From Pseudooceanicola antarcticus (GTDB lineage: Bacteria; Pseudomonadota; Alphaproteobacteria; Rhodobacterales; Rhodobacteraceae), in contig NZ_OBEA01000005.1 of the NCBI RefSeq assembly GCF_900215355.1, positions 62,001 through 126,000 on the forward strand: DNA of 64,000 bases, read 5' to 3'. A program made the translations under genes and the position numbers. Shown here piece after piece: positions 1-64,000 of the stretch. The notes under the pieces are model-generated. The model had not been told where the DNA came from. It did not search any database and saw only the letters and a list, made by a program, of their open reading frames with translations. Positions within the stretch are counted from its first letter, which is position 1; each line of letters starts with the position of its first letter.

Positions 1-216
1 CGTAGTGGCCGGGTGATGCGCGACCTGGGCTCGGCCTATGCGCAGCTTGGCCAGCCCGGCATGGCCGCGCTTTCGGTGGCCGAACGCCATGCGCTTTCGG
101 GCCGCATGAAGGATGCGCATATCCAGGCCGAACGCGCCACGGGCCTTTTGTCGCGCGGCTCCCCCGCTTGGCAAAGGGCGCAGGATGTGCTCAATGCCAG
201 CAAGGAGGACGGTTGA
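1..216 (+). CDS. M48-family metalloprotease with TPR, C-terminal fragment
   Basis: This is the last 71 codons of a gene that begins left of the window; the frame is open from base 1 to the TGA at 214-216. The visible residues form an alpha-helical, tetratricopeptide-like tail rich in alanine and glycine, containing LGSAYAQLGQPGMAAL and LSVAERHALSGRMKDAHIQA. Similar tails are seen in periplasmic M48 peptidases with C-terminal TPR repeats (BepA-like). The catalytic HExxH region is outside the window, so the family is an inference from the tail alone. A plain TPR protein is the alternative. Confidence 0.55.
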   Translation, partial: RSGRVMRDLGSAYAQLGQPGMAALSVAERHALSGRMKDAHIQAERATGLLSRGSPAWQRAQDVLNASKEDG

Positions 217-313
217 GCCATGTCCACCGGCACCCCCTCCCCCCGTCGATCCGGCCAAGGCCGATCCCCATGCCTAACCCGGTCCCGTCCGGGGGCCTGA
301 AGAAAGAGCCGCC

Positions 314-1117
314 ATGTCCAGCCTTCGCCCGATCCTGACCACCGCCGTCGTGACCGCCGCCCTCACCGGCGCCGCCTTCTACGCCATCGACAAGATGCCG
401 ACCGAGCCCGAGCTGAACCAGGCCGCCGAGGCCAGCGCCCCCGGCCTGACCCCCTCCGAGCGCGAGAGCTTCCGCACCGAGGTGCGCGACTACCTGATGG
501 AGCACCCCGAGGTGCTGCTGGAAGCCATCCAGGTGCTCGAGGATCGCCAGGCGGTCGAGGCCGCAGAGGCCGAGGTCGCCATGGTGCGCGACAACGCCGA
601 GGCGCTCTTTGACGACGGCTTCTCCTGGGTGGGTGGCAACCCCGAGGGCGACATCACCCTCGTCGAGTTCATGGACTACCGCTGCGGCTACTGCCGCAAG
701 GCCTTCGAGGATGTCGAGGAACTGGTCGCCACCGATGGCAACATCCGCTTCGTGCTGAAGGAATTCCCCATCCTCGGAGAAGAGAGCCTGGCCGCCTCGC
801 AGCTCGCCATCGCCACCCAGCTGGCGGCGGGCGACGAGGCCTACAAGCAGATGCATGACGCACTGATGGTGCATAGCGGCGGCTTCGACGAGGTTTCGGT
901 GCGCCGCCTGCTCAGCTCGCTCGGGATCGAGGAAGAGCCGGTCATCGCGATGCTCGGCAGCCCCGAGGTGGCCGAGGTGATCAACGCCAACCGCGCCCTG
1001 GCCCAGAAGCTCGAGATCACCGGCACCCCGACCTTCGTGTTGCCCGAAACCCTGCTGCGCGGCTACGTGCCGCTGGCCGGCATGCGCTCCATCGTGGCGG
1101 ACCTGCGCGCCGAGTGA
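314..1117 (+). CDS. DsbA-family thiol:disulfide oxidoreductase
   Basis: A 267-residue periplasmic thioredoxin-fold protein. An N-terminal hydrophobic segment (about residues 8-25) is followed by a helical stretch (45-95, FRTEVRDYLMEHPEVLLEAI) of the kind found before the catalytic domain in ScsC/DsbA-like proteins. The active site is CGYC at C124-C127, and a cis-proline loop (TGTPTFVLP) lies near the C terminus. It probably oxidises, isomerises or reduces cysteines in exported proteins. An AAAGAG sequence precedes the ATG. The stop codon overlaps the next gene's GTG start, so the two are co-translated. The redox direction cannot be read from the sequence. Confidence 0.85.
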   Translation: MSSLRPILTTAVVTAALTGAAFYAIDKMPTEPELNQAAEASAPGLTPSERESFRTEVRDYLMEHPEVLLEAIQVLEDRQAVEAAEAEVAMVRDNAEALFDDGFSWVGGNPEGDITLVEFMDYRCGYCRKAFEDVEELVATDGNIRFVLKEFPILGEESLAASQLAIATQLAAGDEAYKQMHDALMVHSGGFDEVSVRRLLSSLGIEEEPVIAMLGSPEVAEVINANRALAQKLEITGTPTFVLPETLLRGYVPLAGMRSIVADLRAE

Positions 1118-1845
1118 TCCCCGTGTCGCGCCGCCTGGTCATCGGCCTCGCCCTGCTGCTGCTGCCTGCGCCCCTCAGGGCGCAGCCCTCGGCGCTCTGG
1201 CAGAAGCTCGAAGAGAACCCCGCCCTCATGGCGCAGGAGATGCGCGCGCTGCTGCTCGAGGCACCACAGCTGATCGACGAGGTCCGCAGCGAGGCCCGTG
1301 CCCGCATGGCGGCAGACGCCGCATCGGACCTTGCCGCCGAAGTGGCGGGCGACAGCGCCATGATCGCAAAGCTGACCCCGGCGCTCTTCGGCGCCACCCC
1401 GCGCGGCTTCGGTGCCGAGGGGCCCGCCGCGATCACCCTCTTCACCGCCGCAGGCTGCGCCCCCTGCCTGCGCGCCGAGACCGAGCTGCGCGCCCTGGCT
1501 GACGAAATTCCCGGCCTCCGGGTCGAGCTGCGCAGCCTCTCCGATGATCCCGCCGACCGCCTGGACCGTGCCCTGCAAAGACGCGAGGGGCCCGAGACCG
1601 CCGCCCGCTTCCGCGCCAGGCTGCAGGACCCGGACAACGCCCAGGCCCTTGCAGAAAGCCTGACCGAGGACCCCGAGGCCCTTCTGGCCCTTGCCGAGAG
1701 CCCCGAGATTCGCGCCGAGCTGGCGCAAGAGGTATCGCTTTTCAGGGATCTGGGCCTCGACATGGCGCCCTCCTACGTCATGCCGGGCCGCCTGATACGC
1801 GGAGAAATGCCGAAAGTCGTCCTCCAAAGCTATCTCAGCCCGTAG
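1114..1845 (+). CDS. periplasmic thioredoxin-fold protein, divergent DsbA paralogue
   Basis: A 243-residue protein with a signal peptide (residues 1-23, ending near LRAQ). It has the same order of parts as the preceding DsbA-like protein: a helical N-terminal stretch, a beta strand leading into CAPC (C115-C118), and a C-terminal loop (MAPSYVMPGRLIRG) matching the neighbour's TPTFVLPETLLRG. The proline before the strand is replaced by Ala-Pro-Ser. The GTG start overlaps the upstream TGA as GTGA; a second GTG at 1123 is possible. The pair looks like an old tandem duplication, perhaps acting as redox partners. Exact function is unknown. Confidence 0.7.
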   Translation: MIPVSRRLVIGLALLLLPAPLRAQPSALWQKLEENPALMAQEMRALLLEAPQLIDEVRSEARARMAADAASDLAAEVAGDSAMIAKLTPALFGATPRGFGAEGPAAITLFTAAGCAPCLRAETELRALADEIPGLRVELRSLSDDPADRLDRALQRREGPETAARFRARLQDPDNAQALAESLTEDPEALLALAESPEIRAELAQEVSLFRDLGLDMAPSYVMPGRLIRGEMPKVVLQSYLSP

Positions 1846-1897
1846 AGTACACGCGACGCTATAGCGCGACACATTTCATTCGTGTTAAACTGGTGTC

Positions 1898-2059
1898 ATG
1901 AAAAAGGACGGAATCCAGGGTCGACCCTACAAGTGGTCAGACCGTCTGCTAGGGCTCGTGGTCGCGCTGCCCGTCCTTTTGTGGCGCCTGGCCCAGGCCC
2001 TCTTCGGCATCGGCATCGGCATCCTGGTGGTGCTGCTGCTCGTGCACGGCACGCGCTGA
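1898..2059 (+). CDS. 53-residue single-pass membrane protein
   Basis: A short frame beginning ATG AAA AAG GAC. It has a charged, soluble N terminus (about residues 1-16) followed by a long hydrophobic region (about 19-50) with GIGIGILVVLLL, then HGTR at the C terminus. Codon use is like that of its neighbours. It lies 52 bases after the thioredoxin-like gene and ends 12 bases before the convergent ispG stop. There is no strong ribosome-binding site. I do not recognise a family; small membrane proteins of this type are common in Rhodobacteraceae annotations. Confidence 0.5.
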   Translation: MKKDGIQGRPYKWSDRLLGLVVALPVLLWRLAQALFGIGIGILVVLLLVHGTR

Positions 2060-2071
2060 GCGCGCGGCAGA

Positions 2072-3202
2072 TTACTCTGCCGCCTGCGCCGTGACTTGGC
2101 CGTTCTCGATCGCCTCGGCGCGCTTTTCCACCTCTTCGACGATATGGTCGATCATCTGGTCGTTGTTCATCTTGTGGCTGGCCTTGCCCGCCAGGTAGAC
2201 CATGCCGCTGCCCGCTCCGCCGCCGGTGAAGCCCACGTCGGTCATCAGCGCCTCGCCGGGGCCGTTGACCACGCAGCCGATGATGCTGAGGCTCATCGGC
2301 GTCTTGATGTGCTCCAGCCTCTTTTCCAGCGTCTCGACGGTCTTGATCACGTCGAAGCCCTGCCGCGCGCAGGAGGGGCAAGAGATGATGTTGACGCCGC
2401 GATGGCGCAGGCCCAGACCCTTCAGGATCTCGTAGCCCACCTTCACCTCTTCCACCGGATCGGCCGAAAGGCTGACCCGCAGCGTGTCGCCGATGCCCAT
2501 CCACAGCAGGTTGCCCATGCCGATGGCGCTCTTGATGGTGCCGGTCATCAGCCCGCCCGCCTCGGTGATGCCAAGGTGGATGGGCGCGTCGGTCTGTTCG
2601 GCCAGCATCTGGTAGGCGGCAGCCGCCATGAAGACATCCGAGGCCTTCACGCTGATCTTGAACTCGTGGAAATCGTGGTCCTGCAGGATCTTGATGTGAT
2701 CCATGCCGCTCTCGACCATGGCATCCGGGCAGGGCTCGCCGTATTTCTCCAGCAGGTGCTTTTCCAGGCTGCCCGCGTTGACCCCGATGCGGATAGAGCA
2801 ATTGTGGTCCTTGGCGGCCTTGATGACCTCGGCCACGCGCTTCTCGTCGCCGATATTGCCGGGGTTGATGCGCAGGCAGGCCGCGCCCGCCTCGGCGGCC
2901 TCGATGCCGCGCTTGTAGTGGAAATGGATGTCCGCGACGATCGGCACCGGGCTCTCGCGGCAAATCTCTTTCATCGCCTTGGCAGAGGCCTCATCGGGCA
3001 CCGAGACACGGACGATATCGGCGCCCGCCTCGGCGGCGCGGATGATCTGGTCCAGCGTGCCCTTCACATCGGTGGTCACCGTGTTGGTCATCGTCTGCAC
3101 CGAGATCGGCGCTCCGCCCCCCACGGGCACGTCACCCACCATGATGCGGCGGCTCTCGCGGCGGTCGATATTGCGCCAGGGACGAACGGGATTATGCGAC
3201 AT
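2072..3202 (-). CDS. ispG: 4-hydroxy-3-methylbut-2-en-1-yl diphosphate synthase
   Basis: IspG (GcpE) catalyses the penultimate step of the methylerythritol phosphate route to isoprenoids, reductively opening methylerythritol cyclodiphosphate with a [4Fe-4S] cluster. The 376-residue protein starts [11 protein letters not shown] and carries SVQTMTNT, the TIM-barrel region, and cluster cysteines in CPSCAR and CVVNGPGE. The frame stays open upstream, but the ATG at 3202 fits the family length and has AGAGG upstream. The gene follows the RodZ-like gene after a terminator-like hairpin, so it probably has its own promoter in the 3203-3422 gap. Confidence 0.96.
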
Positions 3203-3368
3203 GGGGAGGAAACCTCTGATTGCGCTCGGGGCAGAGATACGACAGGGCGGCCAGCGGTGCAATGCGGCCCGGTGGTCTCTCTCCTTCAGATAGGGTCCTA
3301 CCCCGGCTTCCGCCAGTGCCGGGGGCGGATCGAGGGCAGCCCAAGACAGCAGCGCGCCCGCCCAATGG

Positions 3369-3401
3369 CAAACGCCCGCAGCCAGGGGCCACGGGCGTTG
3401 C
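3369..3401 (-). terminator. hairpin downstream of the RodZ-like gene
   Basis: An 8-bp perfect inverted repeat (AACGCCCG / CGGGCGTT) flanks a 13-base loop. On the minus strand the hairpin is followed by TTTGCC, and it lies just past the RodZ-like stop codon. It probably ends or attenuates transcription between that gene and ispG. The U tract is short. Confidence 0.5.
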
Positions 3402-3422
3402 AATTCCGGGATGCCGGCAGGC

Positions 3423-4676
3423 TTACTCGGTGACCATGCTCAGGTCGGCTTCGGCCACGGCGATCATCTTTTCGGCCTCGGGGTCGCGCGACAGGTCGGC
3501 CAGCACGTAGTTGGTCTTCAGGTCGTCGACCGAAAGCGCCACGTTGCGGATCGTCCCCGTGCCCTCGCCTGCGGGGCCATAGTATTCGCCCTCGACCTGG
3601 AAGTAGATCGAGCCCGACATGCCGGCGCGCAGCACCGGGGGCTCTTCGGTATTCGGCAGCTTCCAGGTCTCGCCCGCGTCGAGGATCTTCTCGAACAGGA
3701 TCGTGCCATCGGCGCCCTGCACCCGCACCCAGGCGGGACGGACGGCAACCAGGCTGACGCCCGGCTTCGGCGTGGCGACCACCTGCGGCGAGGCGATGGC
3801 CTCTCCGGTCTGCGGGTCCAGCCCCAGCGACATGGCCACGGCGCGATCCTCGGCGCTCGGACCTGCGGCCTCGGGCAGGCTGGGCGCGGCGGAGGCCTGG
3901 GCGAAAGTGCCGACCTGCTGCGGGTTCAGGGTGGAAATCGGCGCATCGCGCGAGACGACGACCGGCACATCCAGCGCCTTCGGGCGATAGAGCCGGTCCA
4001 TGCCGTCGCTCGGCGGATTAAAGACACCCGCCGCCTGGGCACCGACCACCGGGTCCTCGACCTGCATGGTGGCGCCGGCCAGCGGATCGAGATCGGCCAG
4101 CACGTCGGGGGTGTTCTCGACCGGGGCGAATTGCACCCGCTGCACCTCGTTCAGCACCGCGTAGCCGCCATAGGCCAGCCCGCCGATCACCGCCAGCAGC
4201 ACCAGCGAAGAGCCGATGGCCGCGGGTTCGATACGGGCGAAGAAGCTCTCGCCCTGCGGGATGAAGGGGGTGGTCGGATCGGTGAAGGGATCGCTGCCGC
4301 GGGTCGACTTGCGCTCCAGCCGGGGCTCGGGGCGGGTGCGCGAAGAGGCCTCTGCGGACATGCCATGGGCGGTGGTGAACCCGCTCTCGGCACAGAATTT
4401 CGCGTAGGTCTGGTCAGGGTCCATGCCGAGGTAGCGCGCGTAGGAGCGGACGTAACCTGCGATGAAACCCGGAGTGTCGAAGGCGTCGGGGTCGGCGTTT
4501 TCGATCGCGGCAATGTAATTTGCCTTGATGCGCAATTCACGCTGAACATCGAGAAGCGACTTGCCCATGGTCGCGCGTTCGCCGCGCATGACATCCCCGA
4601 GACGCAGCTCGAAGTCGTCGAAACCCTTGATGTCGCTGGATGCCTGTCCCCTGTCAGGCTGTCTCCGCCGTATCAT
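3423..4676 (-). CDS. RodZ-like helix-turn-helix membrane protein
   Basis: A 417-residue protein with the RodZ layout. A Cro/C1-type helix-turn-helix (about residues 22-95, [22 protein letters not shown]) is followed by a polar linker, one transmembrane segment (153-175), and a periplasmic part ending in a DUF4115-like beta domain (around 300-370, with GETWKLPN). RodZ links MreB filaments to the cell-shape complex. In alphaproteobacteria the gene is commonly next to ispG, as here. The start could be a few codons downstream, because the first 15 residues are not conserved-looking. Confidence 0.85.
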
Positions 4677-5148
4677 CCCGCTGCCCCATCTGCCTTACGG
4701 AAATCCGAAAATCCCCCGATTCGGACCCCCTTCTTTGTTTATGAGACCCTAACATGTTTCAACCTATTTGGTGCGAGGTTAACCTGTGAACCCCGAGATT
4801 TAGGCGTTCTTTTGCGCAGGCTGCCCGGTTACTGGGGATACACAGCAAAACACTCACCCTTTGGTTGAACGCCTCTCCCAAATCACGATGTCGCGGGCCA
4901 GGCAACACCTTATGGTGAGAAGCGCGACCATCGGCGGAGGGTCCGGAGCGCCGATCACCGGGACCAGCCGCTGCGACCTGGCGAGACGCCGCGGCCCGGA
5001 ACGGAGAGCCAAAGGTGGCATATCTCCCCCCCTATCGACGCAGCGCGCCCCAGCGCGAGCTGCTGCGCCCCAGACGTCGGGAGCCATCCCACCTGCCCCA
5101 CCTCCGCTCCGCGCCTCCCCTGCCGCCCGTAGGCCCCGCGAAAGCAAA
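4677..5148. other. intergenic, no gene seen
   Basis: About 470 bases between the RodZ-like start and the hemA terminator. The part next to the RodZ-like gene (4680-4860) is less GC-rich and probably carries its promoter. Short frames in both directions lack ribosome-binding sites and coding-like composition. I see no RNA gene or repeat. Confidence 0.5.
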
Positions 5149-5178
5149 ACGGCCCGCCGCAGGTGCGGACGGGCCGTT
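5149..5178 (-). terminator. rho-independent terminator after hemA
   Basis: A strong stem, ACGGCCCG-CCGC pairing with GCGG-A-CGGGCCGT, lies about 22 bases past the hemA stop. On the minus strand it is followed by TTTTG. This is a typical intrinsic terminator for hemA. Confidence 0.8.
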
Positions 5179-5200
5179 CAATTCAATCGGGTGGCGGGCC

Positions 5201-6424
5201 TCAGCCGGCCATTTCCTGGCGGTTCAGCGCGCAATGGGACCACAGACGGTCCATGGCGCGGATCAGCGCCTCGGTCTCCAGCGGGCCATGCACCGGCGAG
5301 GGGGTGAAGCGCAGGCGCTCGGTGCCACGGGGCACGGTGGGGAAGTTGATCGGCTGCACGTAGATGCCGTGGTCTTCCAGCAGCATGTCCGACAGGATCT
5401 TCGTATGCACCGGGTTGCCGACGATCACCGGCACGATATGGCTGCCATGGTCGATCAGCGGCAGGCCCAGGGCCTTGAAGCGGGTCTTGAGGATCGCCGC
5501 CCCCTCCTGGTGCTTGTCGCGCAGCGCCTGGTCGCCCTTCAGGTGGCGGATCGAGGCAGCGCAGCCGGCGGCCACCGCGGGGGGAATGGACGACGAGAAG
5601 ATGAAGCCCGGCGCGTAGGAGCGCACCGCGTCCACCATCTTCGCCGAGGCGGCGATATAGCCCCCCAGCACACCGAAGGCCTTGGCCATGGTGCCGTTGA
5701 TGATGTCGATCCGATGGGCCAGGTTGTCGCGCTCGGTCACGCCACCGCCACGCGGGCCGTACATGCCGACCGCATGGACCTCGTCGATATAGGTGAGCGC
5801 GTTGAATTCATCGGCCAGGTCGCAGATCTCGGCGATCTTGCCGAAATCGCCGTCCATGGAATAGACCGACTCGAAGGCGATCAGCTTGGGCGCGGCGGGG
5901 TCGTCGGCCTCCAGCAGCTCGCGCAGATGCGCGACATCGTTGTGACGGAAGATCCGCTTGGCGCCACCGTTGCGCCGCACGCCTTCGATCATCGAGGCAT
6001 GGTTCAGCGCATCGGAATAGATGATCAGGCCGGGGAAGAGCTTGGGCAGGGTCGAGAGCGTCGCATCATTGGCCACATAGGCCGAGGTGAAGACCAGCGC
6101 CGCTTCCTTCTGGTGCAGATCCGCGATCTCGGCTTCCAGCGCCTTGTGGTAAAGCGTCGTGCCGGAAATGTTGCGCGTCCCGCCCGACCCGGCACCCGCC
6201 TTGTCCAGCGCGTCATGCATGGCCTCAAGCACCACCGGGTGCTGGCCCATGCCCAGGTAGTCGTTGCCGCACCAGACGGTTACCGGCCGTTCCGAGCCAT
6301 CGGCACGGCGCCAGGTCGCATGGGGAAACTGCCCCTTGTGACGCACGATATCGATGAAGGTCCTGTAGCGGCCTTCGTCGTGCAGCTTGCCGAGTGCCTG
6401 GTCGAGTTGGGCTTCGTAAGTCAC
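5201..6424 (-). CDS. hemA: 5-aminolevulinate synthase
   Basis: A PLP enzyme that condenses glycine and succinyl-CoA to 5-aminolevulinate, the first step of tetrapyrrole (haem, cobalamin and possibly bacteriochlorophyll) synthesis by the Shemin pathway. From the GTG at 6424 ([20 protein letters not shown]) the protein is 407 residues, the length of Rhodobacter HemA. An AGGAAAG sequence 9 bases upstream supports this start over the longer open frame. Visible motifs are [38 protein letters not shown] and the PLP lysine in [12 protein letters not shown]. An FNR-type box lies upstream and a strong terminator downstream, so it is a single-gene unit. Confidence 0.96.
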
Positions 6425-6865
6425 GGGCTTGGTCTTTCCTTGCTTCGTCGTCTTCGCAGTGACCCTTCGGGCGCACCGGCGGCATTCCCCTGCGAGGTCC
6501 GGCAGGTCTAGCACCGCCGCTCGCATTTTGGAATGAAAATAAGATCATTCCTTCACCCCGAAAGCGTTACAAATTGACGCTCCTTCTCTCTTTGACATGG
6601 GTCAAGCTTGGCCGGGCTTTTGCCGGATTGTCCCCCTGCGGGCCCAGTGTTTCGCCAAGTAACGCCCGGTGCAAATGAAACTTGCCGTCCTCCGGGCTGT
6701 TTCTTGCCCGCCCCCGGCCGCAAGCGCGCAGGGCAAAATCACGCGAATTCAAGACGAATCCCCCGCATCCCGCGCGCCCCTCCCCGTGGCGGGCTTCCGC
6801 CGCGCGCTGCTGGACAAGCCCCGCGCCTTTGCTAGGCTCCGCGCGACCAAAGCAAAGGAGCCCCC
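6425..6865. other. divergent promoter region hemA / M20 peptidase
   Basis: A 441-base gap with no credible gene. It holds the FNR-type palindrome described separately and a moderately AT-rich stretch at 6530-6600 that is likely the hemA promoter. The M20 peptidase ribosome-binding site (AAAGGAG) is at its right end. Confidence 0.6.
6592..6605 (-). promoter_or_regulatory. FNR/FnrL-type box upstream of hemA
   Basis: TTGAC-ATGG-GTCAA is a perfect dyad with the 14-base spacing of FNR/Crp-family sites (TTGAT-N4-ATCAA). Its centre is 174 bases before the hemA start codon. If it activates from -41.5, transcription would start near 6557, with a TGTAAC sequence near the -10 position. In Rhodobacter sphaeroides hemA is activated by FnrL at low oxygen. 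That role here is inference. Confidence 0.75.
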
Positions 6866-8257
6866 ATGTCCGCCCCCTCCCTGGACCCCGTTCTCTCCCG
6901 CATCGATTCCGACATCAGCGCCGCCACCGAGCGCCTGATGGAGCTTCTGCGCATCCCCTCGATCTCGACCGATCCGGCCTACAAGGGCGATTGCGAAACC
7001 GCCGCCGACTGGCTGGTGGCCGACCTGGCCTCGATCGGCGTCGAGGCCTCGAAACGGCCGACACCGGGCCACCCGATGGTGGTGGGCCATGCGGGACCGG
7101 AAGGCGCGGACGTGCCCCACGTCCTCTTCTACGGCCATTACGACGTGCAGCCGGTCGATCCGCTGGACCTCTGGGACAAACCGCCCTTCGAGCCCGAACT
7201 GCAAGAGACCCCCAAGGGCACGGTGATCCGTGGCCGCGGCTCTTCCGACGACAAGGGCCAGCTGATGACCTTCGTCGAGGCCTGTCGCGCCTGGCAGGAG
7301 ATCCACGGCGAGCTGCCCTGCCGCATCACCTTCTTCTTCGAGGGCGAAGAGGAATCGGGCTCTCCCTCCCTCGTGCCCTACATGAAAGAGAACGCGGAAG
7401 AGCTGAAAGCCGATGTCGCGCTGATCTGCGATACCGCGATGTTCGACCCGAAGACCCCCGCCATCGTCACCATGCTGCGGGGCATGCTGGGCGAAGAGCT
7501 GACGGTCATCGGCCCCGACAAGGACCTGCACTCGGGCTTCTACGGCGGTGCCGCGATGAACCCGATCCGGGCGCTCTCCAAGGTGCTGGCCGCGCTGCAT
7601 GACGACCAGGGCCGCGTCACCATCCCCGGCTTCTACGACGGCGTACCCGAGCTCACCGACGAGCTGAAGGCGCAGTGGGAAGGCCTGGGCTTCGACGCCG
7701 GGAAGTTCCTGGGCGAGGTCGACCTCTCGGTGCCCGCCGGCGAACAGGATCGCAGCGCGCTGGAAATGGTCTGGTCGCGCCCGACCTGCGAAGTGAACGG
7801 CATCTGGGGCGGCTATACCTCGGCAGGCTTCAAGACCGTGCTGCCCTCCGAGGCCCACGCCAAGATCTCGTTCCGCCTGGTCGGCACCCAGGACCCGCTC
7901 GCCATCCGCGAGAGCTTCCGCACCATGGTGCAAGAGCTGCTGCCCGAGGATTGCAAGGTCGAGTTCAAGGCCCATGGCGCCTCGGCCGCCAGCCAGATGG
8001 AGATCTCGGACCCCGCCTTCGAGAAGGCCCGCCAGGCCCTGTCGGACGAATGGCCCAACCCCGCCGCCTATATCGGCTGCGGCGGCTCGATCCCGATTGC
8101 CGGGCATTTCAAGAAAATCCTCGACATGAATGCCATGCTGATCGGCTTCGGACTCGAGGATGACGCCCTGCATTCGCCGAACGAGAAATACGATCTTAAT
8201 TCCTTTCATAAAGGAATCCGTAGTTGGGCCCGCGTGCTGGATGCACTGAGCCGCTGA
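6866..8257 (+). CDS. M20-family metallopeptidase (dipeptidase)
   Basis: A 463-residue cytosolic zinc dipeptidase of the ArgE/DapE/CPG2 superfamily, in the M20 branch resembling carnosinase-like dipeptidases. Metal-binding motifs are LFYGHYDVQP (H91, D93), RGSSDDKGQ (D128) and FFEGEEESGSPS (E161/E162). The dimerisation domain lies in the middle (about 200-360), and a late HSPNEKYDLNSF supplies the last histidine. It likely hydrolyses short peptides; the substrate cannot be assigned. The AAAGGAG ribosome-binding site fixes the start. Confidence 0.9.
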   Translation: MSAPSLDPVLSRIDSDISAATERLMELLRIPSISTDPAYKGDCETAADWLVADLASIGVEASKRPTPGHPMVVGHAGPEGADVPHVLFYGHYDVQPVDPLDLWDKPPFEPELQETPKGTVIRGRGSSDDKGQLMTFVEACRAWQEIHGELPCRITFFFEGEEESGSPSLVPYMKENAEELKADVALICDTAMFDPKTPAIVTMLRGMLGEELTVIGPDKDLHSGFYGGAAMNPIRALSKVLAALHDDQGRVTIPGFYDGVPELTDELKAQWEGLGFDAGKFLGEVDLSVPAGEQDRSALEMVWSRPTCEVNGIWGGYTSAGFKTVLPSEAHAKISFRLVGTQDPLAIRESFRTMVQELLPEDCKVEFKAHGASAASQMEISDPAFEKARQALSDEWPNPAAYIGCGGSIPIAGHFKKILDMNAMLIGFGLEDDALHSPNEKYDLNSFHKGIRSWARVLDALSR

Positions 8258-8320
8258 GCCTTCGGCGTCTCTTCCGGGCCATTGCTTGGGCCCTGCTGCC
8301 CCCAGCTCGGGAGAGACGCC

Positions 8321-8728
8321 ATGGTGCTGAATATCGAGGAAGAGATCGACGCCCGCATCGCCGCGATGGAGGCAGAGCCCTATGCCTCGACCCCGCCCGG
8401 CGATGTCCGCCGCGAGATCCTGCTGGTCAACGAGATCATCCACACCACGGGAATGGAGACCGCGCCGCGCATGCGCGGGCTGTCGCAGATCGAATTGCTG
8501 GGAATCGCCACGCCCAACTCCCAGGTGACTCGCGGCATCATCCGCTTTCGTCCCGAGGGCGAGCTGCGCGCGCCCTATTACAAGGACGCGGATCACACGA
8601 TCCGGGTCTGGCTGGACATCCGCCACCTGGACCACGTGCTCTGGCAGCTCAACCACCGCAAACGCTGGATCTGGGTCGGCACCTGGCCCGACGGCTTTAC
8701 CTACGCCGATCTGCACAGCCGCCCCTGA
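8321..8728 (+). CDS. hypothetical protein, 135 residues
   Basis: The frame starts MVLNIEEEIDARIAAMEAEP and is acidic at its N terminus. The second half is rich in charged and aromatic residues (WLDIRHLDHVLWQLNHRKRW). There is no signal peptide, membrane segment or metal motif. An upstream in-frame start at 8282 is possible, but the ATG at 8321 follows GGGAGAG. It lies 63 bases after the peptidase gene on the same strand and may be co-transcribed. I do not recognise a family; codon use looks native. Confidence 0.65.
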   Translation: MVLNIEEEIDARIAAMEAEPYASTPPGDVRREILLVNEIIHTTGMETAPRMRGLSQIELLGIATPNSQVTRGIIRFRPEGELRAPYYKDADHTIRVWLDIRHLDHVLWQLNHRKRWIWVGTWPDGFTYADLHSRP

Positions 8729-9134
8729 GCGCAACAGGAGGGGTGCCACCCTCCCCGCGAAGACCGGAGGTCTGCCAGGGGCGCAGGAGGGGTGCGAACC
8801 CACCTGCCCCGCGCCTAATGGCGCGGAACACCGTGTTAACGCATGGCGGCCACCGACATCCGCACCGACGTGATACCGACACAATACCGACGTGATACCG
8901 ACGTTGCGTTCGGTGCCCTTTCCGGGGCGTTAACTATTGCGGGGAGCATCTCGGGGGCCAGCCCCCAATGGGGCCTGCGGCTCCGGTCACCGCCGGCATG
9001 GTCTCGAACAGGGAAAGCGGGGCAACTGGGCGGCACCTGCCATCAGGCGGGCGGCCAGCAGCCGCGACCGCGCGCAAAAACATCCAGCGAAACCAAAAGG
9101 TTACGCTGCGATCTTTGACACTTCTGGGGGAAAG
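8729..9134. other. intergenic with short repeats
   Basis: No credible gene. It contains a small hairpin (GGAGGG/CCCTCC, 8737-8754), two copies of CAGGAGGGGTGC (near 8735 and 8785), and an 11-bp tandem repeat (8864-8907). Confidence 0.5.
8864..8907. repeat. four tandem 11-bp repeats
   Basis: Four consecutive units read ACCGACGTGAT, ACCGACACAAT, ACCGACGTGAT and ACCGACGTTGC. A looser ACCGACATCCGC copy lies directly upstream, starting at 8852. The 11-base period is about one helical turn. No coding function is apparent. Confidence 0.75.
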
Positions 9135-9211
9135 TGGCGCGGTTGACGGGGCTCGAACCCGCGACCTCCGGCGTGACAGGCCGGCACTCTAACCAACTGA
9201 GCTACAACCGC
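9135..9211 (-). tRNA. tRNA-Asp (GUC), copy 1
   Basis: A 77-base cloverleaf including an encoded CCA end. The acceptor is GCGGTTG/CAACCGC with discriminator G. The D arm reads AGCTCAGTTGGTTAGAGT, the anticodon loop CTGTCAC gives GUC, and the T arm has GGTTCGAGCC. It is identical to the copy 217 bases upstream on the same strand. Confidence 0.97.
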
Positions 9212-9313
9212 GCGTAGGGGCTGGAATAATGTGGCTGCCCGGTGGGGTCAATGGGAAAATGCAGCTTCTCTTGCGTCAATTTTCAGATTGCCCAAACGCT
9301 TGATCCCAAAAGC

Positions 9314-9341
9314 AAAAAGCGCCCCTGAAGGGACGCTTTTC
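9314..9341 (-). terminator. hairpin between the two tRNA-Asp genes
   Basis: The stem AAAAGCG/CGCTTTT has an inner CCC/GGG, and on the minus strand it ends in a run of T. It lies just 3' of the upstream tRNA-Asp copy and probably terminates that transcript or marks a processing site. Confidence 0.65.
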
Positions 9342-9351
9342 TGAACGGTGA

Positions 9352-9428
9352 TGGCGCGGTTGACGGGGCTCGAACCCGCGACCTCCGGCGTGACAGGCCG
9401 GCACTCTAACCAACTGAGCTACAACCGC
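9352..9428 (-). tRNA. tRNA-Asp (GUC), copy 2
   Basis: A 77-base gene with encoded CCA, the same sequence as the copy at 9135-9211 and on the same strand. The two are separated by 140 bases containing a terminator-like hairpin, so each may be transcribed alone. Confidence 0.97.
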
Positions 9429-9647
9429 TCTCTCACCGTGGAGGGCGTTCTATGCGGAGTACCGCAGAGCGTCAAGAAGGAAAATCCAGAGCCGGGAAAT
9501 TATTGCGCAACACCCTGATGAATAAAGACTTTATGCCAACATTTCTTCACAGGCGCCCTCCGGCGGTCAGCGCCCCCGCCCTGCCACGCCAACACAAGCG
9601 CCCAAGAGCCCCACCCCCGCCGTGGTACAGGCCAGAGCCACCTTCCC

Positions 9648-10142
9648 TCAGACCTCCAGAGCGTGAAAGCGACGCGCGAACCACGCAGTGACCGGAGCAT
9701 CTTCCTGCTGCCGGATGCCGACGATTTCTCCAAAGATGACCTCATGGGTCCCCACCACATGGCGGTGCGAGACCTGGCAATCGAAAGAGGCCACGGCCCC
9801 CTCAAGCACCGGCGCGCCGGTCACGTTACGATACCATGCGGCCCGCTCGAAGCGCTCGGCCATGGGGGTGCCAGCGCCGAAGGTCATGGCCAGCTCCTCA
9901 TGGGCGGGACCGACCGTGTTGACGCAAAAATAGTCGTTCTCCAGGAAGGCCGGCGCGGCGGAAGAGCCGGTATTGATGCAGACCAGCAGCGTGGGCGGGC
10001 TGTCGGTGACCGAGCAGACCGCAGAGGCGGTCAGCCCCGCCCGTCCGCCGGGCCCGTCGGTGGTGACGATATTCACCGCCCCCGCGAGGCAGGCCATGCC
10101 ATCGCGGAAATCAGCTTTGCTTACATGCGGATAGCTCATCAT
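9648..10142 (-). CDS. flavin reductase family protein (split-barrel FMN-binding)
   Basis: A 164-residue protein of the HpaC/RutF-like family that reduces FMN or FAD with NAD(P)H for a partner monooxygenase. Family features are GAVNIVTTDGPGGRAGLTASAVCSV near the N terminus (first motif split here: GAVNIVTTD, GLTASAVCSV), an NTG..SAPAFLEN stretch and a late HVVGTHEVIFGEI. The start is at the first of two adjacent ATGs, with GGAGAGGG upstream; the frame extends further but is unlike the family. No monooxygenase partner is adjacent, so the partner is elsewhere or the enzyme serves a general role. Confidence 0.85.
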   Translation of the reverse strand: MMSYPHVSKADFRDGMACLAGAVNIVTTDGPGGRAGLTASAVCSVTDSPPTLLVCINTGSSAAPAFLENDYFCVNTVGPAHEELAMTFGAGTPMAERFERAAWYRNVTGAPVLEGAVASFDCQVSHRHVVGTHEVIFGEIVGIRQQEDAPVTAWFARRFHALEV

Positions 10143-10389
10143 CTCGTCCCTCTCCCTGTCGCCTTGCCGCGACACCGGCAGAATCGCTGTGTTCAACTTG
10201 ACCGGCGGATCGCCCCTGCTGTCCAGCCCCAAGCGCGGCCAGGCCCCGCGCCCTCTCGGACCACCAGCTAGCCCGTACCGCAACGGTGGCCAGCCTCAGC
10301 CCTGCGCCAGGGGACCGCCGGGTGCAAGACTTCCCTTCCCCCGGCCGGGTTGCTATCGCTGACGGGCTCAAGAACCCGAGGACCCCGCC

Positions 10390-11244
10390 ATGCCCCTGCC
10401 CGACCTCCTGCGCGTGGTGCTGCTCGTCTTCTCTGCGGTCAGCTTCGTGGTCCTTGGCGACACCGCCGGCAAGCTGATGACCAGCGCCGGCGTCGCCCCC
10501 TTCTTCGTCGCCTGGTCGCGCTTCGCCCTCGCCGCCGTCATGCTGTTGCCCTTCAGCGGCCTCACCCGCGCCGAGCTGCCCGCCCTGCTGTCCTGGCGCG
10601 TCCTGCTGCGGGCCGGCTTCATCGCAGCGGGAATCTCCTGCATCCTGACCGCGCTCAGGACCGAGCCCCTGGCCAATGTCTTCGGCGCCTTCTTCATCGG
10701 CCCCGTCGTCTCCTACGTGCTGGCGGTGGTATTCCTGGGCGAGCGGGTGACGGCACGGCGCAGCCTGTTGCTGGGGCTGGGGCTTCTAGGCGTGATGCTG
10801 GTGGTGAAACCGGGGTTCGGCTTCACCGCCGGGATGGGCTTCGCCCTGACCGCCGGCTGTTTCTACGGCAGCTACCTGGTGATGACCCGCACCGTGGCCG
10901 CGGACCACCGCCCCCGGTTCCTGCTGATGTCGCAGCTGCTGATCGGCACGGTGCTGCTGGCTCCGCTGGGCCTCTCGGTCGACCTACCCGCCCCCAGCCT
11001 GAGCCTTGCCCTGCTGGTGGCCATCAGCGCCGCGGGCTCGGGCGTGGGGAACTACCTGCTGGTCATCGCCCACCGGAAGGCCGAGGCCAGCCTGATCGCG
11101 CCGCTGGTCTACAGCCAGCTGATCTCGGCCACGCTTCTGGGAGGGCTGGTCTTCGGAGATTGGCCGGACCTCTGGTCGCTGGCCGGGCTGCTGCTGATCG
11201 CCACCTCCGGCCTGGGCTCGCTGCTGGCCAATCGCACCCGCTAG
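10390..11244 (+). CDS. DMT-superfamily transporter (EamA family)
   Basis: A 284-residue inner-membrane protein with about ten hydrophobic segments arranged as two EamA repeats of five. Examples are LLRVVLLVFSAVSFVVLGDT at the N terminus and GVMLVV around residue 137. Family members usually export amino acids or other metabolites; the substrate is unknown. It begins with GAGG upstream of the ATG and stands alone on the plus strand, divergent from the flavin reductase. Confidence 0.9.
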   Translation: MPLPDLLRVVLLVFSAVSFVVLGDTAGKLMTSAGVAPFFVAWSRFALAAVMLLPFSGLTRAELPALLSWRVLLRAGFIAAGISCILTALRTEPLANVFGAFFIGPVVSYVLAVVFLGERVTARRSLLLGLGLLGVMLVVKPGFGFTAGMGFALTAGCFYGSYLVMTRTVAADHRPRFLLMSQLLIGTVLLAPLGLSVDLPAPSLSLALLVAISAAGSGVGNYLLVIAHRKAEASLIAPLVYSQLISATLLGGLVFGDWPDLWSLAGLLLIATSGLGSLLANRTR

Positions 11245-11355
11245 ATCGCCCCGACCCGCGAGGCCCTAACCGGACGCCGGACGCCGACCTTGGTATCGGA
11301 TCGGCGCAATTGCCTTGACCCATGTCCCTGCGCCTTCATTCTGGCCTTCACGGCC

Positions 11356-11820
11356 ATGAACAAGATACGCCACATGGAGCTGAGCAAAGAAAAACTGGCG
11401 GCTGTCCTTGCCTTCATCACCGAGCTGGAGACCTTGGCGCCTCCGGACCGTGACTGGGTGTTGGAACGGCGGCAGGCCCCCAAACCCGATTGGAAGACCC
11501 TGGACCTGCCCGCTATCGACCGTCTCTACCGGACCTTCTGGCTGGCGCAGACCGGCACGGCCCGGCGCGCCTACACGCAACGCTTCGGCGACTCCTACCT
11601 GCAAGAGGTTGCCAGGGACCTCTCGATGATCCTCGACTATTGCCGCCACGTGCTGGCCGATCAGCGCCAGCATGGCACCTGGCCCCGCCCCGATGCCTGC
11701 CGCCTGCTGACCAGCCACCTGGTCCAGGCCAACCGTTTCGACCTCGCGCGAAGGGTCGAGCTGGGCTTCCATCGACAGGCTGTGCGAAGCGATATAAGGA
11801 AGGAGCGCGCTCTACCATAG
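11356..11820 (+). CDS. hypothetical protein, about 154 residues
   Basis: A mostly helical, soluble protein with charged motifs such as ELSKEKLAAVLAFITELETL and RRAYTQRFGDSYLQEVARDL. There is no signal peptide or membrane segment. Starts at 11356 (MNKIRHMELS) or 11374 (MELSKEK) are both possible and neither has a clear ribosome-binding site. Third-position GC is high, as in neighbouring genes, up to about residue 140; the last residues (RKERALP) run into a decayed region. The C terminus may therefore be altered. No family recognised. Confidence 0.5.
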   Translation: MNKIRHMELSKEKLAAVLAFITELETLAPPDRDWVLERRQAPKPDWKTLDLPAIDRLYRTFWLAQTGTARRAYTQRFGDSYLQEVARDLSMILDYCRHVLADQRQHGTWPRPDACRLLTSHLVQANRFDLARRVELGFHRQAVRSDIRKERALP

Positions 11821-12267
11821 GTAGAGTCCCCGGCCAGCCCGTGACGCCTGCCCGTGCTGCAAAAGCAATCGGGAATCGCCGCGTTGCAGCACTGCAAACA
11901 CGGGTTTTCCTATCGTTTCCATACACATGACACAAAATAGACGTTCCCGAAGAGAGAAAGCCCTCCTACACTGTAAAGGCGAACGGGCAGCAATGCGACG
12001 CACGTTCCAAGTGTGTAGACGGATTGAACGGCTGGTATGTCCGGGTTGTCCCTCCCCGGACTGCGCGTCCCCACAGACCGCTTTCCGGGTTCACGAGTAT
12101 CGCGTCGCATCCATGGCTCCCCGCCGCCCGTTCGCGCTCCGGCCTGCCCGTTTCGAGGCAAGGCACCCCGGAACCCAATCCCTGGTGCCGGTCCCCGCCT
12201 CGACATTCCTCCAGGGCAGGCTGGACCACCCCTTCTCTCCATCAGAACACGCAGATCCTTGCCCATA

Positions 12268-12404
12268 GACAAGCGCCGGAACCGGATCGAGATCATGTTT
12301 GGCAGGCTCAAGGCCGGCGCGGTGTCGCAAGTAGATACGACAGGAGCCCGCAGGCCTTCCTTTCGGAAATCGCATTTGAAGCGCTCGTCATCGACTGGTT
12401 GTGA
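12268..12404 (+). pseudogene. IS5-family transposase C-terminal remnant
   Basis: One frame reads DKRRNRIEIMFGRLK and, after a shift of one frame near 12310, another reads GVASRYDRSPQAFLSEIAF followed by EALVIDWL and a stop. Together they match the conserved C-terminal end of IS5-type DDE transposases (RRNRIE..FGRLKDWRRVATRYDR). Only the last 45 or so residues survive, and they need a frameshift. No terminal inverted repeats could be paired with it. Confidence 0.75.
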
Positions 12405-12549
12405 AGCTCAAATAGGCCAGACCCCAGGATGTCCTACCGTCACTCCAAAGAGTTCAAGCCTTATCCGACGGGTCTCAGTCTCATGCTGAGCGTCACAGGT
12501 TGACGCCGTCGAAAGCTTCCTCCCCATGATCTGCGCGACGGCACCTCTC

Positions 12550-12597
12550 TGCTAATCTTGGCGCTGCGCATCATGGTCTCCTTGCCTAAAGATTAGC
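12550..12597. repeat. inverted repeat, 10-bp arms
   Basis: TGCTAATCTT on the left and AAGATTAGCA on the right are separated by about 30 bases. They lie between the transposase remnant and the GntR gene stop. It could be a terminator for the minus-strand GntR gene or a relic of a mobile element end. Confidence 0.45.
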
Positions 12598-12634
12598 AAG
12601 GAAAGCGCCCGCGTTGCGCGGGCTGCTCAAGCCA

Positions 12635-13318
12635 TCAGACTGCCTTGTCATCCAACAGAAGCTGACGGGCGATCAGCTTCGCCTCATGCAAGTGCTCGGT
12701 CACCGCCGCCAGCGCAGCGTCGGGATCGCGATTGGTAATCGCCGTGCAGATCGCCAACATATGCGCGGGCCCCGGAAGCTCCCGATTGTCACTGGTCAGG
12801 GTCAGGATACGCAGACGAGAGATGCGGCCGTTCAGTCTCTGCACGATTTCCCATGCAATATTATGGCGGGCGCCCTCGAAGATCAGCGCATAGAAGCGCG
12901 TTGCGGCCTTGAATAGCGCGCCCGGCGCCTGGTCGTTCCCGGCGCTCTGCAGATCGGCTAGGGCCGCTTTCAGCCGCCGTTCCAGATCCGGCGTCATGTT
13001 ACGTGCGCAAGCCATGGCGGCATCCGTCTCAAGCTTCAGACGGATGTCATAGATCTGCTGCGCGTCCTCCCAGCTCATCTCGGCGACCATCGGCCCGCGG
13101 TTCGGGACATGGGTCACCAGGCCTTCGGCATCGAGGTAGCGCAATGTCTCGCGCACCACCGTACGAGAGACGCCCAGTTGCTCGCACAGCACTCGCTCAA
13201 CCAGGCGGTCTCCCGGCTTGAAGACCCCACCAATGATGGCGTCCCGGAGCCTCTCCAGGACGACATCGCGCAGCGTCGTCGGCTGCTGCTCAATTCTGCT
13301 TAGCCCAATATCTGACAT
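12635..13318 (-). CDS. GntR-family regulator, FadR (FCD) type
   Basis: A 227-residue transcription factor. It has an N-terminal winged helix (about residues 12-75, with FKPGDRLVERVLCEQLGVSR) and a helical FCD effector domain (about 85-215) with the aspartate/histidine-type metal or acid site expected of this subfamily. It is divergent from the DUF1185 operon with 106 bases between and most likely represses it until a small carboxylate or related ligand binds. The ATG at 13318 gives MSDIGLS; a GTG two codons earlier has better spacing from GAGG and cannot be excluded. Confidence 0.9.
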   Translation of the reverse strand: MSDIGLSRIEQQPTTLRDVVLERLRDAIIGGVFKPGDRLVERVLCEQLGVSRTVVRETLRYLDAEGLVTHVPNRGPMVAEMSWEDAQQIYDIRLKLETDAAMACARNMTPDLERRLKAALADLQSAGNDQAPGALFKAATRFYALIFEGARHNIAWEIVQRLNGRISRLRILTLTSDNRELPGPAHMLAICTAITNRDPDAALAAVTEHLHEAKLIARQLLLDDKAV

Positions 13319-13348
13319 GCGCACTGGATATCAGCCTCTGCCGCGCCC

Positions 13349-13374
13349 AACAAGATTGTTTGTACGATTGTATT
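13349..13374. promoter_or_regulatory. candidate GntR operator, direct repeat
   Basis: In the divergent gap the sequence GATTGTTTGTAC is followed directly by GATTGTATTAC, two near-copies 12 bases apart, and the second includes the dyad GTA-T-TAC. FadR-type regulators commonly bind TNGTNNNACNA-like dyads. Position between the regulator and its presumed target operon supports an operator, but the exact half-sites are uncertain. Confidence 0.4.
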
Positions 13375-13424
13375 ACGGTATTCCATCCTACAGACAGACG
13401 ATTCGTCACGGACTGGAGACCTGA

Positions 13425-14027
13425 ATGCCTGCTGAAATCCGAAAGACCCTGCTGCATGTCGAAACGACATGGATCGAAGGCGGAAAGGCCGCGCCCGTGC
13501 CCCTGAAGATGATCGCCGCCGTGGCGGTGATCCGGAATCCCTGGGCTGGTCAGGGTTTTGTGGAAGATCTGCGGCCTGCCATTCTCGATGCTGCGCCCGG
13601 CCTTGGCGCATTGCTGACGGAGATGGTTCTTGAAGCCGCCGGGGGCGGCGACAAGGTGGAAGGCTACGGCAAGGCGGCCATCGTCGGCGTCAACGGCGAG
13701 GTCGAGCACGCCTCGGGCCTGATCCACACCCTGCGTTTCGGCAACCACTACCGCGAAGCGGTCGGGGCCAAGTCCTACCTGGCCTTCACCAACACCCGTG
13801 GCCCGGCCAATGCCTCGTTGCAGATCCCGCTGATGGACAAGAACGACGGCGGCCGGCGCAGCCACTACCTGACCATCCAGCTTTCAGTGGCGGATGCTCC
13901 CGGCCCCGACGAGATTGTCGTGGCCCTCGGCGCCTCCATCGGGGGCCGCCCGCATCACCGCATTGGCGACCGCTACCAGGATCTGAAGGAACTCGGGCAT
14001 GACCTTGAAAACCCTGCCTCTGTCTGA
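13425..14027 (+). CDS. DUF1185 (amino acid synthesis family) protein
   Basis: A 200-residue soluble protein matching the DUF1185 / 'amino acid synthesis' family. Typical segments are KMIAAVAVIRNPWAGQGFVEDL, split here as KMIAAVAVIRNPWAG and GFVEDLRP, then GYGKAAIVGVNGEVEHASGL and a C-terminal IGGRPHHRIGDRYQD. The biochemical role of the family is not established; members sit in catabolic gene clusters. It is the first gene of a seven-gene operon, with GGAG 6 bases before the ATG and a 29-base overlap with the next gene. Confidence 0.85.
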   Translation: MPAEIRKTLLHVETTWIEGGKAAPVPLKMIAAVAVIRNPWAGQGFVEDLRPAILDAAPGLGALLTEMVLEAAGGGDKVEGYGKAAIVGVNGEVEHASGLIHTLRFGNHYREAVGAKSYLAFTNTRGPANASLQIPLMDKNDGGRRSHYLTIQLSVADAPGPDEIVVALGASIGGRPHHRIGDRYQDLKELGHDLENPASV

Positions 14028-14811
14028 GGACGGCACCCGGCTGTCCTACCGCGAGGCGGGACAGGGCGCGCCGTTGGTGCTGATCCATGGCGTCGGCATG
14101 CAGTCCGCCGCCTGGGCCCCGCAGTTTCCTGCCCTGTCGCGGCGCTGCCGCGTGCTGGCGCTGGACATGCCCGGCCATGGCGGCAGCAGCCCCCTGCCCG
14201 CCGGGGCCGAACTGCCCGACTTCGTGGCCTGGCTGGACCGCGCGCTTGGCGCGCTGGATCTCGGCCCGGTCAGCCTGGCCGGCCATTCGATGGGTGCCCT
14301 GATCGCCGGCGGCTATGCCGTCACCCACCCCGAGAAGGTCGCCCGCGTGGCCCTGCTGAACGGCGTCTTCCGGCGAGGCCCCGAAGCCCGCGCCGCCGTC
14401 GAGGCCCGTGCCGCCGAACTGCATTCAGGCGACGTCGATATCGCCGCGCCGCTGCTGCGCTGGTTCGGCGAGGACCGCGACCACCTTGCCGCCCGCGAAA
14501 GCGTCGCGGGCTGGCTGGCCGAGGTCTCGCCACGGGGCTACGCCACCGCCTATGGCGCCTTCTCGCGCGGCGACGACATCTATGCCGACCGTTTCGCCGC
14601 GATCCGCTGCCCGCTGCTGGCCCTGACGGGAGACCAGGATCCGAACTCGACCCCCGCCATGGCGCGCGCCATGGCCGAGGCCGCCCCCGAGGGGCGCGCG
14701 CTGGTCATCGAGGGGCACCGCCACATGGTGAACCTGACCGCCCCGGATCGCGTCAGCCAGGCGCTGATCGACTGGATGGAGACCCCCAGCACCGTCGAGG
14801 TGACCTCATGA
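13999..14811 (+). CDS. alpha/beta-fold hydrolase
   Basis: A 270-residue single-domain hydrolase. It has an oxyanion-hole HGVGMQSAAW, the nucleophile elbow GHSMGALIAGG (S97), an acid residue in LTGDQDPNS and the catalytic histidine in GHRHMVNL. It resembles enol-lactonase or carboxylesterase-type members found in ring-cleavage pathways. The ATG overlaps the end of the DUF1185 gene and its own stop overlaps the aldehyde dehydrogenase ATG (ATGA), indicating translational coupling. Substrate unknown. Confidence 0.88.
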   Translation: MTLKTLPLSEDGTRLSYREAGQGAPLVLIHGVGMQSAAWAPQFPALSRRCRVLALDMPGHGGSSPLPAGAELPDFVAWLDRALGALDLGPVSLAGHSMGALIAGGYAVTHPEKVARVALLNGVFRRGPEARAAVEARAAELHSGDVDIAAPLLRWFGEDRDHLAARESVAGWLAEVSPRGYATAYGAFSRGDDIYADRFAAIRCPLLALTGDQDPNSTPAMARAMAEAAPEGRALVIEGHRHMVNLTAPDRVSQALIDWMETPSTVEVTS

Positions 14812-16283
14812 GCACCCTGCCCGCCTTCCAGCTCTATATCGACGGCAGCTTCCGCGATGCCGCCGCCAGCTTCGACAGCCTCGACCCGGCAACCGGGAAG
14901 CCCTGGGCGCGGATGCCCGAGGCCCGCGCCGCCGAGGTCAACGAGGCCGTCGCCGCCGCCCGCCGCGCCTTCCATGGCGCGGAATGGGCCGGGCTGACCG
15001 CCGGAGAGCGCGGCAAGCTGCTGCTGCGCCTCGCCGACCTGATCGAACAGAACGCCCCCCGCCTGGCCGAGCTCGAGACCCGCGACACCGGCAAGATCAT
15101 CCGCGAGACCAGCGCCCAGATCGCCTATGTCGCCGAGTACTATCGCTATTACGCCGGGCTGGCGGACAAGATCGAGGGCGCGCATCTGCCCATCGACAAG
15201 CCCGACATGGAGGTCTGGCTGCGCCGCGAGCCGCTTGGCGTAGTGGCCGCTGTCGTGCCCTGGAACTCTCAGCTGTTCCTCTCGGCGGTGAAGATCGGCC
15301 CGGCCCTGGCCGCAGGGTGCACCATGGTGCTCAAGGCCTCCGAGGACGGCCCCGCGCCGATGCTGGAATTCGCCCGGATCTTCGATCAGGCGGGTTTCCC
15401 GCCCGGAGTGCTGAACATCCTGACAGGCTTCGGCCCCGAGTGTGGCGCCGTGCTGACCAGCCATCCCGACATCGACCATGTCGCCTTCACCGGAGGTCCC
15501 GACGCCGGTCGGCAGATCCTGCGCAACTCGGCCGAGAACCTTGCCTCGACTTCGCTGGAGCTGGGCGGCAAGTCGCCCTTCATCGTCTTCGCCGACGCCG
15601 ACATCGACTCGGCGGTGAATGCCCAGATTTCCGGTATCTTCGCCGCCACCGGGCAAAGCTGTGTCGCCGGCTCGCGACTGCTGGTGCAGAACACGATCCG
15701 CGCCGAATTCCTCGACCGGCTGCGCGAGAAGGCGGGCCGTATCAGCATCGGCAGCCCCGCAGAGATGGGCACCGAGATGGGCCCGCTCTGCACCCTGCGC
15801 CAGCGAGAGCGGGCCGAGGCGCTCTGCGCCAGCTCGGTTGCCGAGGGCGCGCGGCTGGTCACCGGCGGGCATGCCATCGCCGGGGCGGGCTTCTATTTCC
15901 CGCCCAGCATCCTCGATTGCACCGACGCCCCCGCAGCCTCTTGCCTGCGCGAGGAATTCTTCGCCCCGGTGCTGTCGGTGCAGGGTTTCGACACCGAGGC
16001 CGAGGCGCTGGCGCTGGCCAATGACACTGCCTACGGGCTGGCTTCGGGCGTCTTCACCCGCGACCTCACCCGTGCGCACCGGATGATCCGCGGCATCCGT
16101 GCCGGGGTGGTCTGGGTGAATACCTACCGCGCCGTCAGCCCCATGGCTCCCTTCGGCGGTCATGGCCTGTCGGGCCATGGCCGCGAGGGCGGCCTGGCCG
16201 CGGCGCTGGACTACACGAAGATCAAGACCGTCTGGCTGCGCACCAGCGATGACCCCATCCCCGACCCCTTCGTGATGCGTTGA
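14808..16283 (+). CDS. NAD(P)+-dependent aldehyde dehydrogenase
   Basis: A 491-residue member of the classical ALDH superfamily. Catalytic and cofactor motifs are VVPWNSQLF (N153), FTGGPDAGRQ, LELGGKSPF (E251) and TGQSCVAGSR (nucleophile C285). It oxidises an aldehyde to a carboxylate. In this operon the aldehyde may be produced by the iron-containing alcohol dehydrogenase at the far end. The closest-looking families are betaine-aldehyde, aminobutyraldehyde and hydroxymuconic-semialdehyde dehydrogenases, but the substrate cannot be read from the sequence. Confidence 0.93.
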   Translation: MSTLPAFQLYIDGSFRDAAASFDSLDPATGKPWARMPEARAAEVNEAVAAARRAFHGAEWAGLTAGERGKLLLRLADLIEQNAPRLAELETRDTGKIIRETSAQIAYVAEYYRYYAGLADKIEGAHLPIDKPDMEVWLRREPLGVVAAVVPWNSQLFLSAVKIGPALAAGCTMVLKASEDGPAPMLEFARIFDQAGFPPGVLNILTGFGPECGAVLTSHPDIDHVAFTGGPDAGRQILRNSAENLASTSLELGGKSPFIVFADADIDSAVNAQISGIFAATGQSCVAGSRLLVQNTIRAEFLDRLREKAGRISIGSPAEMGTEMGPLCTLRQRERAEALCASSVAEGARLVTGGHAIAGAGFYFPPSILDCTDAPAASCLREEFFAPVLSVQGFDTEAEALALANDTAYGLASGVFTRDLTRAHRMIRGIRAGVVWVNTYRAVSPMAPFGGHGLSGHGREGGLAAALDYTKIKTVWLRTSDDPIPDPFVMR

Positions 16284-16405
16284 GCTTAGCGAAGAAATGT
16301 GACTGCATGGAAAAGGAGTTTACCAACAGGAAACACACCCCCTCTCGAAACAAACAGAGTTCACCAGAAGAATAAGAACCAGCTTCAAACCGACAGGAAA
16401 TGACC

Positions 16406-17239
16406 ATGAACCGAACTCCCCTTACCCTTGCCCTGGCCGTGCTGACCTCGATGGGCCTTGCCACCGCCGCGACCGCACAGGATTGCGAAACCACCATCGA
16501 CGCCTCGCTTCTGACCGAGGAAGGCAAGTTGACCATGGCGGTCAGCCCGACCCTGCCGCCGATGGCCTATGCCGAATCCGACGGCACCCTGAAGGGTCTG
16601 CGCGTCGAGCTGGGCGTCGAAGTCGCCAAGCGTCTCTGCCTTGAGCCCGACTTCATCTCGACCGAATACGCGACCATGGTGCCCGGCCTCCAGGGCGGAC
16701 GCTGGGACGTGATCGACGCCGGGCTCTTCGTCACCCCGGCCCGTCTCGAGATCATGTACATGATCCCCTACGAGAACCTGGCCATCTCGATCTCGACCGC
16801 GACGGGCGACGACTCGATCAAGACCGTCGAGGACCTGGCCGGCAAGCGCGTCAGCACCGACATCGGCGGCTACGCCGAAGCCAAGATGCGCGAGCTGAAC
16901 AAGGACTTCGCCGAGAAGGGCCTCGAGCAGATCGACATCGCCCTCTTCGACAACTACGCGACGGTCTACCAGGCCCTCCGCGCCGGTCAGGTCGAAGCAG
17001 CTGTCTCGATCGACCCGGTTGCCAAGCTCTACAGCGAAAGCGGCGAATTCGCCCATGCGCTTGCAGGCCTCTACGCCACGCCCGGCTCGCTGGCCTTCGG
17101 CAGCACCGACATCGCCGGCCCCGTGACCAAGGTCATGCAGGAGATGAACGCCGACGGCTGGCTGCCCGAACTGATGGCCCGCTACGGCGTCGGCCAGGCC
17201 GGTGACGGCAGCATCGAGCTGAAGGGCCCCGGCCTCTGA
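16406..17239 (+). CDS. ABC transporter substrate-binding protein, family 3
   Basis: A 277-residue periplasmic binding protein of the polar amino acid/opine family (SBP_bac_3). A signal peptide runs to about residue 23 (ATAATAQ). It is followed by LTMAVSPTLPPMAYAESDG, the ligand-binding start of the family, and by the hinge motif DLAGKRVSTDIGGY. Each lobe contains one cysteine (near residues 26 and 75). The ATG at 16406 has AGGAA six bases upstream; an ATG two codons earlier would lie on top of that site. It supplies ligand to the permease and ATPase encoded next. Confidence 0.93.
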   Translation: MNRTPLTLALAVLTSMGLATAATAQDCETTIDASLLTEEGKLTMAVSPTLPPMAYAESDGTLKGLRVELGVEVAKRLCLEPDFISTEYATMVPGLQGGRWDVIDAGLFVTPARLEIMYMIPYENLAISISTATGDDSIKTVEDLAGKRVSTDIGGYAEAKMRELNKDFAEKGLEQIDIALFDNYATVYQALRAGQVEAAVSIDPVAKLYSESGEFAHALAGLYATPGSLAFGSTDIAGPVTKVMQEMNADGWLPELMARYGVGQAGDGSIELKGPGL

Positions 17240-17337
17240 TCGGCCGCCTCTGACACTTGTGAATGGGCGCCGCTGCCCCTGCGGCGGCGCCTGCCCTCTC
17301 CGGCGCAACAAGCGCATCAGCTCACGAGGAGACGATC

Positions 17338-18033
17338 GTGAAAGGTTGGAATTGGGACGGGTTCTTCGAGTACCTGACCAACACATACATTCTTGAAGGC
17401 GCAGCCGTGACGCTGGGTCTGACCATTGCAGCAATGACCCTCGGCGTCGTCGCCGGCTGTGTCGTGGCGCTGATGCGGATGAGCCCGTTCCGGATTCTCA
17501 GCAACATCGCCTACTTCTACACATGGCTGATCCGCGGCACGCCTCTGCTGGTGCAGCTGATCATCATCTACACCGGCCTGCCCCAGATCGGCATCAAGTT
17601 CAGCGTGCTCGAAGCCACCCTGATCGGCCTGGTGATGAACGAGGCCGCCTACCTCTCGGAAATCATCCGTTCGGGCATCAGCTCGGTTCCCAAGGGCCAG
17701 AGCAACGCCGCCCGCGCCGTCGGCATGACCGATGTGCAGATGATGCGCTACATCGTGGCCCCGCAGGCCGCGCGGATCATCATCCCGCCGCTCGGCAACT
17801 CGGTGAACGGCTGCCTCAAGACCACCTCCATCGCCTCCATCATCTCGATGGAAGAGCTGCTGCGCCGCACCCAGGTCCTGATCCAGGAGAAGTTCATGGT
17901 GCTGGAGCTCTTCGTTGTCGCCGCCCTCTACTACCTGCTGATGACCACCGCCTGGGACCTGATCCAGCGCCGGATCGAACGGCACTTCGGCCGTGGCTAC
18001 GACATCAAGGCCGATGCGGCCGAACAACGCTGA
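17338..18033 (+). CDS. polar amino acid-type ABC transporter permease
   Basis: A 231-residue inner-membrane permease of the HisM/GlnP type with about five transmembrane segments. The EAA-type loop reads VPKGQSNAARAVGMTDVQMM. Translation starts at the GTG at 17338, preceded by GAGGA; the open frame reaches further upstream, but that part is low-complexity and unlike the family. Only one permease gene is present, so the channel is presumably a homodimer. Confidence 0.93.
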   Translation: MKGWNWDGFFEYLTNTYILEGAAVTLGLTIAAMTLGVVAGCVVALMRMSPFRILSNIAYFYTWLIRGTPLLVQLIIIYTGLPQIGIKFSVLEATLIGLVMNEAAYLSEIIRSGISSVPKGQSNAARAVGMTDVQMMRYIVAPQAARIIIPPLGNSVNGCLKTTSIASIISMEELLRRTQVLIQEKFMVLELFVVAALYYLLMTTAWDLIQRRIERHFGRGYDIKADAAEQR

Positions 18034-18042
18034 GGAGAGACC

Positions 18043-18783
18043 ATGCAACCGATGATCGTTCTCGAAGATGTCGACAAGTGGTACGGCAAGAACTTCCAGG
18101 TCCTCAAGTCCTGCTCGCTGACCGTCTCGCCCGGTGAGGTGGTGGTGATCTGCGGCCCCTCGGGCTCGGGCAAGTCGACGCTGATCAAATGCGTCAACGG
18201 GCTGGAGCCGGTCCAGGGCGGCCACATCTCCGTCAAGGACATGGAGGTGACCGGCCCCAGGACCAAGCTGCCCAAGCTGCGCTCTCATGTGGGAATGGTG
18301 TTCCAGCACTTCGACCTGTTCCCGCACATGACGGTGACGGAAAACATCTGCATCGGCCAGACCCGTGTTCTGGGCCGCACCCAGGCCGAGGCCGAAGCCA
18401 AGGCCGCAGCCCTGCTGGAGCGTGTCGGCATGTCCGACCATGCCCGCAAGTACCCGATCCAGCTGTCGGGCGGCCAGCAGCAGCGTATCGCCATCGCCCG
18501 CGCCCTTGCCATGGATCCAATCGCCATGCTCTTCGACGAGCCCACTTCGGCCCTTGATCCCGAGATGATCACCGAGGTTCTGGACGTCATGGTCGAGCTG
18601 GCCAAGGAAGGCATGACCATGATGGTCGTGACCCACGAGATGGGCTTTGCCCGCAAGGTCGCCGACCGCGTCGTCTTCATGGATGGCGGCGAGGTGGTCG
18701 AGGACACCCCCAAGGACGAGTTCTTTGCCTCCCCCAAGAGCCAGCGCGCCGTCGAATTCCTCTCGAAGATCCTGGACCACTGA
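18043..18783 (+). CDS. polar amino acid-type ABC transporter ATPase
   Basis: A 246-residue GlnQ/HisP-like nucleotide-binding protein. Walker A is GPSGSGKST, the Q loop VFQHFDLFPHMT, the signature LSGGQQQRIAIARAL, Walker B AMLFDEPTSALDPE, and the switch histidine is in VVTHEMGFA. It powers the importer whose other parts are encoded just upstream. The gene starts nine bases after the permease stop. Confidence 0.95.
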   Translation: MQPMIVLEDVDKWYGKNFQVLKSCSLTVSPGEVVVICGPSGSGKSTLIKCVNGLEPVQGGHISVKDMEVTGPRTKLPKLRSHVGMVFQHFDLFPHMTVTENICIGQTRVLGRTQAEAEAKAAALLERVGMSDHARKYPIQLSGGQQQRIAIARALAMDPIAMLFDEPTSALDPEMITEVLDVMVELAKEGMTMMVVTHEMGFARKVADRVVFMDGGEVVEDTPKDEFFASPKSQRAVEFLSKILDH

Positions 18784-18784
18784 C

Positions 18785-19936
18785 ATGATGCGTATCCTGA
18801 CAACCGGCGATGTCCGAATGGCCCCCGGCATCAGCGCCGAGGCCGGCGCGATCCTCGCCGACCTCGGTGCCAAGCGCCCGCTGGTGGTGGTAGACCCTGT
18901 CGTCCACAAGCTGGGTCTTGCGGACAAGATGCTGTCCGGGCTGGACGACGCGGGCATGGTGGCGCAGATCTTCTCGGCCTTCTCGCCCGATCCGACCGAT
19001 GCCGAAGCCATGGACGCGGTCCAGATCGCCCGCTCGGTCAACGCGGATTGCGTCGTGGGCATCGGTGGCGGCAGCGCCATGGATGTCGCCAAGGCCGTGG
19101 CCCTGCTCAGCGTCCAGACGGAGAGCCTCCGCGCGCTCTCGGTGCCCCGCATCGTGGACCTGCCCGCGCTGCCTGTCCTCTGCGTGCCGACCACCGCCGG
19201 CACAGGATCCGAGGTGACACGGGCGGCGGTGATCACTGACGCCACGACCCATGAAAAGCTGTTGCTGCTTGGGTCGTCGCTGCAACCGAAAGTGGCCCTT
19301 CTCGATGTCGATCTGACGCTGAGCTGCCCCCACCGGGTCACGGTAGACAGCGGTCTCGATGCGCTCTCCCATGCGCTGGAAGCGCTGGTCAATCGCAATG
19401 CCACCCCCTACTCCGACGGGCTGGCAACGCAGGCCATGCAGCTGATCGGCAAGAGCCTGGAAACCGCCGCCCGCGTCCCCGGAGATCATGCGGCGCGCTC
19501 CGACATGCTTCTGGGCGCCTGCCTTGCCGGCATGGCCGTTTCGCATACCTCGACCGCGCTGATCCACGGCATGAGCCGCCCCATCGGGGCTGCCTTCCAC
19601 GTGCCGCATGGCATGTCGAATGCGATGCTCATGCCACTGGTGACCGAGTGGTCCGCCGTCTCCGCCCCGCAGGCTTACGGCCGCGCGGCCAAGGCCATGG
19701 GCCTGGCCGAGGACCCGGCTGCGCTGATTGACGCGCTGAAAAGTCTGAACGCTCGCCTGGAAGTCCCGAGCCTGGAGTCCCTGGGGATTTCACAGGACGC
19801 CTTCAGATCCGCCATCCCCGAAATGGCTCGTCAGGCAGTCGCTTCCGGCACGCCAGACAACAATCTCCGCCGCGCCGATGAAGCGCAGATCTCCGATCTC
19901 TACCTCGCATTTCTCAAGAATGACGCGACCTCCTGA
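18785..19936 (+). CDS. iron-containing alcohol dehydrogenase
   Basis: A 383-residue group III (Fe-ADH) dehydrogenase. The NAD-binding motif GIGGGSAMDVAKAVALL and metal ligands in SGLDALSHALEAL, LIHGMSRPIG and VPHGMSNAMLMP are all visible. It starts one base after the ATPase stop; the ATG at 18788 is an equally good start. Members oxidise short alcohols, glycerol-like diols or 4-hydroxybutyrate, or reduce maleylacetate. With the operon's aldehyde dehydrogenase it would convert an alcohol to an acid. Confidence 0.93.
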   Translation: MMRILTTGDVRMAPGISAEAGAILADLGAKRPLVVVDPVVHKLGLADKMLSGLDDAGMVAQIFSAFSPDPTDAEAMDAVQIARSVNADCVVGIGGGSAMDVAKAVALLSVQTESLRALSVPRIVDLPALPVLCVPTTAGTGSEVTRAAVITDATTHEKLLLLGSSLQPKVALLDVDLTLSCPHRVTVDSGLDALSHALEALVNRNATPYSDGLATQAMQLIGKSLETAARVPGDHAARSDMLLGACLAGMAVSHTSTALIHGMSRPIGAAFHVPHGMSNAMLMPLVTEWSAVSAPQAYGRAAKAMGLAEDPAALIDALKSLNARLEVPSLESLGISQDAFRSAIPEMARQAVASGTPDNNLRRADEAQISDLYLAFLKNDATS

Positions 19937-20357
19937 CAAATGGTCCACGATCCGTCCCCACAGCACACCAACCGCCGTTACAAACCATCTGCCCCCCTGC
20001 CCGGCGACGCCTGCACGTTCAGTTCTCGGAGCACTGGCGAACCGGCGCGAAGCGAGCCAGAGCTCAACTGCTCGTCCGCTCCAACTAGCCCACAGCGACG
20101 CCTCTCCGGTGAAGGCGCCCGGAATGCTGTCTAGTCGAGGCTAGAAAGCCTCCTGCGCGAAGGAGCCTTTTGCTCCAATGGGCCCCGCGCGAAGACTGCG
20201 CTCCCCTCTCCGGTCAGGAGCCCTTTGATCTGATTTCCAGATCCCCTCTGGGCGCCTTGCCCCCCAAGGCCTGCAGCTGACGTCCACACTACGCGCAGCA
20301 CGGCGCCGACAACAGGGCCGCACCGAAGACCGCTCATGCGGCGCGCTCTCGGATTTC
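19937..20357. other. intergenic, possible island relic
   Basis: No gene seen. A hairpin near 20145 probably ends the catabolic operon. The rest is GC-rich but not coding-like and leads into the integrase remnant. Confidence 0.4.
20145..20171 (+). terminator. hairpin after the catabolic operon
   Basis: AAAGCCTCCT pairs with AGGAGCCTTT across a six-base loop with one mismatch, followed by T and GCTCC. It lies 208 bases after the alcohol dehydrogenase stop. The T tract is short, so strength is uncertain. Confidence 0.45.
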
Positions 20358-20633
20358 GTGATCAAGGAGGTCGTCCGCCAGGTGAAATCTGTCAGGACAG
20401 GGGTCGCCAACGCGGAAGAACGCTCAGGAATCGGGCATGTCCGCATGCGCGATTTGCGACATAGCACGGCGGTTATGTTGCTTTCCGCAGGAATTCCAAT
20501 CGAGAAGGTGGCACAAGTGCTTGGGCACTCTAATATCTCTGTCACCTACTCTGCATATGGTCGGTATCTGCCTGAACATTTGCAAGATGCGGTCATCGTG
20601 CTGGACTTTCCGTCCATCTCCGAGATGAAATAG
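20358..20633 (+). pseudogene. tyrosine recombinase (integrase) C-terminal remnant
   Basis: The 91 residues contain the late catalytic motifs of phage/island integrases: MRDLRHSTAV (Arg-His box), VLGHSNISVTY and a candidate nucleophile tyrosine in SAYGRYLPEHL. A full integrase has 300-400 residues, and the N-terminal and core regions are missing with no remnant readable upstream. It lies 73 bases from the 3' end of tRNA-Val, a classic attachment position, so it is most likely the scar of an integrated element. The frame is intact to its stop, and a start at 20358 is only nominal. Confidence 0.8.
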
Positions 20634-20706
20634 GTTCACAGAACCACGGCACACTTCGCAGAATGAGCCAAGAGGCGCAGTAAAAGTTGAAAATAAACGG
20701 AAAAGT

Positions 20707-20782
<76 letters not shown>

Positions 20783-20830
20783 GACGGACGCCCGATTACC
20801 CCAAGCCGCATGGCGGGCGCAAGAGGTGAC

Positions 20831-21607
20831 ATGACAAAACCGCCTTTCATGGTCTTTAGCGATCTCGATGGCACCCTGTTGGATCACGAGAGCTACTCCT
20901 ACGCCGCCGCCCTGCCCGCCCTGGCGCAGCTCAGGGCGCGCAATGTGCCGGTGGTGCTGGCCTCCTCGAAAACCGGGCCCGAGATCTATGCCCTGCGCGA
21001 AGAGTTGAGGCTCTCGGCCTCGCCGGCCATCGTCGAGAACGGCGCGGGCCTGCTGATGCCGCGCGAGGTGCCCCCCGAGCAGGGCGAGACCTACCTGCGA
21101 CTGCGCCAGGCCCTGGACAAGATCGACCCGGAGCTGCGCCGCCATTTCCGGGGATTCGGCGACCTAGGCCCCGAGGGGGTCAGCGCCGATGCCGGCCTGC
21201 CGCCCGAGAAGGCCCGGATGGCCTGCCAGCGCGCCTATTCCGAGCCGGGTCTCTGGGATGGCGATGGCGAGCAGAAGCGCCTCTTCCTGGCCCAGCTTTC
21301 GGACCTGGGGATCGTCGGTCGCCGCGGCGGCCGCTACCTGACGCTCTCGTTCGGTGGCACCAAGGCCGATCGCATGGACGAGGCGGCGGCGCTTTACGAC
21401 CACCCTCCCAAGATCGCCCTTGGCGATGCGCCCAATGACCGCGAGATGCTGGAGCATGCCGATATCGGGGTGATCATCGCCAACCCCCACGGTGCCCCCC
21501 TGCCCGAGCTGCGCGGCGAACGCCAGGGTGCCATCCTGCGCAGCGAGAAGGTCGGCCCGGCGGGCTGGAATGAGATGATGCTGAAGCTCGCATCCCGATT
21601 GTCCTGA
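20831..21607 (+). CDS. HAD-IIB phosphatase, glucosyl/mannosyl-3-phosphoglycerate phosphatase type
   Basis: A 258-residue HAD phosphatase. Motif I is FSDLDGTLLD (D11, D13), motif II VVLASSKT, the lysine is in SFGGTKADRMDE and motif III is ALGDAPNDREML. SSKT with the following EI is typical of mannosyl-3-phosphoglycerate phosphatase relatives. With the glucosyl-3-phosphoglycerate synthase homologue 27 bases downstream it most likely makes glucosylglycerate from its phosphate. The ATG at 20831 is preferred over one seven codons earlier because it matches the family start. Confidence 0.85.
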   Translation: MTKPPFMVFSDLDGTLLDHESYSYAAALPALAQLRARNVPVVLASSKTGPEIYALREELRLSASPAIVENGAGLLMPREVPPEQGETYLRLRQALDKIDPELRRHFRGFGDLGPEGVSADAGLPPEKARMACQRAYSEPGLWDGDGEQKRLFLAQLSDLGIVGRRGGRYLTLSFGGTKADRMDEAAALYDHPPKIALGDAPNDREMLEHADIGVIIANPHGAPLPELRGERQGAILRSEKVGPAGWNEMMLKLASRLS

Positions 21608-21634
21608 TTTTCCTGATTTCCAAGGGAGGCCGCC

Positions 21635-22855
21635 ATGGCTGACTTTCACCAGAACGGCAATATTGCCACGATCCACAACCTGCGCACCCGCAGCTCGGAG
21701 GACATCACCCGCGAACTGACCTCCTACGGGGCCAGCCGCAAGATCTCGCTTGTGCTGCCCTCGCTCTATTCCGAGCTCGAGGGGGATGCGCTGCCCAATA
21801 TCCTGGAAGAGCTTAAGCAGGTGCCCTATCTGCATCGCATCGTCATCGGCCTCGACCAGGCGACGGAAGAGCAATACCGCCATGCGCGCGAGTTCTTCTC
21901 GGTGCTGCCGCAGAACCACGTGGTGATCTGGAATTCCTCGCCGCGGATGACCGCGATCCAGGACCGGCTCGAGAAACTGGGCCTGGGCCCGATCGAGAAC
22001 GGCAAGGGCAAGAACGTCTGGTCCTGCTTCGGCTTCCTGATCGCCTGCGCCGACAGCTCGGTGGTGGCGATCCACGATTGCGATATCGTCACCTACAACC
22101 GAGACCTCCTCAACCGGCTGGTCTACCCGGTGGCCAATCCCTCGTTCCCCTACCAGATTTCAAAGGGCTATTACGCCCGCGTCGGTGACAACAAGATCAA
22201 CGGACGGGTCAGCCGGATGCTGGTCTCTCCGATCCTGATCGCGCTGAAGCGCACCATCGGGGACCGCGACTACCTCGACTACCTGCGCGCCTTCCGCTAC
22301 CCGCTCTCGGGAGAGATGGCCATGCGCACCAGCGTGCTGCCCGACCTGCGCATCCCCTCGGACTGGGGCCTCGAGATCGGGGTGCTTTCAGAGGCCTGGC
22401 GCAACCTGGCGCCGAAGTCGGTCTGCCAGGTCGAGGTGGCGGACAACTACGATCACAAGCACCAGGATCTCTCGGCAGAGGACAAGACCAAGGGCCTGTC
22501 GCGCATGTCCATCGACATCTGCAAGGCGATGTACCGCAAGCTCGCCGCCGACGGCACGGTCTTCTCGGAAGAGATCTTCCGCACGCTGAAGGCCACCTAC
22601 TATCGCTCGGCGCTGGATCTGCTGGATTGCTACTACGATGACGCCAAGGCCAATGGCCTTCAGATCGACCGGCACGCCGAGGAATACGCGGTGGAGCTCT
22701 TCGCCAACAACATCATGGAAGCCGGGCATATCTTCCTCGACAAGCCCTCGGAGACGCCCTTCATCCCCACCTGGAACCGCGTCCATGCGGCGGACCCGGA
22801 CCTGATGTCGGACATGCTGAAGGGCGTGGCCGAGGATCTGGAAGAGTTCAGGTAA
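21635..22855 (+). CDS. glucosyl-3-phosphoglycerate synthase-like GT81 glycosyltransferase
   Basis: A 406-residue retaining glycosyltransferase of GT-A fold. It shows SLVLPSLYSE near the start, the metal-binding DCD in VVAIHDCDIVTYN, and later SGEMAMRTSVL and WGLEIGVLSEAW, all features of GpgS-type enzymes. It would transfer glucose from a nucleotide sugar to 3-phosphoglycerate, the first step in synthesis of the compatible solute glucosylglycerate. GGGAGG precedes the ATG. Mannosyl transfer is the alternative. Confidence 0.85.
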   Translation: MADFHQNGNIATIHNLRTRSSEDITRELTSYGASRKISLVLPSLYSELEGDALPNILEELKQVPYLHRIVIGLDQATEEQYRHAREFFSVLPQNHVVIWNSSPRMTAIQDRLEKLGLGPIENGKGKNVWSCFGFLIACADSSVVAIHDCDIVTYNRDLLNRLVYPVANPSFPYQISKGYYARVGDNKINGRVSRMLVSPILIALKRTIGDRDYLDYLRAFRYPLSGEMAMRTSVLPDLRIPSDWGLEIGVLSEAWRNLAPKSVCQVEVADNYDHKHQDLSAEDKTKGLSRMSIDICKAMYRKLAADGTVFSEEIFRTLKATYYRSALDLLDCYYDDAKANGLQIDRHAEEYAVELFANNIMEAGHIFLDKPSETPFIPTWNRVHAADPDLMSDMLKGVAEDLEEFR

Positions 22856-23166
22856 GAGAGAACGGGATGGGGCTCCGCCCCCGTCGCCGGACGGCGACAT
22901 GAAACAAGGGACAGGGGGCTCCGCCCCCGCCTCCTTCGGAGACTCCCCCGGAGTATTTCCAACCTGGTGATGATGCGGGACGGTGCATCTTGTTCGACGG
23001 ACTTTGGCCCTTGAGAGCGTGCAAGCTCCCAATCCGGAAGTAGGCCGCTCTATTGGGCGAGACCTGCATCATCACCAGGCTGAAAATACTCCTGCCGGAG
23101 GCAGCCCGTCGCGGGGGGCCGCGCCGCAGGCGGGGTCACACGGGACGGGCTTCGCCCCTCTACGTG
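22856..23166. repeat. intergenic inverted-repeat element
   Basis: Between two convergent genes lie long imperfect inverted arms. The left (22943-22976) contains GGAGTATTTCCAACCTGG followed by TGATGATGC; the right (23066-23100) contains GCATCATCACCAGGCTG followed by AAAATACTCC. GC-rich GGGGCTCCGCCCCC-type hairpins flank them on the outside. It looks like the palindromic intergenic elements scattered through Rhodobacteraceae genomes and may also act as a bidirectional terminator. Confidence 0.65.
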
Positions 23167-24915
23167 CTACCCGCGGTTGGTGATCCAGCGGCACTGGTAG
23201 GGCGCAAAGGGAATGGGGCCGCCACCGGGCGAGATCGCCTCTTCCGACAGGATATCCACCCAGTCCTCGCCCTCGATCAGGTTGATCGACATGGGGTCGA
23301 TCTCCAGCGCGTCAGCCGAGACATTGTGCAGGGCAAAGATCGACTGGTCGCGGTCCAGGCTCTGACGCCAGACGCCGAAGACACGGTGGTCCAGCTGCAG
23401 GGTGAACTGCGTCGCATTGGGATGGAAACCGCGCTGGCGGCGGCGGATGCCGATGCGGCGGCGCATTTCCTCCAGCACCTGGTGCTGGGTGGTCGCGGGA
23501 TCTTCCAGCTTCTCGCGCAGGGTCTCGTAATCCCAGCGGTGACGGTTGATCGCCCGGTTGTGGCCGGACTTCTCGACGCCCTCCTGGTCGTTGGGCGTGG
23601 CCAGCAGCGAGTGGATGTAGAAGGCCGGGATGCCCTCCAGCGCCATGACCAGCGTCTGGGAGGCGAGAAAGCGCTGCACCTGGTGTTCATCTTCTCCGGC
23701 GAAGGTGCCCTTCATAGCCTCGAACCAGGTGATGTTCAGCTCATAGGGAGCTTCCCCGCCACCGGGCAGCGCGCGCATGGACACCCGGCCGCCGAAGTCC
23801 TTCATCTTCTGCACCACCTGCCCCTGGTCCTCGGCCGAAAGGATGCCCTCGGCCGGGCGCATGCCGATGCCGTCGTGGGAGGCGGTGAAGTTCAGGTAGG
23901 CGCAGCCCAGTTGCGCCGGCGGCATCGAGCCCTGCCAGCGGATCAGGTTCTTCGCCGTCCCCGACAGCATCGCATGCAGCACCAGCGGCGGCAGCGAGAA
24001 ATTGTAGACCGCATGGGCCTCGTTGCGGTTGCCGAAGTAGCTGAGGTTCTCCTGGTTCGGGACATTGGTCTCGGTCAGCAGGATGATCGGCTCGGAGGCG
24101 TAATCGGCGAAGAGCCGCATAAGCCGCACGATGGCATGGGTCTGCGGCATGTGGATCGAGCGGGTGCCGATCTCCTTCCAGATGAAGGCCACCGCATCGA
24201 GGCGGATGATCCGCACCCCGTTGTCCACGTGCAGCCGCATCACGCGCAGGAACTCCTTCAGCACGTCGGGGTTGCGGAAGTCCAGGTCCACCTGGTCGTG
24301 GCTGAAGGTACACCAGACATGGCGCGGCCCGCGCGAGGTATTCACCTCGCGCAGCAGCGGATGGGTGCGCGGGCGCACCACGTCCGAGAGGTCATCCTCG
24401 GGGGAGGCCTCGAAGAAGAACTTGTCGTAGGGCTCATGCCCCTGCCGGTAGGCGTTGAACCAGGCCGAGGAGCTGGAGACATGGTTCAGCACCAGGTCCG
24501 ACATCAGCAGGAATTCCGAGCCGATGCGCTGGATGTCCGACCAGTCGCCGAGCGTCGGGTTCACGGCGCGGTAGTCGGTCACCGCGAAACCGTCATCCGA
24601 GGTCCAGGGGAAGAAGGGCAGGATATGCACCCCGTTGACCACGCCCGCCAGGTGGTTGTGCAGGAAGTGGCGCAGCAGATCGAGCGGCTTGTGCTGCCCG
24701 TCGACGATGGAATTGCCGTAGGTGATGACCAGCGCATCGCGCTCCGACCACTGCCGGTTGCCGGGCACCCTGCCACGCCGGCGCCGCGTGCTGCCTTCCG
24801 GCCAGAAGGCCTGGGCCAGCGCTTTCGCCTCGGCTGAAATGTCGTGATCCGGATAGATCTGGCGCACCAGCGCTTCCAGCTTGTGCCAGAAGGTCGAGGC
24901 AGATTCGTCTGTCAT
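23167..24915 (-). CDS. GH13_18 glycoside phosphorylase (glucosylglycerate phosphorylase-like)
   Basis: A 582-residue (beta/alpha)8 enzyme of the sucrose phosphorylase subfamily. Catalytic residues are visible as D240 in VRIIRLDAVAF, E282 in LLTETNVP and D348 in FTASHDGIGMRP. The N-terminal region has ALVITYGNSIVDG and HILPFFPWTSDDGF. GH13_18 includes sucrose, sucrose-6-phosphate, glucosylglycerol and glucosylglycerate phosphorylases. The neighbouring GpgS/GpgP-like genes favour glucosylglycerate as substrate, giving glucose 1-phosphate and glycerate. It converges on the synthesis genes. Confidence 0.85.
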   Translation of the reverse strand: MTDESASTFWHKLEALVRQIYPDHDISAEAKALAQAFWPEGSTRRRRGRVPGNRQWSERDALVITYGNSIVDGQHKPLDLLRHFLHNHLAGVVNGVHILPFFPWTSDDGFAVTDYRAVNPTLGDWSDIQRIGSEFLLMSDLVLNHVSSSSAWFNAYRQGHEPYDKFFFEASPEDDLSDVVRPRTHPLLREVNTSRGPRHVWCTFSHDQVDLDFRNPDVLKEFLRVMRLHVDNGVRIIRLDAVAFIWKEIGTRSIHMPQTHAIVRLMRLFADYASEPIILLTETNVPNQENLSYFGNRNEAHAVYNFSLPPLVLHAMLSGTAKNLIRWQGSMPPAQLGCAYLNFTASHDGIGMRPAEGILSAEDQGQVVQKMKDFGGRVSMRALPGGGEAPYELNITWFEAMKGTFAGEDEHQVQRFLASQTLVMALEGIPAFYIHSLLATPNDQEGVEKSGHNRAINRHRWDYETLREKLEDPATTQHQVLEEMRRRIGIRRRQRGFHPNATQFTLQLDHRVFGVWRQSLDRDQSIFALHNVSADALEIDPMSINLIEGEDWVDILSEEAISPGGGPIPFAPYQCRWITNRG

Positions 24916-25520
24916 GAGGGCAAGGCTCCGTGTGACGCTCCTTTGATCTCACAGATTGGGGCTCGAGTTTCAAGCGCCCTGCGCGCCTCTCGCGCCGCAA
25001 GTTGCCGTATGGGAAGGGAAATTGGCTTCTTCCTGTGCTGCGGCCTGCGATTCCGTCGCCAGCGCCGTCTCTTCTGCACGTCCCGGTTGCGCCACGACGC
25101 AGGCATATCCGCCTCCCAGGGCATCACCCTTTCGGCCCGTGGCCCGGTGGCGACTAACCCGCCCATCTTGCGGCCAGGCGTCCCCCATAGAGGTTTGACA
25201 GGGATCGGGCCGCGCCGCCTGATATCCGAAATTCTCGGTTGTTTCTCCGGCTCTTGCCCAGGGGCCGGCGCGAAGAGCGGAGCCCACCTCTCGATCCGAA
25301 TCGGGGGTCACCTGACTGCACCGGCGCATTCCGCCGCTTCGACCCGCGGGCAGCGAGGCCATTCCGCCGGACCAGACGCGCGTTGAAGAGGTGCCGCGAT
25401 GTTGGCCATTTTTCAGACCTTCCGGCGTGGCATCCTGGCCGCCCGCCTTGCCCTGATCCTCACTCGCCTCTCGATCGTTAGCGCTGCCCGAAACCACCAG
25501 CGTCGATGAGCAGGCGGGGC
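24916..25520. other. intergenic, no gene supported
   Basis: About 600 bases between the phosphorylase start and the Hsp70-like stop. A 36-codon frame (25399-25509) starts MLAIFQTFRRG but lacks a ribosome-binding site. The part next to the phosphorylase should carry its promoter. No RNA gene or repeat seen. Confidence 0.45.
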
Positions 25521-26759
25521 TCAGGCGGTGGCCAGCGCCAGCCCGTCGACGATGGCGGTGAAGGCAGCCGAGCGGCGCAGGGTCGCGCCGGGACAGATCG
25601 CTTGCGCCTCTTCCTGCACCAGCGCCATCAGGCTCGAGCCCCCGACCAGGATCACCGAAGAGACCTGCTGCGGCATCACCCCGGCCTGCATCAGCGTGGC
25701 ATAGATCGCCCCCTTCAGCGCCTCGCGCGCCTCCGAGAGCGCGGCATTGACCGATCCGGAGGTGGTGCGCGCGCTCAACCCCTTCTCGATCGTGCCCATC
25801 TCGATCTGACCCGCCCCCGAGGCGGAATTCGCCCCGATCTTGCCGGCCTCGACCGCGAAGGCCAGCTCGTGGCCCAGCTGGTCCTCGATCACGGTGGCCA
25901 GACGCTCCATCGGGCGTTTCTCGACCGCATGGGCCAGCATGTCGGCCACGGCCCGCTGGGTCTCGCCGGAATAGAGGAAGGGGATCTTGGCCCAGGTCGA
26001 GAGCTCGACATAGAGGGGTTTCGGCACCGGCAGCAGGCCCTCGCCGAAGCTGCGGCGCAGCTCTCCGCCCAGGCCGAGCAGCGGCATGGCATGGGTCATC
26101 GAGACCGCGTGGTCGAAGTCGGTGCCACCCAGCCGGATGCCGTGGCTGCCCAGGATCTCGATGCCGTTGCCCCTGGCCTTGAAGAGGGTGAAATCCGAGG
26201 TACCGCCGCCGATGTCAACGATCAGGCCCATCTCACCCGGATGGCCGTCGCCGAGGCTGGCCAGCGCTGCCGCCTCGGGCTCGAACATGAAGCTGATCTC
26301 GGTAAAGCCCGCCGCCTCGTAGCAGCCGCGCAGGTCGGCCTCGGCGCGGGCGTCGCGCTCGGGATCGGCGGTGTGAAAATGGACGGGCCGTCCCGACAGC
26401 ACGGCGGTGTAACTCTGCCCGGTCTCGTCCTCGGCGCGCTTCTTCACCGCCAGGAGGAAATCGGTGACGATCTCGGCCAGGGTGCGGCGCTTGCCGCCGA
26501 CCAGGCGTTTTTCATGAAAGAGCCCGGTGCCCAGCACCGATTTCAGCGCCCGCATGTAGCGCCCCTCTTCGCCCTCGATCAGCGCCTCGGCGGCGGCGGA
26601 TCCGATCTGCATCGCGCCCCCGTCCGAGGGGAAGAAGACCGCCGTCGGCAGGGTCTCTTCGCCCGCCTCCACGGCGATGCGGCGCAGAGTTCCGCCCTCC
26701 AGAACGGCGGCGGCAGAGTTGGAAGTGCCGAAGTCGAGGGCAAGCACGGGACGGGTCAT
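25521..26759 (-). CDS. Hsp70-family protein, YegD-like
   Basis: A 412-residue protein with the actin-like ATPase domain of Hsp70 and no substrate-binding domain of usual length. Phosphate-binding loops are LALDFGTSNSAAAV at the N terminus, LIVDIGGGTSDFTLF in the middle and SSVILVGGSSLMALV near the C terminus. YegD-type proteins are putative chaperones of unknown client. It lies 70 bases after the CBS-domain gene on the same strand and may be the last gene of the nqr transcript. Confidence 0.9.
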   Translation of the reverse strand: MTRPVLALDFGTSNSAAAVLEGGTLRRIAVEAGEETLPTAVFFPSDGGAMQIGSAAAEALIEGEEGRYMRALKSVLGTGLFHEKRLVGGKRRTLAEIVTDFLLAVKKRAEDETGQSYTAVLSGRPVHFHTADPERDARAEADLRGCYEAAGFTEISFMFEPEAAALASLGDGHPGEMGLIVDIGGGTSDFTLFKARGNGIEILGSHGIRLGGTDFDHAVSMTHAMPLLGLGGELRRSFGEGLLPVPKPLYVELSTWAKIPFLYSGETQRAVADMLAHAVEKRPMERLATVIEDQLGHELAFAVEAGKIGANSASGAGQIEMGTIEKGLSARTTSGSVNAALSEAREALKGAIYATLMQAGVMPQQVSSVILVGGSSLMALVQEEAQAICPGATLRRSAAFTAIVDGLALATA

Positions 26760-26829
26760 GAGGGGGCTCCTGCGGCAGAGAGCTTGCCGGGCTAGAGCAT
26801 GGGCGTCAGCCCTGCAAGGGCTAAACGCC

Positions 26830-27225
26830 CTAGCCCATGTCCAGCAGCGCCGAAAGCACGTCCGAGCGCCGCAGCATGCCGACGAGCTGCCCGGCCTCGA
26901 GCACCGGGAAGATACGATGCGGATGGGCCATGAAGGCCTCGGCGGCGGTGATCAGGTCGTCGTCCGCCTGCAGGCAGACCGGATCGGGGGTCATGCTGTC
27001 GGCAACGACGCCCTTCCATTCCTGGTAGTAGCTGGCCTGCAAGGCCGGGCGGAAGCAGTCCTTCTGGCTGAGCAGCCCCACCAACTGGCCAGAGCTGTCC
27101 ACCACCGGCGCAGCGGCGGCTCGGGCCTCGGCCAGGCGCGCGGCGGCACGGCGCATCGGGGTTTCGGGTGCCAGCTGCACGTAGTCCTTCAGCATGATCA
27201 GGCGCACGCGGGCCTCGGTGCTCAT
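26830..27225 (-). CDS. CBS-domain protein (two CBS motifs)
   Basis: A 131-residue protein made almost entirely of a CBS pair (about residues 15-60 and 80-128; SGQLVGLLSQKDCFRPAL and AGQLVGMLRRSDVLSALL). Such pairs bind adenine nucleotides and regulate attached or partner proteins. The ATG overlaps the NqrM stop as ATGA, so it is translated with the Nqr set and may sense ATP/AMP or NAD(H) for it. This role is inference. Confidence 0.88.
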   Translation of the reverse strand: MSTEARVRLIMLKDYVQLAPETPMRRAAARLAEARAAAAPVVDSSGQLVGLLSQKDCFRPALQASYYQEWKGVVADSMTPDPVCLQADDDLITAAEAFMAHPHRIFPVLEAGQLVGMLRRSDVLSALLDMG

Positions 27226-27392
27226 GGCGTCTCCTCCGGCTTGCGGTTCGGGCAGAAGTCGCAGGCGGCCCCCTTGATGCAGGAGGCCCCGCCGCAGGAG
27301 GTCTGTACCGGGCCGCGACCGAAGACCAGGCCAAGGGCCAGACCGCCAGCGGCCAGCAGGAAGATCCCGAGGGTCAGAAGAAACTCCATCAT
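27222..27392 (-). CDS. nqrM: NqrM, Na+-NQR maturation protein
   Basis: A 56-residue membrane protein with one transmembrane segment (EFLLTLGIFLLAAGGLALGLVFG) followed by SCGG, CIKG and CDFC cysteines (hydrophobic segment described in two parts: FLLTLGIFLLAAGG and LALGLVFG). This is the pattern of NqrM (DUF539), needed in Vibrio for iron delivery to the NqrD/NqrE [2Fe-2S] site. GGGGAGG precedes two consecutive ATGs; either could be used. It lies between apbE and the CBS gene in the operon. Confidence 0.9.
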   Translation of the reverse strand: MMEFLLTLGIFLLAAGGLALGLVFGRGPVQTSCGGASCIKGAACDFCPNRKPEETP

Positions 27393-27402
27393 CGCCCCTC
27401 CC

Positions 27403-28371
27403 CTAGAGCAGGGCGCGGGCGAAATCACCCGTCGCCTCTTGGCGCAGTTCCGCGTCGGCGGCGGAAAGGAAAAGCGCATCCAGCCCCGCCTGTCGGGCCA
27501 GTTCCGGCCCCTGCGCCCCGGCGGCGAAAAGCGCCGTCGCCCAGCCATCGGCCTGCATGGCCGTCCCCGACTGGACGGTGACCGAAAGCAGGGACCCGCT
27601 GACCGGCTCTGCCGTCGCGGGATCGATGATGTGCCCGTAGCGGCGGCCATCCAGCGCATAGCTCTGCACCGCGATGCCGGAGGTCGCCACCGCGCCCTCG
27701 AGCCCGATCACGCCACGCAGGCCAGAGGCCCCCGGACGCGGGTCCTCGATCGCCACCTGCCAGGGGCGGCCCGAGGGGTGAAGCCCATGGCCCCGCAGCT
27801 CTCCGCCCAGGTCGATCAGCAGGTCGGGTTCGTGCTGCAACAGCTGCTCGGCCATCAGGTCCAGCGCATAGCCCTTTGCGATGCCGCAGAGATCCAGCGT
27901 GACGCCTGGATGGGCGCGGCTGAGGTGGCCATTGTCCAGTGCCAGCGCGCGCCAGTCGGGCGCGGCGCCTTCGGTGATCGGGCCGAAGCCCCAGCGGGCG
28001 ACCAGGGGCCCGACGCTGGGGTCGAAATGCCCGCCGCTGTCGCGCGCCAGATCCAGCGCGGCAGTAGTGACGTTTGCCATGTGGGAGGGCAGTTCCAGCG
28101 CCGGGGCCTGGCCCCGGTTGAAGCCGCTCAGCACCGTATCCGCGCGCCAGGGCGACATCTGCCTGTCGACCTCCGACAGGATCGCCTCGAGCGCGCGCCG
28201 GTATCTCTCTGCGCCCCGCCCCGCCGGCAACGTCACGGACCAGCCGGTGCCGAAGGCCACCCCGCGCAGCGCCTCGGTCGGCGCCGAGGCGCGCAGCACG
28301 CCGGGGGTGGCCAGCGCCAGGGCAGCGCCCAGCACCGCGCGGCGTGTCGGTCGGGTCAAGGAATTTGCCAT
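27403..28371 (-). CDS. apbE: FAD:protein FMN transferase
   Basis: A 322-residue periplasmic enzyme of the ApbE family that links FMN to threonine in NqrC (and normally NqrB). An export signal with RRAVLGAALALATPGVL (Tat-like) is at the N terminus. Family features are MSPWRADTVLSGFNRG, VTLDLCGIAKGYALD and a C-terminal TGTAMQADGWATALF-like stretch (here SGTAMQADGWATALFAAG). It follows nqrF after three bases, as in many nqr operons. Confidence 0.93.
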   Translation of the reverse strand: MANSLTRPTRRAVLGAALALATPGVLRASAPTEALRGVAFGTGWSVTLPAGRGAERYRRALEAILSEVDRQMSPWRADTVLSGFNRGQAPALELPSHMANVTTAALDLARDSGGHFDPSVGPLVARWGFGPITEGAAPDWRALALDNGHLSRAHPGVTLDLCGIAKGYALDLMAEQLLQHEPDLLIDLGGELRGHGLHPSGRPWQVAIEDPRPGASGLRGVIGLEGAVATSGIAVQSYALDGRRYGHIIDPATAEPVSGSLLSVTVQSGTAMQADGWATALFAAGAQGPELARQAGLDALFLSAADAELRQEATGDFARALL

Positions 28372-28374
28372 GGT

Positions 28375-29607
28375 TCAGACTCCGAAATCATCGTTGAAGA
28401 TATGGTCGGGCTCGACGCCCAGCCGTTCCAGCGTCGCCAGCACCGCCGAGATCATCACCGGCGGGCCGCAAAGGTAGTACTCGCAATCCTCTGGCGCGGG
28501 GTGGTCGCGCATCGCCTGCCGCACCGTATCATGGATGAAGCCCGTGGCCCCGGTCCAGCGGTCCCCCGGCGCCGGGTCCGAGAGCGCCGGCACCCAGGAG
28601 AAACTCTCGTGCTGCGCGGCGATGGCATCGAACTCCTCGACGTAGAAGAGATCGGCCACGGAGCGCGCGCCGTAGAAGTAGCGCATCCTGCGCCCGGTCC
28701 CGAGGGCGGCCTGCTCGTGGATCATCGCCCGCATCGGTGCCATGCCGACACCGCCGCCGATGAAGACCATTTCGGCCTGCGTGTCCTGCACGTGGATCTC
28801 GCCGAAGGGACCCGAGGCCTGCACCTCGTCCCCCGGCTGGCGCGCGAAGAGCCAGGACGAGACGACACCGGGCGGGATTTCTTCCTCGTGCCCGGCGGGG
28901 GGCACGGCAAGGCGGATGTTGAAGACCACCCGGCCCGCGGCGGTATCCTCGGGGCGCGAGGCGATGGAATAGGCGCGGGTGACGGCTGTGGCCGAGCTCA
29001 TCCGCAGGCGGTCCCAGCGGGCCTCATGCCAGGTGGCGCGGAAGCCCTGCTCCACCGGCATGGTCGAGAAATCCAGCCTGTAGGCTGGCGCGGTCAGCTG
29101 CATGAAGCCGCCGGCGCGGAAGTCGAAGGGCTGGCCCTCGGGCAGCTCGAGCACCAGCTCGCGGATCAGCGGCGCCATCATGCGGTTCGAGACCACCTTG
29201 CAGGTAAAGCCGCCCGAGGCCTCGAGGAAGGCGTCGGGCACCGTGACCTCGCAGGGCCCGCGCAGGGCGGTCTGGCAGGCCAGACGCTTGCCCGCCTTGC
29301 GCTCTGCCGCAGAGAGCACGCCGCGTTCGGTGGCACCGGCCTCGCCCGCGCCCTCGCCATGCACCTCGACCCGGCAGAGCCCGCAGGTGCCAGAGCCGCC
29401 ACAGGCCGCCGGAATGCCGATGCCCGCCCCGTGCAGCACCCCAAGAAGGCGGTCGCTGCGTGTCGCCTCGATCTGGCGCGAGCCGTTAACCGTGACGGTC
29501 AGCGTCGACTTCGGCACCAGCCGCGCCCGCGCCAGCAACAGGCCGATGGTCAGGCCCAGGATCAGCAGGACCACCACGAGGCTTGAGATGAGGATCTCTT
29601 CGGTCAT
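28375..29607 (-). CDS. nqrF: Na+-translocating NADH:quinone reductase subunit F
   Basis: A 410-residue entry subunit that oxidises NADH. One N-terminal transmembrane helix is followed by a [2Fe-2S] ferredoxin domain (PAACGGSGTCGLCRVEV, with a further cysteine in RLACQ), an FAD domain (RAYSIAS) and an NADH-binding domain (GGGVGMAPMRA). Length matches the family (about 407). The start is set by the overlap with the nqrE stop (ATGA). Confidence 0.96.
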   Translation of the reverse strand: MTEEILISSLVVVLLILGLTIGLLLARARLVPKSTLTVTVNGSRQIEATRSDRLLGVLHGAGIGIPAACGGSGTCGLCRVEVHGEGAGEAGATERGVLSAAERKAGKRLACQTALRGPCEVTVPDAFLEASGGFTCKVVSNRMMAPLIRELVLELPEGQPFDFRAGGFMQLTAPAYRLDFSTMPVEQGFRATWHEARWDRLRMSSATAVTRAYSIASRPEDTAAGRVVFNIRLAVPPAGHEEEIPPGVVSSWLFARQPGDEVQASGPFGEIHVQDTQAEMVFIGGGVGMAPMRAMIHEQAALGTGRRMRYFYGARSVADLFYVEEFDAIAAQHESFSWVPALSDPAPGDRWTGATGFIHDTVRQAMRDHPAPEDCEYYLCGPPVMISAVLATLERLGVEPDHIFNDDFGV

Positions 29608-30212
29608 TGCGCAGCCATCTGGGCGAAAGAGGAAAAGCCGAGCGACATCAGCCCGGCCAGGATGAAGGTGATGCCCAGCCCGCGCAGCCCGGCGGGCAGA
29701 TCCGCATAGGCCAGCCGCGCCCGGATGGCCGAGAGCATGGTGACGGCCAGGGCAAAGCCCGTACCTCCGCCTAGCCCGAAGACCAGGCCCTCGGTCAGCG
29801 TGTAGCTGCGCTCGACCATGAAGAGGCTGCCCGCCAGGATCGCGCATTGCACGGTCAGCAGCGGCAGGAAGACCCCGAAAGCCGCGTGAACGCCAGGCAG
29901 GAACCGGTCGAGCAGCATTTCCAGCAGCTGGACCACGGCGGCGATGACGCCGATGAAGGCGAGAAGCGCCAGATAGGACAGGTCGATCTCGGGGTAGCCC
30001 GCCCAGGCCAGGGCACCGGGGGCCAGAAGCGCGCTGTAGACAAGCTGGTTCAGCGGCACCGTGACGCCCATGACGGCGATCATGGCGATACCCAGCCCGA
30101 CCGCCGTCTCGGGTCGTTTCGACAGCGCCAGGAAGGTGCAGAGACCCAGGAACAGGGTCAGGGGCAGGTTCTCGACGAAGGCCGCCGAGAGGAAGAGATC
30201 CCAGAGGCTCAT
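29604..30212 (-). CDS. nqrE: Na+-NQR subunit E
   Basis: A 202-residue integral membrane subunit with six transmembrane helices. It keeps the two cysteines expected to co-ordinate the intramembrane [2Fe-2S] cluster with NqrD (FLGLCTFLAL and TVQCAILAGS). Length is normal. The ATG overlaps the nqrD stop as ATGA. Confidence 0.95.
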   Translation of the reverse strand: MSLWDLFLSAAFVENLPLTLFLGLCTFLALSKRPETAVGLGIAMIAVMGVTVPLNQLVYSALLAPGALAWAGYPEIDLSYLALLAFIGVIAAVVQLLEMLLDRFLPGVHAAFGVFLPLLTVQCAILAGSLFMVERSYTLTEGLVFGLGGGTGFALAVTMLSAIRARLAYADLPAGLRGLGITFILAGLMSLGFSSFAQMAAQ

Positions 30213-30874
30213 TCCATCCCCTCCGGGATCTGCGGCGCGGCGAACTCGGGCGGCTCGGCCTGTTCGGGCCGGACCGTCCGGATGGCCCAGACCAGCCCGC
30301 CCAGCAGGAAGAAGGCCGAGGGCGCCAGCATCATCAGCGCAAGGGGCGTGAACCAGCCGCCCTGCTCGGCCAGCGGCAGCACCTGGTAGCCCAATAGGGT
30401 GCCTGCGCCGAACAGCTCCCGTACCGCGCCGATGGCAATCAGGACCAGCGAATAGCCAAGGCCGTTGCCAAGCGCGTCGATCATCGAGGGCAGCGGCGGG
30501 TTGTGGCGGGCGAAGCTTTCGGTGCGGCCCAACACCAGGCAATTGGTGGTGATCAGGCTGACGAAGACCGAAAGGCTCTGGCTGATCTCGAAGAGATAGG
30601 CCTGCAGAAGCTGGTCGATGACAATGACCAGCGAAGCCACGATGACGATCTGCACGATCAGCCGGATGGCATCGGGGATATGGCGGCGGATCAGGCTGAT
30701 GATCCCCGCCGAGAGCGCCAGCACGATGGTCAGCGACCCCGCCATGGTCAGCGCCGTCGGCAGCTGCGTCGTCACCGCCAGGGCCGAGCAGATGCCGAGG
30801 ATCTGCAGCGTCACCGGGTTCTGCCGGATCAGCGGCTGGGTCAGCGTGCTCCAGAGGGGGGATGGCGCGGTCAT
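30209..30874 (-). CDS. nqrD: Na+-NQR subunit D
   Basis: A 221-residue membrane subunit, homologous to NqrE, with six helices. The cluster cysteines are in ILGICSALAV and TTNCLVLGR. It has a slightly extended polar C terminus (EFAAPQIPEGME). It lies three bases after nqrC. Confidence 0.95.
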   Translation of the reverse strand: MTAPSPLWSTLTQPLIRQNPVTLQILGICSALAVTTQLPTALTMAGSLTIVLALSAGIISLIRRHIPDAIRLIVQIVIVASLVIVIDQLLQAYLFEISQSLSVFVSLITTNCLVLGRTESFARHNPPLPSMIDALGNGLGYSLVLIAIGAVRELFGAGTLLGYQVLPLAEQGGWFTPLALMMLAPSAFFLLGGLVWAIRTVRPEQAEPPEFAAPQIPEGME

Positions 30875-30877
30875 GGC

Positions 30878-31675
30878 CTAGAACTCTCCCCGCCGTACCG
30901 CCTCGATCAGCGGCCCGTAGCCCTGCGGCCCCAGCCAGAAGCGGATGATCCGGGTCATGGCGGAAGAGGTGCGCGTGGCGCCGGTGATGCCGTCGACCTC
31001 GTATTCGGTGCCGGCCTGGCCCTTGGCGACGGCAAAGCGCAGATCGCCGCGCGCGTCCCTTGTCTTCACCCCGCTGAAGGAGGCCAGCCAGGCGGGCTCT
31101 TCGATCCGCGCCCCAAGGCCGGGGGTCTCGGACTGGCCGGTGATGGCAAGGCCCGCGATGGTATGCATGTCGCCGGTCAGCGCGAGGATGGCGTCGATGC
31201 GCCCGTTGTAGCCCGCCCCCGAGATCGGCAGGAGCATGAGAGAGATCTCCTCTCCGTTCCTGAGCAGGAAGATCTGGGCGTAATCGGGACGGGAGCCGAG
31301 GCCCGCCAGGTCCTCTCCGGCAGAGAGGGCGGTCCAGTTGGCCATGTCGGCCAAGGCGGCCTCTAGCGTTTCGGGCGTGACCTCGGTGGCCGCGCGGGCC
31401 TTGGTCAGATCGACCACCACGGTCGACAGCGTGCCGCCGGTTTCGGCCATCAGCTGGGTCATGCCCGGCACGCCCGCGACAAGCGCCTCGATGCGGGCCT
31501 GTTGCTCTGCGGCGCGGTTAGCGGCCTGGATCGGGCGCAGGATCACCGTCGCACCGCTGACCAACACCGCGCAGAAGGCCGAGACCAGGAAGGCCATCAC
31601 CACCGTCTTGGTACGGCTCTCGTTGGGCAGGGCCAGCAGCCGGCGCCAGGCCGAGAAGGGATTGAGGTCAGCCAA
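30878..31675 (-). CDS. nqrC: Na+-NQR subunit C
   Basis: A 265-residue subunit with one N-terminal transmembrane helix and a periplasmic FMN-binding domain. The covalent flavin site is kept as DGITGATRTSS near residue 234, a variant of the SGATxT motif modified by ApbE. No ATG fits: the TTG at 31673-31675, seven bases after GGAGG, gives LADLNPFSAW and is the best start. It overlaps the nqrB stop by eight bases. Confidence 0.92.
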   Translation of the reverse strand: MADLNPFSAWRRLLALPNESRTKTVVMAFLVSAFCAVLVSGATVILRPIQAANRAAEQQARIEALVAGVPGMTQLMAETGGTLSTVVVDLTKARAATEVTPETLEAALADMANWTALSAGEDLAGLGSRPDYAQIFLLRNGEEISLMLLPISGAGYNGRIDAILALTGDMHTIAGLAITGQSETPGLGARIEEPAWLASFSGVKTRDARGDLRFAVAKGQAGTEYEVDGITGATRTSSAMTRIIRFWLGPQGYGPLIEAVRRGEF

Positions 31676-32459
31676 GGTGTTTCCTCCGTCTTGCGCGCCA
31701 GAGCGAGATCGCCGCCTCGTCCAGCATCGGCGCGGCGAGCGAGGCAAAGAGCGCCGCCGAGACCGCGATCTGCGCCGGGGCCGCGCCCTGCCAGCCGGTG
31801 GCGAATAGCACCACCAGCCCGCCGTAGAGCAGCCCGTAGAGCCAGCGGCCCGGTAGGGTCGAGGCGCTGGTGACAGGATCGCAGACCAGGAGCACCAGCA
31901 CGATGAAGGCCATGGGCAGCACCGGGGCGAGGCCCGCGGGCCAGGTGCCCTGCCCCACGCCCCAGCTCACCAGCGCCGCCAGAAGCGCGCCGCCGATCAC
32001 CCGTCCCGGCATCAGGCCCAGGGTGACGCCGAGAACCGCGGCGGGGATCGCCGCCCAGGCCAGGGGCAGTACCAGCTCTGGCCAGGGGGCGGCAGGGAAG
32101 CCGAAGCCCAGGAAGGCCAGTGTGGCGGTGGCGGGGTTGATCACGTTGCGGCCCCAGCCTCCGAAGACCAGTTCGGCCATGACCGATCCGAAGGAGATGC
32201 CCAGGATGAGCCGCGCCAGCCCCAGCTCTTCCGGCGCCAGCATGGCCACGGCGAGCGCGGTGATGGCACCGGCGAAACTGGGCGGCTGTGCGCGCGCCAG
32301 CATGAAGACCAGGTGCCAGGCACCCGAGATCACCAGCGCCAGCGCCAGTCGGGTCCAGGCCTCGGGTCCACCGAACCAGAGCCAGACCAGTGCCAGGGGC
32401 ATCAGGCAGATGAGCAGCAGAAGCGCCACGGTCTCGCGGTCCCAGAGTCCCCGGATCAT
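31668..32459 (-). CDS. nqrB: Na+-NQR subunit B, short variant without flavin loop
   Basis: A 263-residue membrane subunit, where NqrB is usually about 400 residues. The conserved core is present: ILGISFGSVMAELVFGGWGR (residues 85-104), NVINPATATLAFLGFGFPA, GRVIGGALLA, VCDPVTSASTLPGRWLYG and APMLDE. The soluble N-terminal region is missing. The segment between FPA (121-123) and GRVIGG, which in Vibrio carries the covalent FMN threonine (SGAT), is replaced by a short helix. This is a deletion in an otherwise intact frame, so a functional variant is more likely than decay. Confidence 0.9.
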   Translation of the reverse strand: MIRGLWDRETVALLLLICLMPLALVWLWFGGPEAWTRLALALVISGAWHLVFMLARAQPPSFAGAITALAVAMLAPEELGLARLILGISFGSVMAELVFGGWGRNVINPATATLAFLGFGFPAAPWPELVLPLAWAAIPAAVLGVTLGLMPGRVIGGALLAALVSWGVGQGTWPAGLAPVLPMAFIVLVLLVCDPVTSASTLPGRWLYGLLYGGLVVLFATGWQGAAPAQIAVSAALFASLAAPMLDEAAISLWRARRRKHLG

Positions 32460-33733
32460 AGGCCCTCCTCCGCCGCGATGCGGTCGAGCGCGGCGCGCAG
32501 CAGGGCCGAGAGACGCGGCGTCGCGCCGGTGACGTAATCGGCCAGGGCCAGGTCCTCTTCCAGCAGCGACAGGCCACCGAGGCGGGTGAAGCTCTCGTCA
32601 TCGCCCGAGGACAGCGCCCGGATCAGCGCCATGGCGGGCAGCGCCGTGCCGAAGGCCTGTTCGAGCGCCGCAGTCGGGATCACCGGCAGCGGGCGGGCGG
32701 CGCGGCGCAGCGCATTGCTGAACCAATGGCTGCGCGGGCTGCCGCGGTGACTGTCCTGCACCGTGACCTGCCGGTCGCGCAGGCCCAGCCAGGTTGCCTC
32801 GTGCCCGTCCAGAGCCGAGCCCGAAAGCACCTGGTGCCAGCCCGGCACCACCGCCCCCTGGCAGAGCCCGCGCAGGTTGGCGCCCGGCTGGCAGCGCAGA
32901 AGGCGCGTCTCGGTCAGGGCCTCGCCGGTGACAGAGACGCTGCGCAGCCCCGGCAGGCTGCCGGTCTCAAGCAGCGCACCCAGATCGGCGACATCCTCGG
33001 CGTGAAGCTCCCAGACCGGGGCCTCGGGCGTGGCGGGGTGTTCGTGATGGATGCGGAAGCCGGCCAGGCCCTGCGGATGCCGGTTGCCGCACCGCAGGAT
33101 CCGCAGGCGCCCCTCGACCGCCCCCGGCCCCGCCAGCGCGGGACCGCGCGGCTGGCAAAGGAAGACAGGCCCCCCGGTCAACCGTCCGAGCGCCGCGAGC
33201 CCCCGGCTGAAGGACTCGCCCCGCCCCTCGAGCATCGCCACCGGATCCGGGGCATGGGGGCGGGTATCTGCGGCCATGACGAAGATCGCGGCGGGGCTCT
33301 CGGCGACGGCGGGCATGCGGCCGAAGGGCCGGCTGCGCAGGAGCCGCCAGAGCCCCGCCTGCTGCATCAGCACACGAATGGCCGCCGCATCGCCGTGGCG
33401 CGCGGCGGCCACCTCGAAGACATGGCGCCCGGCCTCGGGCTCATGGAAGAAGAGCAGTTCGATCAGCTGCCGCCCCGGTCCCAGGCGGACCCGCGCCAGC
33501 CGTGCGGCCATGGGGGCCACCAATGCAACCTCTGGATGATCTCGCATCCGGGCCACCGGGGCGCCCTGGGCCAGCAGCGCGCCCTCTTCGCAAAGCATGT
33601 CGAGCCGCAGACGCTCGGAGCGCAGGGGAATCAGCGCGGCCTCTTCGGTCAGCCGCGCGGTCACGCCACCCGAAGCAGGCGGCGCGGTCGGCAGTGCTGG
33701 ACTCAACCCCGAATTAATGGCGCGCAACGGCAT
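32456..33733 (-). CDS. nqrA: Na+-NQR subunit A, divergent
   Basis: A 425-residue cytoplasmic subunit opening the operon. It follows NqrA along its length (GALLAQGAPVARMRDHPEV, FGRMPAV, AADTRPHAPDP, PGLRSVSVTGEAL, QVLSGSALDG, ending in a domain before EEGL) but is slightly shorter and poorly conserved compared with the usual 446 residues. It binds quinone in studied enzymes. The ATG has GGGGA upstream and lies 112 bases from the divergent cytochrome gene. Confidence 0.9.
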   Translation of the reverse strand: MPLRAINSGLSPALPTAPPASGGVTARLTEEAALIPLRSERLRLDMLCEEGALLAQGAPVARMRDHPEVALVAPMAARLARVRLGPGRQLIELLFFHEPEAGRHVFEVAAARHGDAAAIRVLMQQAGLWRLLRSRPFGRMPAVAESPAAIFVMAADTRPHAPDPVAMLEGRGESFSRGLAALGRLTGGPVFLCQPRGPALAGPGAVEGRLRILRCGNRHPQGLAGFRIHHEHPATPEAPVWELHAEDVADLGALLETGSLPGLRSVSVTGEALTETRLLRCQPGANLRGLCQGAVVPGWHQVLSGSALDGHEATWLGLRDRQVTVQDSHRGSPRSHWFSNALRRAARPLPVIPTAALEQAFGTALPAMALIRALSSGDDESFTRLGGLSLLEEDLALADYVTGATPRLSALLRAALDRIAAEEGL

Positions 33734-33845
33734 CTTTTCCCCGAATTACCCGCATCCCCGGACAATGGCATTTGCCAGAATCCCCATCCGGAGTCATCAT
33801 GACCGAAAGCAGCCATATTTAAAGCCATCTTCCGGGAAAAAACCA

Positions 33846-35006
33846 ATGCGTCGGATAATTGTTGCCACATCTCGCCTCCTGTTCACGGTTTGCGCCCTGA
33901 TGCTGCCGCTTGCGACGGCCTCTCACGCCCAGGAGACCGAGGCACCGCTGACCCCCTTCGTGCTGCCCGATGCCGGGCCCTTCCTGCCCAAGGACCTGGG
34001 CCCCGAGAACAACGAGGCCATCGCCGCCTGGATCGGCTCGGCCCATGCGGACAATGCCTCCGAGGCCTTCACCCACTGGGACGAGGACGGAGAGATCCGG
34101 CCCAATTGCTCGGTCTGCCACTCGGGCGCCGGGTTCCGGTCGTTCCACGGGCTGGATGGCTCTGCCCCCGGCCTGCCGGAAAGCCCCATCCCCACGGGCG
34201 GCGTCGTCGATTGCGCCACCTGCCACGCGCCAGGCATCGCCGAGGTCAAGGCGATCACCCTGCCCTCGGGCGTCGAACATCCCGTCCAGGGGGTCGAGGC
34301 CGCCTGCATGACCTGCCACCAGGGCCGCAGCGCCGGGATCAACGTCGAAGAGGCCACCGCCGGGGCCGAGGTCGACGTGGTCAATGCCGAACTCCGCTTC
34401 ATCAACCCGCATTACAAGACCGCCGCAGCCACCTGGCTGGGCGGCTATGGCAAGGCGGGCTATCACTATGAAGGCAAAAGCTATTCCGGTCGCTTCTTCC
34501 ATGCCCGCCCGGTGGCGACCTGCGTCTCGTGCCATGATCCGCACGGGCTGGAGGTCAAGGTCGAGAGCTGCGCCACCTGCCATGACACCGAAAACCCGCA
34601 GGCGATCCGCATCCGCAAGCAAAGCTACGACGGTTCGGGCAACCTGACCCAGGGCATCCGCACCGACATCGCCAACAATGCCGCGCTGCTGCTGAGCACG
34701 CTGCAGGATTACAGCGCGAAGGTCGCCGGCGTGCCCATTCTCTACGACGCCCACAGCTACCCCTACTTCTTCACCGACGCCAATGGCGACGGGGTGGTCG
34801 ACACCGGGGACGATGGCCGCTCCGTCTCCTATGCCAGCTGGACGCCGCGCATGCTTCGGGCCGCCTACAACTGGAAGCTGGTCACCGCCGACCCCGGCAT
34901 CTACGCCCATAACCCGCACTACGCGCTGGAGCTCCTCTACGACAGCATCGACGACCTGATGGTGGGCCTTGGCGGCGACACGGCGAGCCTTGGCATCCTG
35001 CGCTGA
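33846..35006 (+). CDS. periplasmic multihaem (five-haem) cytochrome c
   Basis: A 386-residue exported protein with a signal peptide ending near ASHAQ (residue 27). It has five CxxCH haem sites: CSVCH, CATCH, CMTCH, CVSCH and CATCH. The last two are spaced as a doubled-CxxCH unit (CVSCHDPHG ... SCATCH). The C-terminal third lacks haem sites and is rich in tyrosine and asparagine. It is divergent from nqrA and shares its promoter gap. It may carry electrons to a periplasmic reductase; no reductase motif is recognised. The frame extends upstream, but the ATG at 33846 precedes the signal peptide. Confidence 0.88.
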   Translation: MRRIIVATSRLLFTVCALMLPLATASHAQETEAPLTPFVLPDAGPFLPKDLGPENNEAIAAWIGSAHADNASEAFTHWDEDGEIRPNCSVCHSGAGFRSFHGLDGSAPGLPESPIPTGGVVDCATCHAPGIAEVKAITLPSGVEHPVQGVEAACMTCHQGRSAGINVEEATAGAEVDVVNAELRFINPHYKTAAATWLGGYGKAGYHYEGKSYSGRFFHARPVATCVSCHDPHGLEVKVESCATCHDTENPQAIRIRKQSYDGSGNLTQGIRTDIANNAALLLSTLQDYSAKVAGVPILYDAHSYPYFFTDANGDGVVDTGDDGRSVSYASWTPRMLRAAYNWKLVTADPGIYAHNPHYALELLYDSIDDLMVGLGGDTASLGILR

Positions 35007-35035
35007 TCAAACCCTCCCCCGGTCACCGGAGTGAA

Positions 35036-35070
35036 AAGACCCGCGACGCCAAATCGGCCTCGCGGGTCTT
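35036..35070 (+). terminator. hairpin after the multihaem cytochrome gene
   Basis: An 11-bp perfect stem (AAGACCCGCGA / TCGCGGGTCTT) with a 13-base loop lies 30 bases after the stop codon. The 3' flank (GAATTAAAAG) has no T run, so termination may work better on the other strand or need Rho. Confidence 0.65.
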
Positions 35071-35477
35071 GAATTAAAAGAGATATCTCAAGCTCATTAT
35101 TGAATGACCTCGATGCGCCCTGAAATTGCGCATTAAGATATCCCGCTAATTTACCTTAATGCATTCCAGCCGCTTTTCGCCGATGCTCCGCCGGGGCAGA
35201 AGTCCTTCCCGCAAGGGGCGAAAGGAAACACCTTGCCCGAAGACCCCGAGGCCGGCTCGTCACAACCTAAGGCTGTTTTCAGTGACGACCTTTTCCAGAT
35301 GGGCAGGCGGACGCGGGGTACCCGGTCTGCTCGCCGCGTGCGCCTGCGATATGGCGCCAACCGCCCGCGGCATCAACGCAACATAAAGTTGTGCAAAGGG
35401 CCCCAGCTACTTGACAGAACAACGGCATGAGGATCCTTTGCTTCTAGTACTTTGGTCTAACGAGTGAGATGGGTATC
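35071..35477. other. intergenic, AT-richer
   Basis: About 400 bases with no credible gene. The left third is AT-rich. TTGACA at about 35413 may be the -35 box of the promoter of the small exported protein downstream. Confidence 0.45.
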
Positions 35478-35807
35478 ATGAAGAAACTTGCGAGCAGCAC
35501 CGCGCTGGCCACGATCCTGTTGTCCGGCGCAGCACATGCTGACCCGGCTGTCATGCTCGGGCTTGCCCTGAACTTCGGCGGCGCCGCCGACACCAAGCTC
35601 GGCCTCACCACCAAGCTGCTGTCTGACAACCGCCCCGATCAGCTGGTTGGCGCCATTGGCGGCACCTACTTCTTCGATGGGACCTGGGGCCTCGACGTGG
35701 GCATCGGCTATACCTTCGACGAAGCGGCCGTAACCCTCAGCTATGACTTCATCAACAACGCTCCGCAGGTCGCGGCAGGCTGGGCCAATATCGAAACGGT
35801 CTGCTGA
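35478..35807 (+). CDS. small exported beta-rich protein
   Basis: A 109-residue protein with a signal peptide (MKKLASSTALATILLSGAAHA). The mature part of about 88 residues is rich in alternating hydrophobic and polar residues with GAIGGTYFFDGTWGLDVGIG and VTLSYDF, and it ends in a cysteine. This suggests a short outer-membrane or secreted beta-strand protein. A start at 35469 (MGIMKK) is possible. I do not recognise a family. Confidence 0.7.
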   Translation: MKKLASSTALATILLSGAAHADPAVMLGLALNFGGAADTKLGLTTKLLSDNRPDQLVGAIGGTYFFDGTWGLDVGIGYTFDEAAVTLSYDFINNAPQVAAGWANIETVC

Positions 35808-35843
35808 TCCGCGCGCGCCTCAAGCCTGGCGCCGGTGGAGCTG

Positions 35844-38372
35844 ATGAATACCGAAAATGACCCCGGGGGCCTGCACGCCCAGGCGCAGGCCCGTCTCGAC
35901 GCGGGAGAGCCCGAAGCGGCCTACGCCCTGCTCCAGAAAGCCGTTGCCCGAACCGGAGAAACCTTCGGCCTCTGCCATTCCATGGCCGAGGCCGCTTTCG
36001 CTCGGGGCTGGGCATCTGCCGCAGAACATTGGTGGCGCCGTGCGATCGAGCTGGCCGCCGAAGACGACCCACGCCATTCCGAGCGGTTGGCCGAGGCACA
36101 TTTGGGGCTCGGCACCGTGCTTTATCGCCAGGAAAAGCTGGGCGGAGCCGTCGCAAGCTATCGCCGCACCCTTGCCCTGAAACCCGACCATGAGGGCGCG
36201 GCCATTTCCCTGGCCATCGCCTTTCTTGCCACCGATTGCCCGGCGCTGGCGCTCGAACAGGCCTGCTCCCTGCTGGAGCGCATGCCCGAGGCCTCGGAGC
36301 TGCGGCTGGTGCGTGCCCGCGCGTTGATCCAGCTCGAACGCCCGCAGGAGGCGCTGGCCGATCTCACCTGGCTGCATGAGCGCGAGATCAAGCTGGGCGA
36401 GGTGGGGCTGCTGGAATGCGAGGTGCATCGCCTCAACCACGAGCACGAAACCGCGCTCGTTCTGGCCGCAGAGCTCTGCGAGGCGCTGCCCGACAGCGCC
36501 GCGCCGCTGCGGCTTTTCCGTTCGGTCTTTGCCGAGTTCATGGACAAGGCCCCGGCGCCGCGGGTGGCGGAATTCCTCGACGGGCTTGCCCTGCCCCGCC
36601 CTCAGGTTCGCAAGCGCCCCGAGACGCGCCCCGACGCTGGGGCCGACACGGGTGCCGAAACCGGCCCTATCGACGTGATCATCCCGGTCCACAACGGGCG
36701 CGAGGTCCTGCGGGACTGCCTGAAAAGCATCGAGGCCGCGCGCTCTCCGCTGATGGGAAAGCTGATCCTCGTCGACGATGGCAGCTCTCGTGGAACCCGC
36801 GCCTGGCTGCGTGCCTACCAACTGCGCCACCCGCGCACGCGGCTGCTGCGGACCCGTGGTCCCCTGGGCTTCACCCGCGCCCTGCAGGCGGGGCTTTCGG
36901 CCAGCAAGGCACCGCGCTTCGTGGCGCTGAACAGCGACACGCTGGTCGGAGAGGGCTGGCTGGAGCAGCTTTCGGCGGCGATGCCACCAGACAGCGGCAT
37001 TGCCATGGCGGGCCCGCTGTCCAACGCCGCCGCCTGGCAGAGCCTTGGCCAGGTCTTCGACGCATCGGGCAATTTCGCCAGTCATGACCTGCCCGAGGGC
37101 GACGAGCTGACCCTGCTGCGCCGCCGCCTGCGCCTGCTGAAGACCTTCGACGCCAGCGAAGCAGTGCTGGTCCATGGCTTCTGCGCCCTGGTCGACCGGA
37201 AGATCCACGACGAGCTGGGCGGGCTCGATGACACGCTCTTTCCCGAAGGCTACGGCGAGTTCCAGGACCTGTCGCTGCGCGCACTCGATGCAGGCTACGG
37301 GCTGCGCATCGCCGAGGATTGCCTCGTGGCCCACGCGCGCGGCGCCAGCCTCAACCCCGAGCGGCGGGCGAAACTGTCGCGCGCGGCCCGTCGGGCGCTT
37401 TACGAGCGCTACACCGCGCTGCGCTATCTCTCTGCCGAATGTAGTGCTGTGCTTTCGCCCCAGCTGGTCTTCACCCGGCGCCGCATGGAGGTGCTGAACC
37501 GGCGCCTGCCCGAACTGCCAAAGCGCTGCGACCAACCTGCCCGAATGCAGCTCTCGGGTCAGACCTCGCCCGAACTCGCCGGTCGCAAGGTCTGTCTCTT
37601 CGTCAGCTACGCCCCGGATGGCCGGCTTCTGCCCTATACGCGCCACTACCTGGAACAGCTCCGCAAGGCGGGGTTCCTGTGCCTGCTGATCATGAACACC
37701 GACGCTCCGCTCGAACCCCCGCCCGAGGCGCAAGCGCTGGCCGAGGTGGTGATCATGCGCCGCAACCAGGGGCTCGACTTCGGGGCCTGGCGCGATGCGC
37801 TGGCACGGTTCCCGGAGCTCTGGCAGGCGGAGATGCTGCTTTTCACCAACGACAGCATCCTGGGCCCCTTCGACGGCTTCACGCAGATGCTGCAACGGAT
37901 AGAAGAGAGCCCCGCGCCGGTCTTCTACCTGACCGATTCCGAGGACGCAGAGCCGCATTTCCAGAGCTTCTTCTGGGGCCTTCGCGGCGCGGCGCTGCAA
38001 GACCCGGCGATCCGCGGGTTCCTGGCCTCCATCGAGGATCTCGAGGACAAGTCCGCCTGCATCTTCCTCTACGAGGTCTTCCTGCGTCACGTCTGCGAGA
38101 AGCTGGCCGGGCTCGAGGCACATTGCCTCTTTCCCATGTCTTCTCTCTCGGGCGTGGACAGCCTGATCCGGCCAAGCTTCAACCCCACGCACCACCTCTG
38201 GCGCGAGTTGCTGGACGCGGGCTTTCCCTTCCTCAAGGCCGATTTCTGTCGCAAGAACGCGACCGGAGAGGATGCCGAGATGTGGCTCCGGGCGATCGCC
38301 GACCATGGCGGCGACCCGATGCGCGCCCGGCTGCACGTGGAAGAAAGCCGCCTGCTGCGCGCCCGTGCCTGA
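35844..38372 (+). CDS. TPR - GT2 glycosyltransferase - RgpF-type fusion protein
   Basis: An 842-residue, three-part protein. Residues 1 to about 200 are helical TPR-like repeats. A GT2 glycosyltransferase domain follows (about 270-520: DVIIPVHNGREVL, LILVDDGSSRGT, ALNSDTLVGEGWL). The last 260 residues are an RgpF-like domain (CLFVSYAPDGRLLPYTRHYL, NQGLDFGAWRDAL, FTNDSILGPF). RgpF-type domains belong to rhamnan and O-antigen polymer synthesis, so it probably extends a surface polysaccharide. A GTG three codons upstream is an alternative start. Confidence 0.85.
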   Translation: MNTENDPGGLHAQAQARLDAGEPEAAYALLQKAVARTGETFGLCHSMAEAAFARGWASAAEHWWRRAIELAAEDDPRHSERLAEAHLGLGTVLYRQEKLGGAVASYRRTLALKPDHEGAAISLAIAFLATDCPALALEQACSLLERMPEASELRLVRARALIQLERPQEALADLTWLHEREIKLGEVGLLECEVHRLNHEHETALVLAAELCEALPDSAAPLRLFRSVFAEFMDKAPAPRVAEFLDGLALPRPQVRKRPETRPDAGADTGAETGPIDVIIPVHNGREVLRDCLKSIEAARSPLMGKLILVDDGSSRGTRAWLRAYQLRHPRTRLLRTRGPLGFTRALQAGLSASKAPRFVALNSDTLVGEGWLEQLSAAMPPDSGIAMAGPLSNAAAWQSLGQVFDASGNFASHDLPEGDELTLLRRRLRLLKTFDASEAVLVHGFCALVDRKIHDELGGLDDTLFPEGYGEFQDLSLRALDAGYGLRIAEDCLVAHARGASLNPERRAKLSRAARRALYERYTALRYLSAECSAVLSPQLVFTRRRMEVLNRRLPELPKRCDQPARMQLSGQTSPELAGRKVCLFVSYAPDGRLLPYTRHYLEQLRKAGFLCLLIMNTDAPLEPPPEAQALAEVVIMRRNQGLDFGAWRDALARFPELWQAEMLLFTNDSILGPFDGFTQMLQRIEESPAPVFYLTDSEDAEPHFQSFFWGLRGAALQDPAIRGFLASIEDLEDKSACIFLYEVFLRHVCEKLAGLEAHCLFPMSSLSGVDSLIRPSFNPTHHLWRELLDAGFPFLKADFCRKNATGEDAEMWLRAIADHGGDPMRARLHVEESRLLRARA

Positions 38373-38384
38373 GCGCGGCCCGCA

Positions 38385-39092
38385 TCAGGCGTGATCGTAG
38401 TCCCCGGCCCGCAGGTTCTCTGACCAGCCGCTGTTGTCGGCGCCCACCTCATGGGTCTTGCGCGCCACCACCAGGGCCATCATCGGCGCCGGGGAGCCCG
38501 CCATCGTGCCGACCCCGCCGGGCCGCCCCAGCAGGGGAACGACCCGCACCTGCCCCACCTCGCAGCGGTCGAGGATCTCGAAGCCGGTGTTCTGGTTCAG
38601 CAGCGCGCCCCAGCCATGGGCGCTGATGCGCCAGAAATCCCAGGGCTCGGCATGCAGCGGCCAGATCGTCGGCATCCGGGCGATGAACAGCCCGCCCTGG
38701 CGCAGCACCCGGTTGGACTCGAGGACGAAGCGCAGCGGCGAGAGCAGATGTTCCATCACCTCCGAGGAATGCACCATGTCGACCGAGCCCGGCTCGATCA
38801 CATCGGTCAGGCGATGCGCATCGCCCTTGATATCGACATTCTCGTCGCGCTTGTAATCAAGGCCCAGGTAGCGCCAGTCCGGCTCGACCATGCGGCGCAT
38901 GTTGGCGCTAAGGGGACCGCGGGCACCGACATCCAGGAAGACCGGGCGACGGGGGGCACAGGCCGCGACATGGGCCTTCAGATGGGTCTTCATCAACTGG
39001 TCACCGAAGTTCCAGTGCTCTTCCGTGCGTACCACGTCCTGCAGCGGGAACGCGAAGCTCCGCCCGTCGTCGAAGCGCAGCCTAAGGCGCAT
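38385..39092 (-). CDS. class I SAM-dependent methyltransferase
   Basis: A 235-residue methyltransferase. The SAM-binding region is VFLDVGARGPLSANMRR, then DYKRDENVDIKGDAH and the motif DMVHSSEVMEHLLSP, typical of Methyltransf_11-type enzymes acting on sugars or small molecules. It converges on the glycosyltransferase gene and lies downstream of two other minus-strand genes, so it may modify a cell-surface glycan. The acceptor is unknown. Confidence 0.85.
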   Translation of the reverse strand: MRLRLRFDDGRSFAFPLQDVVRTEEHWNFGDQLMKTHLKAHVAACAPRRPVFLDVGARGPLSANMRRMVEPDWRYLGLDYKRDENVDIKGDAHRLTDVIEPGSVDMVHSSEVMEHLLSPLRFVLESNRVLRQGGLFIARMPTIWPLHAEPWDFWRISAHGWGALLNQNTGFEILDRCEVGQVRVVPLLGRPGGVGTMAGSPAPMMALVVARKTHEVGADNSGWSENLRAGDYDHA

Positions 39093-39107
39093 GCGGAACT
39101 GGGCATC

Positions 39108-39950
39108 TTACTCGGACAGGCCCATGTGCTCCATGTCCAGCCAATCGGCGAAGATCCCGCTGATGGCATGGCCCTGGTTGGCCTGCGACGCCCCGAAGAC
39201 ATCCATCAGCGCGGGCGAGCGCAGGGGGTGGGCCGGGTGCTGCGGCTGCAGCTCGTCCCCTCGCGGCGCGATGGCGGCGCAGTCCCAGGTCCACCAGCGC
39301 AGATGCGCCAGCGGCAGATCGCTCTCCAGCGACAGGCCCGTCAGCTGATGGCCAGGGCGGTGGATCTCTAGCTTCAGGGTGAAGGTGCCCTGCAGGACGG
39401 TGAAGGCCTGGCAGGCGATGTGAACCCCCTCCAGCACCCGTGCTGGCTGGTGTCGCCGCAGGCGCTCGGGGTCCGCGGTTTCCAGCACCTGAAGGGAGGT
39501 CTCGCGGCATTGCAACACCGGCCCCTCGCCGGGAGTCAGCTCGCGGCCCAGGATATAGAGCCATTCGACCATGGAGCCCGCCGCGCGGAAGATCATCTCG
39601 ATCTCAAGCTCGTCACCATGGCGGGTAACCTGCAGCTCTTCGACCTCCTCGGCCTGAAGCAGCACCTCGCCACCCGCCGCCACATGGGCCACGATCTTCT
39701 GCATCCGGCCGACGTTGCCATGTACCTCGATCCGGCACCAGCCGGCGCGCCCGAGGCGGAGCCTGGTGCGGAACCTGTGACGGTAGCCGCCGTAGAAGGC
39801 ACCCAGCACCGCAAGCCCCGCCTGCGCGGCCTCCCCCGGATCGGCCAGCACCGCAACCCGCCCCGCCGCATCGGGGTCGGACAGCGTGCCACCCAGAGGC
39901 GCGCGCGCCATGTCGTCCTGGATCTCGAAGGCTTCCGGCGGCAGGCTCAT
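39108..39950 (-). CDS. hypothetical protein, 280 residues
   Basis: No family recognised. The protein has no signal peptide or membrane segment. The first half looks beta-rich (CRIEVHGNVGRMQKIVAHV, EVEELQVTRHGDELEIEMIF), suggesting a carbohydrate-binding-like or jelly-roll fold. The last part (NQGHAISGIFADWLDMEHMG) is helical. It lies between two methyltransferase genes on the same strand (15 and 45 bases apart), so it is probably part of the same polysaccharide operon. Confidence 0.7.
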   Translation of the reverse strand: MSLPPEAFEIQDDMARAPLGGTLSDPDAAGRVAVLADPGEAAQAGLAVLGAFYGGYRHRFRTRLRLGRAGWCRIEVHGNVGRMQKIVAHVAAGGEVLLQAEEVEELQVTRHGDELEIEMIFRAAGSMVEWLYILGRELTPGEGPVLQCRETSLQVLETADPERLRRHQPARVLEGVHIACQAFTVLQGTFTLKLEIHRPGHQLTGLSLESDLPLAHLRWWTWDCAAIAPRGDELQPQHPAHPLRSPALMDVFGASQANQGHAISGIFADWLDMEHMGLSE

Positions 39951-39995
39951 GTCATCTTTCCTCGAAGGGATCGCCAGGCTTCGCGCTGGTCACGA

Positions 39996-41375
39996 TCAGC
40001 TTTCACCAGTCCCGGCCGTGGCGTCCTCGTCGTCCTCGGCCAAAAGCTCGCCCAGCACCTGTTGCAGGGCCTTCAGCGAGGCACGCAGGTCTTTCTGCTC
40101 CAGCGGCGCATCCGGGGCTGTCACGCCCACGTTCAGCGCCTCGGAGAGCGCGATCAGGTACTGCCGCTCGGCGAAGGGAAGGTAGCTGGCCGCTTCCTGG
40201 CCGAATTGCAGATCCACCTCGGCCCGTCGGCGCAGGACCCGCAGCGCGGCTTCGAGCATGCGCAGCTTCGTGCGCCGGTCGCCCTCGTAGTGGCCCAGGT
40301 GGAGCCCTCCGAAGAGCAGCGCCGCGCCCAGCCAGTTGGGATAGCGCTCCAGCTGCTCCAGCGGCTTGCGCAGCTTCATCAGTTCGCCCAGGTCCGGCGC
40401 CCTGAGGTCGATGCCATAGGTCTCCTGGCAGCGCGGCAGAAAACGGTCCCAGGCCCAGGAAGACATCTCAGGGTGGTCGGTGTTCATCGCATCCTTGAAG
40501 AGCCGGAAGAGCGCCCCGATGGCCAGATGCGGGTCCTCGTTCTCGGCCAGGTCGTTGAGGTAGGCGAAATACTCAGTCCAGTCGAACGCCCCGTAAGAGA
40601 TCTCGGGCAGCGGCCCCCGGCTGGCCCAGACCACCATCTGGCCGTCATGCACCTCGATATGCACCTGAAGCCCCAGGGCCTCGACCATCTGCCGCATCCG
40701 CTGCTGCGAGAAGATCGCGTAGTGGAACTGCGGCGAGAGCGCCGCGATCACCTTGGGGCGCGGCGTCTCGGGAGAGATCGCAGAGCTGTCGGGGGTGGTC
40801 AGCACCAGCAGCCCGTCGTCATCCATCATGCCGACCAGCTCGGCCAGGAAGGCGGCGGGATCGGCGACATGTTCGATCACCTCGCTGGAATAGACGATCG
40901 AGAAACGGCGCTCGGGCTCTTGTTCGCGGAAGCCATCGAGGTAGAGCGGCCGGATGTCGGCGCCCAGCATCTTCTTGCCCTGCGCGCCGAAGGCCGAGCG
41001 CTCTAGCCCCACGGCCGCGCCACGGTTCCGGGCCCAGTAGTCCACCACGAAGCCGAAGCCGCAGCCGACGTCGATCATGTCTCCTTCCGGCAGATCGCCA
41101 AGGGCGAAGAGCGGCGAGAGCATGGTGATGATCCCCGCCCCGCCTTGCGCGTAGTCCAGCCAGTACTCACCGTAGGGGAGGAACTCGTAGCCGAGCACGG
41201 GATCTTCGCCATCGAAGAAGAAGGAACCGCAGGCGCCGCATTCAAAGAGCTCGAGCACGCTGCCGGGTGAGTGCACCGTAAGGGAGTGGCGCGACTGTCT
41301 TGCGCCGCAGGCGCGACAGGGGAAGACTGCCTCGCGCGTGTTGTCCCCGGCAAACGCTATGTCGATAGCGGCCAT
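39996..41375 (-). CDS. SAM-dependent methyltransferase with N-terminal zinc-ribbon-like motif
   Basis: A 459-residue protein. The N terminus has CRACGAR and CGACGSFFFDGEDP, a cysteine pair pattern found before the methyltransferase domain in sugar C-methyltransferases. The SAM-binding motif is GDMIDVGCGFGFVVDYW, followed by FSIVYSSEVIEHVADP. The C-terminal 200 residues are helical and unassigned. AAAGGAG five bases before the ATG at 41375 fixes the start, and the longer frame is rejected. It likely modifies a surface sugar or lipid-linked intermediate. Confidence 0.85.
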   Translation of the reverse strand: MAAIDIAFAGDNTREAVFPCRACGARQSRHSLTVHSPGSVLELFECGACGSFFFDGEDPVLGYEFLPYGEYWLDYAQGGAGIITMLSPLFALGDLPEGDMIDVGCGFGFVVDYWARNRGAAVGLERSAFGAQGKKMLGADIRPLYLDGFREQEPERRFSIVYSSEVIEHVADPAAFLAELVGMMDDDGLLVLTTPDSSAISPETPRPKVIAALSPQFHYAIFSQQRMRQMVEALGLQVHIEVHDGQMVVWASRGPLPEISYGAFDWTEYFAYLNDLAENEDPHLAIGALFRLFKDAMNTDHPEMSSWAWDRFLPRCQETYGIDLRAPDLGELMKLRKPLEQLERYPNWLGAALLFGGLHLGHYEGDRRTKLRMLEAALRVLRRRAEVDLQFGQEAASYLPFAERQYLIALSEALNVGVTAPDAPLEQKDLRASLKALQQVLGELLAEDDEDATAGTGES

Positions 41376-41517
41376 GGAGGCTCCTTTCGTGTTCTCGCCT
41401 GTGCTTTCGTCCAACCTGCCCCGTCGCATGGGTTTTATCAACTTCTAGCTGTGCCGTGCGGACGAAGATCCCGGCCATGGGACTTGCTCGACGCAGGGGG
41501 ATGTCGCAGGCTTGGCC

Positions 41518-42537
41518 ATGCGTCGCAGAACCTTCCTTTCGGCCATCGCCGCAGCCCCCGCCCTGCCCCGTGGTGCCTCTGCCCGGACCGTGGCGGAAGC
41601 GGCATGGACAAGCTGGCGCGCGCGTTTCCTGTCGCCCGAGGGGCGGGTCATCGACGATGGCAACGGCGGCGTCAGCCACTCGGAGGGCCAGGGCTACGGC
41701 TTGCTGCTGGCCCAGGCCTTCGGCGACCGCGAGGGCTTCCTGCGGATCGAGGGCTGGACCCGCTCCGCCCTCTCGCGCCCCGGTGATGCGCTGCTGAGCT
41801 GGAGGTGGGACCCCGCCGCCGATCCACCCGTGTCCGATCCCGCGACCGCCACGGACGGAGACCTTCTGAGGGCCTGGGCGCATCTGCGCGCGGCGCTGCA
41901 ATCGGGCTGGTCCAGCGATCCGCGGATCGCCCCGGCGATCACCCGTGACCTGACCGCGCTCTGCCTGGCGCGAGACCCCCGCGCGCCGGCCGAACCGCTG
42001 CTGCTGCCCGCCGCCGGTGCCCCTGCCGATCCCGCCCGCCTGACCCTGAACCCGTCGTACTTCCTTGGCCGCGCCATGCGCCAGCTCGGCGGTGCCTTCG
42101 AGGCCCCCGCGCTCATCCGGGCCGCCGATCACGGCGAGGCGCTGCTGGCCGAACTTGCCGCAGGCGGCCCCCTGCCCGACTGGCTGGACCTTACCGCCCA
42201 GGGCCCGGTGCCACCGCGCGCCCACGAGGATCGCTCCTCCTATGACGCGCTGCGCATCCCGCTCTACCTGGTCTGGTCGGGCCGTGCCGCCCATCCCGCC
42301 GTCGCCACCATGGCAGAAAGCCTGCGCGAGGGTGCCCTGCCCGGCCATGTGGTGGTGGCGCGCACGGCAGACGGCAGGCCCGAGGCCCAGAGCGATGCGC
42401 CGGGCTTCCGTGCCATCGCCACCCTCGCCGAAGGCGGCCGGCCCGAGCTCTCGGTCGATCAGATCCGCTCTCAGCCCTACTACCCGGCGGTGCTGCAACT
42501 GCTGGCCTGGGTCGCCTACCGCGAAGCCGCAAACTGA
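41518..42537 (+). CDS. exported GH8 endoglucanase
   Basis: A 339-residue glycoside hydrolase family 8 protein with a signal peptide (RRRTFLSAIAAAPALPRGA). The proposed acid is E55 in SHSEGQGYG, and D113/D115 are in ATDGDLLRAW; SYDALRIPLYLVW is also typical. GH8 includes cellulases (BcsZ), lichenases and chitosanases. With the membrane-fusion and processive GT2 genes just downstream it probably trims the beta-glucan being exported. It is 84 bases from the next gene. Confidence 0.9.
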   Translation: MRRRTFLSAIAAAPALPRGASARTVAEAAWTSWRARFLSPEGRVIDDGNGGVSHSEGQGYGLLLAQAFGDREGFLRIEGWTRSALSRPGDALLSWRWDPAADPPVSDPATATDGDLLRAWAHLRAALQSGWSSDPRIAPAITRDLTALCLARDPRAPAEPLLLPAAGAPADPARLTLNPSYFLGRAMRQLGGAFEAPALIRAADHGEALLAELAAGGPLPDWLDLTAQGPVPPRAHEDRSSYDALRIPLYLVWSGRAAHPAVATMAESLREGALPGHVVVARTADGRPEAQSDAPGFRAIATLAEGGRPELSVDQIRSQPYYPAVLQLLAWVAYREAAN

Positions 42538-42621
42538 AACGCTTGCTCTGGCTGGCAAGTCGGTTAGCTTCAAAGTGTTAACGCCGCCCAGGCGTCTTGG
42601 TAATTGGTTACAGGATCTGTC

Positions 42622-43770
42622 ATGAGATACGCCCGCCTTCTGTTCGGCTTCGCCCTCATCCTTCTGGCCCTCTGGGTCATCGTCGGAGAGCAGATCTCGG
42701 GGGCCAGCGCCAATGCGGTGGTCAATGCCCCGGTGGTGACCCTGCGCGCAGATGTCTCGGGGCGGCTGGCGCTGCCGGACCGGACCCTTGGCGCCAGGGT
42801 CGAACGCAGCGAGGCGCTGGCCTCGATCACCAATGAGCTGGTCGAGCGGGACCGCCTGGACGACCTGGTGCTGGAACGCGGTCTCGTCATCGCAGGCATC
42901 GCCCGGATGAACGACGATCTTGCCGCCGCGCAGATCGAGCTCGAGACCCTGCGCACCCGCGCAGAGACCCTGATCGAGCAACACCTGGCCGAGATCCGCA
43001 CCCGTCTCGATCATGCCCGCCGCAGCCTTGCGATCCTTGAAGGCGAGGACCCCGCTGCCCAGGATGGCCCCACCTCTCAGGGAGGCTCTGCCGCGCAGCG
43101 CGCCCCGGCCGGCCCCCTGACTGCCCTGACGCTGGAACAATACCGCGAGCGGGTCGAGCTGCTCGAGATCACCCTTGCCGCCGCCGAACGGGGGATCTTC
43201 CTCGGAGAGGGCGCCGGTGAGGTCGCGCAGCTGCCGCAGAAGCTGCGCGAGCTGGAGGCCAGACTTGGCGCGCTCGAGAATGCCCTGGCCGAGGCCGAGG
43301 GCCGCGAAGCCGCCCTGACCCGGCGCATCAACCGCGAGCGGGTGCAGGTCAATGTCCGCACCGGCGGTGATCTGAACTCGCCCGTGAACGGGCTCTTCTG
43401 GGAGGCGCTTCAGGCCGATGGGGTCGTGGTGCAGCGCGGCGACCCGATCCTGCGGCTGGTGGATTGCGACCGGGTGCTGGTCACGCTGACGGTGACAGAG
43501 CGGATCTACAACAGCCTCAGCATCGGACAGCCCGCCAGTTTCCGCCTGCAGGGGAACTCTCGGAACTACGCCGCCAGCGTCACCCGGCTTGCGGGCTCGG
43601 GGGCCTCGACGATCTACCGCAACCTCGCCGTGGCGCCCTCGGGCCGCCAGTTGGAGCGCTACGACGTGACGCTGCTGGTGCCCGAGCTGGCCCGAGAGAC
43701 CGGCTGCCAGATCGGCAAGACCGGACGCGCCTTCTTCGACCGTCGCCCGCTCGACTGGCTGCGCGACTGA
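42622..43770 (+). CDS. HlyD-type membrane-fusion protein for glucan export
   Basis: A 382-residue protein. An N-terminal transmembrane helix (about residues 6-24) is followed by a biotinyl-lipoyl-like half (VVTLRADVSGRLALPDRTLG), a long coiled-coil hairpin (about 75-245, with ELETLRTRAETLIEQHLAEI), the second lipoyl half (SPVNGLFWEALQADGVVVQRG) and a beta-barrel. This matches BgsB-like periplasmic adaptors that accompany GT2 beta-glucan synthases. It has no BcsB carbohydrate-binding or ferredoxin-like domain. The ATG at 42622 is chosen over one six codons earlier. The synthase gene starts one base after its stop. Confidence 0.88.
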   Translation: MRYARLLFGFALILLALWVIVGEQISGASANAVVNAPVVTLRADVSGRLALPDRTLGARVERSEALASITNELVERDRLDDLVLERGLVIAGIARMNDDLAAAQIELETLRTRAETLIEQHLAEIRTRLDHARRSLAILEGEDPAAQDGPTSQGGSAAQRAPAGPLTALTLEQYRERVELLEITLAAAERGIFLGEGAGEVAQLPQKLRELEARLGALENALAEAEGREAALTRRINRERVQVNVRTGGDLNSPVNGLFWEALQADGVVVQRGDPILRLVDCDRVLVTLTVTERIYNSLSIGQPASFRLQGNSRNYAASVTRLAGSGASTIYRNLAVAPSGRQLERYDVTLLVPELARETGCQIGKTGRAFFDRRPLDWLRD

Positions 43771-43771
43771 G

Positions 43772-45751
43772 ATGACCTTCTTTCCCCATCTCGGAGAGCT
43801 CGGCTCGGCGGCGATGCAGCTGGTGCTGCTGGCCGGCGTGGCGCTGGTGCTGCCCTCGGTGGTCAACCCAGCCGACAGCCGCCACCGCACCGTGCTCTTC
43901 GCCATCGCCTTCTTCTTTGCCCTTCGCTACGCCTGGTGGCGCGGCACCCAGACCCTGGCCCCGGTGGGCCTCAGCGTCGATTTCGCCGCCTCCATCTCCC
44001 TCTTCCTCATCGAGCTCATGGCGCTGATCGGCTCGCTCTCGGCCTTCGTCATCATGTCGCGCATCAAGCTGCGCAGCCGCGAGGCCGATGAACATGCCGG
44101 GTGGTGGGGCGAAGAGCTGCCACGGGTGGCGATCCTGATTGCCACCTACAACGAGGACAAGGACGTGCTGGAGCGCACCATCGTCGGGGCCAAGGCGGTG
44201 GATCATCCCCGCAAGGAGGTCGTGGTGCTGGATGACAGCCGCCGCGACTGGCTGCGCGACTTCTGCGCCGAAGAGAACGTCCGTTACATGCGCCGCCCCG
44301 ACAACAAGGGCGCCAAGGCCGGCAATATCAACGCCGCGCTCGAGCGCCTGTCCCAGGACCCGGAGCCGCCGGATTTCGTCGCCGTTCTGGATGCGGATTT
44401 CGTGCCGCACCGGGGCTTCATCACCCGCTGCCTGGCGCTCTTCCATGATCCCGAGGTAGGGCTGGTGCAGACCCCTCAGCACTTCTTCAACCCCGACCCG
44501 ATCCAGCACAACTTCGGTCTCAGCCGCTCCTACCCCGATGAGCAGCGCTTCTTCTTCGACCACATGCAGCCCTCGCGCGATGGCTGGGGCATCGCCTTCT
44601 GCTGCGGCACCTCGTCGATGTGCCGCTTCTCGGCGCTGCAGGACATCGGCGGGCTGCCCACGGAAAGCGTGACCGAGGACTTCATGCTGACCCTGACCCT
44701 GCAGAACCACGGCTGGCGCACCGCCTACCTGGCCGAACCCCTGACCGAGGGGCTGGCTCCGGAGGGGCTGAAGGAATATGTCACCCAACGGGCGCGCTGG
44801 TGCCTGGGGCTGATGCAGATCGTGCGCTCGTCCATCGGGCCCTTCAGACGCTCGAACCTGCGCCTGCGGGATCGCTGGTCGATGGTGGATTCGGTCTTCT
44901 ACTGGACCACCACCTTCCCCTTCCGCATCGCGGCGATCATCTTTCCGCTGCTCTACTGGTACGGCAACGTCATCGTGGTCAACGCGACGCTGCCCGATGT
45001 GCTGAGCTACTTCGGCAGCTACTCCGTCTGGATCCTGCTGGTGCTCAACCTGCTGAGCCGGGGCATGGTGGTGCCGGTGCTGAACGACGTGAGCCAGCTG
45101 ATCGGGGCGGTGCCGATCAGCCGCGCCGCCTTCACCGGGCTCTTCCGCCCCCAGGGGCACCCCTTCTCGGTCACCGCCAAGGGGGGCGACCGCTCGCAGG
45201 TGATCGTGCAATGGCGGATGATGATGCCCTTCCTGCTGGCCTTCGCGCTGACGCTCGGCGGGCTCCTGCTGGGCATCTTCGTCGACCGTTTCGCCTATAA
45301 CGACGCCGGGGACGGCAAATGGGTCATCCTGTTCTGGACGGTGTACAACCTGGTGGTGCTGGCCACCACCTGCATGGCCTGCATCGAGCTGCCGCGGGCC
45401 GAAGTCCATGTCGCCGACAAGCCCGAGCGGGTGACCTTCTCGACAGAGGAGGCCTCGTGGAACCTCTGGATCACCGCGCTGACCATGGACACCGTTCGCC
45501 TGCGCGGCGTCTCCTTCCCCGCCGATACCCATGGCGATCTCGAGATCGAGGGCGTGCCGGGCCCGATCGAGGCCTTCGTGCTCTCGGCCACCGAGGATGG
45601 CGCGCGGCTGCAGTTGATGGCGAACGAGGCGCAGAGGGATGCGCTCTTCCTGCGCTTCTACGCCGAGGGCAATGAGCCGGGGGTGGGCCGGGTGCGTGCC
45701 TCAGCCCTGCTATCGGACATCGCGCAGCGGCTTTCGCTCTCGCACCGCTAG
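43772..45751 (+). CDS. processive GT2 beta-glucan synthase (BcsA/BgsA-like)
   Basis: A 659-residue membrane glycosyltransferase. Two or three helices lie at the N terminus, and the catalytic domain carries DD (154-155), DAD (207-209), TED (301-303) and QRARW (339-343), the signature of processive beta-glycan synthases. Four or five helices follow. The C-terminal region (about 540-659) should bind c-di-GMP in this family, but a clear PilZ RxxxR...(D/N)xSxxG pattern is not visible. It is shorter than Rhodobacter BcsA, and no bcsB or bcsC is nearby, which fits mixed-linkage beta-glucan or curdlan-type synthases better than cellulose. Confidence 0.88.
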   Translation: MTFFPHLGELGSAAMQLVLLAGVALVLPSVVNPADSRHRTVLFAIAFFFALRYAWWRGTQTLAPVGLSVDFAASISLFLIELMALIGSLSAFVIMSRIKLRSREADEHAGWWGEELPRVAILIATYNEDKDVLERTIVGAKAVDHPRKEVVVLDDSRRDWLRDFCAEENVRYMRRPDNKGAKAGNINAALERLSQDPEPPDFVAVLDADFVPHRGFITRCLALFHDPEVGLVQTPQHFFNPDPIQHNFGLSRSYPDEQRFFFDHMQPSRDGWGIAFCCGTSSMCRFSALQDIGGLPTESVTEDFMLTLTLQNHGWRTAYLAEPLTEGLAPEGLKEYVTQRARWCLGLMQIVRSSIGPFRRSNLRLRDRWSMVDSVFYWTTTFPFRIAAIIFPLLYWYGNVIVVNATLPDVLSYFGSYSVWILLVLNLLSRGMVVPVLNDVSQLIGAVPISRAAFTGLFRPQGHPFSVTAKGGDRSQVIVQWRMMMPFLLAFALTLGGLLLGIFVDRFAYNDAGDGKWVILFWTVYNLVVLATTCMACIELPRAEVHVADKPERVTFSTEEASWNLWITALTMDTVRLRGVSFPADTHGDLEIEGVPGPIEAFVLSATEDGARLQLMANEAQRDALFLRFYAEGNEPGVGRVRASALLSDIAQRLSLSHR

Positions 45752-46860
45752 CCTGTCTTGCTGCGCGGCCTGCCCCGGTAGGATTGCAACGCCGCCAGCG
45801 CGCGCGAGAACCGTGCCGCCTCGGCGGTGCTCTGGGATTCCGGCGGATAGCGCTCTTCGCCCCGCGCCAGGGCCTCGGCATTGGCGGCCAGCGCCGAGAT
45901 CGGCCGCACGAAGAGGCGGACGAAGAAGAAGGTGAAGATCAGCAGCACGACAAGCGCCACGCCGAAGGCCACGATGGAGGTCACCAGCAGCGAGGTCAGG
46001 CCGGGCCGGAAGGAATCCGCGCTGATCCGCGCCGCCAGGCGCCAGCCGAAAGAGGGCAGATCCCTGTAGGAGACCGAAGACACCAGCGTCGTGAAATAGG
46101 CCTTTCCGTCGGGCCAGGTCTCGCGCCCTGCCGTCTCGGCCCCGGCCCGCGCGGCACCGATCAGCCGCGCCTCGCCCGGCCCCGGCAGGCCCACGCCCGA
46201 GGTCATGATGACACGACCCGCCTGGTTGATCAGGTAGAGGTCCAGCCCCTGCATCTGGGCGATCTCGGTCAGGATCTCTTCCATCCAGCTGGCGTCGATA
46301 TGCATGCCGACCACGCCGGTGACATCCCCGACGCTGTCATGCACCGGCAGTGCCAGGTCGATGAAGCGCAGCGGCGTCCCGCCCTCTGAGCTCAGCTTCT
46401 GCGCCAGGAGCACCGCCTCGTGCACGTCCCCCGCGAAACCGGAGCGCAGGCCGTTGCGGAACCAGGGTCTCTGGCTGACATCGGCGCCCTCCAGCAGCCC
46501 CTCGGCCGCCGCCAGCACCGTGCCGTCGAGCCCCGCGTAGCCGATCCAGGAGATCCGCGAGCCGTCCCCGCGCATTCCGTCCATCAGCTTCTCGATCTCG
46601 TTCAGATCCGAGCTCCCCGCCTCCTTCACCAGGTGGTGCAGATCGATCCAATCGGAATAGAGCAGATGGCCGATGCTCGAGGCGGCGGCCTGGGCGCGGC
46701 TGCGCACGGCGAAGTCCAGGGTCTCGTCGATGGTATTCTGCGACCGGGCCCAGAAGACGCCTGTCGCGGCCAGGGCCATCACCACAACGGAAACGAGGAT
46801 GGAGGCATAGGTGACGGCGGCAAGACCAAGGGGGCTGCGGCTGCGGGTGGACTGGGCCAA
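45748..46860 (-). CDS. Cache-HAMP membrane sensor protein without output domain
   Basis: A 370-residue protein. Transmembrane segments at about residues 12-36 and 285-310 flank a periplasmic Cache-type sensor domain (ISWIGYAGLDGTVLAAAEGL, QRPWFRNGL, GVVGMHIDASWM). A HAMP-like segment (VRPISALAANAEALARGE) follows, and the protein ends about 30 residues later. There is no kinase, GGDEF/EAL or chemotaxis signalling domain. It converges on the glucan synthase gene with a four-base overlap. Confidence 0.85.
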   Translation of the reverse strand: MAQSTRSRSPLGLAAVTYASILVSVVVMALAATGVFWARSQNTIDETLDFAVRSRAQAAASSIGHLLYSDWIDLHHLVKEAGSSDLNEIEKLMDGMRGDGSRISWIGYAGLDGTVLAAAEGLLEGADVSQRPWFRNGLRSGFAGDVHEAVLLAQKLSSEGGTPLRFIDLALPVHDSVGDVTGVVGMHIDASWMEEILTEIAQMQGLDLYLINQAGRVIMTSGVGLPGPGEARLIGAARAGAETAGRETWPDGKAYFTTLVSSVSYRDLPSFGWRLAARISADSFRPGLTSLLVTSIVAFGVALVVLLIFTFFFVRLFVRPISALAANAEALARGEERYPPESQSTAEAARFSRALAALQSYRGRPRSKTG

Positions 46861-47065
46861 GGGGTTCTCCTCGTGGGTTTGCGCACTCCGCCCCGTGGCG
46901 GGCCTGCGTTCCGCCCTCGGATCGGGGTCAGTCGGACACCTTGCCTAGCGGTGAAATCCGGCATTTGCATGGCAGATCAACGCTGAACCCCGTGGCTGAC
47001 GGGCAGCCTGGCAGGGCCCGCCCCCTTTGCGCGCCCCTGCCCTGCTCCCTGTTCAGACCCGGCGG

Positions 47066-48214
47066 TCAGTCCCGCTGCAGAACCCCGTCGACGACCACGC
47101 CTGCCACCGAAAGATCGCGGTCGAGCAGCGTCAGCCCGGCGCGTTTGCCGCGGCTGAGGCTGCCCAGCTGGTCGTCCAGCCCCATGGCACGCGCCGGTGT
47201 CTGGCTGGCCATGCGGATCGCCGTGCCCAGGCCGCAGCCCGTCATCCGGTCCATCTGCACCACCGCCTCGATCATCGACAGATCCGCCCCGGCCAGCACG
47301 CCATCGGCATTGGTCAGCCGCCCCCCGCGGCGGAAGATGCGCTTACCGAGAAGCTCGAACTCCTGCAGGTCGGTGCCAAGCGGGCTCATGGCATCCGTGA
47401 CGAGGAACAGCCGCTCCGGCCCCATGCGCTCCAGCGCCAGCCGCAGGTTGGCCGGGTGGACGTGGAAGCCATCGGCAATGATCCCGGCGCAGAGCGCGCC
47501 CGAGGCCAGCACCGCGCCGACCAGCCCAGGCTCGCGCGGGGTGATCTGGCTCATGGCGTTGAAAAGATGGGTGGCACCGCGAAGGCCCGCCGCCTCGGCG
47601 GCCTCGATGGTGTCGAAACCCGCCTGCGAATGCCCGGCAAAGACCCGCACCCCGGCCCGCGCCAGCACCGCGACCTGGCCCGCCGCCGCTTCCTCGGGCG
47701 CCAGCGTCAGCAGGAGCGGCACCGGGCAGGAAGACAGCAGCGCCACGTCCTCGGCGTCCAGCTTGCGGATGCAATGGGCCGGGTGGATGCCGGGGCGTTC
47801 GGGCGACAGGAAGGGGCCTTCCAGGTGCAGCCCGATCACGCCGGGGGTCGTCGAGGCTGCCACCGCCTGCATGGCGCGCTCGTACTTGCGGTCCTGGTCG
47901 GTGATGAAGGTCGGCAGGAAATAGGCGGTGCCGCCCTTGCGGGCACCGGCGGCGATGACCTCGAGCGTCTCCGTCTCGGGCCGGTCGTTGAAGAGCACGC
48001 CCCCCGCCCCGTTGAGCTGCAGGTCGATGAACCCCGGCGCGGCGATCGGGGTCTCGATCACCTGGTCGCAGACCTCAGGCGCCTCGGCGCCATTGACCAC
48101 GTCGACGATCCGGCCCCCCTCGATCAGCACCGCGCGGTCGCGCTGCGGCTGGTCCGAGAGCCCGTCGTAGAGTTCCGTTGCCCGGATGGCGCTCAGATCA
48201 GCCAAGGTCCACAT
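47066..48214 (-). CDS. nagA: N-acetylglucosamine-6-phosphate deacetylase
   Basis: A 382-residue amidohydrolase that removes acetate from GlcNAc-6-phosphate. Visible features are APGFIDLQLNGAGGVLFND near the N terminus (given as GFIDLQLNGAGG), IGLHLEGPFLSPERPGIHP, VFAGHSQAGFDTI, GATHLFNAMSQITPREPG and LVTDAMSPLG. It is the last gene of the amino-sugar operon and its start overlaps the nagB stop by 17 bases. Confidence 0.95.
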   Translation of the reverse strand: MWTLADLSAIRATELYDGLSDQPQRDRAVLIEGGRIVDVVNGAEAPEVCDQVIETPIAAPGFIDLQLNGAGGVLFNDRPETETLEVIAAGARKGGTAYFLPTFITDQDRKYERAMQAVAASTTPGVIGLHLEGPFLSPERPGIHPAHCIRKLDAEDVALLSSCPVPLLLTLAPEEAAAGQVAVLARAGVRVFAGHSQAGFDTIEAAEAAGLRGATHLFNAMSQITPREPGLVGAVLASGALCAGIIADGFHVHPANLRLALERMGPERLFLVTDAMSPLGTDLQEFELLGKRIFRRGGRLTNADGVLAGADLSMIEAVVQMDRMTGCGLGTAIRMASQTPARAMGLDDQLGSLSRGKRAGLTLLDRDLSVAGVVVDGVLQRD

Positions 48215-48974
48215 CCTGTCCGTTGGGGTGCACGAAATCGTAGTAGTCCCGCATCTTCAGCGCAGAGGCGGCCCCTTCGTCCAGCAGGATCGTGGCCTGG
48301 GGATGAAATTGCAGCACAGAGGCCGGGCAGGCCGCGCTCACCGGGCCCTCGATCATCGCCGCCACGGCGCAGGCCTTGTGGGCCCCCGTGGCCACCAGCA
48401 GGATGCGGCGTGCCTCCATGATGGTGCCGACGCCCATGGTGATGGCATAGGTCGGCACCTCCTCGCCCTCGGCGAAGAGGCGGGCGTTGTCCTCGCGGGT
48501 CTTGCGGGTCAGGGTCTTCACCCGCGTCCGCGACCCCAGGCTGGAGAAGGGCTCGTTGAAGCCGATATGGCCGTTGGCGCCGAGGCCCAGCAATTGCAGG
48601 TCGATCCCGCCCGCCGCCGCGATGGCCTCGTCAAAGAGCCGGGCTTCGGTGTTGGGGCTGGCGGCATCGCCGCGCGGCACATGGGTGTTCTCGGGGCGGA
48701 TGTCGATATGGTCGAAGAGCTGCTCGGCCATGTAGCGGTGGTAGGATTGCGCGTGATCGGGGGCGAGGCCCACGTATTCATCCAGGTTGAAGCTGCGCAC
48801 CCCGGCAAAGGAGATCGCCCCCGCGCCCTGACGCAGGGCGGCATAGACTGGCTCCATCGTGCCGCCGGTGGCCAGGCCCAGGGTGCAATCGGGCTTTGCC
48901 TCGACAAGAGAGAGGATCTCTCGGCTGGCCGCCTCGGTGGCCAGCTCTGCGCTCTTCAGGATGAGGACCTTCAT
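48198..48974 (-). CDS. nagB: glucosamine-6-phosphate deaminase
   Basis: A 258-residue isomerase/deaminase converting glucosamine-6-phosphate to fructose-6-phosphate and ammonia. Motifs are LGLATGGTMEPVYAAL, FNLDEYVGLAPDHAQSYH, LLGLGANGHIGFNEP and the catalytic region FSSLGSRTRVKTLT. The ATG at 48974 (MKVLILKSAEL) is the family start; the frame is open 43 codons further upstream. It acts directly after NagA. Confidence 0.95.
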   Translation of the reverse strand: MKVLILKSAELATEAASREILSLVEAKPDCTLGLATGGTMEPVYAALRQGAGAISFAGVRSFNLDEYVGLAPDHAQSYHRYMAEQLFDHIDIRPENTHVPRGDAASPNTEARLFDEAIAAAGGIDLQLLGLGANGHIGFNEPFSSLGSRTRVKTLTRKTREDNARLFAEGEEVPTYAITMGVGTIMEARRILLVATGAHKACAVAAMIEGPVSAACPASVLQFHPQATILLDEGAASALKMRDYYDFVHPNGQDVDLG

Positions 48975-49021
48975 CGGATCGTCCTTCGCAATGGGGGTTT
49001 GGTCCGGGCAAGCGCCCGGCT

Positions 49022-49041
49022 CCCGTGCCGGGTGGCACGGG
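49022..49041 (-). terminator. intercistronic hairpin between murQ and nagB
   Basis: An eight-base perfect stem (CCCGTGCC / GGCACGGG) with a four-base loop in the 97-base gap inside the operon. Lacking a T run, it more likely stabilises or processes the mRNA than terminates it. Confidence 0.4.
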
Positions 49042-49071
49042 GGAGGTTCGGAAGTTCGGCGCGGGGCGTGG

Positions 49072-49953
49072 TCAGCCCGCGAGGGCGATATGCAGCTTGC
49101 CATCGGCCGCGGACAGCCGTGCCTCGGCGGCGGCGCGACCCAGCGAGAGGCTCAGCATCACCACCGCCAGCTTGATCGAGCCCTCGGCCTCGGCCAGCGC
49201 GGCCTCGGCCTTTTCGGGCGTCGCATCGGCCAGTTCGGCCACCATCTCGACGGCGCGGCGTTGCAGCTTCTCGTTGGTGGGGCGCATGTCGACCATGCGA
49301 CCGCGGAAGACATAGCCCATGCGGACGAAGATCGCGGTGGATAAGCAGGTCAGGATGACCTTCTGCGCCGTGCCCGCCTTCATCCGGGTCGAGCCCGCGA
49401 CGATCTCGGCACCGGTATCGGCAACCAGGTAGAACTGGGCCTCGACCCCGATGGGGCCCTGCGGCGCATTGCCGACGGCCACGGTGAGCGCTCCGGCGGC
49501 GCGGGCGTGGCGCAGGCCCTCGACCACGTAGGGCGTGCGCCCCGAGGCCGCGAGGCCGATCACCACGTCATCGGCGGTCAGGCCCGCATCCTCAAGCGCG
49601 GCGACGGCGGCGGCGCCGTCATCCTCGGCGCCCTCGACCGCGGTCACGAAAGCCCCCTGCCCGCCGGCCATCAGCGAGATCGCGCGCTCGGGCGCCCAGC
49701 CGAAGGTGGGCGGCAGCTCGGCGGCGTCGATCGCGCCAAGTCGTCCCGAGGTCCCGGCCCCGAGGTAGATCAGCCGACCACCGCGCGAAAGCCGCTCGGC
49801 GGCCAGGTCGACGGCCTCGCTCATCTGAGGTGCCACTGCATGGGTGGCGGCAACCGCCGCGATCTGGCCTTCGAGCATGGCCTCGACCAGGTCGCGGGTC
49901 GGCCAGGTCTCGATGCCCTTGTAGCGGAAGGCGGCGCGTTCAGTGGGTATCAT
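49072..49953 (-). CDS. murQ: N-acetylmuramic acid 6-phosphate etherase
   Basis: A 293-residue SIS-domain enzyme that cleaves the lactyl ether of MurNAc-6-phosphate to give GlcNAc-6-phosphate. Features are RLIYLGAGTSGRLGAIDAAE, PPTFGW, VIGLAASGRTPYV and AGSTRMKAGTAQKVIL. It links recycling of peptidoglycan sugars to NagA/NagB. The ATG at 49953 overlaps the preceding kinase gene by 14 bases. Confidence 0.95.
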   Translation of the reverse strand: MIPTERAAFRYKGIETWPTRDLVEAMLEGQIAAVAATHAVAPQMSEAVDLAAERLSRGGRLIYLGAGTSGRLGAIDAAELPPTFGWAPERAISLMAGGQGAFVTAVEGAEDDGAAAVAALEDAGLTADDVVIGLAASGRTPYVVEGLRHARAAGALTVAVGNAPQGPIGVEAQFYLVADTGAEIVAGSTRMKAGTAQKVILTCLSTAIFVRMGYVFRGRMVDMRPTNEKLQRRAVEMVAELADATPEKAEAALAEAEGSIKLAVVMLSLSLGRAAAEARLSAADGKLHIALAG

Positions 49954-50842
49954 GGGGGGCAAGATCCTTGTCCTTGGCAATCATGGCCGCATGCAGGGCC
50001 GCGTCGATACGGGGGAATTCCACCTCGTGGCCCGCCAGCACGCTGGTGATCTCGGCGCGGATGGACGGGTCGAGGCCCAGCACCCCGCCGACGAAGGCCA
50101 CTGGTGCCTCACCGCAGCGGTTCAGCATGGTGCGCCCCAGGTGGGCCAGTTCGCGGCCCGCCTCGCGCAGCAGCTCCTGCGCGGCCTCGTCGCCCTCGCG
50201 GGCGGCCTCGGCCACCGCCACCGCCAGGCGGCCGATGCGGCCCCGGTCGCCGCCGTAGACATAATCGCGCATGGCGTCATGGGTATTGCCGCCCATGGCC
50301 GCGAAGACGCAGGAGGCGAGGATCTCGACCTCCTTCGGCCCGCCGTCCTCGTCGATGCGGCGGAACAGCAGCCGCAGGGCGCGCAGCGCGATCCAGACGC
50401 CGGAGCCCGCGTCATCCACCAGGATGCCGCGCCCGCCGACCACGATGCGCTCGCCCCGTTCGTCATAGGTCATCCCGACCGAGCCGGTGCCCGCCGAGAC
50501 CAGGTGCCCGCGCCGCCCGTGGAAGGCGGAATGCCAGGCCAGGCCCATGTCGCTGGAATAGCTGAACCGTTCGCGCGGCAGGCCGAGGATGTCCGAGACC
50601 TGCTCCTCGATCTGCGGGTGACGCGAGAAACCGGCGCCGGTGATGCCGAATTCGGCGAAGGAGACAGCGCCCGGCAGCGCATCGCGCACCGCCTCGATCG
50701 CGCCGCGGAAACGGGCCAGGCTGCGGGCGTCGTAGATCAATCCGCTGGCGCCATCGGTGATGCCGCGGTCAATGACCTCGCCGTCGCGGTCGACAAGCAC
50801 CCAGCGAGAGGCCGTACCGCCGATATCCATACCAAGATACAA
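49940..50842 (-). CDS. BadF/BadG-type N-acetylglucosamine or amino-sugar kinase
   Basis: A 300-residue ASKHA-fold kinase of the BadF/BadG/BcrA/BcrD ATPase family, which includes eukaryotic-type GlcNAc kinase and bacterial MurK. Phosphate motifs are YLGMDIGGTASRWVLVD, LVSAGTGSVGMTYD and RGILVDDAGSGVWIAL. It would phosphorylate imported GlcNAc, MurNAc or related sugar to feed MurQ, NanE and NagA. The exact sugar is not readable. Confidence 0.88.
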   Translation of the reverse strand: MYLGMDIGGTASRWVLVDRDGEVIDRGITDGASGLIYDARSLARFRGAIEAVRDALPGAVSFAEFGITGAGFSRHPQIEEQVSDILGLPRERFSYSSDMGLAWHSAFHGRRGHLVSAGTGSVGMTYDERGERIVVGGRGILVDDAGSGVWIALRALRLLFRRIDEDGGPKEVEILASCVFAAMGGNTHDAMRDYVYGGDRGRIGRLAVAVAEAAREGDEAAQELLREAGRELAHLGRTMLNRCGEAPVAFVGGVLGLDPSIRAEITSVLAGHEVEFPRIDAALHAAMIAKDKDLAPHDTH

Positions 50843-50845
50843 GGG

Positions 50846-51529
50846 TCAAACTCCTGTCTGCTGAGGCGCCAGGGCGCGAACGAAGCCCTGGGTGATGGAT
50901 CTGGGGTTGGTGATCATCGTGCCGACGACCACCGCATGGGCGCCCCTGGCCAGGGCCTCCGCCGCCTGCTCGGGCGTGGCGATGCGGCCCTCGGCGATCA
51001 CCGGCACCGGAACGGCGGCCACGAGGGCCTCGATCAGGTCGTAATCCGGCCCCTCGGGCGGAGGCGCCGCCGGATCGGTATAGCCCGAAAGCGTGGAGGC
51101 GACATAGGTCGCACCGGCCTCGGCGGCGCGGCGGCCCTCCTCGACGCTGGAAACATCGGCAAAGACCTCGGCCCCGGCTTCCAGGACGTGGGCCAAGACC
51201 TGCTGCCATGTGTCCGAGCCCTCGCGGGCACGTTCGGTACAGTCGAGCCCGACGATCTGGGCGCCGGCGTCAAGAACCGCCTGGGCGGCCTCTCGGGTGG
51301 GCGTGATGTAGACCGGGGCGTCCGAGAAGATCTTGTTGATGCCGATCACCGGCAGCGAGGTGCGGGCGCGGATCTCGGCGATGTCGGCGGGACCATTGGC
51401 GCGCAGCGCCCCGGCTCCGGCCTGCTCGGCGGCTTCGGCCATGGCAGCCATGTGCTGCGGCCCGTGGAGCGGGTTGTCCACCCGCGCCTGGCACGAGACG
51501 ACAAGACAGCCTTTGGGGATCAGGGTCAT
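50846..51529 (-). CDS. nanE: N-acetylmannosamine-6-phosphate 2-epimerase
   Basis: A 227-residue TIM-barrel epimerase converting ManNAc-6-phosphate to GlcNAc-6-phosphate. Motifs are LVVSCQARVDNPLHGP, LRANGPADI, VIGINKIF, VGLDCTER, TYVASTLSGYTD and VIAEGRIATPEQA. Its presence suggests the operon also handles sialic acid-derived or ManNAc substrates. The ATG overlaps the stop of the upstream permease (ATGA). Confidence 0.93.
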   Translation of the reverse strand: MTLIPKGCLVVSCQARVDNPLHGPQHMAAMAEAAEQAGAGALRANGPADIAEIRARTSLPVIGINKIFSDAPVYITPTREAAQAVLDAGAQIVGLDCTERAREGSDTWQQVLAHVLEAGAEVFADVSSVEEGRRAAEAGATYVASTLSGYTDPAAPPPEGPDYDLIEALVAAVPVPVIAEGRIATPEQAAEALARGAHAVVVGTMITNPRSITQGFVRALAPQQTGV

Positions 51530-52383
51530 TTCACGGCTCCTGCGGTCATGCCGTTGATGAATTGCTTGGACAGGATGATGTAGACCAGCGTGATCGGCGC
51601 GGCGGCCAGCGTCAGGCCCGCGAACATCACGCCCCAGTCGGTGCTGTATTCGCCGATGAAGCTGGTCATCCCCTGCGGCAGGGTCTTCAGCGCATCGTTC
51701 TGGATGAAGACCAGCGGGAAGAAGAAGTCGTTCCAGATCGGCACCAGGTTGTAGATGCCCGCGATCACCATGGCCGGGCGGCAGAGCGGGATCATCACGC
51801 TGAACATGATGCGCGCCTCCGAGGCCCCGTCCATGCGCGCCGCGTCCTCGAGCTCTCGCGGCAGGGTGCGGATGAAGCCGGTCATGATGAACACCGTCGA
51901 GGGCAGGCCCATGGCGGTATAGACCGCGATCAGCGCCCAGTGGGTATTGAGGATGCCCATGTCCCGGAACAGGATGAAGAGCGGAATGATCGCCAGCTTC
52001 AGCGGCACCATCAGGCCGGCCATGAAGAACAGCAGCAGGAAGCTGGAGCCCCAGAACTCGTAGCGGGCGATGGCATAGGCGGCCATGGTGCCCAGGGTCA
52101 GCAGCAGGAAGATCGAGGCGCCGGTGACCACGAAGGAGTTCATCAGGTAGCGCAGGAATTCGGTCTCCGTCGCCATCGAGACGAAGTTCGCCACATTGGT
52201 GAAATCGGGGATGGCGAAAGGCTGCTGGAAGATCTCGATGTTCGACTTGAAGCCCGACATGATCATGATGGCGATCGGGAAGAGCATCAGGACGGTATTG
52301 GCGATCAGGATGATCTGCATCAGCCCGTCGCGGCCATAGGTGCCCAGCAGGCCCGGCTTGTCGTAGGTGCTTTGCATGCTCAT
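51526..52383 (-). CDS. sugar ABC transporter permease, MalG type
   Basis: A 285-residue inner-membrane permease with six helices and the EAA loop ELEDAARMDGASEARIMF. It belongs to the carbohydrate uptake transporter-1 class. It overlaps both its upstream (permease) and downstream (nanE) partners by four bases. Confidence 0.95.
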   Translation of the reverse strand: MSMQSTYDKPGLLGTYGRDGLMQIILIANTVLMLFPIAIMIMSGFKSNIEIFQQPFAIPDFTNVANFVSMATETEFLRYLMNSFVVTGASIFLLLTLGTMAAYAIARYEFWGSSFLLLFFMAGLMVPLKLAIIPLFILFRDMGILNTHWALIAVYTAMGLPSTVFIMTGFIRTLPRELEDAARMDGASEARIMFSVMIPLCRPAMVIAGIYNLVPIWNDFFFPLVFIQNDALKTLPQGMTSFIGEYSTDWGVMFAGLTLAAAPITLVYIILSKQFINGMTAGAVK

Positions 52384-53345
52384 ACCTCGATCTCCCGCTT
52401 GCGGAGGTAAATGGTCCAGGCCGTGGCGAAGACGGCGATGAAGAGGAACATCAGAACCGCCAGGGCCGAGCCCATGCCGAAGTCCTGGATGCCCGCCGAC
52501 TGGTTGCCGAAGGCGGTGCGGTAGAAATAGAGGCCCAGCACATCGGTATTGCCATAGGGCGAGCCGTCGAGGCCGACCATGATGTAGGGCAGCTCGAACC
52601 AGTTGAACGAGCCGATGAAGAGCAGCACGAAGCAGACCGTGGCCGAGGGGGCGATCAGCGGCCAGACCACCTTGCGGATCAGGGTCAGCTCGGAATCGGT
52701 TTCCATGCGGGCGGCGTCGAGGATCTCGGAGGGGATACGCTGCAGGCCCGCCAGGAAGACCAGCGTCGGGAAGCCGACCCAGGCCCAGGCGTTGACGAAG
52801 ATCAGCGCGTTCAGCGCGGTATCGGCATCGCCCAGCCAGGGCGTCGCAAGGGCACCGAGGCCGATGGCCTCGAGCAGCTGGTTCACCGCGCCGAAGATCG
52901 GGTGGAAGAACAGCTTCCAGACATAGCCGATGATCACCGTCGACAGCACCACCGGCAGGAAGACCGCGATGCGGTGGAAGCGCGCGCCCGGCAGATCGCG
53001 CCAGAGCGCATAGGCCAGGATGAAGCCCAGGCCGTTCTGGATGATCATCAGCGCGAAGAAGACGTAGATGTTATGCTTGAAGGCATTCCATGTGGTCGAG
53101 GCGAAGGGCTCCTGGAAGAGGACCTTCTTGAAGTTCGCAAAGCCCACGAACTCGCCCCGTGCCAGGCCCTGCCAGTCGTAGAAGGCATAGGCGAGCGCCG
53201 AGAGGATCGGGTAGATCACGAAGAGCGCCATGACCACCATGGGCGGCACCAGCAGGAAGGTGATCCACATGCCGCGCCCCGAAAGACGTAACCGCGCGCG
53301 GGAGATGGGTTTCGGCTCGATGCCGTTCGTCGTGGTTGAGGGCAT
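52380..53345 (-). CDS. sugar ABC transporter permease, MalF type
   Basis: A 321-residue permease with six transmembrane helices and the EAA loop EILDAARMETDSELTLIRKV. The ATG at 53345 has AGGAG six bases upstream; longer frames start inside that site. It pairs with the MalG-type permease in the importer. Confidence 0.95.
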   Translation of the reverse strand: MPSTTTNGIEPKPISRARLRLSGRGMWITFLLVPPMVVMALFVIYPILSALAYAFYDWQGLARGEFVGFANFKKVLFQEPFASTTWNAFKHNIYVFFALMIIQNGLGFILAYALWRDLPGARFHRIAVFLPVVLSTVIIGYVWKLFFHPIFGAVNQLLEAIGLGALATPWLGDADTALNALIFVNAWAWVGFPTLVFLAGLQRIPSEILDAARMETDSELTLIRKVVWPLIAPSATVCFVLLFIGSFNWFELPYIMVGLDGSPYGNTDVLGLYFYRTAFGNQSAGIQDFGMGSALAVLMFLFIAVFATAWTIYLRKREIEV

Positions 53346-53388
53346 GGAGGTCTCCTGCATCCGGTTGGCGTCGCGGAATGGGGGGGGT

Positions 53389-53418
53389 GGCCGGCCACGC
53401 GAAGACACGCGGCCGGCC
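53389..53418 (-). terminator. strong hairpin between binding-protein and permease genes
   Basis: GGCCGGCCACGCG pairs with CGCGGCCGGCC around a short loop (one bulged A), directly after the binding-protein stop. Such hairpins after substrate-binding genes protect upstream mRNA and reduce downstream transcription, giving more binding protein than permease. Confidence 0.6.
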
Positions 53419-53440
53419 GGGCCGTTGACCGGCCTGGGGC

Positions 53441-54679
53441 TTAGTCCTGGAACGGCGCGTAGTAGGTGGCGATCCCGTCGGTCACGGCCTTGGCCGCGTC
53501 TTCCGGGGTGCTCTCACCGGCCAGCATCTTCTGGACTTCCGCCTGCAGCAGCACCGAGCCCGAGGGCTCTTCATAGCGGAAGTTGGTCAGCATGATGTAG
53601 GGCACGGCCGAACGGTTCAGCGCGCCGATCTCGTTGATCAGCTCATCGTCGAAGGTGACGCCGGGGATCGGGGTGATGTTGCCCAGCTCGTTGGCGAAGA
53701 CCTGGCCGAACTCCGAGGTCGCGGTATAGGCGAGGAACTTCTTCGCCGCTTCCGGATGCTCGGTGGTGGCGTTGGCCGCGTAGCCGCCGTCGAAGAAGAC
53801 ACCGACCAGCTTTTCGTCATCCGCGGACTCGCCCGGAGCGGCAAAGACGCCCAGGTTCAGATCAGGGTTCTGCGAACGGAAGTTGGCGATCTCGAAGGAG
53901 CCGCCGGCGAACATGCCCGCCATGCCCGAGGCAAAGAGCTGCTGAGCCGAGGCGTAGTCGAGGCCGGTGAAGCCCTTGGGGAAGTAGGCCGAGATCTCTT
54001 CGAGGTTGCTCAGGCCTTCCACGAAGCGCGGATCGGTGAAATCGGTGGTACCCTCGACGATCTCGTCGAAGAATTCGGCGCCGATGGTCGACGAGGCCAG
54101 GGCCGAGACGATGGTCTCGTTCTGCCATGCGGTGGCGGTGCCGTTGGCGAAGCCGAACATGCCGGCGTCCTGGATCGCCTTGGCGTTGGCCACCAGCTCA
54201 TCCCAGGTTTCGGGCTCTTCGAGACCCAGCTGGGCGTAGATGTCCTTGTTGTAGATCACCAGCATGGTCTGCGAGGCAAACGGCACGCCGTAGATCTTGC
54301 CGTCGGCGCGCAGGGTCTGGGCGGCGATGGCGGGGCCGGTCATGTCGGCCAGACCGGGCACGTCGGCCTCGGTCAGCGGCATCAGGTAGTTTGCGCCGGC
54401 GACGGCCTCGAAGGCGCCATAAGCACGGACCATCATCAGGTCGGGGCCGGATTCACCGGCCAGGGCGGTGGAGAGGATGGTGGCGTAGCTGGATGCCTCG
54501 AAGGCTTCGAACTCGACGTTGATGCCGGGGTTCTCGGCCTCGAAGGCCTCGATCAGCTTTTCGTAGACCGCGCGGTCTTCCTGGCGCCAGCTCCAGAAGG
54601 TCAGGTCCTGGGCCATGGCGGGCGCGGCGATGCCGACAGCCGTCAGGCCGAGCGTGAGCGCTTTGGTGAAAGTAGTCAT
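53441..54679 (-). CDS. sugar ABC transporter substrate-binding protein, family 1
   Basis: A 412-residue periplasmic binding protein. The signal peptide is MTTFTKALTLGLTAVGIAAP (cleavage near AMAQ, residue 24). It is followed by DLTFWSWRQEDRAVYEKLIE and a family-1 body with GIYGVPFASQ-like regions (GKIYGVPFASQTMLVIYNKD). It delivers an amino sugar or its oligomer to the MalF/MalG-type permeases. The ligand is inferred from operon content only. Confidence 0.94.
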   Translation of the reverse strand: MTTFTKALTLGLTAVGIAAPAMAQDLTFWSWRQEDRAVYEKLIEAFEAENPGINVEFEAFEASSYATILSTALAGESGPDLMMVRAYGAFEAVAGANYLMPLTEADVPGLADMTGPAIAAQTLRADGKIYGVPFASQTMLVIYNKDIYAQLGLEEPETWDELVANAKAIQDAGMFGFANGTATAWQNETIVSALASSTIGAEFFDEIVEGTTDFTDPRFVEGLSNLEEISAYFPKGFTGLDYASAQQLFASGMAGMFAGGSFEIANFRSQNPDLNLGVFAAPGESADDEKLVGVFFDGGYAANATTEHPEAAKKFLAYTATSEFGQVFANELGNITPIPGVTFDDELINEIGALNRSAVPYIMLTNFRYEEPSGSVLLQAEVQKMLAGESTPEDAAKAVTDGIATYYAPFQD

Positions 54680-54709
54680 GTGGTCCTCACAAGTTGGGGT
54701 TGGTCGTTG

Positions 54710-55780
54710 TTACTGACGGAAACTTCTGCCGGTTTCGCTGTCGAAGTAGTGGATCTCGGCAGGGTCGACGAGCAGGCGCACCTTGTCGCCGGGCCGATGC
54801 GGGCTCAGCTTGGTGTCGCCCTGCAGGCTGACCCGCGTGCCGTTGCCGAGGCGGGCGTAGACATAGGCGTCATTGCCCAGGTACTCGGCATATTCAAACT
54901 CGGCCTCGAAGCCCTCTTCCGAGCCCTCGGGCGCCAGGCTCATGGCATCCGGGCGGATGCCCAGCGTGACCTCTGCGCCGGTCTCCGGCGCATCGGGCAG
55001 CAGCACCGAGCCGCTGCCTTCCACGCCGAAGCGGTTGCCCTCGCGGGTCGTCTTCAGCAGCGACATGCGGGGCGAGCCGATGAAGGTGCCGACGAAGGCG
55101 TTGGCCGGGGTCTCGTAAAGCTCGCGCGGGGTGCCGACCTGTTCGATCACGCCATCACGCAGTACCACGATCCGGTCGGCCAGCGTCATCGCCTCGACCT
55201 GGTCGTGGGTCACGTAGATCATCGTGCCGCCGATGTTGTTGTGCAGCTTGGCGATCTCAAGGCGCACTTCCGAGCGCAGCGCCGCGTCGAGGTTCGACAG
55301 CGGCTCGTCCAGCAGGAAGACCGCGGGCTTGCGCACCAGCGCCCGCCCGATGGCGACCCGCTGACGCTGACCGCCCGAAAGCTCGCGCGGCTTGCGCTCC
55401 AGCAGCGCCTGCAGCTGCAGCGTCTCGGCGGTCTCGGCGATGCGCTTCTGCACCTCGTCCTTCGACAGCCCCATCAGCTTCGCGCCGAAGGCCATGTTGT
55501 CGTAGACGTTCATGTGCGGATAGAGCGCGTAGCTCTGGAAGACCATGGCGATGTCGCGCTTGGAGGGCGGCACGTTCAGCATGGACTTGCCGTTGAGGAT
55601 GAACTCCCCCTCGGTGATCGTGTCGAGCCCGGCGATGAGCCGCAGCAGGGTGGACTTGCCGCAGCCCGAGGGGCCGACGAAGACGACCAGCTCCCGATCA
55701 TGGATCTCTAGATCAATGCCGCGCAGAACTTCGGTGTTCTTGAAGTTCTTGCGGACGCCGCGAAGTGAAAGTTGCGCCAT
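54710..55780 (-). CDS. sugar ABC transporter ATPase, UgpC/MsmK type
   Basis: A 356-residue nucleotide-binding protein. Walker A is VGPSGCGKSTLLRLIAG, the signature LSGGQRQRVAIGRALVRKPA, Walker B FLLDEPLSNLDA, and the switch histidine is in YVTHDQVEAMTLADR. A C-terminal TOBE-type regulatory domain follows (about 235-350). The ATG at 55780 (MAQLSLRGV) is the family start. It is the first gene of the amino-sugar operon. Confidence 0.95.
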   Translation of the reverse strand: MAQLSLRGVRKNFKNTEVLRGIDLEIHDRELVVFVGPSGCGKSTLLRLIAGLDTITEGEFILNGKSMLNVPPSKRDIAMVFQSYALYPHMNVYDNMAFGAKLMGLSKDEVQKRIAETAETLQLQALLERKPRELSGGQRQRVAIGRALVRKPAVFLLDEPLSNLDAALRSEVRLEIAKLHNNIGGTMIYVTHDQVEAMTLADRIVVLRDGVIEQVGTPRELYETPANAFVGTFIGSPRMSLLKTTREGNRFGVEGSGSVLLPDAPETGAEVTLGIRPDAMSLAPEGSEEGFEAEFEYAEYLGNDAYVYARLGNGTRVSLQGDTKLSPHRPGDKVRLLVDPAEIHYFDSETGRSFRQ

Positions 55781-55989
55781 GCGGTCCCCCTTTTCCGGAA
55801 GAAGTACCACAGGACATACCAATTTCAAGTTATTTTCCTGTCAGGAAATACCACTACAATACCAATCACGGAACACCCTTGAAACATAACACCATATGGG
55901 CGCCGAACAGGGCGCGAAAATTCCGGATTGATCCTGAAATCCGCAAGATGTATTAAAGTGGTATTATCCACCAGGACCCGAGGCGCCCC
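55781..55989. promoter_or_regulatory. divergent promoter with repeated ATACCA motifs
   Basis: The AT-rich gap between the ATPase and the GntR gene has TACCAC...ATACCAAT twice (55804-55822 and 55848-55866), with TACCA spaced about one helical turn apart each time. A further AGTGGTATTATCCACCA (56 bases before... at 55956-55972) resembles the dyads bound by NagR/HutC-type GntR proteins. They are good operator candidates for the adjacent regulator. Confidence 0.55.
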
Positions 55990-56730
55990 ATGCAGCTCGA
56001 CTTGATTCGCGATGCCATCGCCCAGAGCGACAGCTCGGGCCCGATCTATCGCAACGTGGCCGAGAGCCTGACGCGGCTGATCGAGGGCGGCGCGCTGCAG
56101 GCGGAAGAGCGTCTGCCCTCGGAGCGCCAGCTGACCGAGGTGAGCGGCATGAGCCGGGTGACCATCCGCAAGGCGCTGGCGCTGCTGGCCGAGCGCGGGC
56201 TGGTGCATCAGAAGAAGGGCTCGGGCACCTATATCTCGGGCAGTGCTCCGCAGCGGGCGGCGCCGCCGGTGAGCTCCCTGACCGATGTGCTGCGCAGCCG
56301 GGGCCATGCCAGCCGCACCATCTGGCTGTCGCGCCACGTGGCGCCGGCCACCCACCACGACCGCACCGTGCTGGGCCGCCCGGACCTGGAACGCGTGGTG
56401 CGGCTCGAGCGGCTGCGCCTCGTCGACGAACGCCCGATGTCCATCGAACGCTCGACCTTCACCACCGAGGCCCTGCCCGATGTCTCGCTGATCGACCAGT
56501 CGATCTACGCCGCCCTGCGCGCCAACCGCAGCCTGCCGCTGCGCGTGCTGCAGGAGGTCTCGGCGGTGAACATGGTGCCCAAGGTGGCCGAGAGGCTGCA
56601 GGCCCTGCCCGCTTCCGCGGCGCTGAAGATCACCCGCCGGGGCTTTGACGCCGCGGGTGGGATCATCGAGTTCACCGAGGCGATCTTTCACCCCGACGCG
56701 CATCGCGTGGTCAGCGAATTCGGCGGCTGA
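55990..56730 (+). CDS. GntR-family regulator with UTRA domain (NagR-like)
   Basis: A 246-residue repressor of the HutC subfamily. The winged helix (about residues 14-80) has GALQAEERLPSERQLTEVSG and KALALLAERGLVHQKKGSGTY. The UTRA effector domain follows (about 95-240; ERLRLVDERPMSIERSTF). Position and content suggest it senses an amino-sugar phosphate such as GlcN-6-P and represses the divergent uptake and catabolic operon. GAGG precedes the ATG. Confidence 0.92.
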   Translation: MQLDLIRDAIAQSDSSGPIYRNVAESLTRLIEGGALQAEERLPSERQLTEVSGMSRVTIRKALALLAERGLVHQKKGSGTYISGSAPQRAAPPVSSLTDVLRSRGHASRTIWLSRHVAPATHHDRTVLGRPDLERVVRLERLRLVDERPMSIERSTFTTEALPDVSLIDQSIYAALRANRSLPLRVLQEVSAVNMVPKVAERLQALPASAALKITRRGFDAAGGIIEFTEAIFHPDAHRVVSEFGG

Positions 56731-56750
56731 GGCCCAAGCAGTGGCCCGAC

Positions 56751-56801
56751 AGGCGAAGGGCGCCGCCTTTGGCGACGCCCCTGCCCCATTGCCCTTCGCC
56801 T
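56751..56801. terminator. bidirectional hairpin between convergent genes
   Basis: An 11-bp perfect inverted repeat (AGGCGAAGGGC / GCCCTTCGCCT) encloses a smaller GGCGCCGCC-type hairpin. It lies between the convergent GntR and autotransporter genes and probably serves both. Confidence 0.6.
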
Positions 56802-56808
56802 GAGCGGA

Positions 56809-59800
56809 TCAGAAGCTCCAGCGCACCTCGACCCCGACGGAATCGCCGCGATCCCGCGTGCCCAGCCCGGTCTTCAGGAAGCCGCGCAGCTCGGTGCCAT
56901 TGGCGGGGTTGATCAGCGTCGCATCCACTTCGAGGTTGAAGCGCAGCTCTTCCTTTGCCGCCCCCGTGGCGTCGAACTTGAAGTCCGGGGCCGAGGCCGG
57001 GGCCGCGGTCAGGGCACGCTCGGTGGCGAACTCCTGCACCCCCGCCACGCGGGCCGAGAGCGCAAGGCTCCGCCCGCTGCGAAGGTCGATCTCGCGCTCG
57101 ATATCGACACCGAAGTGCAGCTGCTGGCTGTCGGTGATCTGGCTGTCGTAGGTGTTGCCCCAGGTCACGTCATCCTCGGTGAAGCTGGTGCGGCGCTGAC
57201 GGTCAAGACGCATGCCGACGAAGGGTGTGATCCCCTCCATGACCTCAACGCCGGCCTCGAGCTGGGCCCCGAAGGAGTAGGTCTCGAAGTAGCCAGAGAC
57301 CGGGCGGCCCATGGCGCTGCGGTCCTGGTCGAAAGCGGCCCAGCCGGCCGAGACCAGGCCCTTCAGATAGCCATTGGCCCCGAAGCCGCGCGCGAAGTAG
57401 AGCGCCACGTCGCCGCTGTCCATATGGCCCTGGGTCCAGCGATCGGGCACCGAGTAGACGCCATCCGTGTAAGAAAACGCCAGGCCGACACGGGTGCGGT
57501 CTGTGACCTGCGCATCGAAGCCGCCATGGAACATCCGGTAGTCCATCTTCGAGGAGGCGGCATTGTAGAGATGCAGCTCGGGGTTGGCATAGCCGAGCCG
57601 CTGGTCCGAGTACTGGTAGCTGAAGCCGGCCCAGCTTCTCAGGTCGCCGGTGCAATTGCTGTCCGCCTGGCCGATGTTGCGGCTGCTCTCCTCGCCCGAG
57701 CAGAAGTCATCGGTCTGCACGTTGCTCAGCACGCTGCCCATGAAGCTGCCCCGCGCCTCCAGCCCCAGGTGCTGGGCGGAGGTGGTGCCCTCGCCGGTCA
57801 GCGAGTCGAGCGCGATGCGGTACTCGGTCTCGTCCGAGATCTCCAGCAGCTCGAAGGCGACGGGCTGGTAGCCCTCGATCCCTGCGGTCTGGATGTCGTT
57901 GACGTTGGAGGCATATTCCTCCTGGTTCTCGCTCAGCGGGATCTGGTTGTAGTCGACCTGGTAGACCAGGTTCAGCGTGTCGCCCTCGAAGAGCAGCGAG
58001 GGGGTGAAGACGACCGTCGAGGACGGGGAGCCATTGGCGAAGGTCGGGAAGACCTCGATCCCGTCGTCGATCAGCGTTCCGGCGGTCAGCAGCGGGATCT
58101 TGAAGTCGCCCGGCTTGCCCGCCCCGGTGGCCGGGTTCAGCGTCACGTAGCCGTTGAGCGTCGCCGTGCCGCTGACGTTGACGAAGTCCGAGAAGTCCGC
58201 CGCCGCGCCGCCGGTCGAGAAGTTCACATCGGTCAGCATCTGGCCGTTGGCCGTCTGGGTGAAATCGCCGGTGATCTCGAGCTGGCCATTGGCATTGGCA
58301 GAGTTCAGCACCTCGTCCAGCCCGCCGGGCGAGAAGAAGGCATCGTTCTCGACCAGGTTGCCGGCGCCCACGTCGATCACCGCGCCGGTCTCGATCAGCG
58401 AGCCGCTGGTGTTGAGCAGGTAGTTGGCGCCGGCGCCGAGGGTGATCGAGCCTCCGATATAGGCGCCGTTGAGGTTCTGCACGCTATCATTGCCGGTGGT
58501 GCCGGTGATCACCGTGTCGAAGACCCCGCCGGCGGTGCGGATGATCGCATCCTCGCTGCCGTTCAGGCTGTCGTCATTGGTGATCACGTTGTCCGTGCCC
58601 CCGATGATGGCGATGGCGGTGCCACCGCTGCCGCCCTCGATCAGCCCGCCGTTGTCGAACAGGATATCGCCCGAGATCAGGCCCGTGCTGTCCAGCGTCA
58701 GCGCCGTGGCGCCATCGGCGGTGGCCACGATAGACGAGCGGCTGATGCCGGTGATCCCGCCGGTGGTGCCGGTGCTGGCGAGGGTCTGCAAGATGACCAC
58801 CGAGCCGGTGTTGTCGGACTGGATGCTGCCGTTGATATTGTCGAAGCTGATCGCTCCGCTGTCGCCGCTGGCCGAGAGGCTGCGCGCGTCGATCACCGCC
58901 TGGGTGCCGCCGGTTTCGCCAAGGATCACCCCGGCGACATTGTCGATGGTGACATCGCCCGCATTGCCTCCACCGGTATCGGTGCTTTCGCTCAGCGCAT
59001 AGATCGCCGAGGCCTCGCCCGTGCCCTGCAGGCGGATCATGCCCGAGGAATTGTCGACCGAAACCGCCTGTGCGTCTCCGATTTCAGAGCTGCTTTCGGC
59101 CCAGATCCCGGTGGCATCGGCGCCCCCGGTGGTGACCGAGCCCGAGACATTCGAGACGGTGACGCCCCCCGAGGCCTGCGCCGTACCGCTGCCCAGTTGG
59201 TAGACGCGGCTGGCGGCGATCAGCGCATGGGCGCCGTCTCCGCTGGTCATGGCCTGGCCGCTGTTGGTCAGCTCGACCGTGCCGCTGGCCTCGCCCGCGC
59301 CGACGCTGAGCGCCGATATGGCGGCGGAGTCCGTGCCGGAGGTGATGATCGAGGCAGTGTTGCTCAGCGCCACGTTGCCGGCGCCGCCGGTCTGGTTGCC
59401 CGTCACCAGCCCGTCCCGGAAAACATCGGCCGGCTCGAAGGCCGCAAGCCCGTGGACCCCGCCCATGGAGATCCCCATGATGCCGTCCGACAGCGTGCCA
59501 GAGGTGGCGATATCGCCGGTGTTGTCGACCGAGACATCTCCGCCGTCGCCGCCGGTGAAGCTGGCGGTTCCGGCGCTGCCCGTCGAGCCGCCGCTACCGG
59601 CCGAGGAATCGTTCCAGGTCAGCTCCTGGATGATAAAGCCCGTCCCGACGAAGAAGGTTTCGCTCACGAAGCCGCCTTGAACGGCAGCGCCACCTGCACC
59701 GGCCGCACCCGCCGCACCACCGCCGCCCCCGATGGCCCCCAGGCTCTCGGCCCGGATGGCGCTGGAGTACTCGGTCCCGGTGGTGGCGATGGTCTGGGCG

Positions 59801-62154
59801 TTCTCGACCGAGACCGTGCCGCCATTGCCACCGTCGCCGCCATTGCCCCCCAGGCCCCCATTACCGCCGTTGCCGCTATCTCCGGCCTCGGACCAGGCGC
59901 CACCATAGAACGGCCATTCCTCGATCGGCAGGATCAGACCATGCCGCCCGCCCCGCCCGCCGGTGCCGCCCGTGCCCCCCGTGCCCCCCAGGCCGCCGAT
60001 GCCGCCGGTGCTCTGGGCAAGAATGCCGTGGGTGCCGGCAACGATGGTGCCATCGCCGGTGTTGAAGATCTCGACCAGGCCACCGGCGCCGCCGGTACCG
60101 CCATCGCCGCCCGCCCCGGCAGAGCCCGCGGTGCCGCCGTCTCCGCCCTCGGCGAGGATGGTGATATTGGCGTAGTTGGTGATCTCGTCGCCCGCGCCGC
60201 CGGTGCCGCCGGTGCCGCCGGTCCCCCCCTGGCCGCCCGTGCCGCCGGTGCCGCCGCGCGACAGACCGATCAGCCCGTAGTCACTGGCCTGGATCTGGGT
60301 CGAGCTATTGGTCAGGCTGACCGCGCCGCCCTGGCCGCCAGTACCGCCGGTCGTCCCCGATCCGCCGGTGCCGCCGGTGCCGCCAAGGCGGCCCGCCTCT
60401 GAGGCGCCGCTGAGCACGAAATCGGTATAGGCGATGCCAGCGCCGCCGGTGCCGCCGGTGCCGCCCTGGCCACCCTGGCCGCCCGCGCCGCCCTGGCCGC
60501 CAAGGCTCTGGGCGCGGGCGCCCGTGTCGACCGTGGCCTCGCCGAGGTCGAAGGAGAGCACGACCTGCCCGCCGGTGCCGCCCGTGCCGCCGACACCGCC
60601 GACTCCGCCGGTGCCACCCGTGCCACCGCCATCACCGGCCGCGGAGGCGGTGACCGGCAGGAGGTTGTTGGATTCGATGGAGGCCGTGGCATTGGCACCA
60701 TTGCCGCCGTTGCCCCCCAGCCCCCCCAGCCCGCCGGTCCCGCCGAAGCCGCCGGTGGAGGTGGCGTCGATCGCCATCGGGGTCGATGTCAGGGTGCTTT
60801 CAAGCGCAAAGTCGATGGCCCCGCCGGTGCCGCCGATGGCGCCATTGCCACCCGCCCCCCCGGTCGCGCCATTGCCACCGGCGCCGCCCTGGATCTCGAC
60901 CACCCTGGTCGAGGGAACCGTGAAGGGCGGGAAGGGCGAAAAGAGGATGATCGGTGCCGTGTCGGTCACCGCCGCACCACCGGCACCCCCATTGCCGCCC
61001 TTGCCACCCTGCCCCGCCTGCCCCGCGTCGCCGCCGGTGCTGTCGAGGGTGACGGCGGTATCTCCGGCCACCGCGATTTCTCCGTAGCTCAGATCCTCGA
61101 CCAGGGCCGTGGCCGCATTGCCGGGATTGCCGTTGGTGCCGGGGGTCACCCCCGCATTGACCTCGTTGGCGCTGAAATTGGCGGTGCCGAGAGAGACCAG
61201 GCCCACAACGACCCCATCGACCACCACCTCGTTGCCGTCAGAGGTAAAGGTGCCGTTCGAGGCAGCACCACTGACGGTATATTCCGCCTGCACCGGCTCG
61301 GACTGGGTCTGGATCGGCTCGAAGGTCAGATCCGTCAGCGCCGTGCCCACAGGGTCGGCATTCGTCGAGCTGGCATTGAGCGCCTCGATGGTGAAGGGGG
61401 TGTCATCACCCTCAACGCCCTCGATCGACAGGCTGAACTGCCCCGCGTTGTCCGGGTCCTCGATCACCGAGGCCGTCAGCCCTTCGAGGTTGCCAAGGGT
61501 CACCTGCTCGTTGATGTCATCGGCGATGTCCTGCACCGACGCGCCGCCGGTATAGCCCCCGAACCCGTCATCCACCTCGATGTAGTTCAGCGTTACGGTA
61601 TTGCCCAACTGGTCCTCGATCTCGATATCGAAGGAGGCCCCATCGTTGATGTATTCGGTGGCACCGAAGGAGGTCTGGGAGTTGATCAGCTCGCTCTCGA
61701 CGGTGCCCGCGAGCCGTGTCACCTCGACCGAGAAGCCATCGGTGTTCACCGTGCCCGGATCGTAATCCACGACCGAGACGGTGCCCGAGGCGTCGCTTTC
61801 GACATTGGTGACCGTGCCCGAGCTCGGCGCATTGCGCCCGTTGGTGGCATCGTTCTGGATCACCGTGCCGAATTCGTAGAACCCTGCGCAGGCCTGGCCC
61901 CATGTCATCGGGCTACAGGTGTAATACCCCGACCGCCCGCTGCGCCCACTTATCCCCTGAGAGGGGACGGTGGCGATATTCGCCGAGGTCGCCACATCGG
62001 GGCTTTCAAAGGACAGCGGCGCGTTCAGATCCTGCGCCTGCCCCGGCAGGGCCGCCGCCGTCAGGCAGAGAACGGAAAGCAGCGAGATACGCTGACGGGC
62101 AGGAGAATTGACGAAGAGAAACTCGGCACAGAATTTATCGAGAGCGTTTGACAC
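56809..62154 (-). CDS. giant autotransporter with glycine-rich (PGRS-like) passenger
   Basis: A 1781-residue type V secreted protein. An extended signal peptide (to about residue 41, ALPGQAQ) is followed by a beta-rich stretch (about 45-370) that includes a flagellin-IN-like motif (SVQDIADDINEQVTLGNLEG). Residues about 370-865 are a low-complexity block dominated by GGTGGTGG, GGNGGAGG and GGQGGTGG, like mycobacterial PGRS segments. Then comes a beta-helix-like repeat region to about 1480. The last 280 residues are an autotransporter barrel (SWAGFSYQYSDQRLGY... ending VRWSF with terminal Phe). It is probably an adhesin or surface-layer protein. Native GC and phage-free context argue against contamination. 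Confidence 0.9.
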   Translation of the reverse strand: MSNALDKFCAEFLFVNSPARQRISLLSVLCLTAAALPGQAQDLNAPLSFESPDVATSANIATVPSQGISGRSGRSGYYTCSPMTWGQACAGFYEFGTVIQNDATNGRNAPSSGTVTNVESDASGTVSVVDYDPGTVNTDGFSVEVTRLAGTVESELINSQTSFGATEYINDGASFDIEIEDQLGNTVTLNYIEVDDGFGGYTGGASVQDIADDINEQVTLGNLEGLTASVIEDPDNAGQFSLSIEGVEGDDTPFTIEALNASSTNADPVGTALTDLTFEPIQTQSEPVQAEYTVSGAASNGTFTSDGNEVVVDGVVVGLVSLGTANFSANEVNAGVTPGTNGNPGNAATALVEDLSYGEIAVAGDTAVTLDSTGGDAGQAGQGGKGGNGGAGGAAVTDTAPIILFSPFPPFTVPSTRVVEIQGGAGGNGATGGAGGNGAIGGTGGAIDFALESTLTSTPMAIDATSTGGFGGTGGLGGLGGNGGNGANATASIESNNLLPVTASAAGDGGGTGGTGGVGGVGGTGGTGGQVVLSFDLGEATVDTGARAQSLGGQGGAGGQGGQGGTGGTGGAGIAYTDFVLSGASEAGRLGGTGGTGGSGTTGGTGGQGGAVSLTNSSTQIQASDYGLIGLSRGGTGGTGGQGGTGGTGGTGGAGDEITNYANITILAEGGDGGTAGSAGAGGDGGTGGAGGLVEIFNTGDGTIVAGTHGILAQSTGGIGGLGGTGGTGGTGGRGGRHGLILPIEEWPFYGGAWSEAGDSGNGGNGGLGGNGGDGGNGGTVSVENAQTIATTGTEYSSAIRAESLGAIGGGGGAAGAAGAGGAAVQGGFVSETFFVGTGFIIQELTWNDSSAGSGGSTGSAGTASFTGGDGGDVSVDNTGDIATSGTLSDGIMGISMGGVHGLAAFEPADVFRDGLVTGNQTGGAGNVALSNTASIITSGTDSAAISALSVGAGEASGTVELTNSGQAMTSGDGAHALIAASRVYQLGSGTAQASGGVTVSNVSGSVTTGGADATGIWAESSSEIGDAQAVSVDNSSGMIRLQGTGEASAIYALSESTDTGGGNAGDVTIDNVAGVILGETGGTQAVIDARSLSASGDSGAISFDNINGSIQSDNTGSVVILQTLASTGTTGGITGISRSSIVATADGATALTLDSTGLISGDILFDNGGLIEGGSGGTAIAIIGGTDNVITNDDSLNGSEDAIIRTAGGVFDTVITGTTGNDSVQNLNGAYIGGSITLGAGANYLLNTSGSLIETGAVIDVGAGNLVENDAFFSPGGLDEVLNSANANGQLEITGDFTQTANGQMLTDVNFSTGGAAADFSDFVNVSGTATLNGYVTLNPATGAGKPGDFKIPLLTAGTLIDDGIEVFPTFANGSPSSTVVFTPSLLFEGDTLNLVYQVDYNQIPLSENQEEYASNVNDIQTAGIEGYQPVAFELLEISDETEYRIALDSLTGEGTTSAQHLGLEARGSFMGSVLSNVQTDDFCSGEESSRNIGQADSNCTGDLRSWAGFSYQYSDQRLGYANPELHLYNAASSKMDYRMFHGGFDAQVTDRTRVGLAFSYTDGVYSVPDRWTQGHMDSGDVALYFARGFGANGYLKGLVSAGWAAFDQDRSAMGRPVSGYFETYSFGAQLEAGVEVMEGITPFVGMRLDRQRRTSFTEDDVTWGNTYDSQITDSQQLHFGVDIEREIDLRSGRSLALSARVAGVQEFATERALTAAPASAPDFKFDATGAAKEELRFNLEVDATLINPANGTELRGFLKTGLGTRDRGDSVGVEVRWSF

Positions 62155-62566
62155 GATTACTCACTTTCACAACACACACATGATCTTCTTAATCCGGCAG
62201 GGCGTTCCGGAAGGCCGCTGGCCGGCAACAGCCGAGCACGCCGCAATTGGCGTGACAGATGGCCGGGGCCCGCCGGGACGGAAAAGGAACCGGCCTTTGT
62301 GCCTGAAAAAGATCGAAACGCAGCCTTGCAACTTTCCGCGCCCGAGGCGGCGACACCCGCCGGCCCCCTGCAGAAACCGCACGGCCCCGATCCTTGCCTG
62401 AAGCGCGCCCGGATGCGGGACCGACCGGGCGCAAGAACACTGCGCTCACCAACAAAACTCCTCCTTTGCAGGGCACCCGTCATGCGGGATCCCTGCGAGG
62501 TTAATTCTATCTTAAGATACGAATTGTCAGCACGTATAGAAAAATCTACTTGCGAACTCAAAAAAA

Positions 62567-62580
62567 TTGACTGTTTGCAA
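62567..62580. promoter_or_regulatory. distal FNR/NnrR-like box
   Basis: TTGAC-TGTT-TGCAA has the 14-base TTG-N8-CAA spacing of Crp/FNR-family sites but is only partly symmetrical. It is about 275 bases before nirK, too far for direct class II activation of it. Confidence 0.35.
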
Positions 62581-62769
62581 GCCAATGATCCGGGCGAATG
62601 CCCTATAGGATTCACCTACTTCCAAGGCTTTGGCCGCCCATTGCACCGCGACATCCGCGCGTTCGTTTTCCGCGACAGGATCAATTCTCGCAGCAGGACG
62701 AATTCTTTGGCCCCATTGCAATTGACCATGCGCCGGATCGCGACGCGTGCCGGCAATCCATGCAGAAGT

Positions 62770-62783
62770 TTGCGCTTCATCAA
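62770..62783 (+). promoter_or_regulatory. NnrR-type box upstream of nirK
   Basis: TTGCG-CTTC-ATCAA fits the Crp/FNR-family pattern and has the TTGCG half-site known from Rhodobacter NnrR targets. Its centre (62776.5) would place transcription start near 62818, with TAGCAT at 62806 as a -10 box and a leader of about 31 bases before the ATG. Confidence 0.6.
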
Positions 62784-62848
62784 CGTTCCGCGCGGCACGG
62801 CGGCATAGCATGGCCTCAAACAGCACAAACACCGGAAAGGATAGTGAG

Positions 62849-63997
62849 ATGCTGACGAGAAGAGCCGCACTGATGGGGGTCGCAGGAATTGCCGCGCTGC
62901 CCGTCCTGACCAAAGCCGCGAAGACCGAAGAGATCATGGACACCTCCATGGTGCCCCCAGCCGACCTGTCGAGCCTCAGGCGCATCAAGCGCCGGCTGGT
63001 CCGCCCGCCCTTCGTGCATGAGCACGAGCAGGTGGCCCCCGCCGAACCGCGCATCGTCGAGTTCGAGATGCAGATCGTCGAGAAGGAGGTCGAGGTGGGC
63101 GATGGTGCCTATCTTCAGGCGATGACCTTCAACGGGTCCATTCCGGGGCCGCTGATGGTGGTCCACGAAGGCGATTACGTCGAGCTGACGCTCTACAATT
63201 CGCCCGAGAACCTGATGCAGCACAATATCGACTTCCACGCAGCCACGGGCGCGCTTGGCGGTGGCTCGCTGACGCTGGTCAACCCCGGCGAGAAGACCAC
63301 CCTGCGCTTCAAGGCCACCCGTCCGGGCACCTTCGTCTACCATTGTGCGCCCGGTGGCCCGATGATCCCCTGGCATGTCGTCAGCGGCATGTCCGGCGCC
63401 ATCATGATCCTGCCGCGCAATGGTCTGACCGACCACGAGGGCGCTCCGGTCCGCTATGACCGCGTGTTCTACATCGGCGAGAACGACTTCTACATCCCGC
63501 GGGATGAAGACGGCAACTTCAAGCGCTTTGAGGATGTCGGCGAGAGCTATCCCGACACGCTGGAAGTGATGAACGGGCTGATCCCCAGCCACGTGGTCTT
63601 CAACGGCAAGATCGGTGCGCTGACCGGAGACAACGCGTTGCACGCGGCCCAGGGCGAGAAGGTGCTCTTTGTCCACAGCCAGGCGAACCGGGACACCCGG
63701 CCTCACCTGATCGGCGGCCATGGCGATCTTGTCTGGGAGACCGGCAAGTTCAACAACCCGCCGGAACGCGACCTCGAGACCTGGTTCATCCGTGGCGGCT
63801 CGGCGGGGGCGGCGCTCTACGAGTTCCTGCAACCCGGCGTCTACGCCTACGTGAACCACAACCTTATCGAGGCCGTGAACCTCGGGGCCACGGCACACGT
63901 GGTGGTCGAGGGGGACTGGAACAACGACCTGATGGAACAGGTGCAGGCTCCGGTCGAGTACAACGCCGCATACGAGGGCAAGACCGCGTTGCCATAA
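62849..63997 (+). CDS. nirK: copper-containing nitrite reductase
   Basis: A 382-residue periplasmic enzyme reducing nitrite to nitric oxide in denitrification. A Tat-type signal ([12 protein letters not shown]) starts it. Two cupredoxin domains follow. Copper ligands are visible: H125 and H130 in [12 protein letters not shown]165-C166 in [10 protein letters not shown]176 and M181 in [10 protein letters not shown], and the domain-2 type 2 histidine in [10 protein letters not shown]. The ATG at 62849 is preferred to the longer frame because of the signal peptide and the AAAGGA upstream. Other nir/nor genes would lie beyond the window. Confidence 0.96.
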
Positions 63998-64000
63998 CCG

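Follow-up and report, generated by a model that had tools for sequence, protein, structure and literature searches.

An NQR-type gene cluster of Pseudooceanicola antarcticus with a shortened NqrB and a divergent pentaheme cytochrome

The window (the whole stretch of Pseudooceanicola antarcticus DNA that was analyzed, 64,000 nucleotides) contains nqrA to nqrF in one gene cluster, as in Na+-NQR. The minus-strand gene order is nqrA-B-C-D-E-F, then apbE, an NqrM-like gene and a CBS-domain gene, and the plus strand carries a cytochrome gene, named here cyt5, whose start lies 112 bases away from that of nqrA (Table 1). The ATG start of nqrB and the nqrA stop overlap by 4 bases. For comparison, 182 relatives were confirmed in a scan of named genomes and the best 80 were retained, referred to below as the ‘named loci’.

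Table 1. Positions and main characters of the genes at the locus, numbered along the window.
Feature	Positions	Strand	Remarks
Hsp70-like gene	25521-26759	-	after the CBS gene; presumably Hsp70-like, named from its N-terminus
CBS-domain protein gene	26830-27225	-	present in 76/80 named loci (best 80 of 182 relatives)
NqrM-like gene	27222-27389	-	small membrane protein, 55 aa, cysteine-rich
apbE flavin transferase	27403-28371	-	sole apbE found in the genome
nqrF	28375-29607	-	410 aa; ferredoxin, FAD and NAD-binding domains
nqrE	29604-30212	-	202 aa; two of two cluster cysteines kept
nqrD	30209-30874	-	221 aa; two of two cluster cysteines kept
nqrC	30878-31675	-	265 aa; TTG start; TGAT flavinylation motif kept; Vibrio Leu145-Trp146 replaced by Tyr-Asn
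nqrB, short form	31668-32459	-	263 aa; ATG start; without the FMN loop and the N-terminal quinone-site helices
nqrA	32456-33733	-	425 aa; shortened segment (25 residues vs 48), which in Vibrio clamps the N-terminus of NqrB
cyt5	33846-35006	+	pentaheme c-type cytochrome, 386 residues; signal-like N-terminus; divergent from nqrA
Small ORF	35469-35807	+	112 residues, downstream of cyt5; signal-like N-terminus

NqrD, NqrE and NqrF reached the NCBIfam equivalog cut-offs, and NqrA, NqrB and NqrC remained below theirs; NqrB scored 67.2 bits against TIGR01937 (cut-off 349.9), short of the equivalog score. No second NqrB/RnfD gene and no second ApbE was found in the genome (97.41% complete), which has one gene for each. 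The complex I subunit family PF00146 was also present, so the NQR variant need not be the sole NADH dehydrogenase of this genome. The NqrM-like label is one we take from position and motif; a family search with the longer frame of that gene gave no family match. Only 3 of the 80 named loci (best 80 of 182 relatives) had a homolog of the Hsp70-like gene close to the cluster, and the 112-residue ORF had no homolog in the 35 loci searched. The cyt5-nqrA intergenic region was screened for a shared regulator site; an FNR-like pattern occurred in 2/89 loci, each of four further patterns in one locus or none, and no 8-mer in more than 9/89.

The nqrB gene is an intact open reading frame. In the profile search of the genome, the PF03116 match of its product fell into two pieces (profile positions 6-137 and 199-289 of 296), so that about 60 profile columns, corresponding to the FMN-loop region, are missing. 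Residue 39 was paired with V. cholerae NqrB 134 in the alignment, and the SGAT segment with Thr236 was missing from it, as a sequence-only reading of this DNA had claimed. Three blocks are absent compared with canonical NqrB: roughly 46 residues at the N-terminus, some 40 from between the first two core helices, and the 44 that hold SGAT; the short loop preceding the DPV motif is also reduced. That reading had also described a conserved core, and this was borne out by an AlphaFold model built from 21 short relatives (pLDDT 93.8, pTM 0.91), which has the NqrB/RnfD fold. All 15 Foldseek matches at E ≤0.001 were NqrB or RnfD chains, and comparison with V. cholerae NqrB gave Z 25.7 and rmsd 2.6 over 258 residues (chain range 47-413).

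Both the N-terminal domain and the FMN loop had been reported missing, and both are gone, but the missing N-terminus is common to RnfD. Residues 9-123 of the short NqrB align to 11-130 of the RnfD profile, and RnfD is described as lacking the two N-terminal NqrB helices used by the ubiquinone site in V. cholerae (PMC12174285, in part; ‘in part’ here and below marks a source cited for a portion of its text). The loss of the FMN loop is thus the unusual part for the NqrB/RnfD superfamily. Two ways of recovering a complete protein were rejected. A frameshift or sequencing error was excluded because the short form without [ST]GAT recurs in 80/80 named loci (best 80 of 182). An alternative SGAT-type site was not present either, with no [ST]GAT in the protein or in the other five frames of the gene, where one chance SGAS was seen on the opposite strand.

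The survey of occurrence proposed in the same reading was run, and the short form was found in 22 of 149 family genomes and in the 80 named loci (best 80 of 182 relatives), the latter carrying mostly Rhodobacterales and some Rhizobiales names, with Pseudooceanicola marinus and Nitratireductor indicus among them. Only a canonical-length NqrB was present in 24 family genomes; two of the 22 short-form genomes (G099 and G125) held both forms. The short NqrB carried [ST]GAT in 0/80 named loci (best 80 of 182) and 0/22 family-sample loci, vs. 14/14 of the canonical loci examined in the family sample. These canonical controls were 12 loci from the 24 canonical-only genomes together with the canonical copies from G099 and G125; the other 12 canonical-only genomes were classed from open-frame length alone, and a locus cut by a contig end (L193) and an RNF-like locus (L194) were left out. 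The locus sets include damaged or cut members (L050, L079, L090, L094, L104 and L120), and the NqrC site of L120 was unreadable in one frame. Residue counts below refer to a ‘near’ group of 91, which counts the window once, and to groups in which the window was added as a reference row (‘far’, 11 rows for 10 far NqrB sequences; ‘canon’, 15 rows for 14).

In a tree of NqrC-D-E-F with 48 chosen rows, the short and canonical forms were separated with support 99 (quick method, SH-aLRT only; L184 forms a long branch of unsure placement, and letter make-up differs among many rows), for which one origin of the short form is the simplest reading. L184 (genome G264, 7864-13912) is a very diverged short-NqrB cluster without nqrA, in which the NqrB GRN and DPV motifs are lost and a tetraheme cytochrome gene lies near the cluster, not adjacent to it. 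G264 (99% complete) has kept nqrB-F, apbE and the CBS gene; no nqrA match was obtained in it at the E limit used. In Roseivivax sediminis, two separate short clusters with Cyt5 were located on one contig (L085 and L100). Short nqrB was also found on large plasmid records (H1-H4) of Nitratireductor, Paracoccus, Pseudooceanicola and Shinella, which suggests that the cluster may move between lineages; the short subunit is labelled generically as RnfABCDGE subunit D in 4/4 full-length plasmid matches.

In V. cholerae, the ubiquinone site uses the two N-terminal NqrB helices (PMC12174285, in part) and NqrB Gly140/141 (PMC4014512, in part), residues 330-379 of NqrA are interwoven with the N-terminus of NqrB, and Leu145-Trp146 of NqrC touch the NqrC FMN (both PMC9325719, in part). 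The variant has neither the quinone site so defined, with the helices missing and Gly140 kept in 0/91 near and none of the 10 far sequences (Gly141 in 53/91 near), nor the covalent FMN site (SGAT Thr) of NqrB. The NqrA clamp segment measured 14-27 residues in 8 short-form sequences vs. 41-49 in 6 canonical ones. The NqrC position of Leu145 was Tyr in 88/91 near sequences and that of Trp146 was Gly, Asn or Gln in 83/91; canonical NqrC rows had Leu and Trp in 18/19. The losses in NqrB and NqrA are thus coordinated and together take away the electron-return branch, which is well supported, and the earlier suggestion of a ‘simplified or re-wired pump’ is well supported to the extent that this branch was lost from the two subunits together.

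The input branch is intact. The sequence-only reading had named an NqrC TGAT site and ApbE, and both were found. The flavinylated Thr of NqrC was kept in 86/91 sequences (2 gaps, 2 Ser), the NqrD cluster cysteines C29 and C112 in 88/89 and 89/89, and the NqrE cluster cysteines in 89/89; this Thr and the four NqrD/E cysteines, all characters of Na+-NQR, are present in the window. In three named loci (L068, the nearest relative of the window, L088 and L093) no apbE was seen in the locus stretch examined and the rest of the cluster was present; the NqrC motif of these loci is TGAT in L068 and L088, and TGAS in L093.

The neighboring pentaheme cytochrome was not taken up in the sequence-only reading. 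Cyt5 is divergent beside nqrA in 78/80 named loci (best 80 of 182), always with five CXXCH, and in the two loci without it the contig edge falls in nqrA. Beside canonical nqr it was found in 0/21 loci (14 of the family sample and 7 further). Among the 22 short loci of the family sample, Cyt5 was intact in 18, broken in one (L050) and missing from three (L046, L047 and L048). These three are basal in the family sample, and NqrB may therefore have lost its FMN before the complex gained its present partner. Adjoining nqrA and divergent from it, L046 carries a tetraheme cytochrome gene, then a fragment resembling a flavocytochrome c FAD domain; in L048 a divergent gene encodes an EB_dh-family protein with a single CXXCH; no c-type cytochrome gene was found in the 18 kb of L047.

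An alignment of 28 Cyt5 proteins showed all five CXXCH and five further histidines (H67, H189, H219, H233 and H355) to be invariant, enough for a putative bis-His ligation of five hemes. The Cyt5 model (pLDDT 86.3; five models range down to 68.1) resembled NrfA (Z 12.0, rmsd 5.2, 250 residues) and OcwA (Z 11.7, rmsd 3.5, 216 residues) at Z ~12, the two being tied. Cyt5 differs from both in that all five hemes are CXXCH, with no CXXCK-type heme seen, that it scored 17.8 bits against NCBIfam NrfA, far below the cut-off of 595, and that its model gave no Foldseek match at E ≤0.001. The Pfam family Cytochrom_C552 was matched at 26.8 bits (cut-off 24.1), over a partial profile only. A plain NrfA was not the conclusion drawn for Cyt5 from these comparisons, and a variant active site is conceivable.

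Cyt5 was found in 28/149 family genomes, comprising the 18 with a short NqrB and an intact Cyt5, G013 with the broken gene, G012 with a weak match on another contig, and 8 genomes without a short NqrB. With a second copy in G047, nine Cyt5 loci lie outside nqr. In 6/9 (L157-L162), the Cyt5 homolog is divergent from a single-chain membrane protein that resembles NAD(P)H ferric reductases and has an NqrF-like reductase part, and the pair makes up a second, simpler two-gene device; each of the three partners that were domain-tested contained Ferric_reduct, FAD_binding_8 and NAD_binding_1. The other three loci (L156, L163 and L164) had no short NqrB and no reductase-like partner nearby.

Compared with the V. 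cholerae-type Na+-NQR, the window has the same six genes in the same order, the NqrC Thr, the NqrD/E cysteines, the NqrF domains and ApbE. It differs in an NqrB without the covalent-FMN loop and quinone helices, an NqrA without the clamp, changed FMN contacts in NqrC, and the added divergent pentaheme cytochrome. RNF (RnfABCDGE) is similar in that RnfD is also without the NqrB N-terminal helices, and that of Methanosarcina acetivorans in having an extra multiheme cytochrome partner, but RnfD is listed with a covalent FMN (PMC12174285, in part), which is missing from the window NqrB. The window genes scored as NqrA and NqrF, not as RnfB or RnfC, and no family of the latter two, which carry [4Fe-4S] clusters in RNF, was among the matches. 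The Nqr/Rnf-like two-subunit complexes share a membrane subunit without the flavinylated Thr, as in the short NqrB, and a one-way flow from NAD(P)H to the periplasm has been proposed for them; unlike the window, with six subunits including NqrD/E and an unfused NqrB, they have NqrB/RnfD fused to an NAD-binding domain (PMC8238504 and PMC11334425, both in part). The window NqrB ends after PF03116, and NAD_binding_1 sits in NqrF. By gene content the system is an NQR variant that fails in NqrB flavinylation and in the quinone site; it would work more like the proposed one-way complexes, yet is not one of them. Among the matches listed from the open-license literature, no described case of a six-gene NQR variant with a multiheme cytochrome was noticed.

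By these comparisons, a relative of Na+-NQR without the quinone-return parts probably exports NADH electrons from the cell interior. The reading we favor, and consider somewhat probable, is that of a derived NQR with six subunits and one-way electron flow, from NADH through NqrF, NqrD/E and NqrC-FMN to Cyt5, and not back through NqrB to ubiquinone. NADH would reduce the FAD of NqrF and then its 2Fe2S cluster, electrons would cross the membrane through the NqrD/E 2Fe2S cluster to the covalent FMN that ApbE is expected to attach to NqrC, and they would leave the complex from there to periplasmic Cyt5. The short NqrB, having lost electron entry (the FMN loop) and quinone exit, would act as a membrane scaffold, possibly still with riboflavin bound. 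The steps up to NqrC are modelled by homology on the NQR path (PMC10643135 and PMC9325719, both in part), and the step from NqrC to Cyt5 is suggested by gene linkage and by replacement of the partner device; a contact of NqrC with Cyt5, the way in which electrons run and what finally accepts them are inferences. The earlier proposal that electrons bypass FMN on the way from NqrC to NqrB was right about the usual FMN, which is missing, but the conserved divergent cytochrome suggests an exit at NqrC instead. The nqrB-F set without an nqrA match in G264, and the other divergent heme-motif genes of L046 and L048, which are without Cyt5, count in favor of the one-way path. Against it are the basal loci without Cyt5, of which L047 had no c-type cytochrome gene in its 18 kb, the Cyt5 homologs without a short NqrB in 8/149 genomes, the three of the nine loci outside nqr in which neither partner was seen, and the three loci without apbE nearby (L068, L088 and L093, among the best 80 of 182).

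An NADH:quinone reductase minus one flavin, in which NqrC-FMN would pass electrons to riboflavin in the short NqrB, with an altered quinone site and Cyt5 as an accessory, is an unlikely alternative that draws on the NqrB riboflavin contacts named in PMC10643135 (in part). These are mostly kept near the window (G198 in 91, N200 in 90, D346 in 89, A205 in 88, N203 in 76 and T162 in 71 of 91; F342 is Leu in 85/91), a surprising pattern for an NqrB through which no electrons passed; this counts against the one-way path and leaves room for electron transfer into NqrB. In Nqr/Rnf-like complexes, moreover, a covalent flavin may sample a non-covalent site (PMC11334425, in part). N200 is, however, kept in only 2/10 far sequences, the quinone helices and Gly140 are gone and the NqrA clamp is shortened, and the linkage to Cyt5 would be left unexplained.

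The same anatomy fixes no direction, and RNF is reversible among the NQR/RNF-type complexes (PMC12174285, in part). Cyt5 might thus gather periplasmic electrons with which NqrC, NqrD/E and NqrF would reduce NAD+, with membrane potential or Na+ as the driving force; we rate this as improbable. Proteins of the NAD(P)H ferric-reductase-like family, with which the Cyt5 homologs outside nqr pair, send electrons outward. Two unrelated NAD(P)H-to-periplasm devices thus stand in the same divergent position by the same kind of cytochrome, which is the best hint of direction. Decay or mis-assembly of the nqr locus, with no function left, could be argued from the gene-level losses and from L050 (genome G013), where cyt5 is visibly broken and nqrA has an in-frame stop, but is highly improbable, being already contradicted by the conserved length (the same short form in 80/80 named loci, best 80 of 182), the confident modelled fold of NqrB and selection on the genes (window vs. 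L068, nqrB dN 0.112, dS 0.425, dN/dS ~0.26; cyt5 dN/dS ~0.24).

How the one-way path would be coupled to sodium touches a debate in which the ion path is placed either in NqrB/RnfD or in the NqrD-E/RnfA-E pair (PMC12174285, in part). The NqrB Na+ site is described there as formed by backbone oxygens of A263, V275 and V332. Counted along the alignments, A263 falls in the deleted NqrB segment, so one of the three backbone ligands is lost; the NqrD/E pair, the rival path, is intact. Outward electron flow costs membrane potential unless cations accompany it, and Na+ coupling through NqrD/E would therefore make sense. NqrD/E would be the simplest route for any coupling that was kept. A natural half-NQR, that is an NADH:periplasmic cytochrome c oxidoreductase in which export via NqrD/E is still Na+-coupled and the NqrB output branch, with its FMN, its quinone site and a portion of the reported Na+ site, is gone, is put forward tentatively, as a doubtful but possible extension.

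A complex with the NqrF-DE-C input and without the NqrB electron branch separates the two coupling models, and a half-NQR could tell in which half of the pump sodium is moved. Should the half-complex pump Na+, the D/E path would be favored; should electrons flow with no pumping, the B path would be. If a half-NQR with Na+ coupling were true, it would represent a respiratory complex of a new class, with the Na+ path placed in NqrD/E. For marine Rhodobacterales and some Rhizobiales, the one-way complex would also be an additional means of exporting electrons from NADH to the periplasm.
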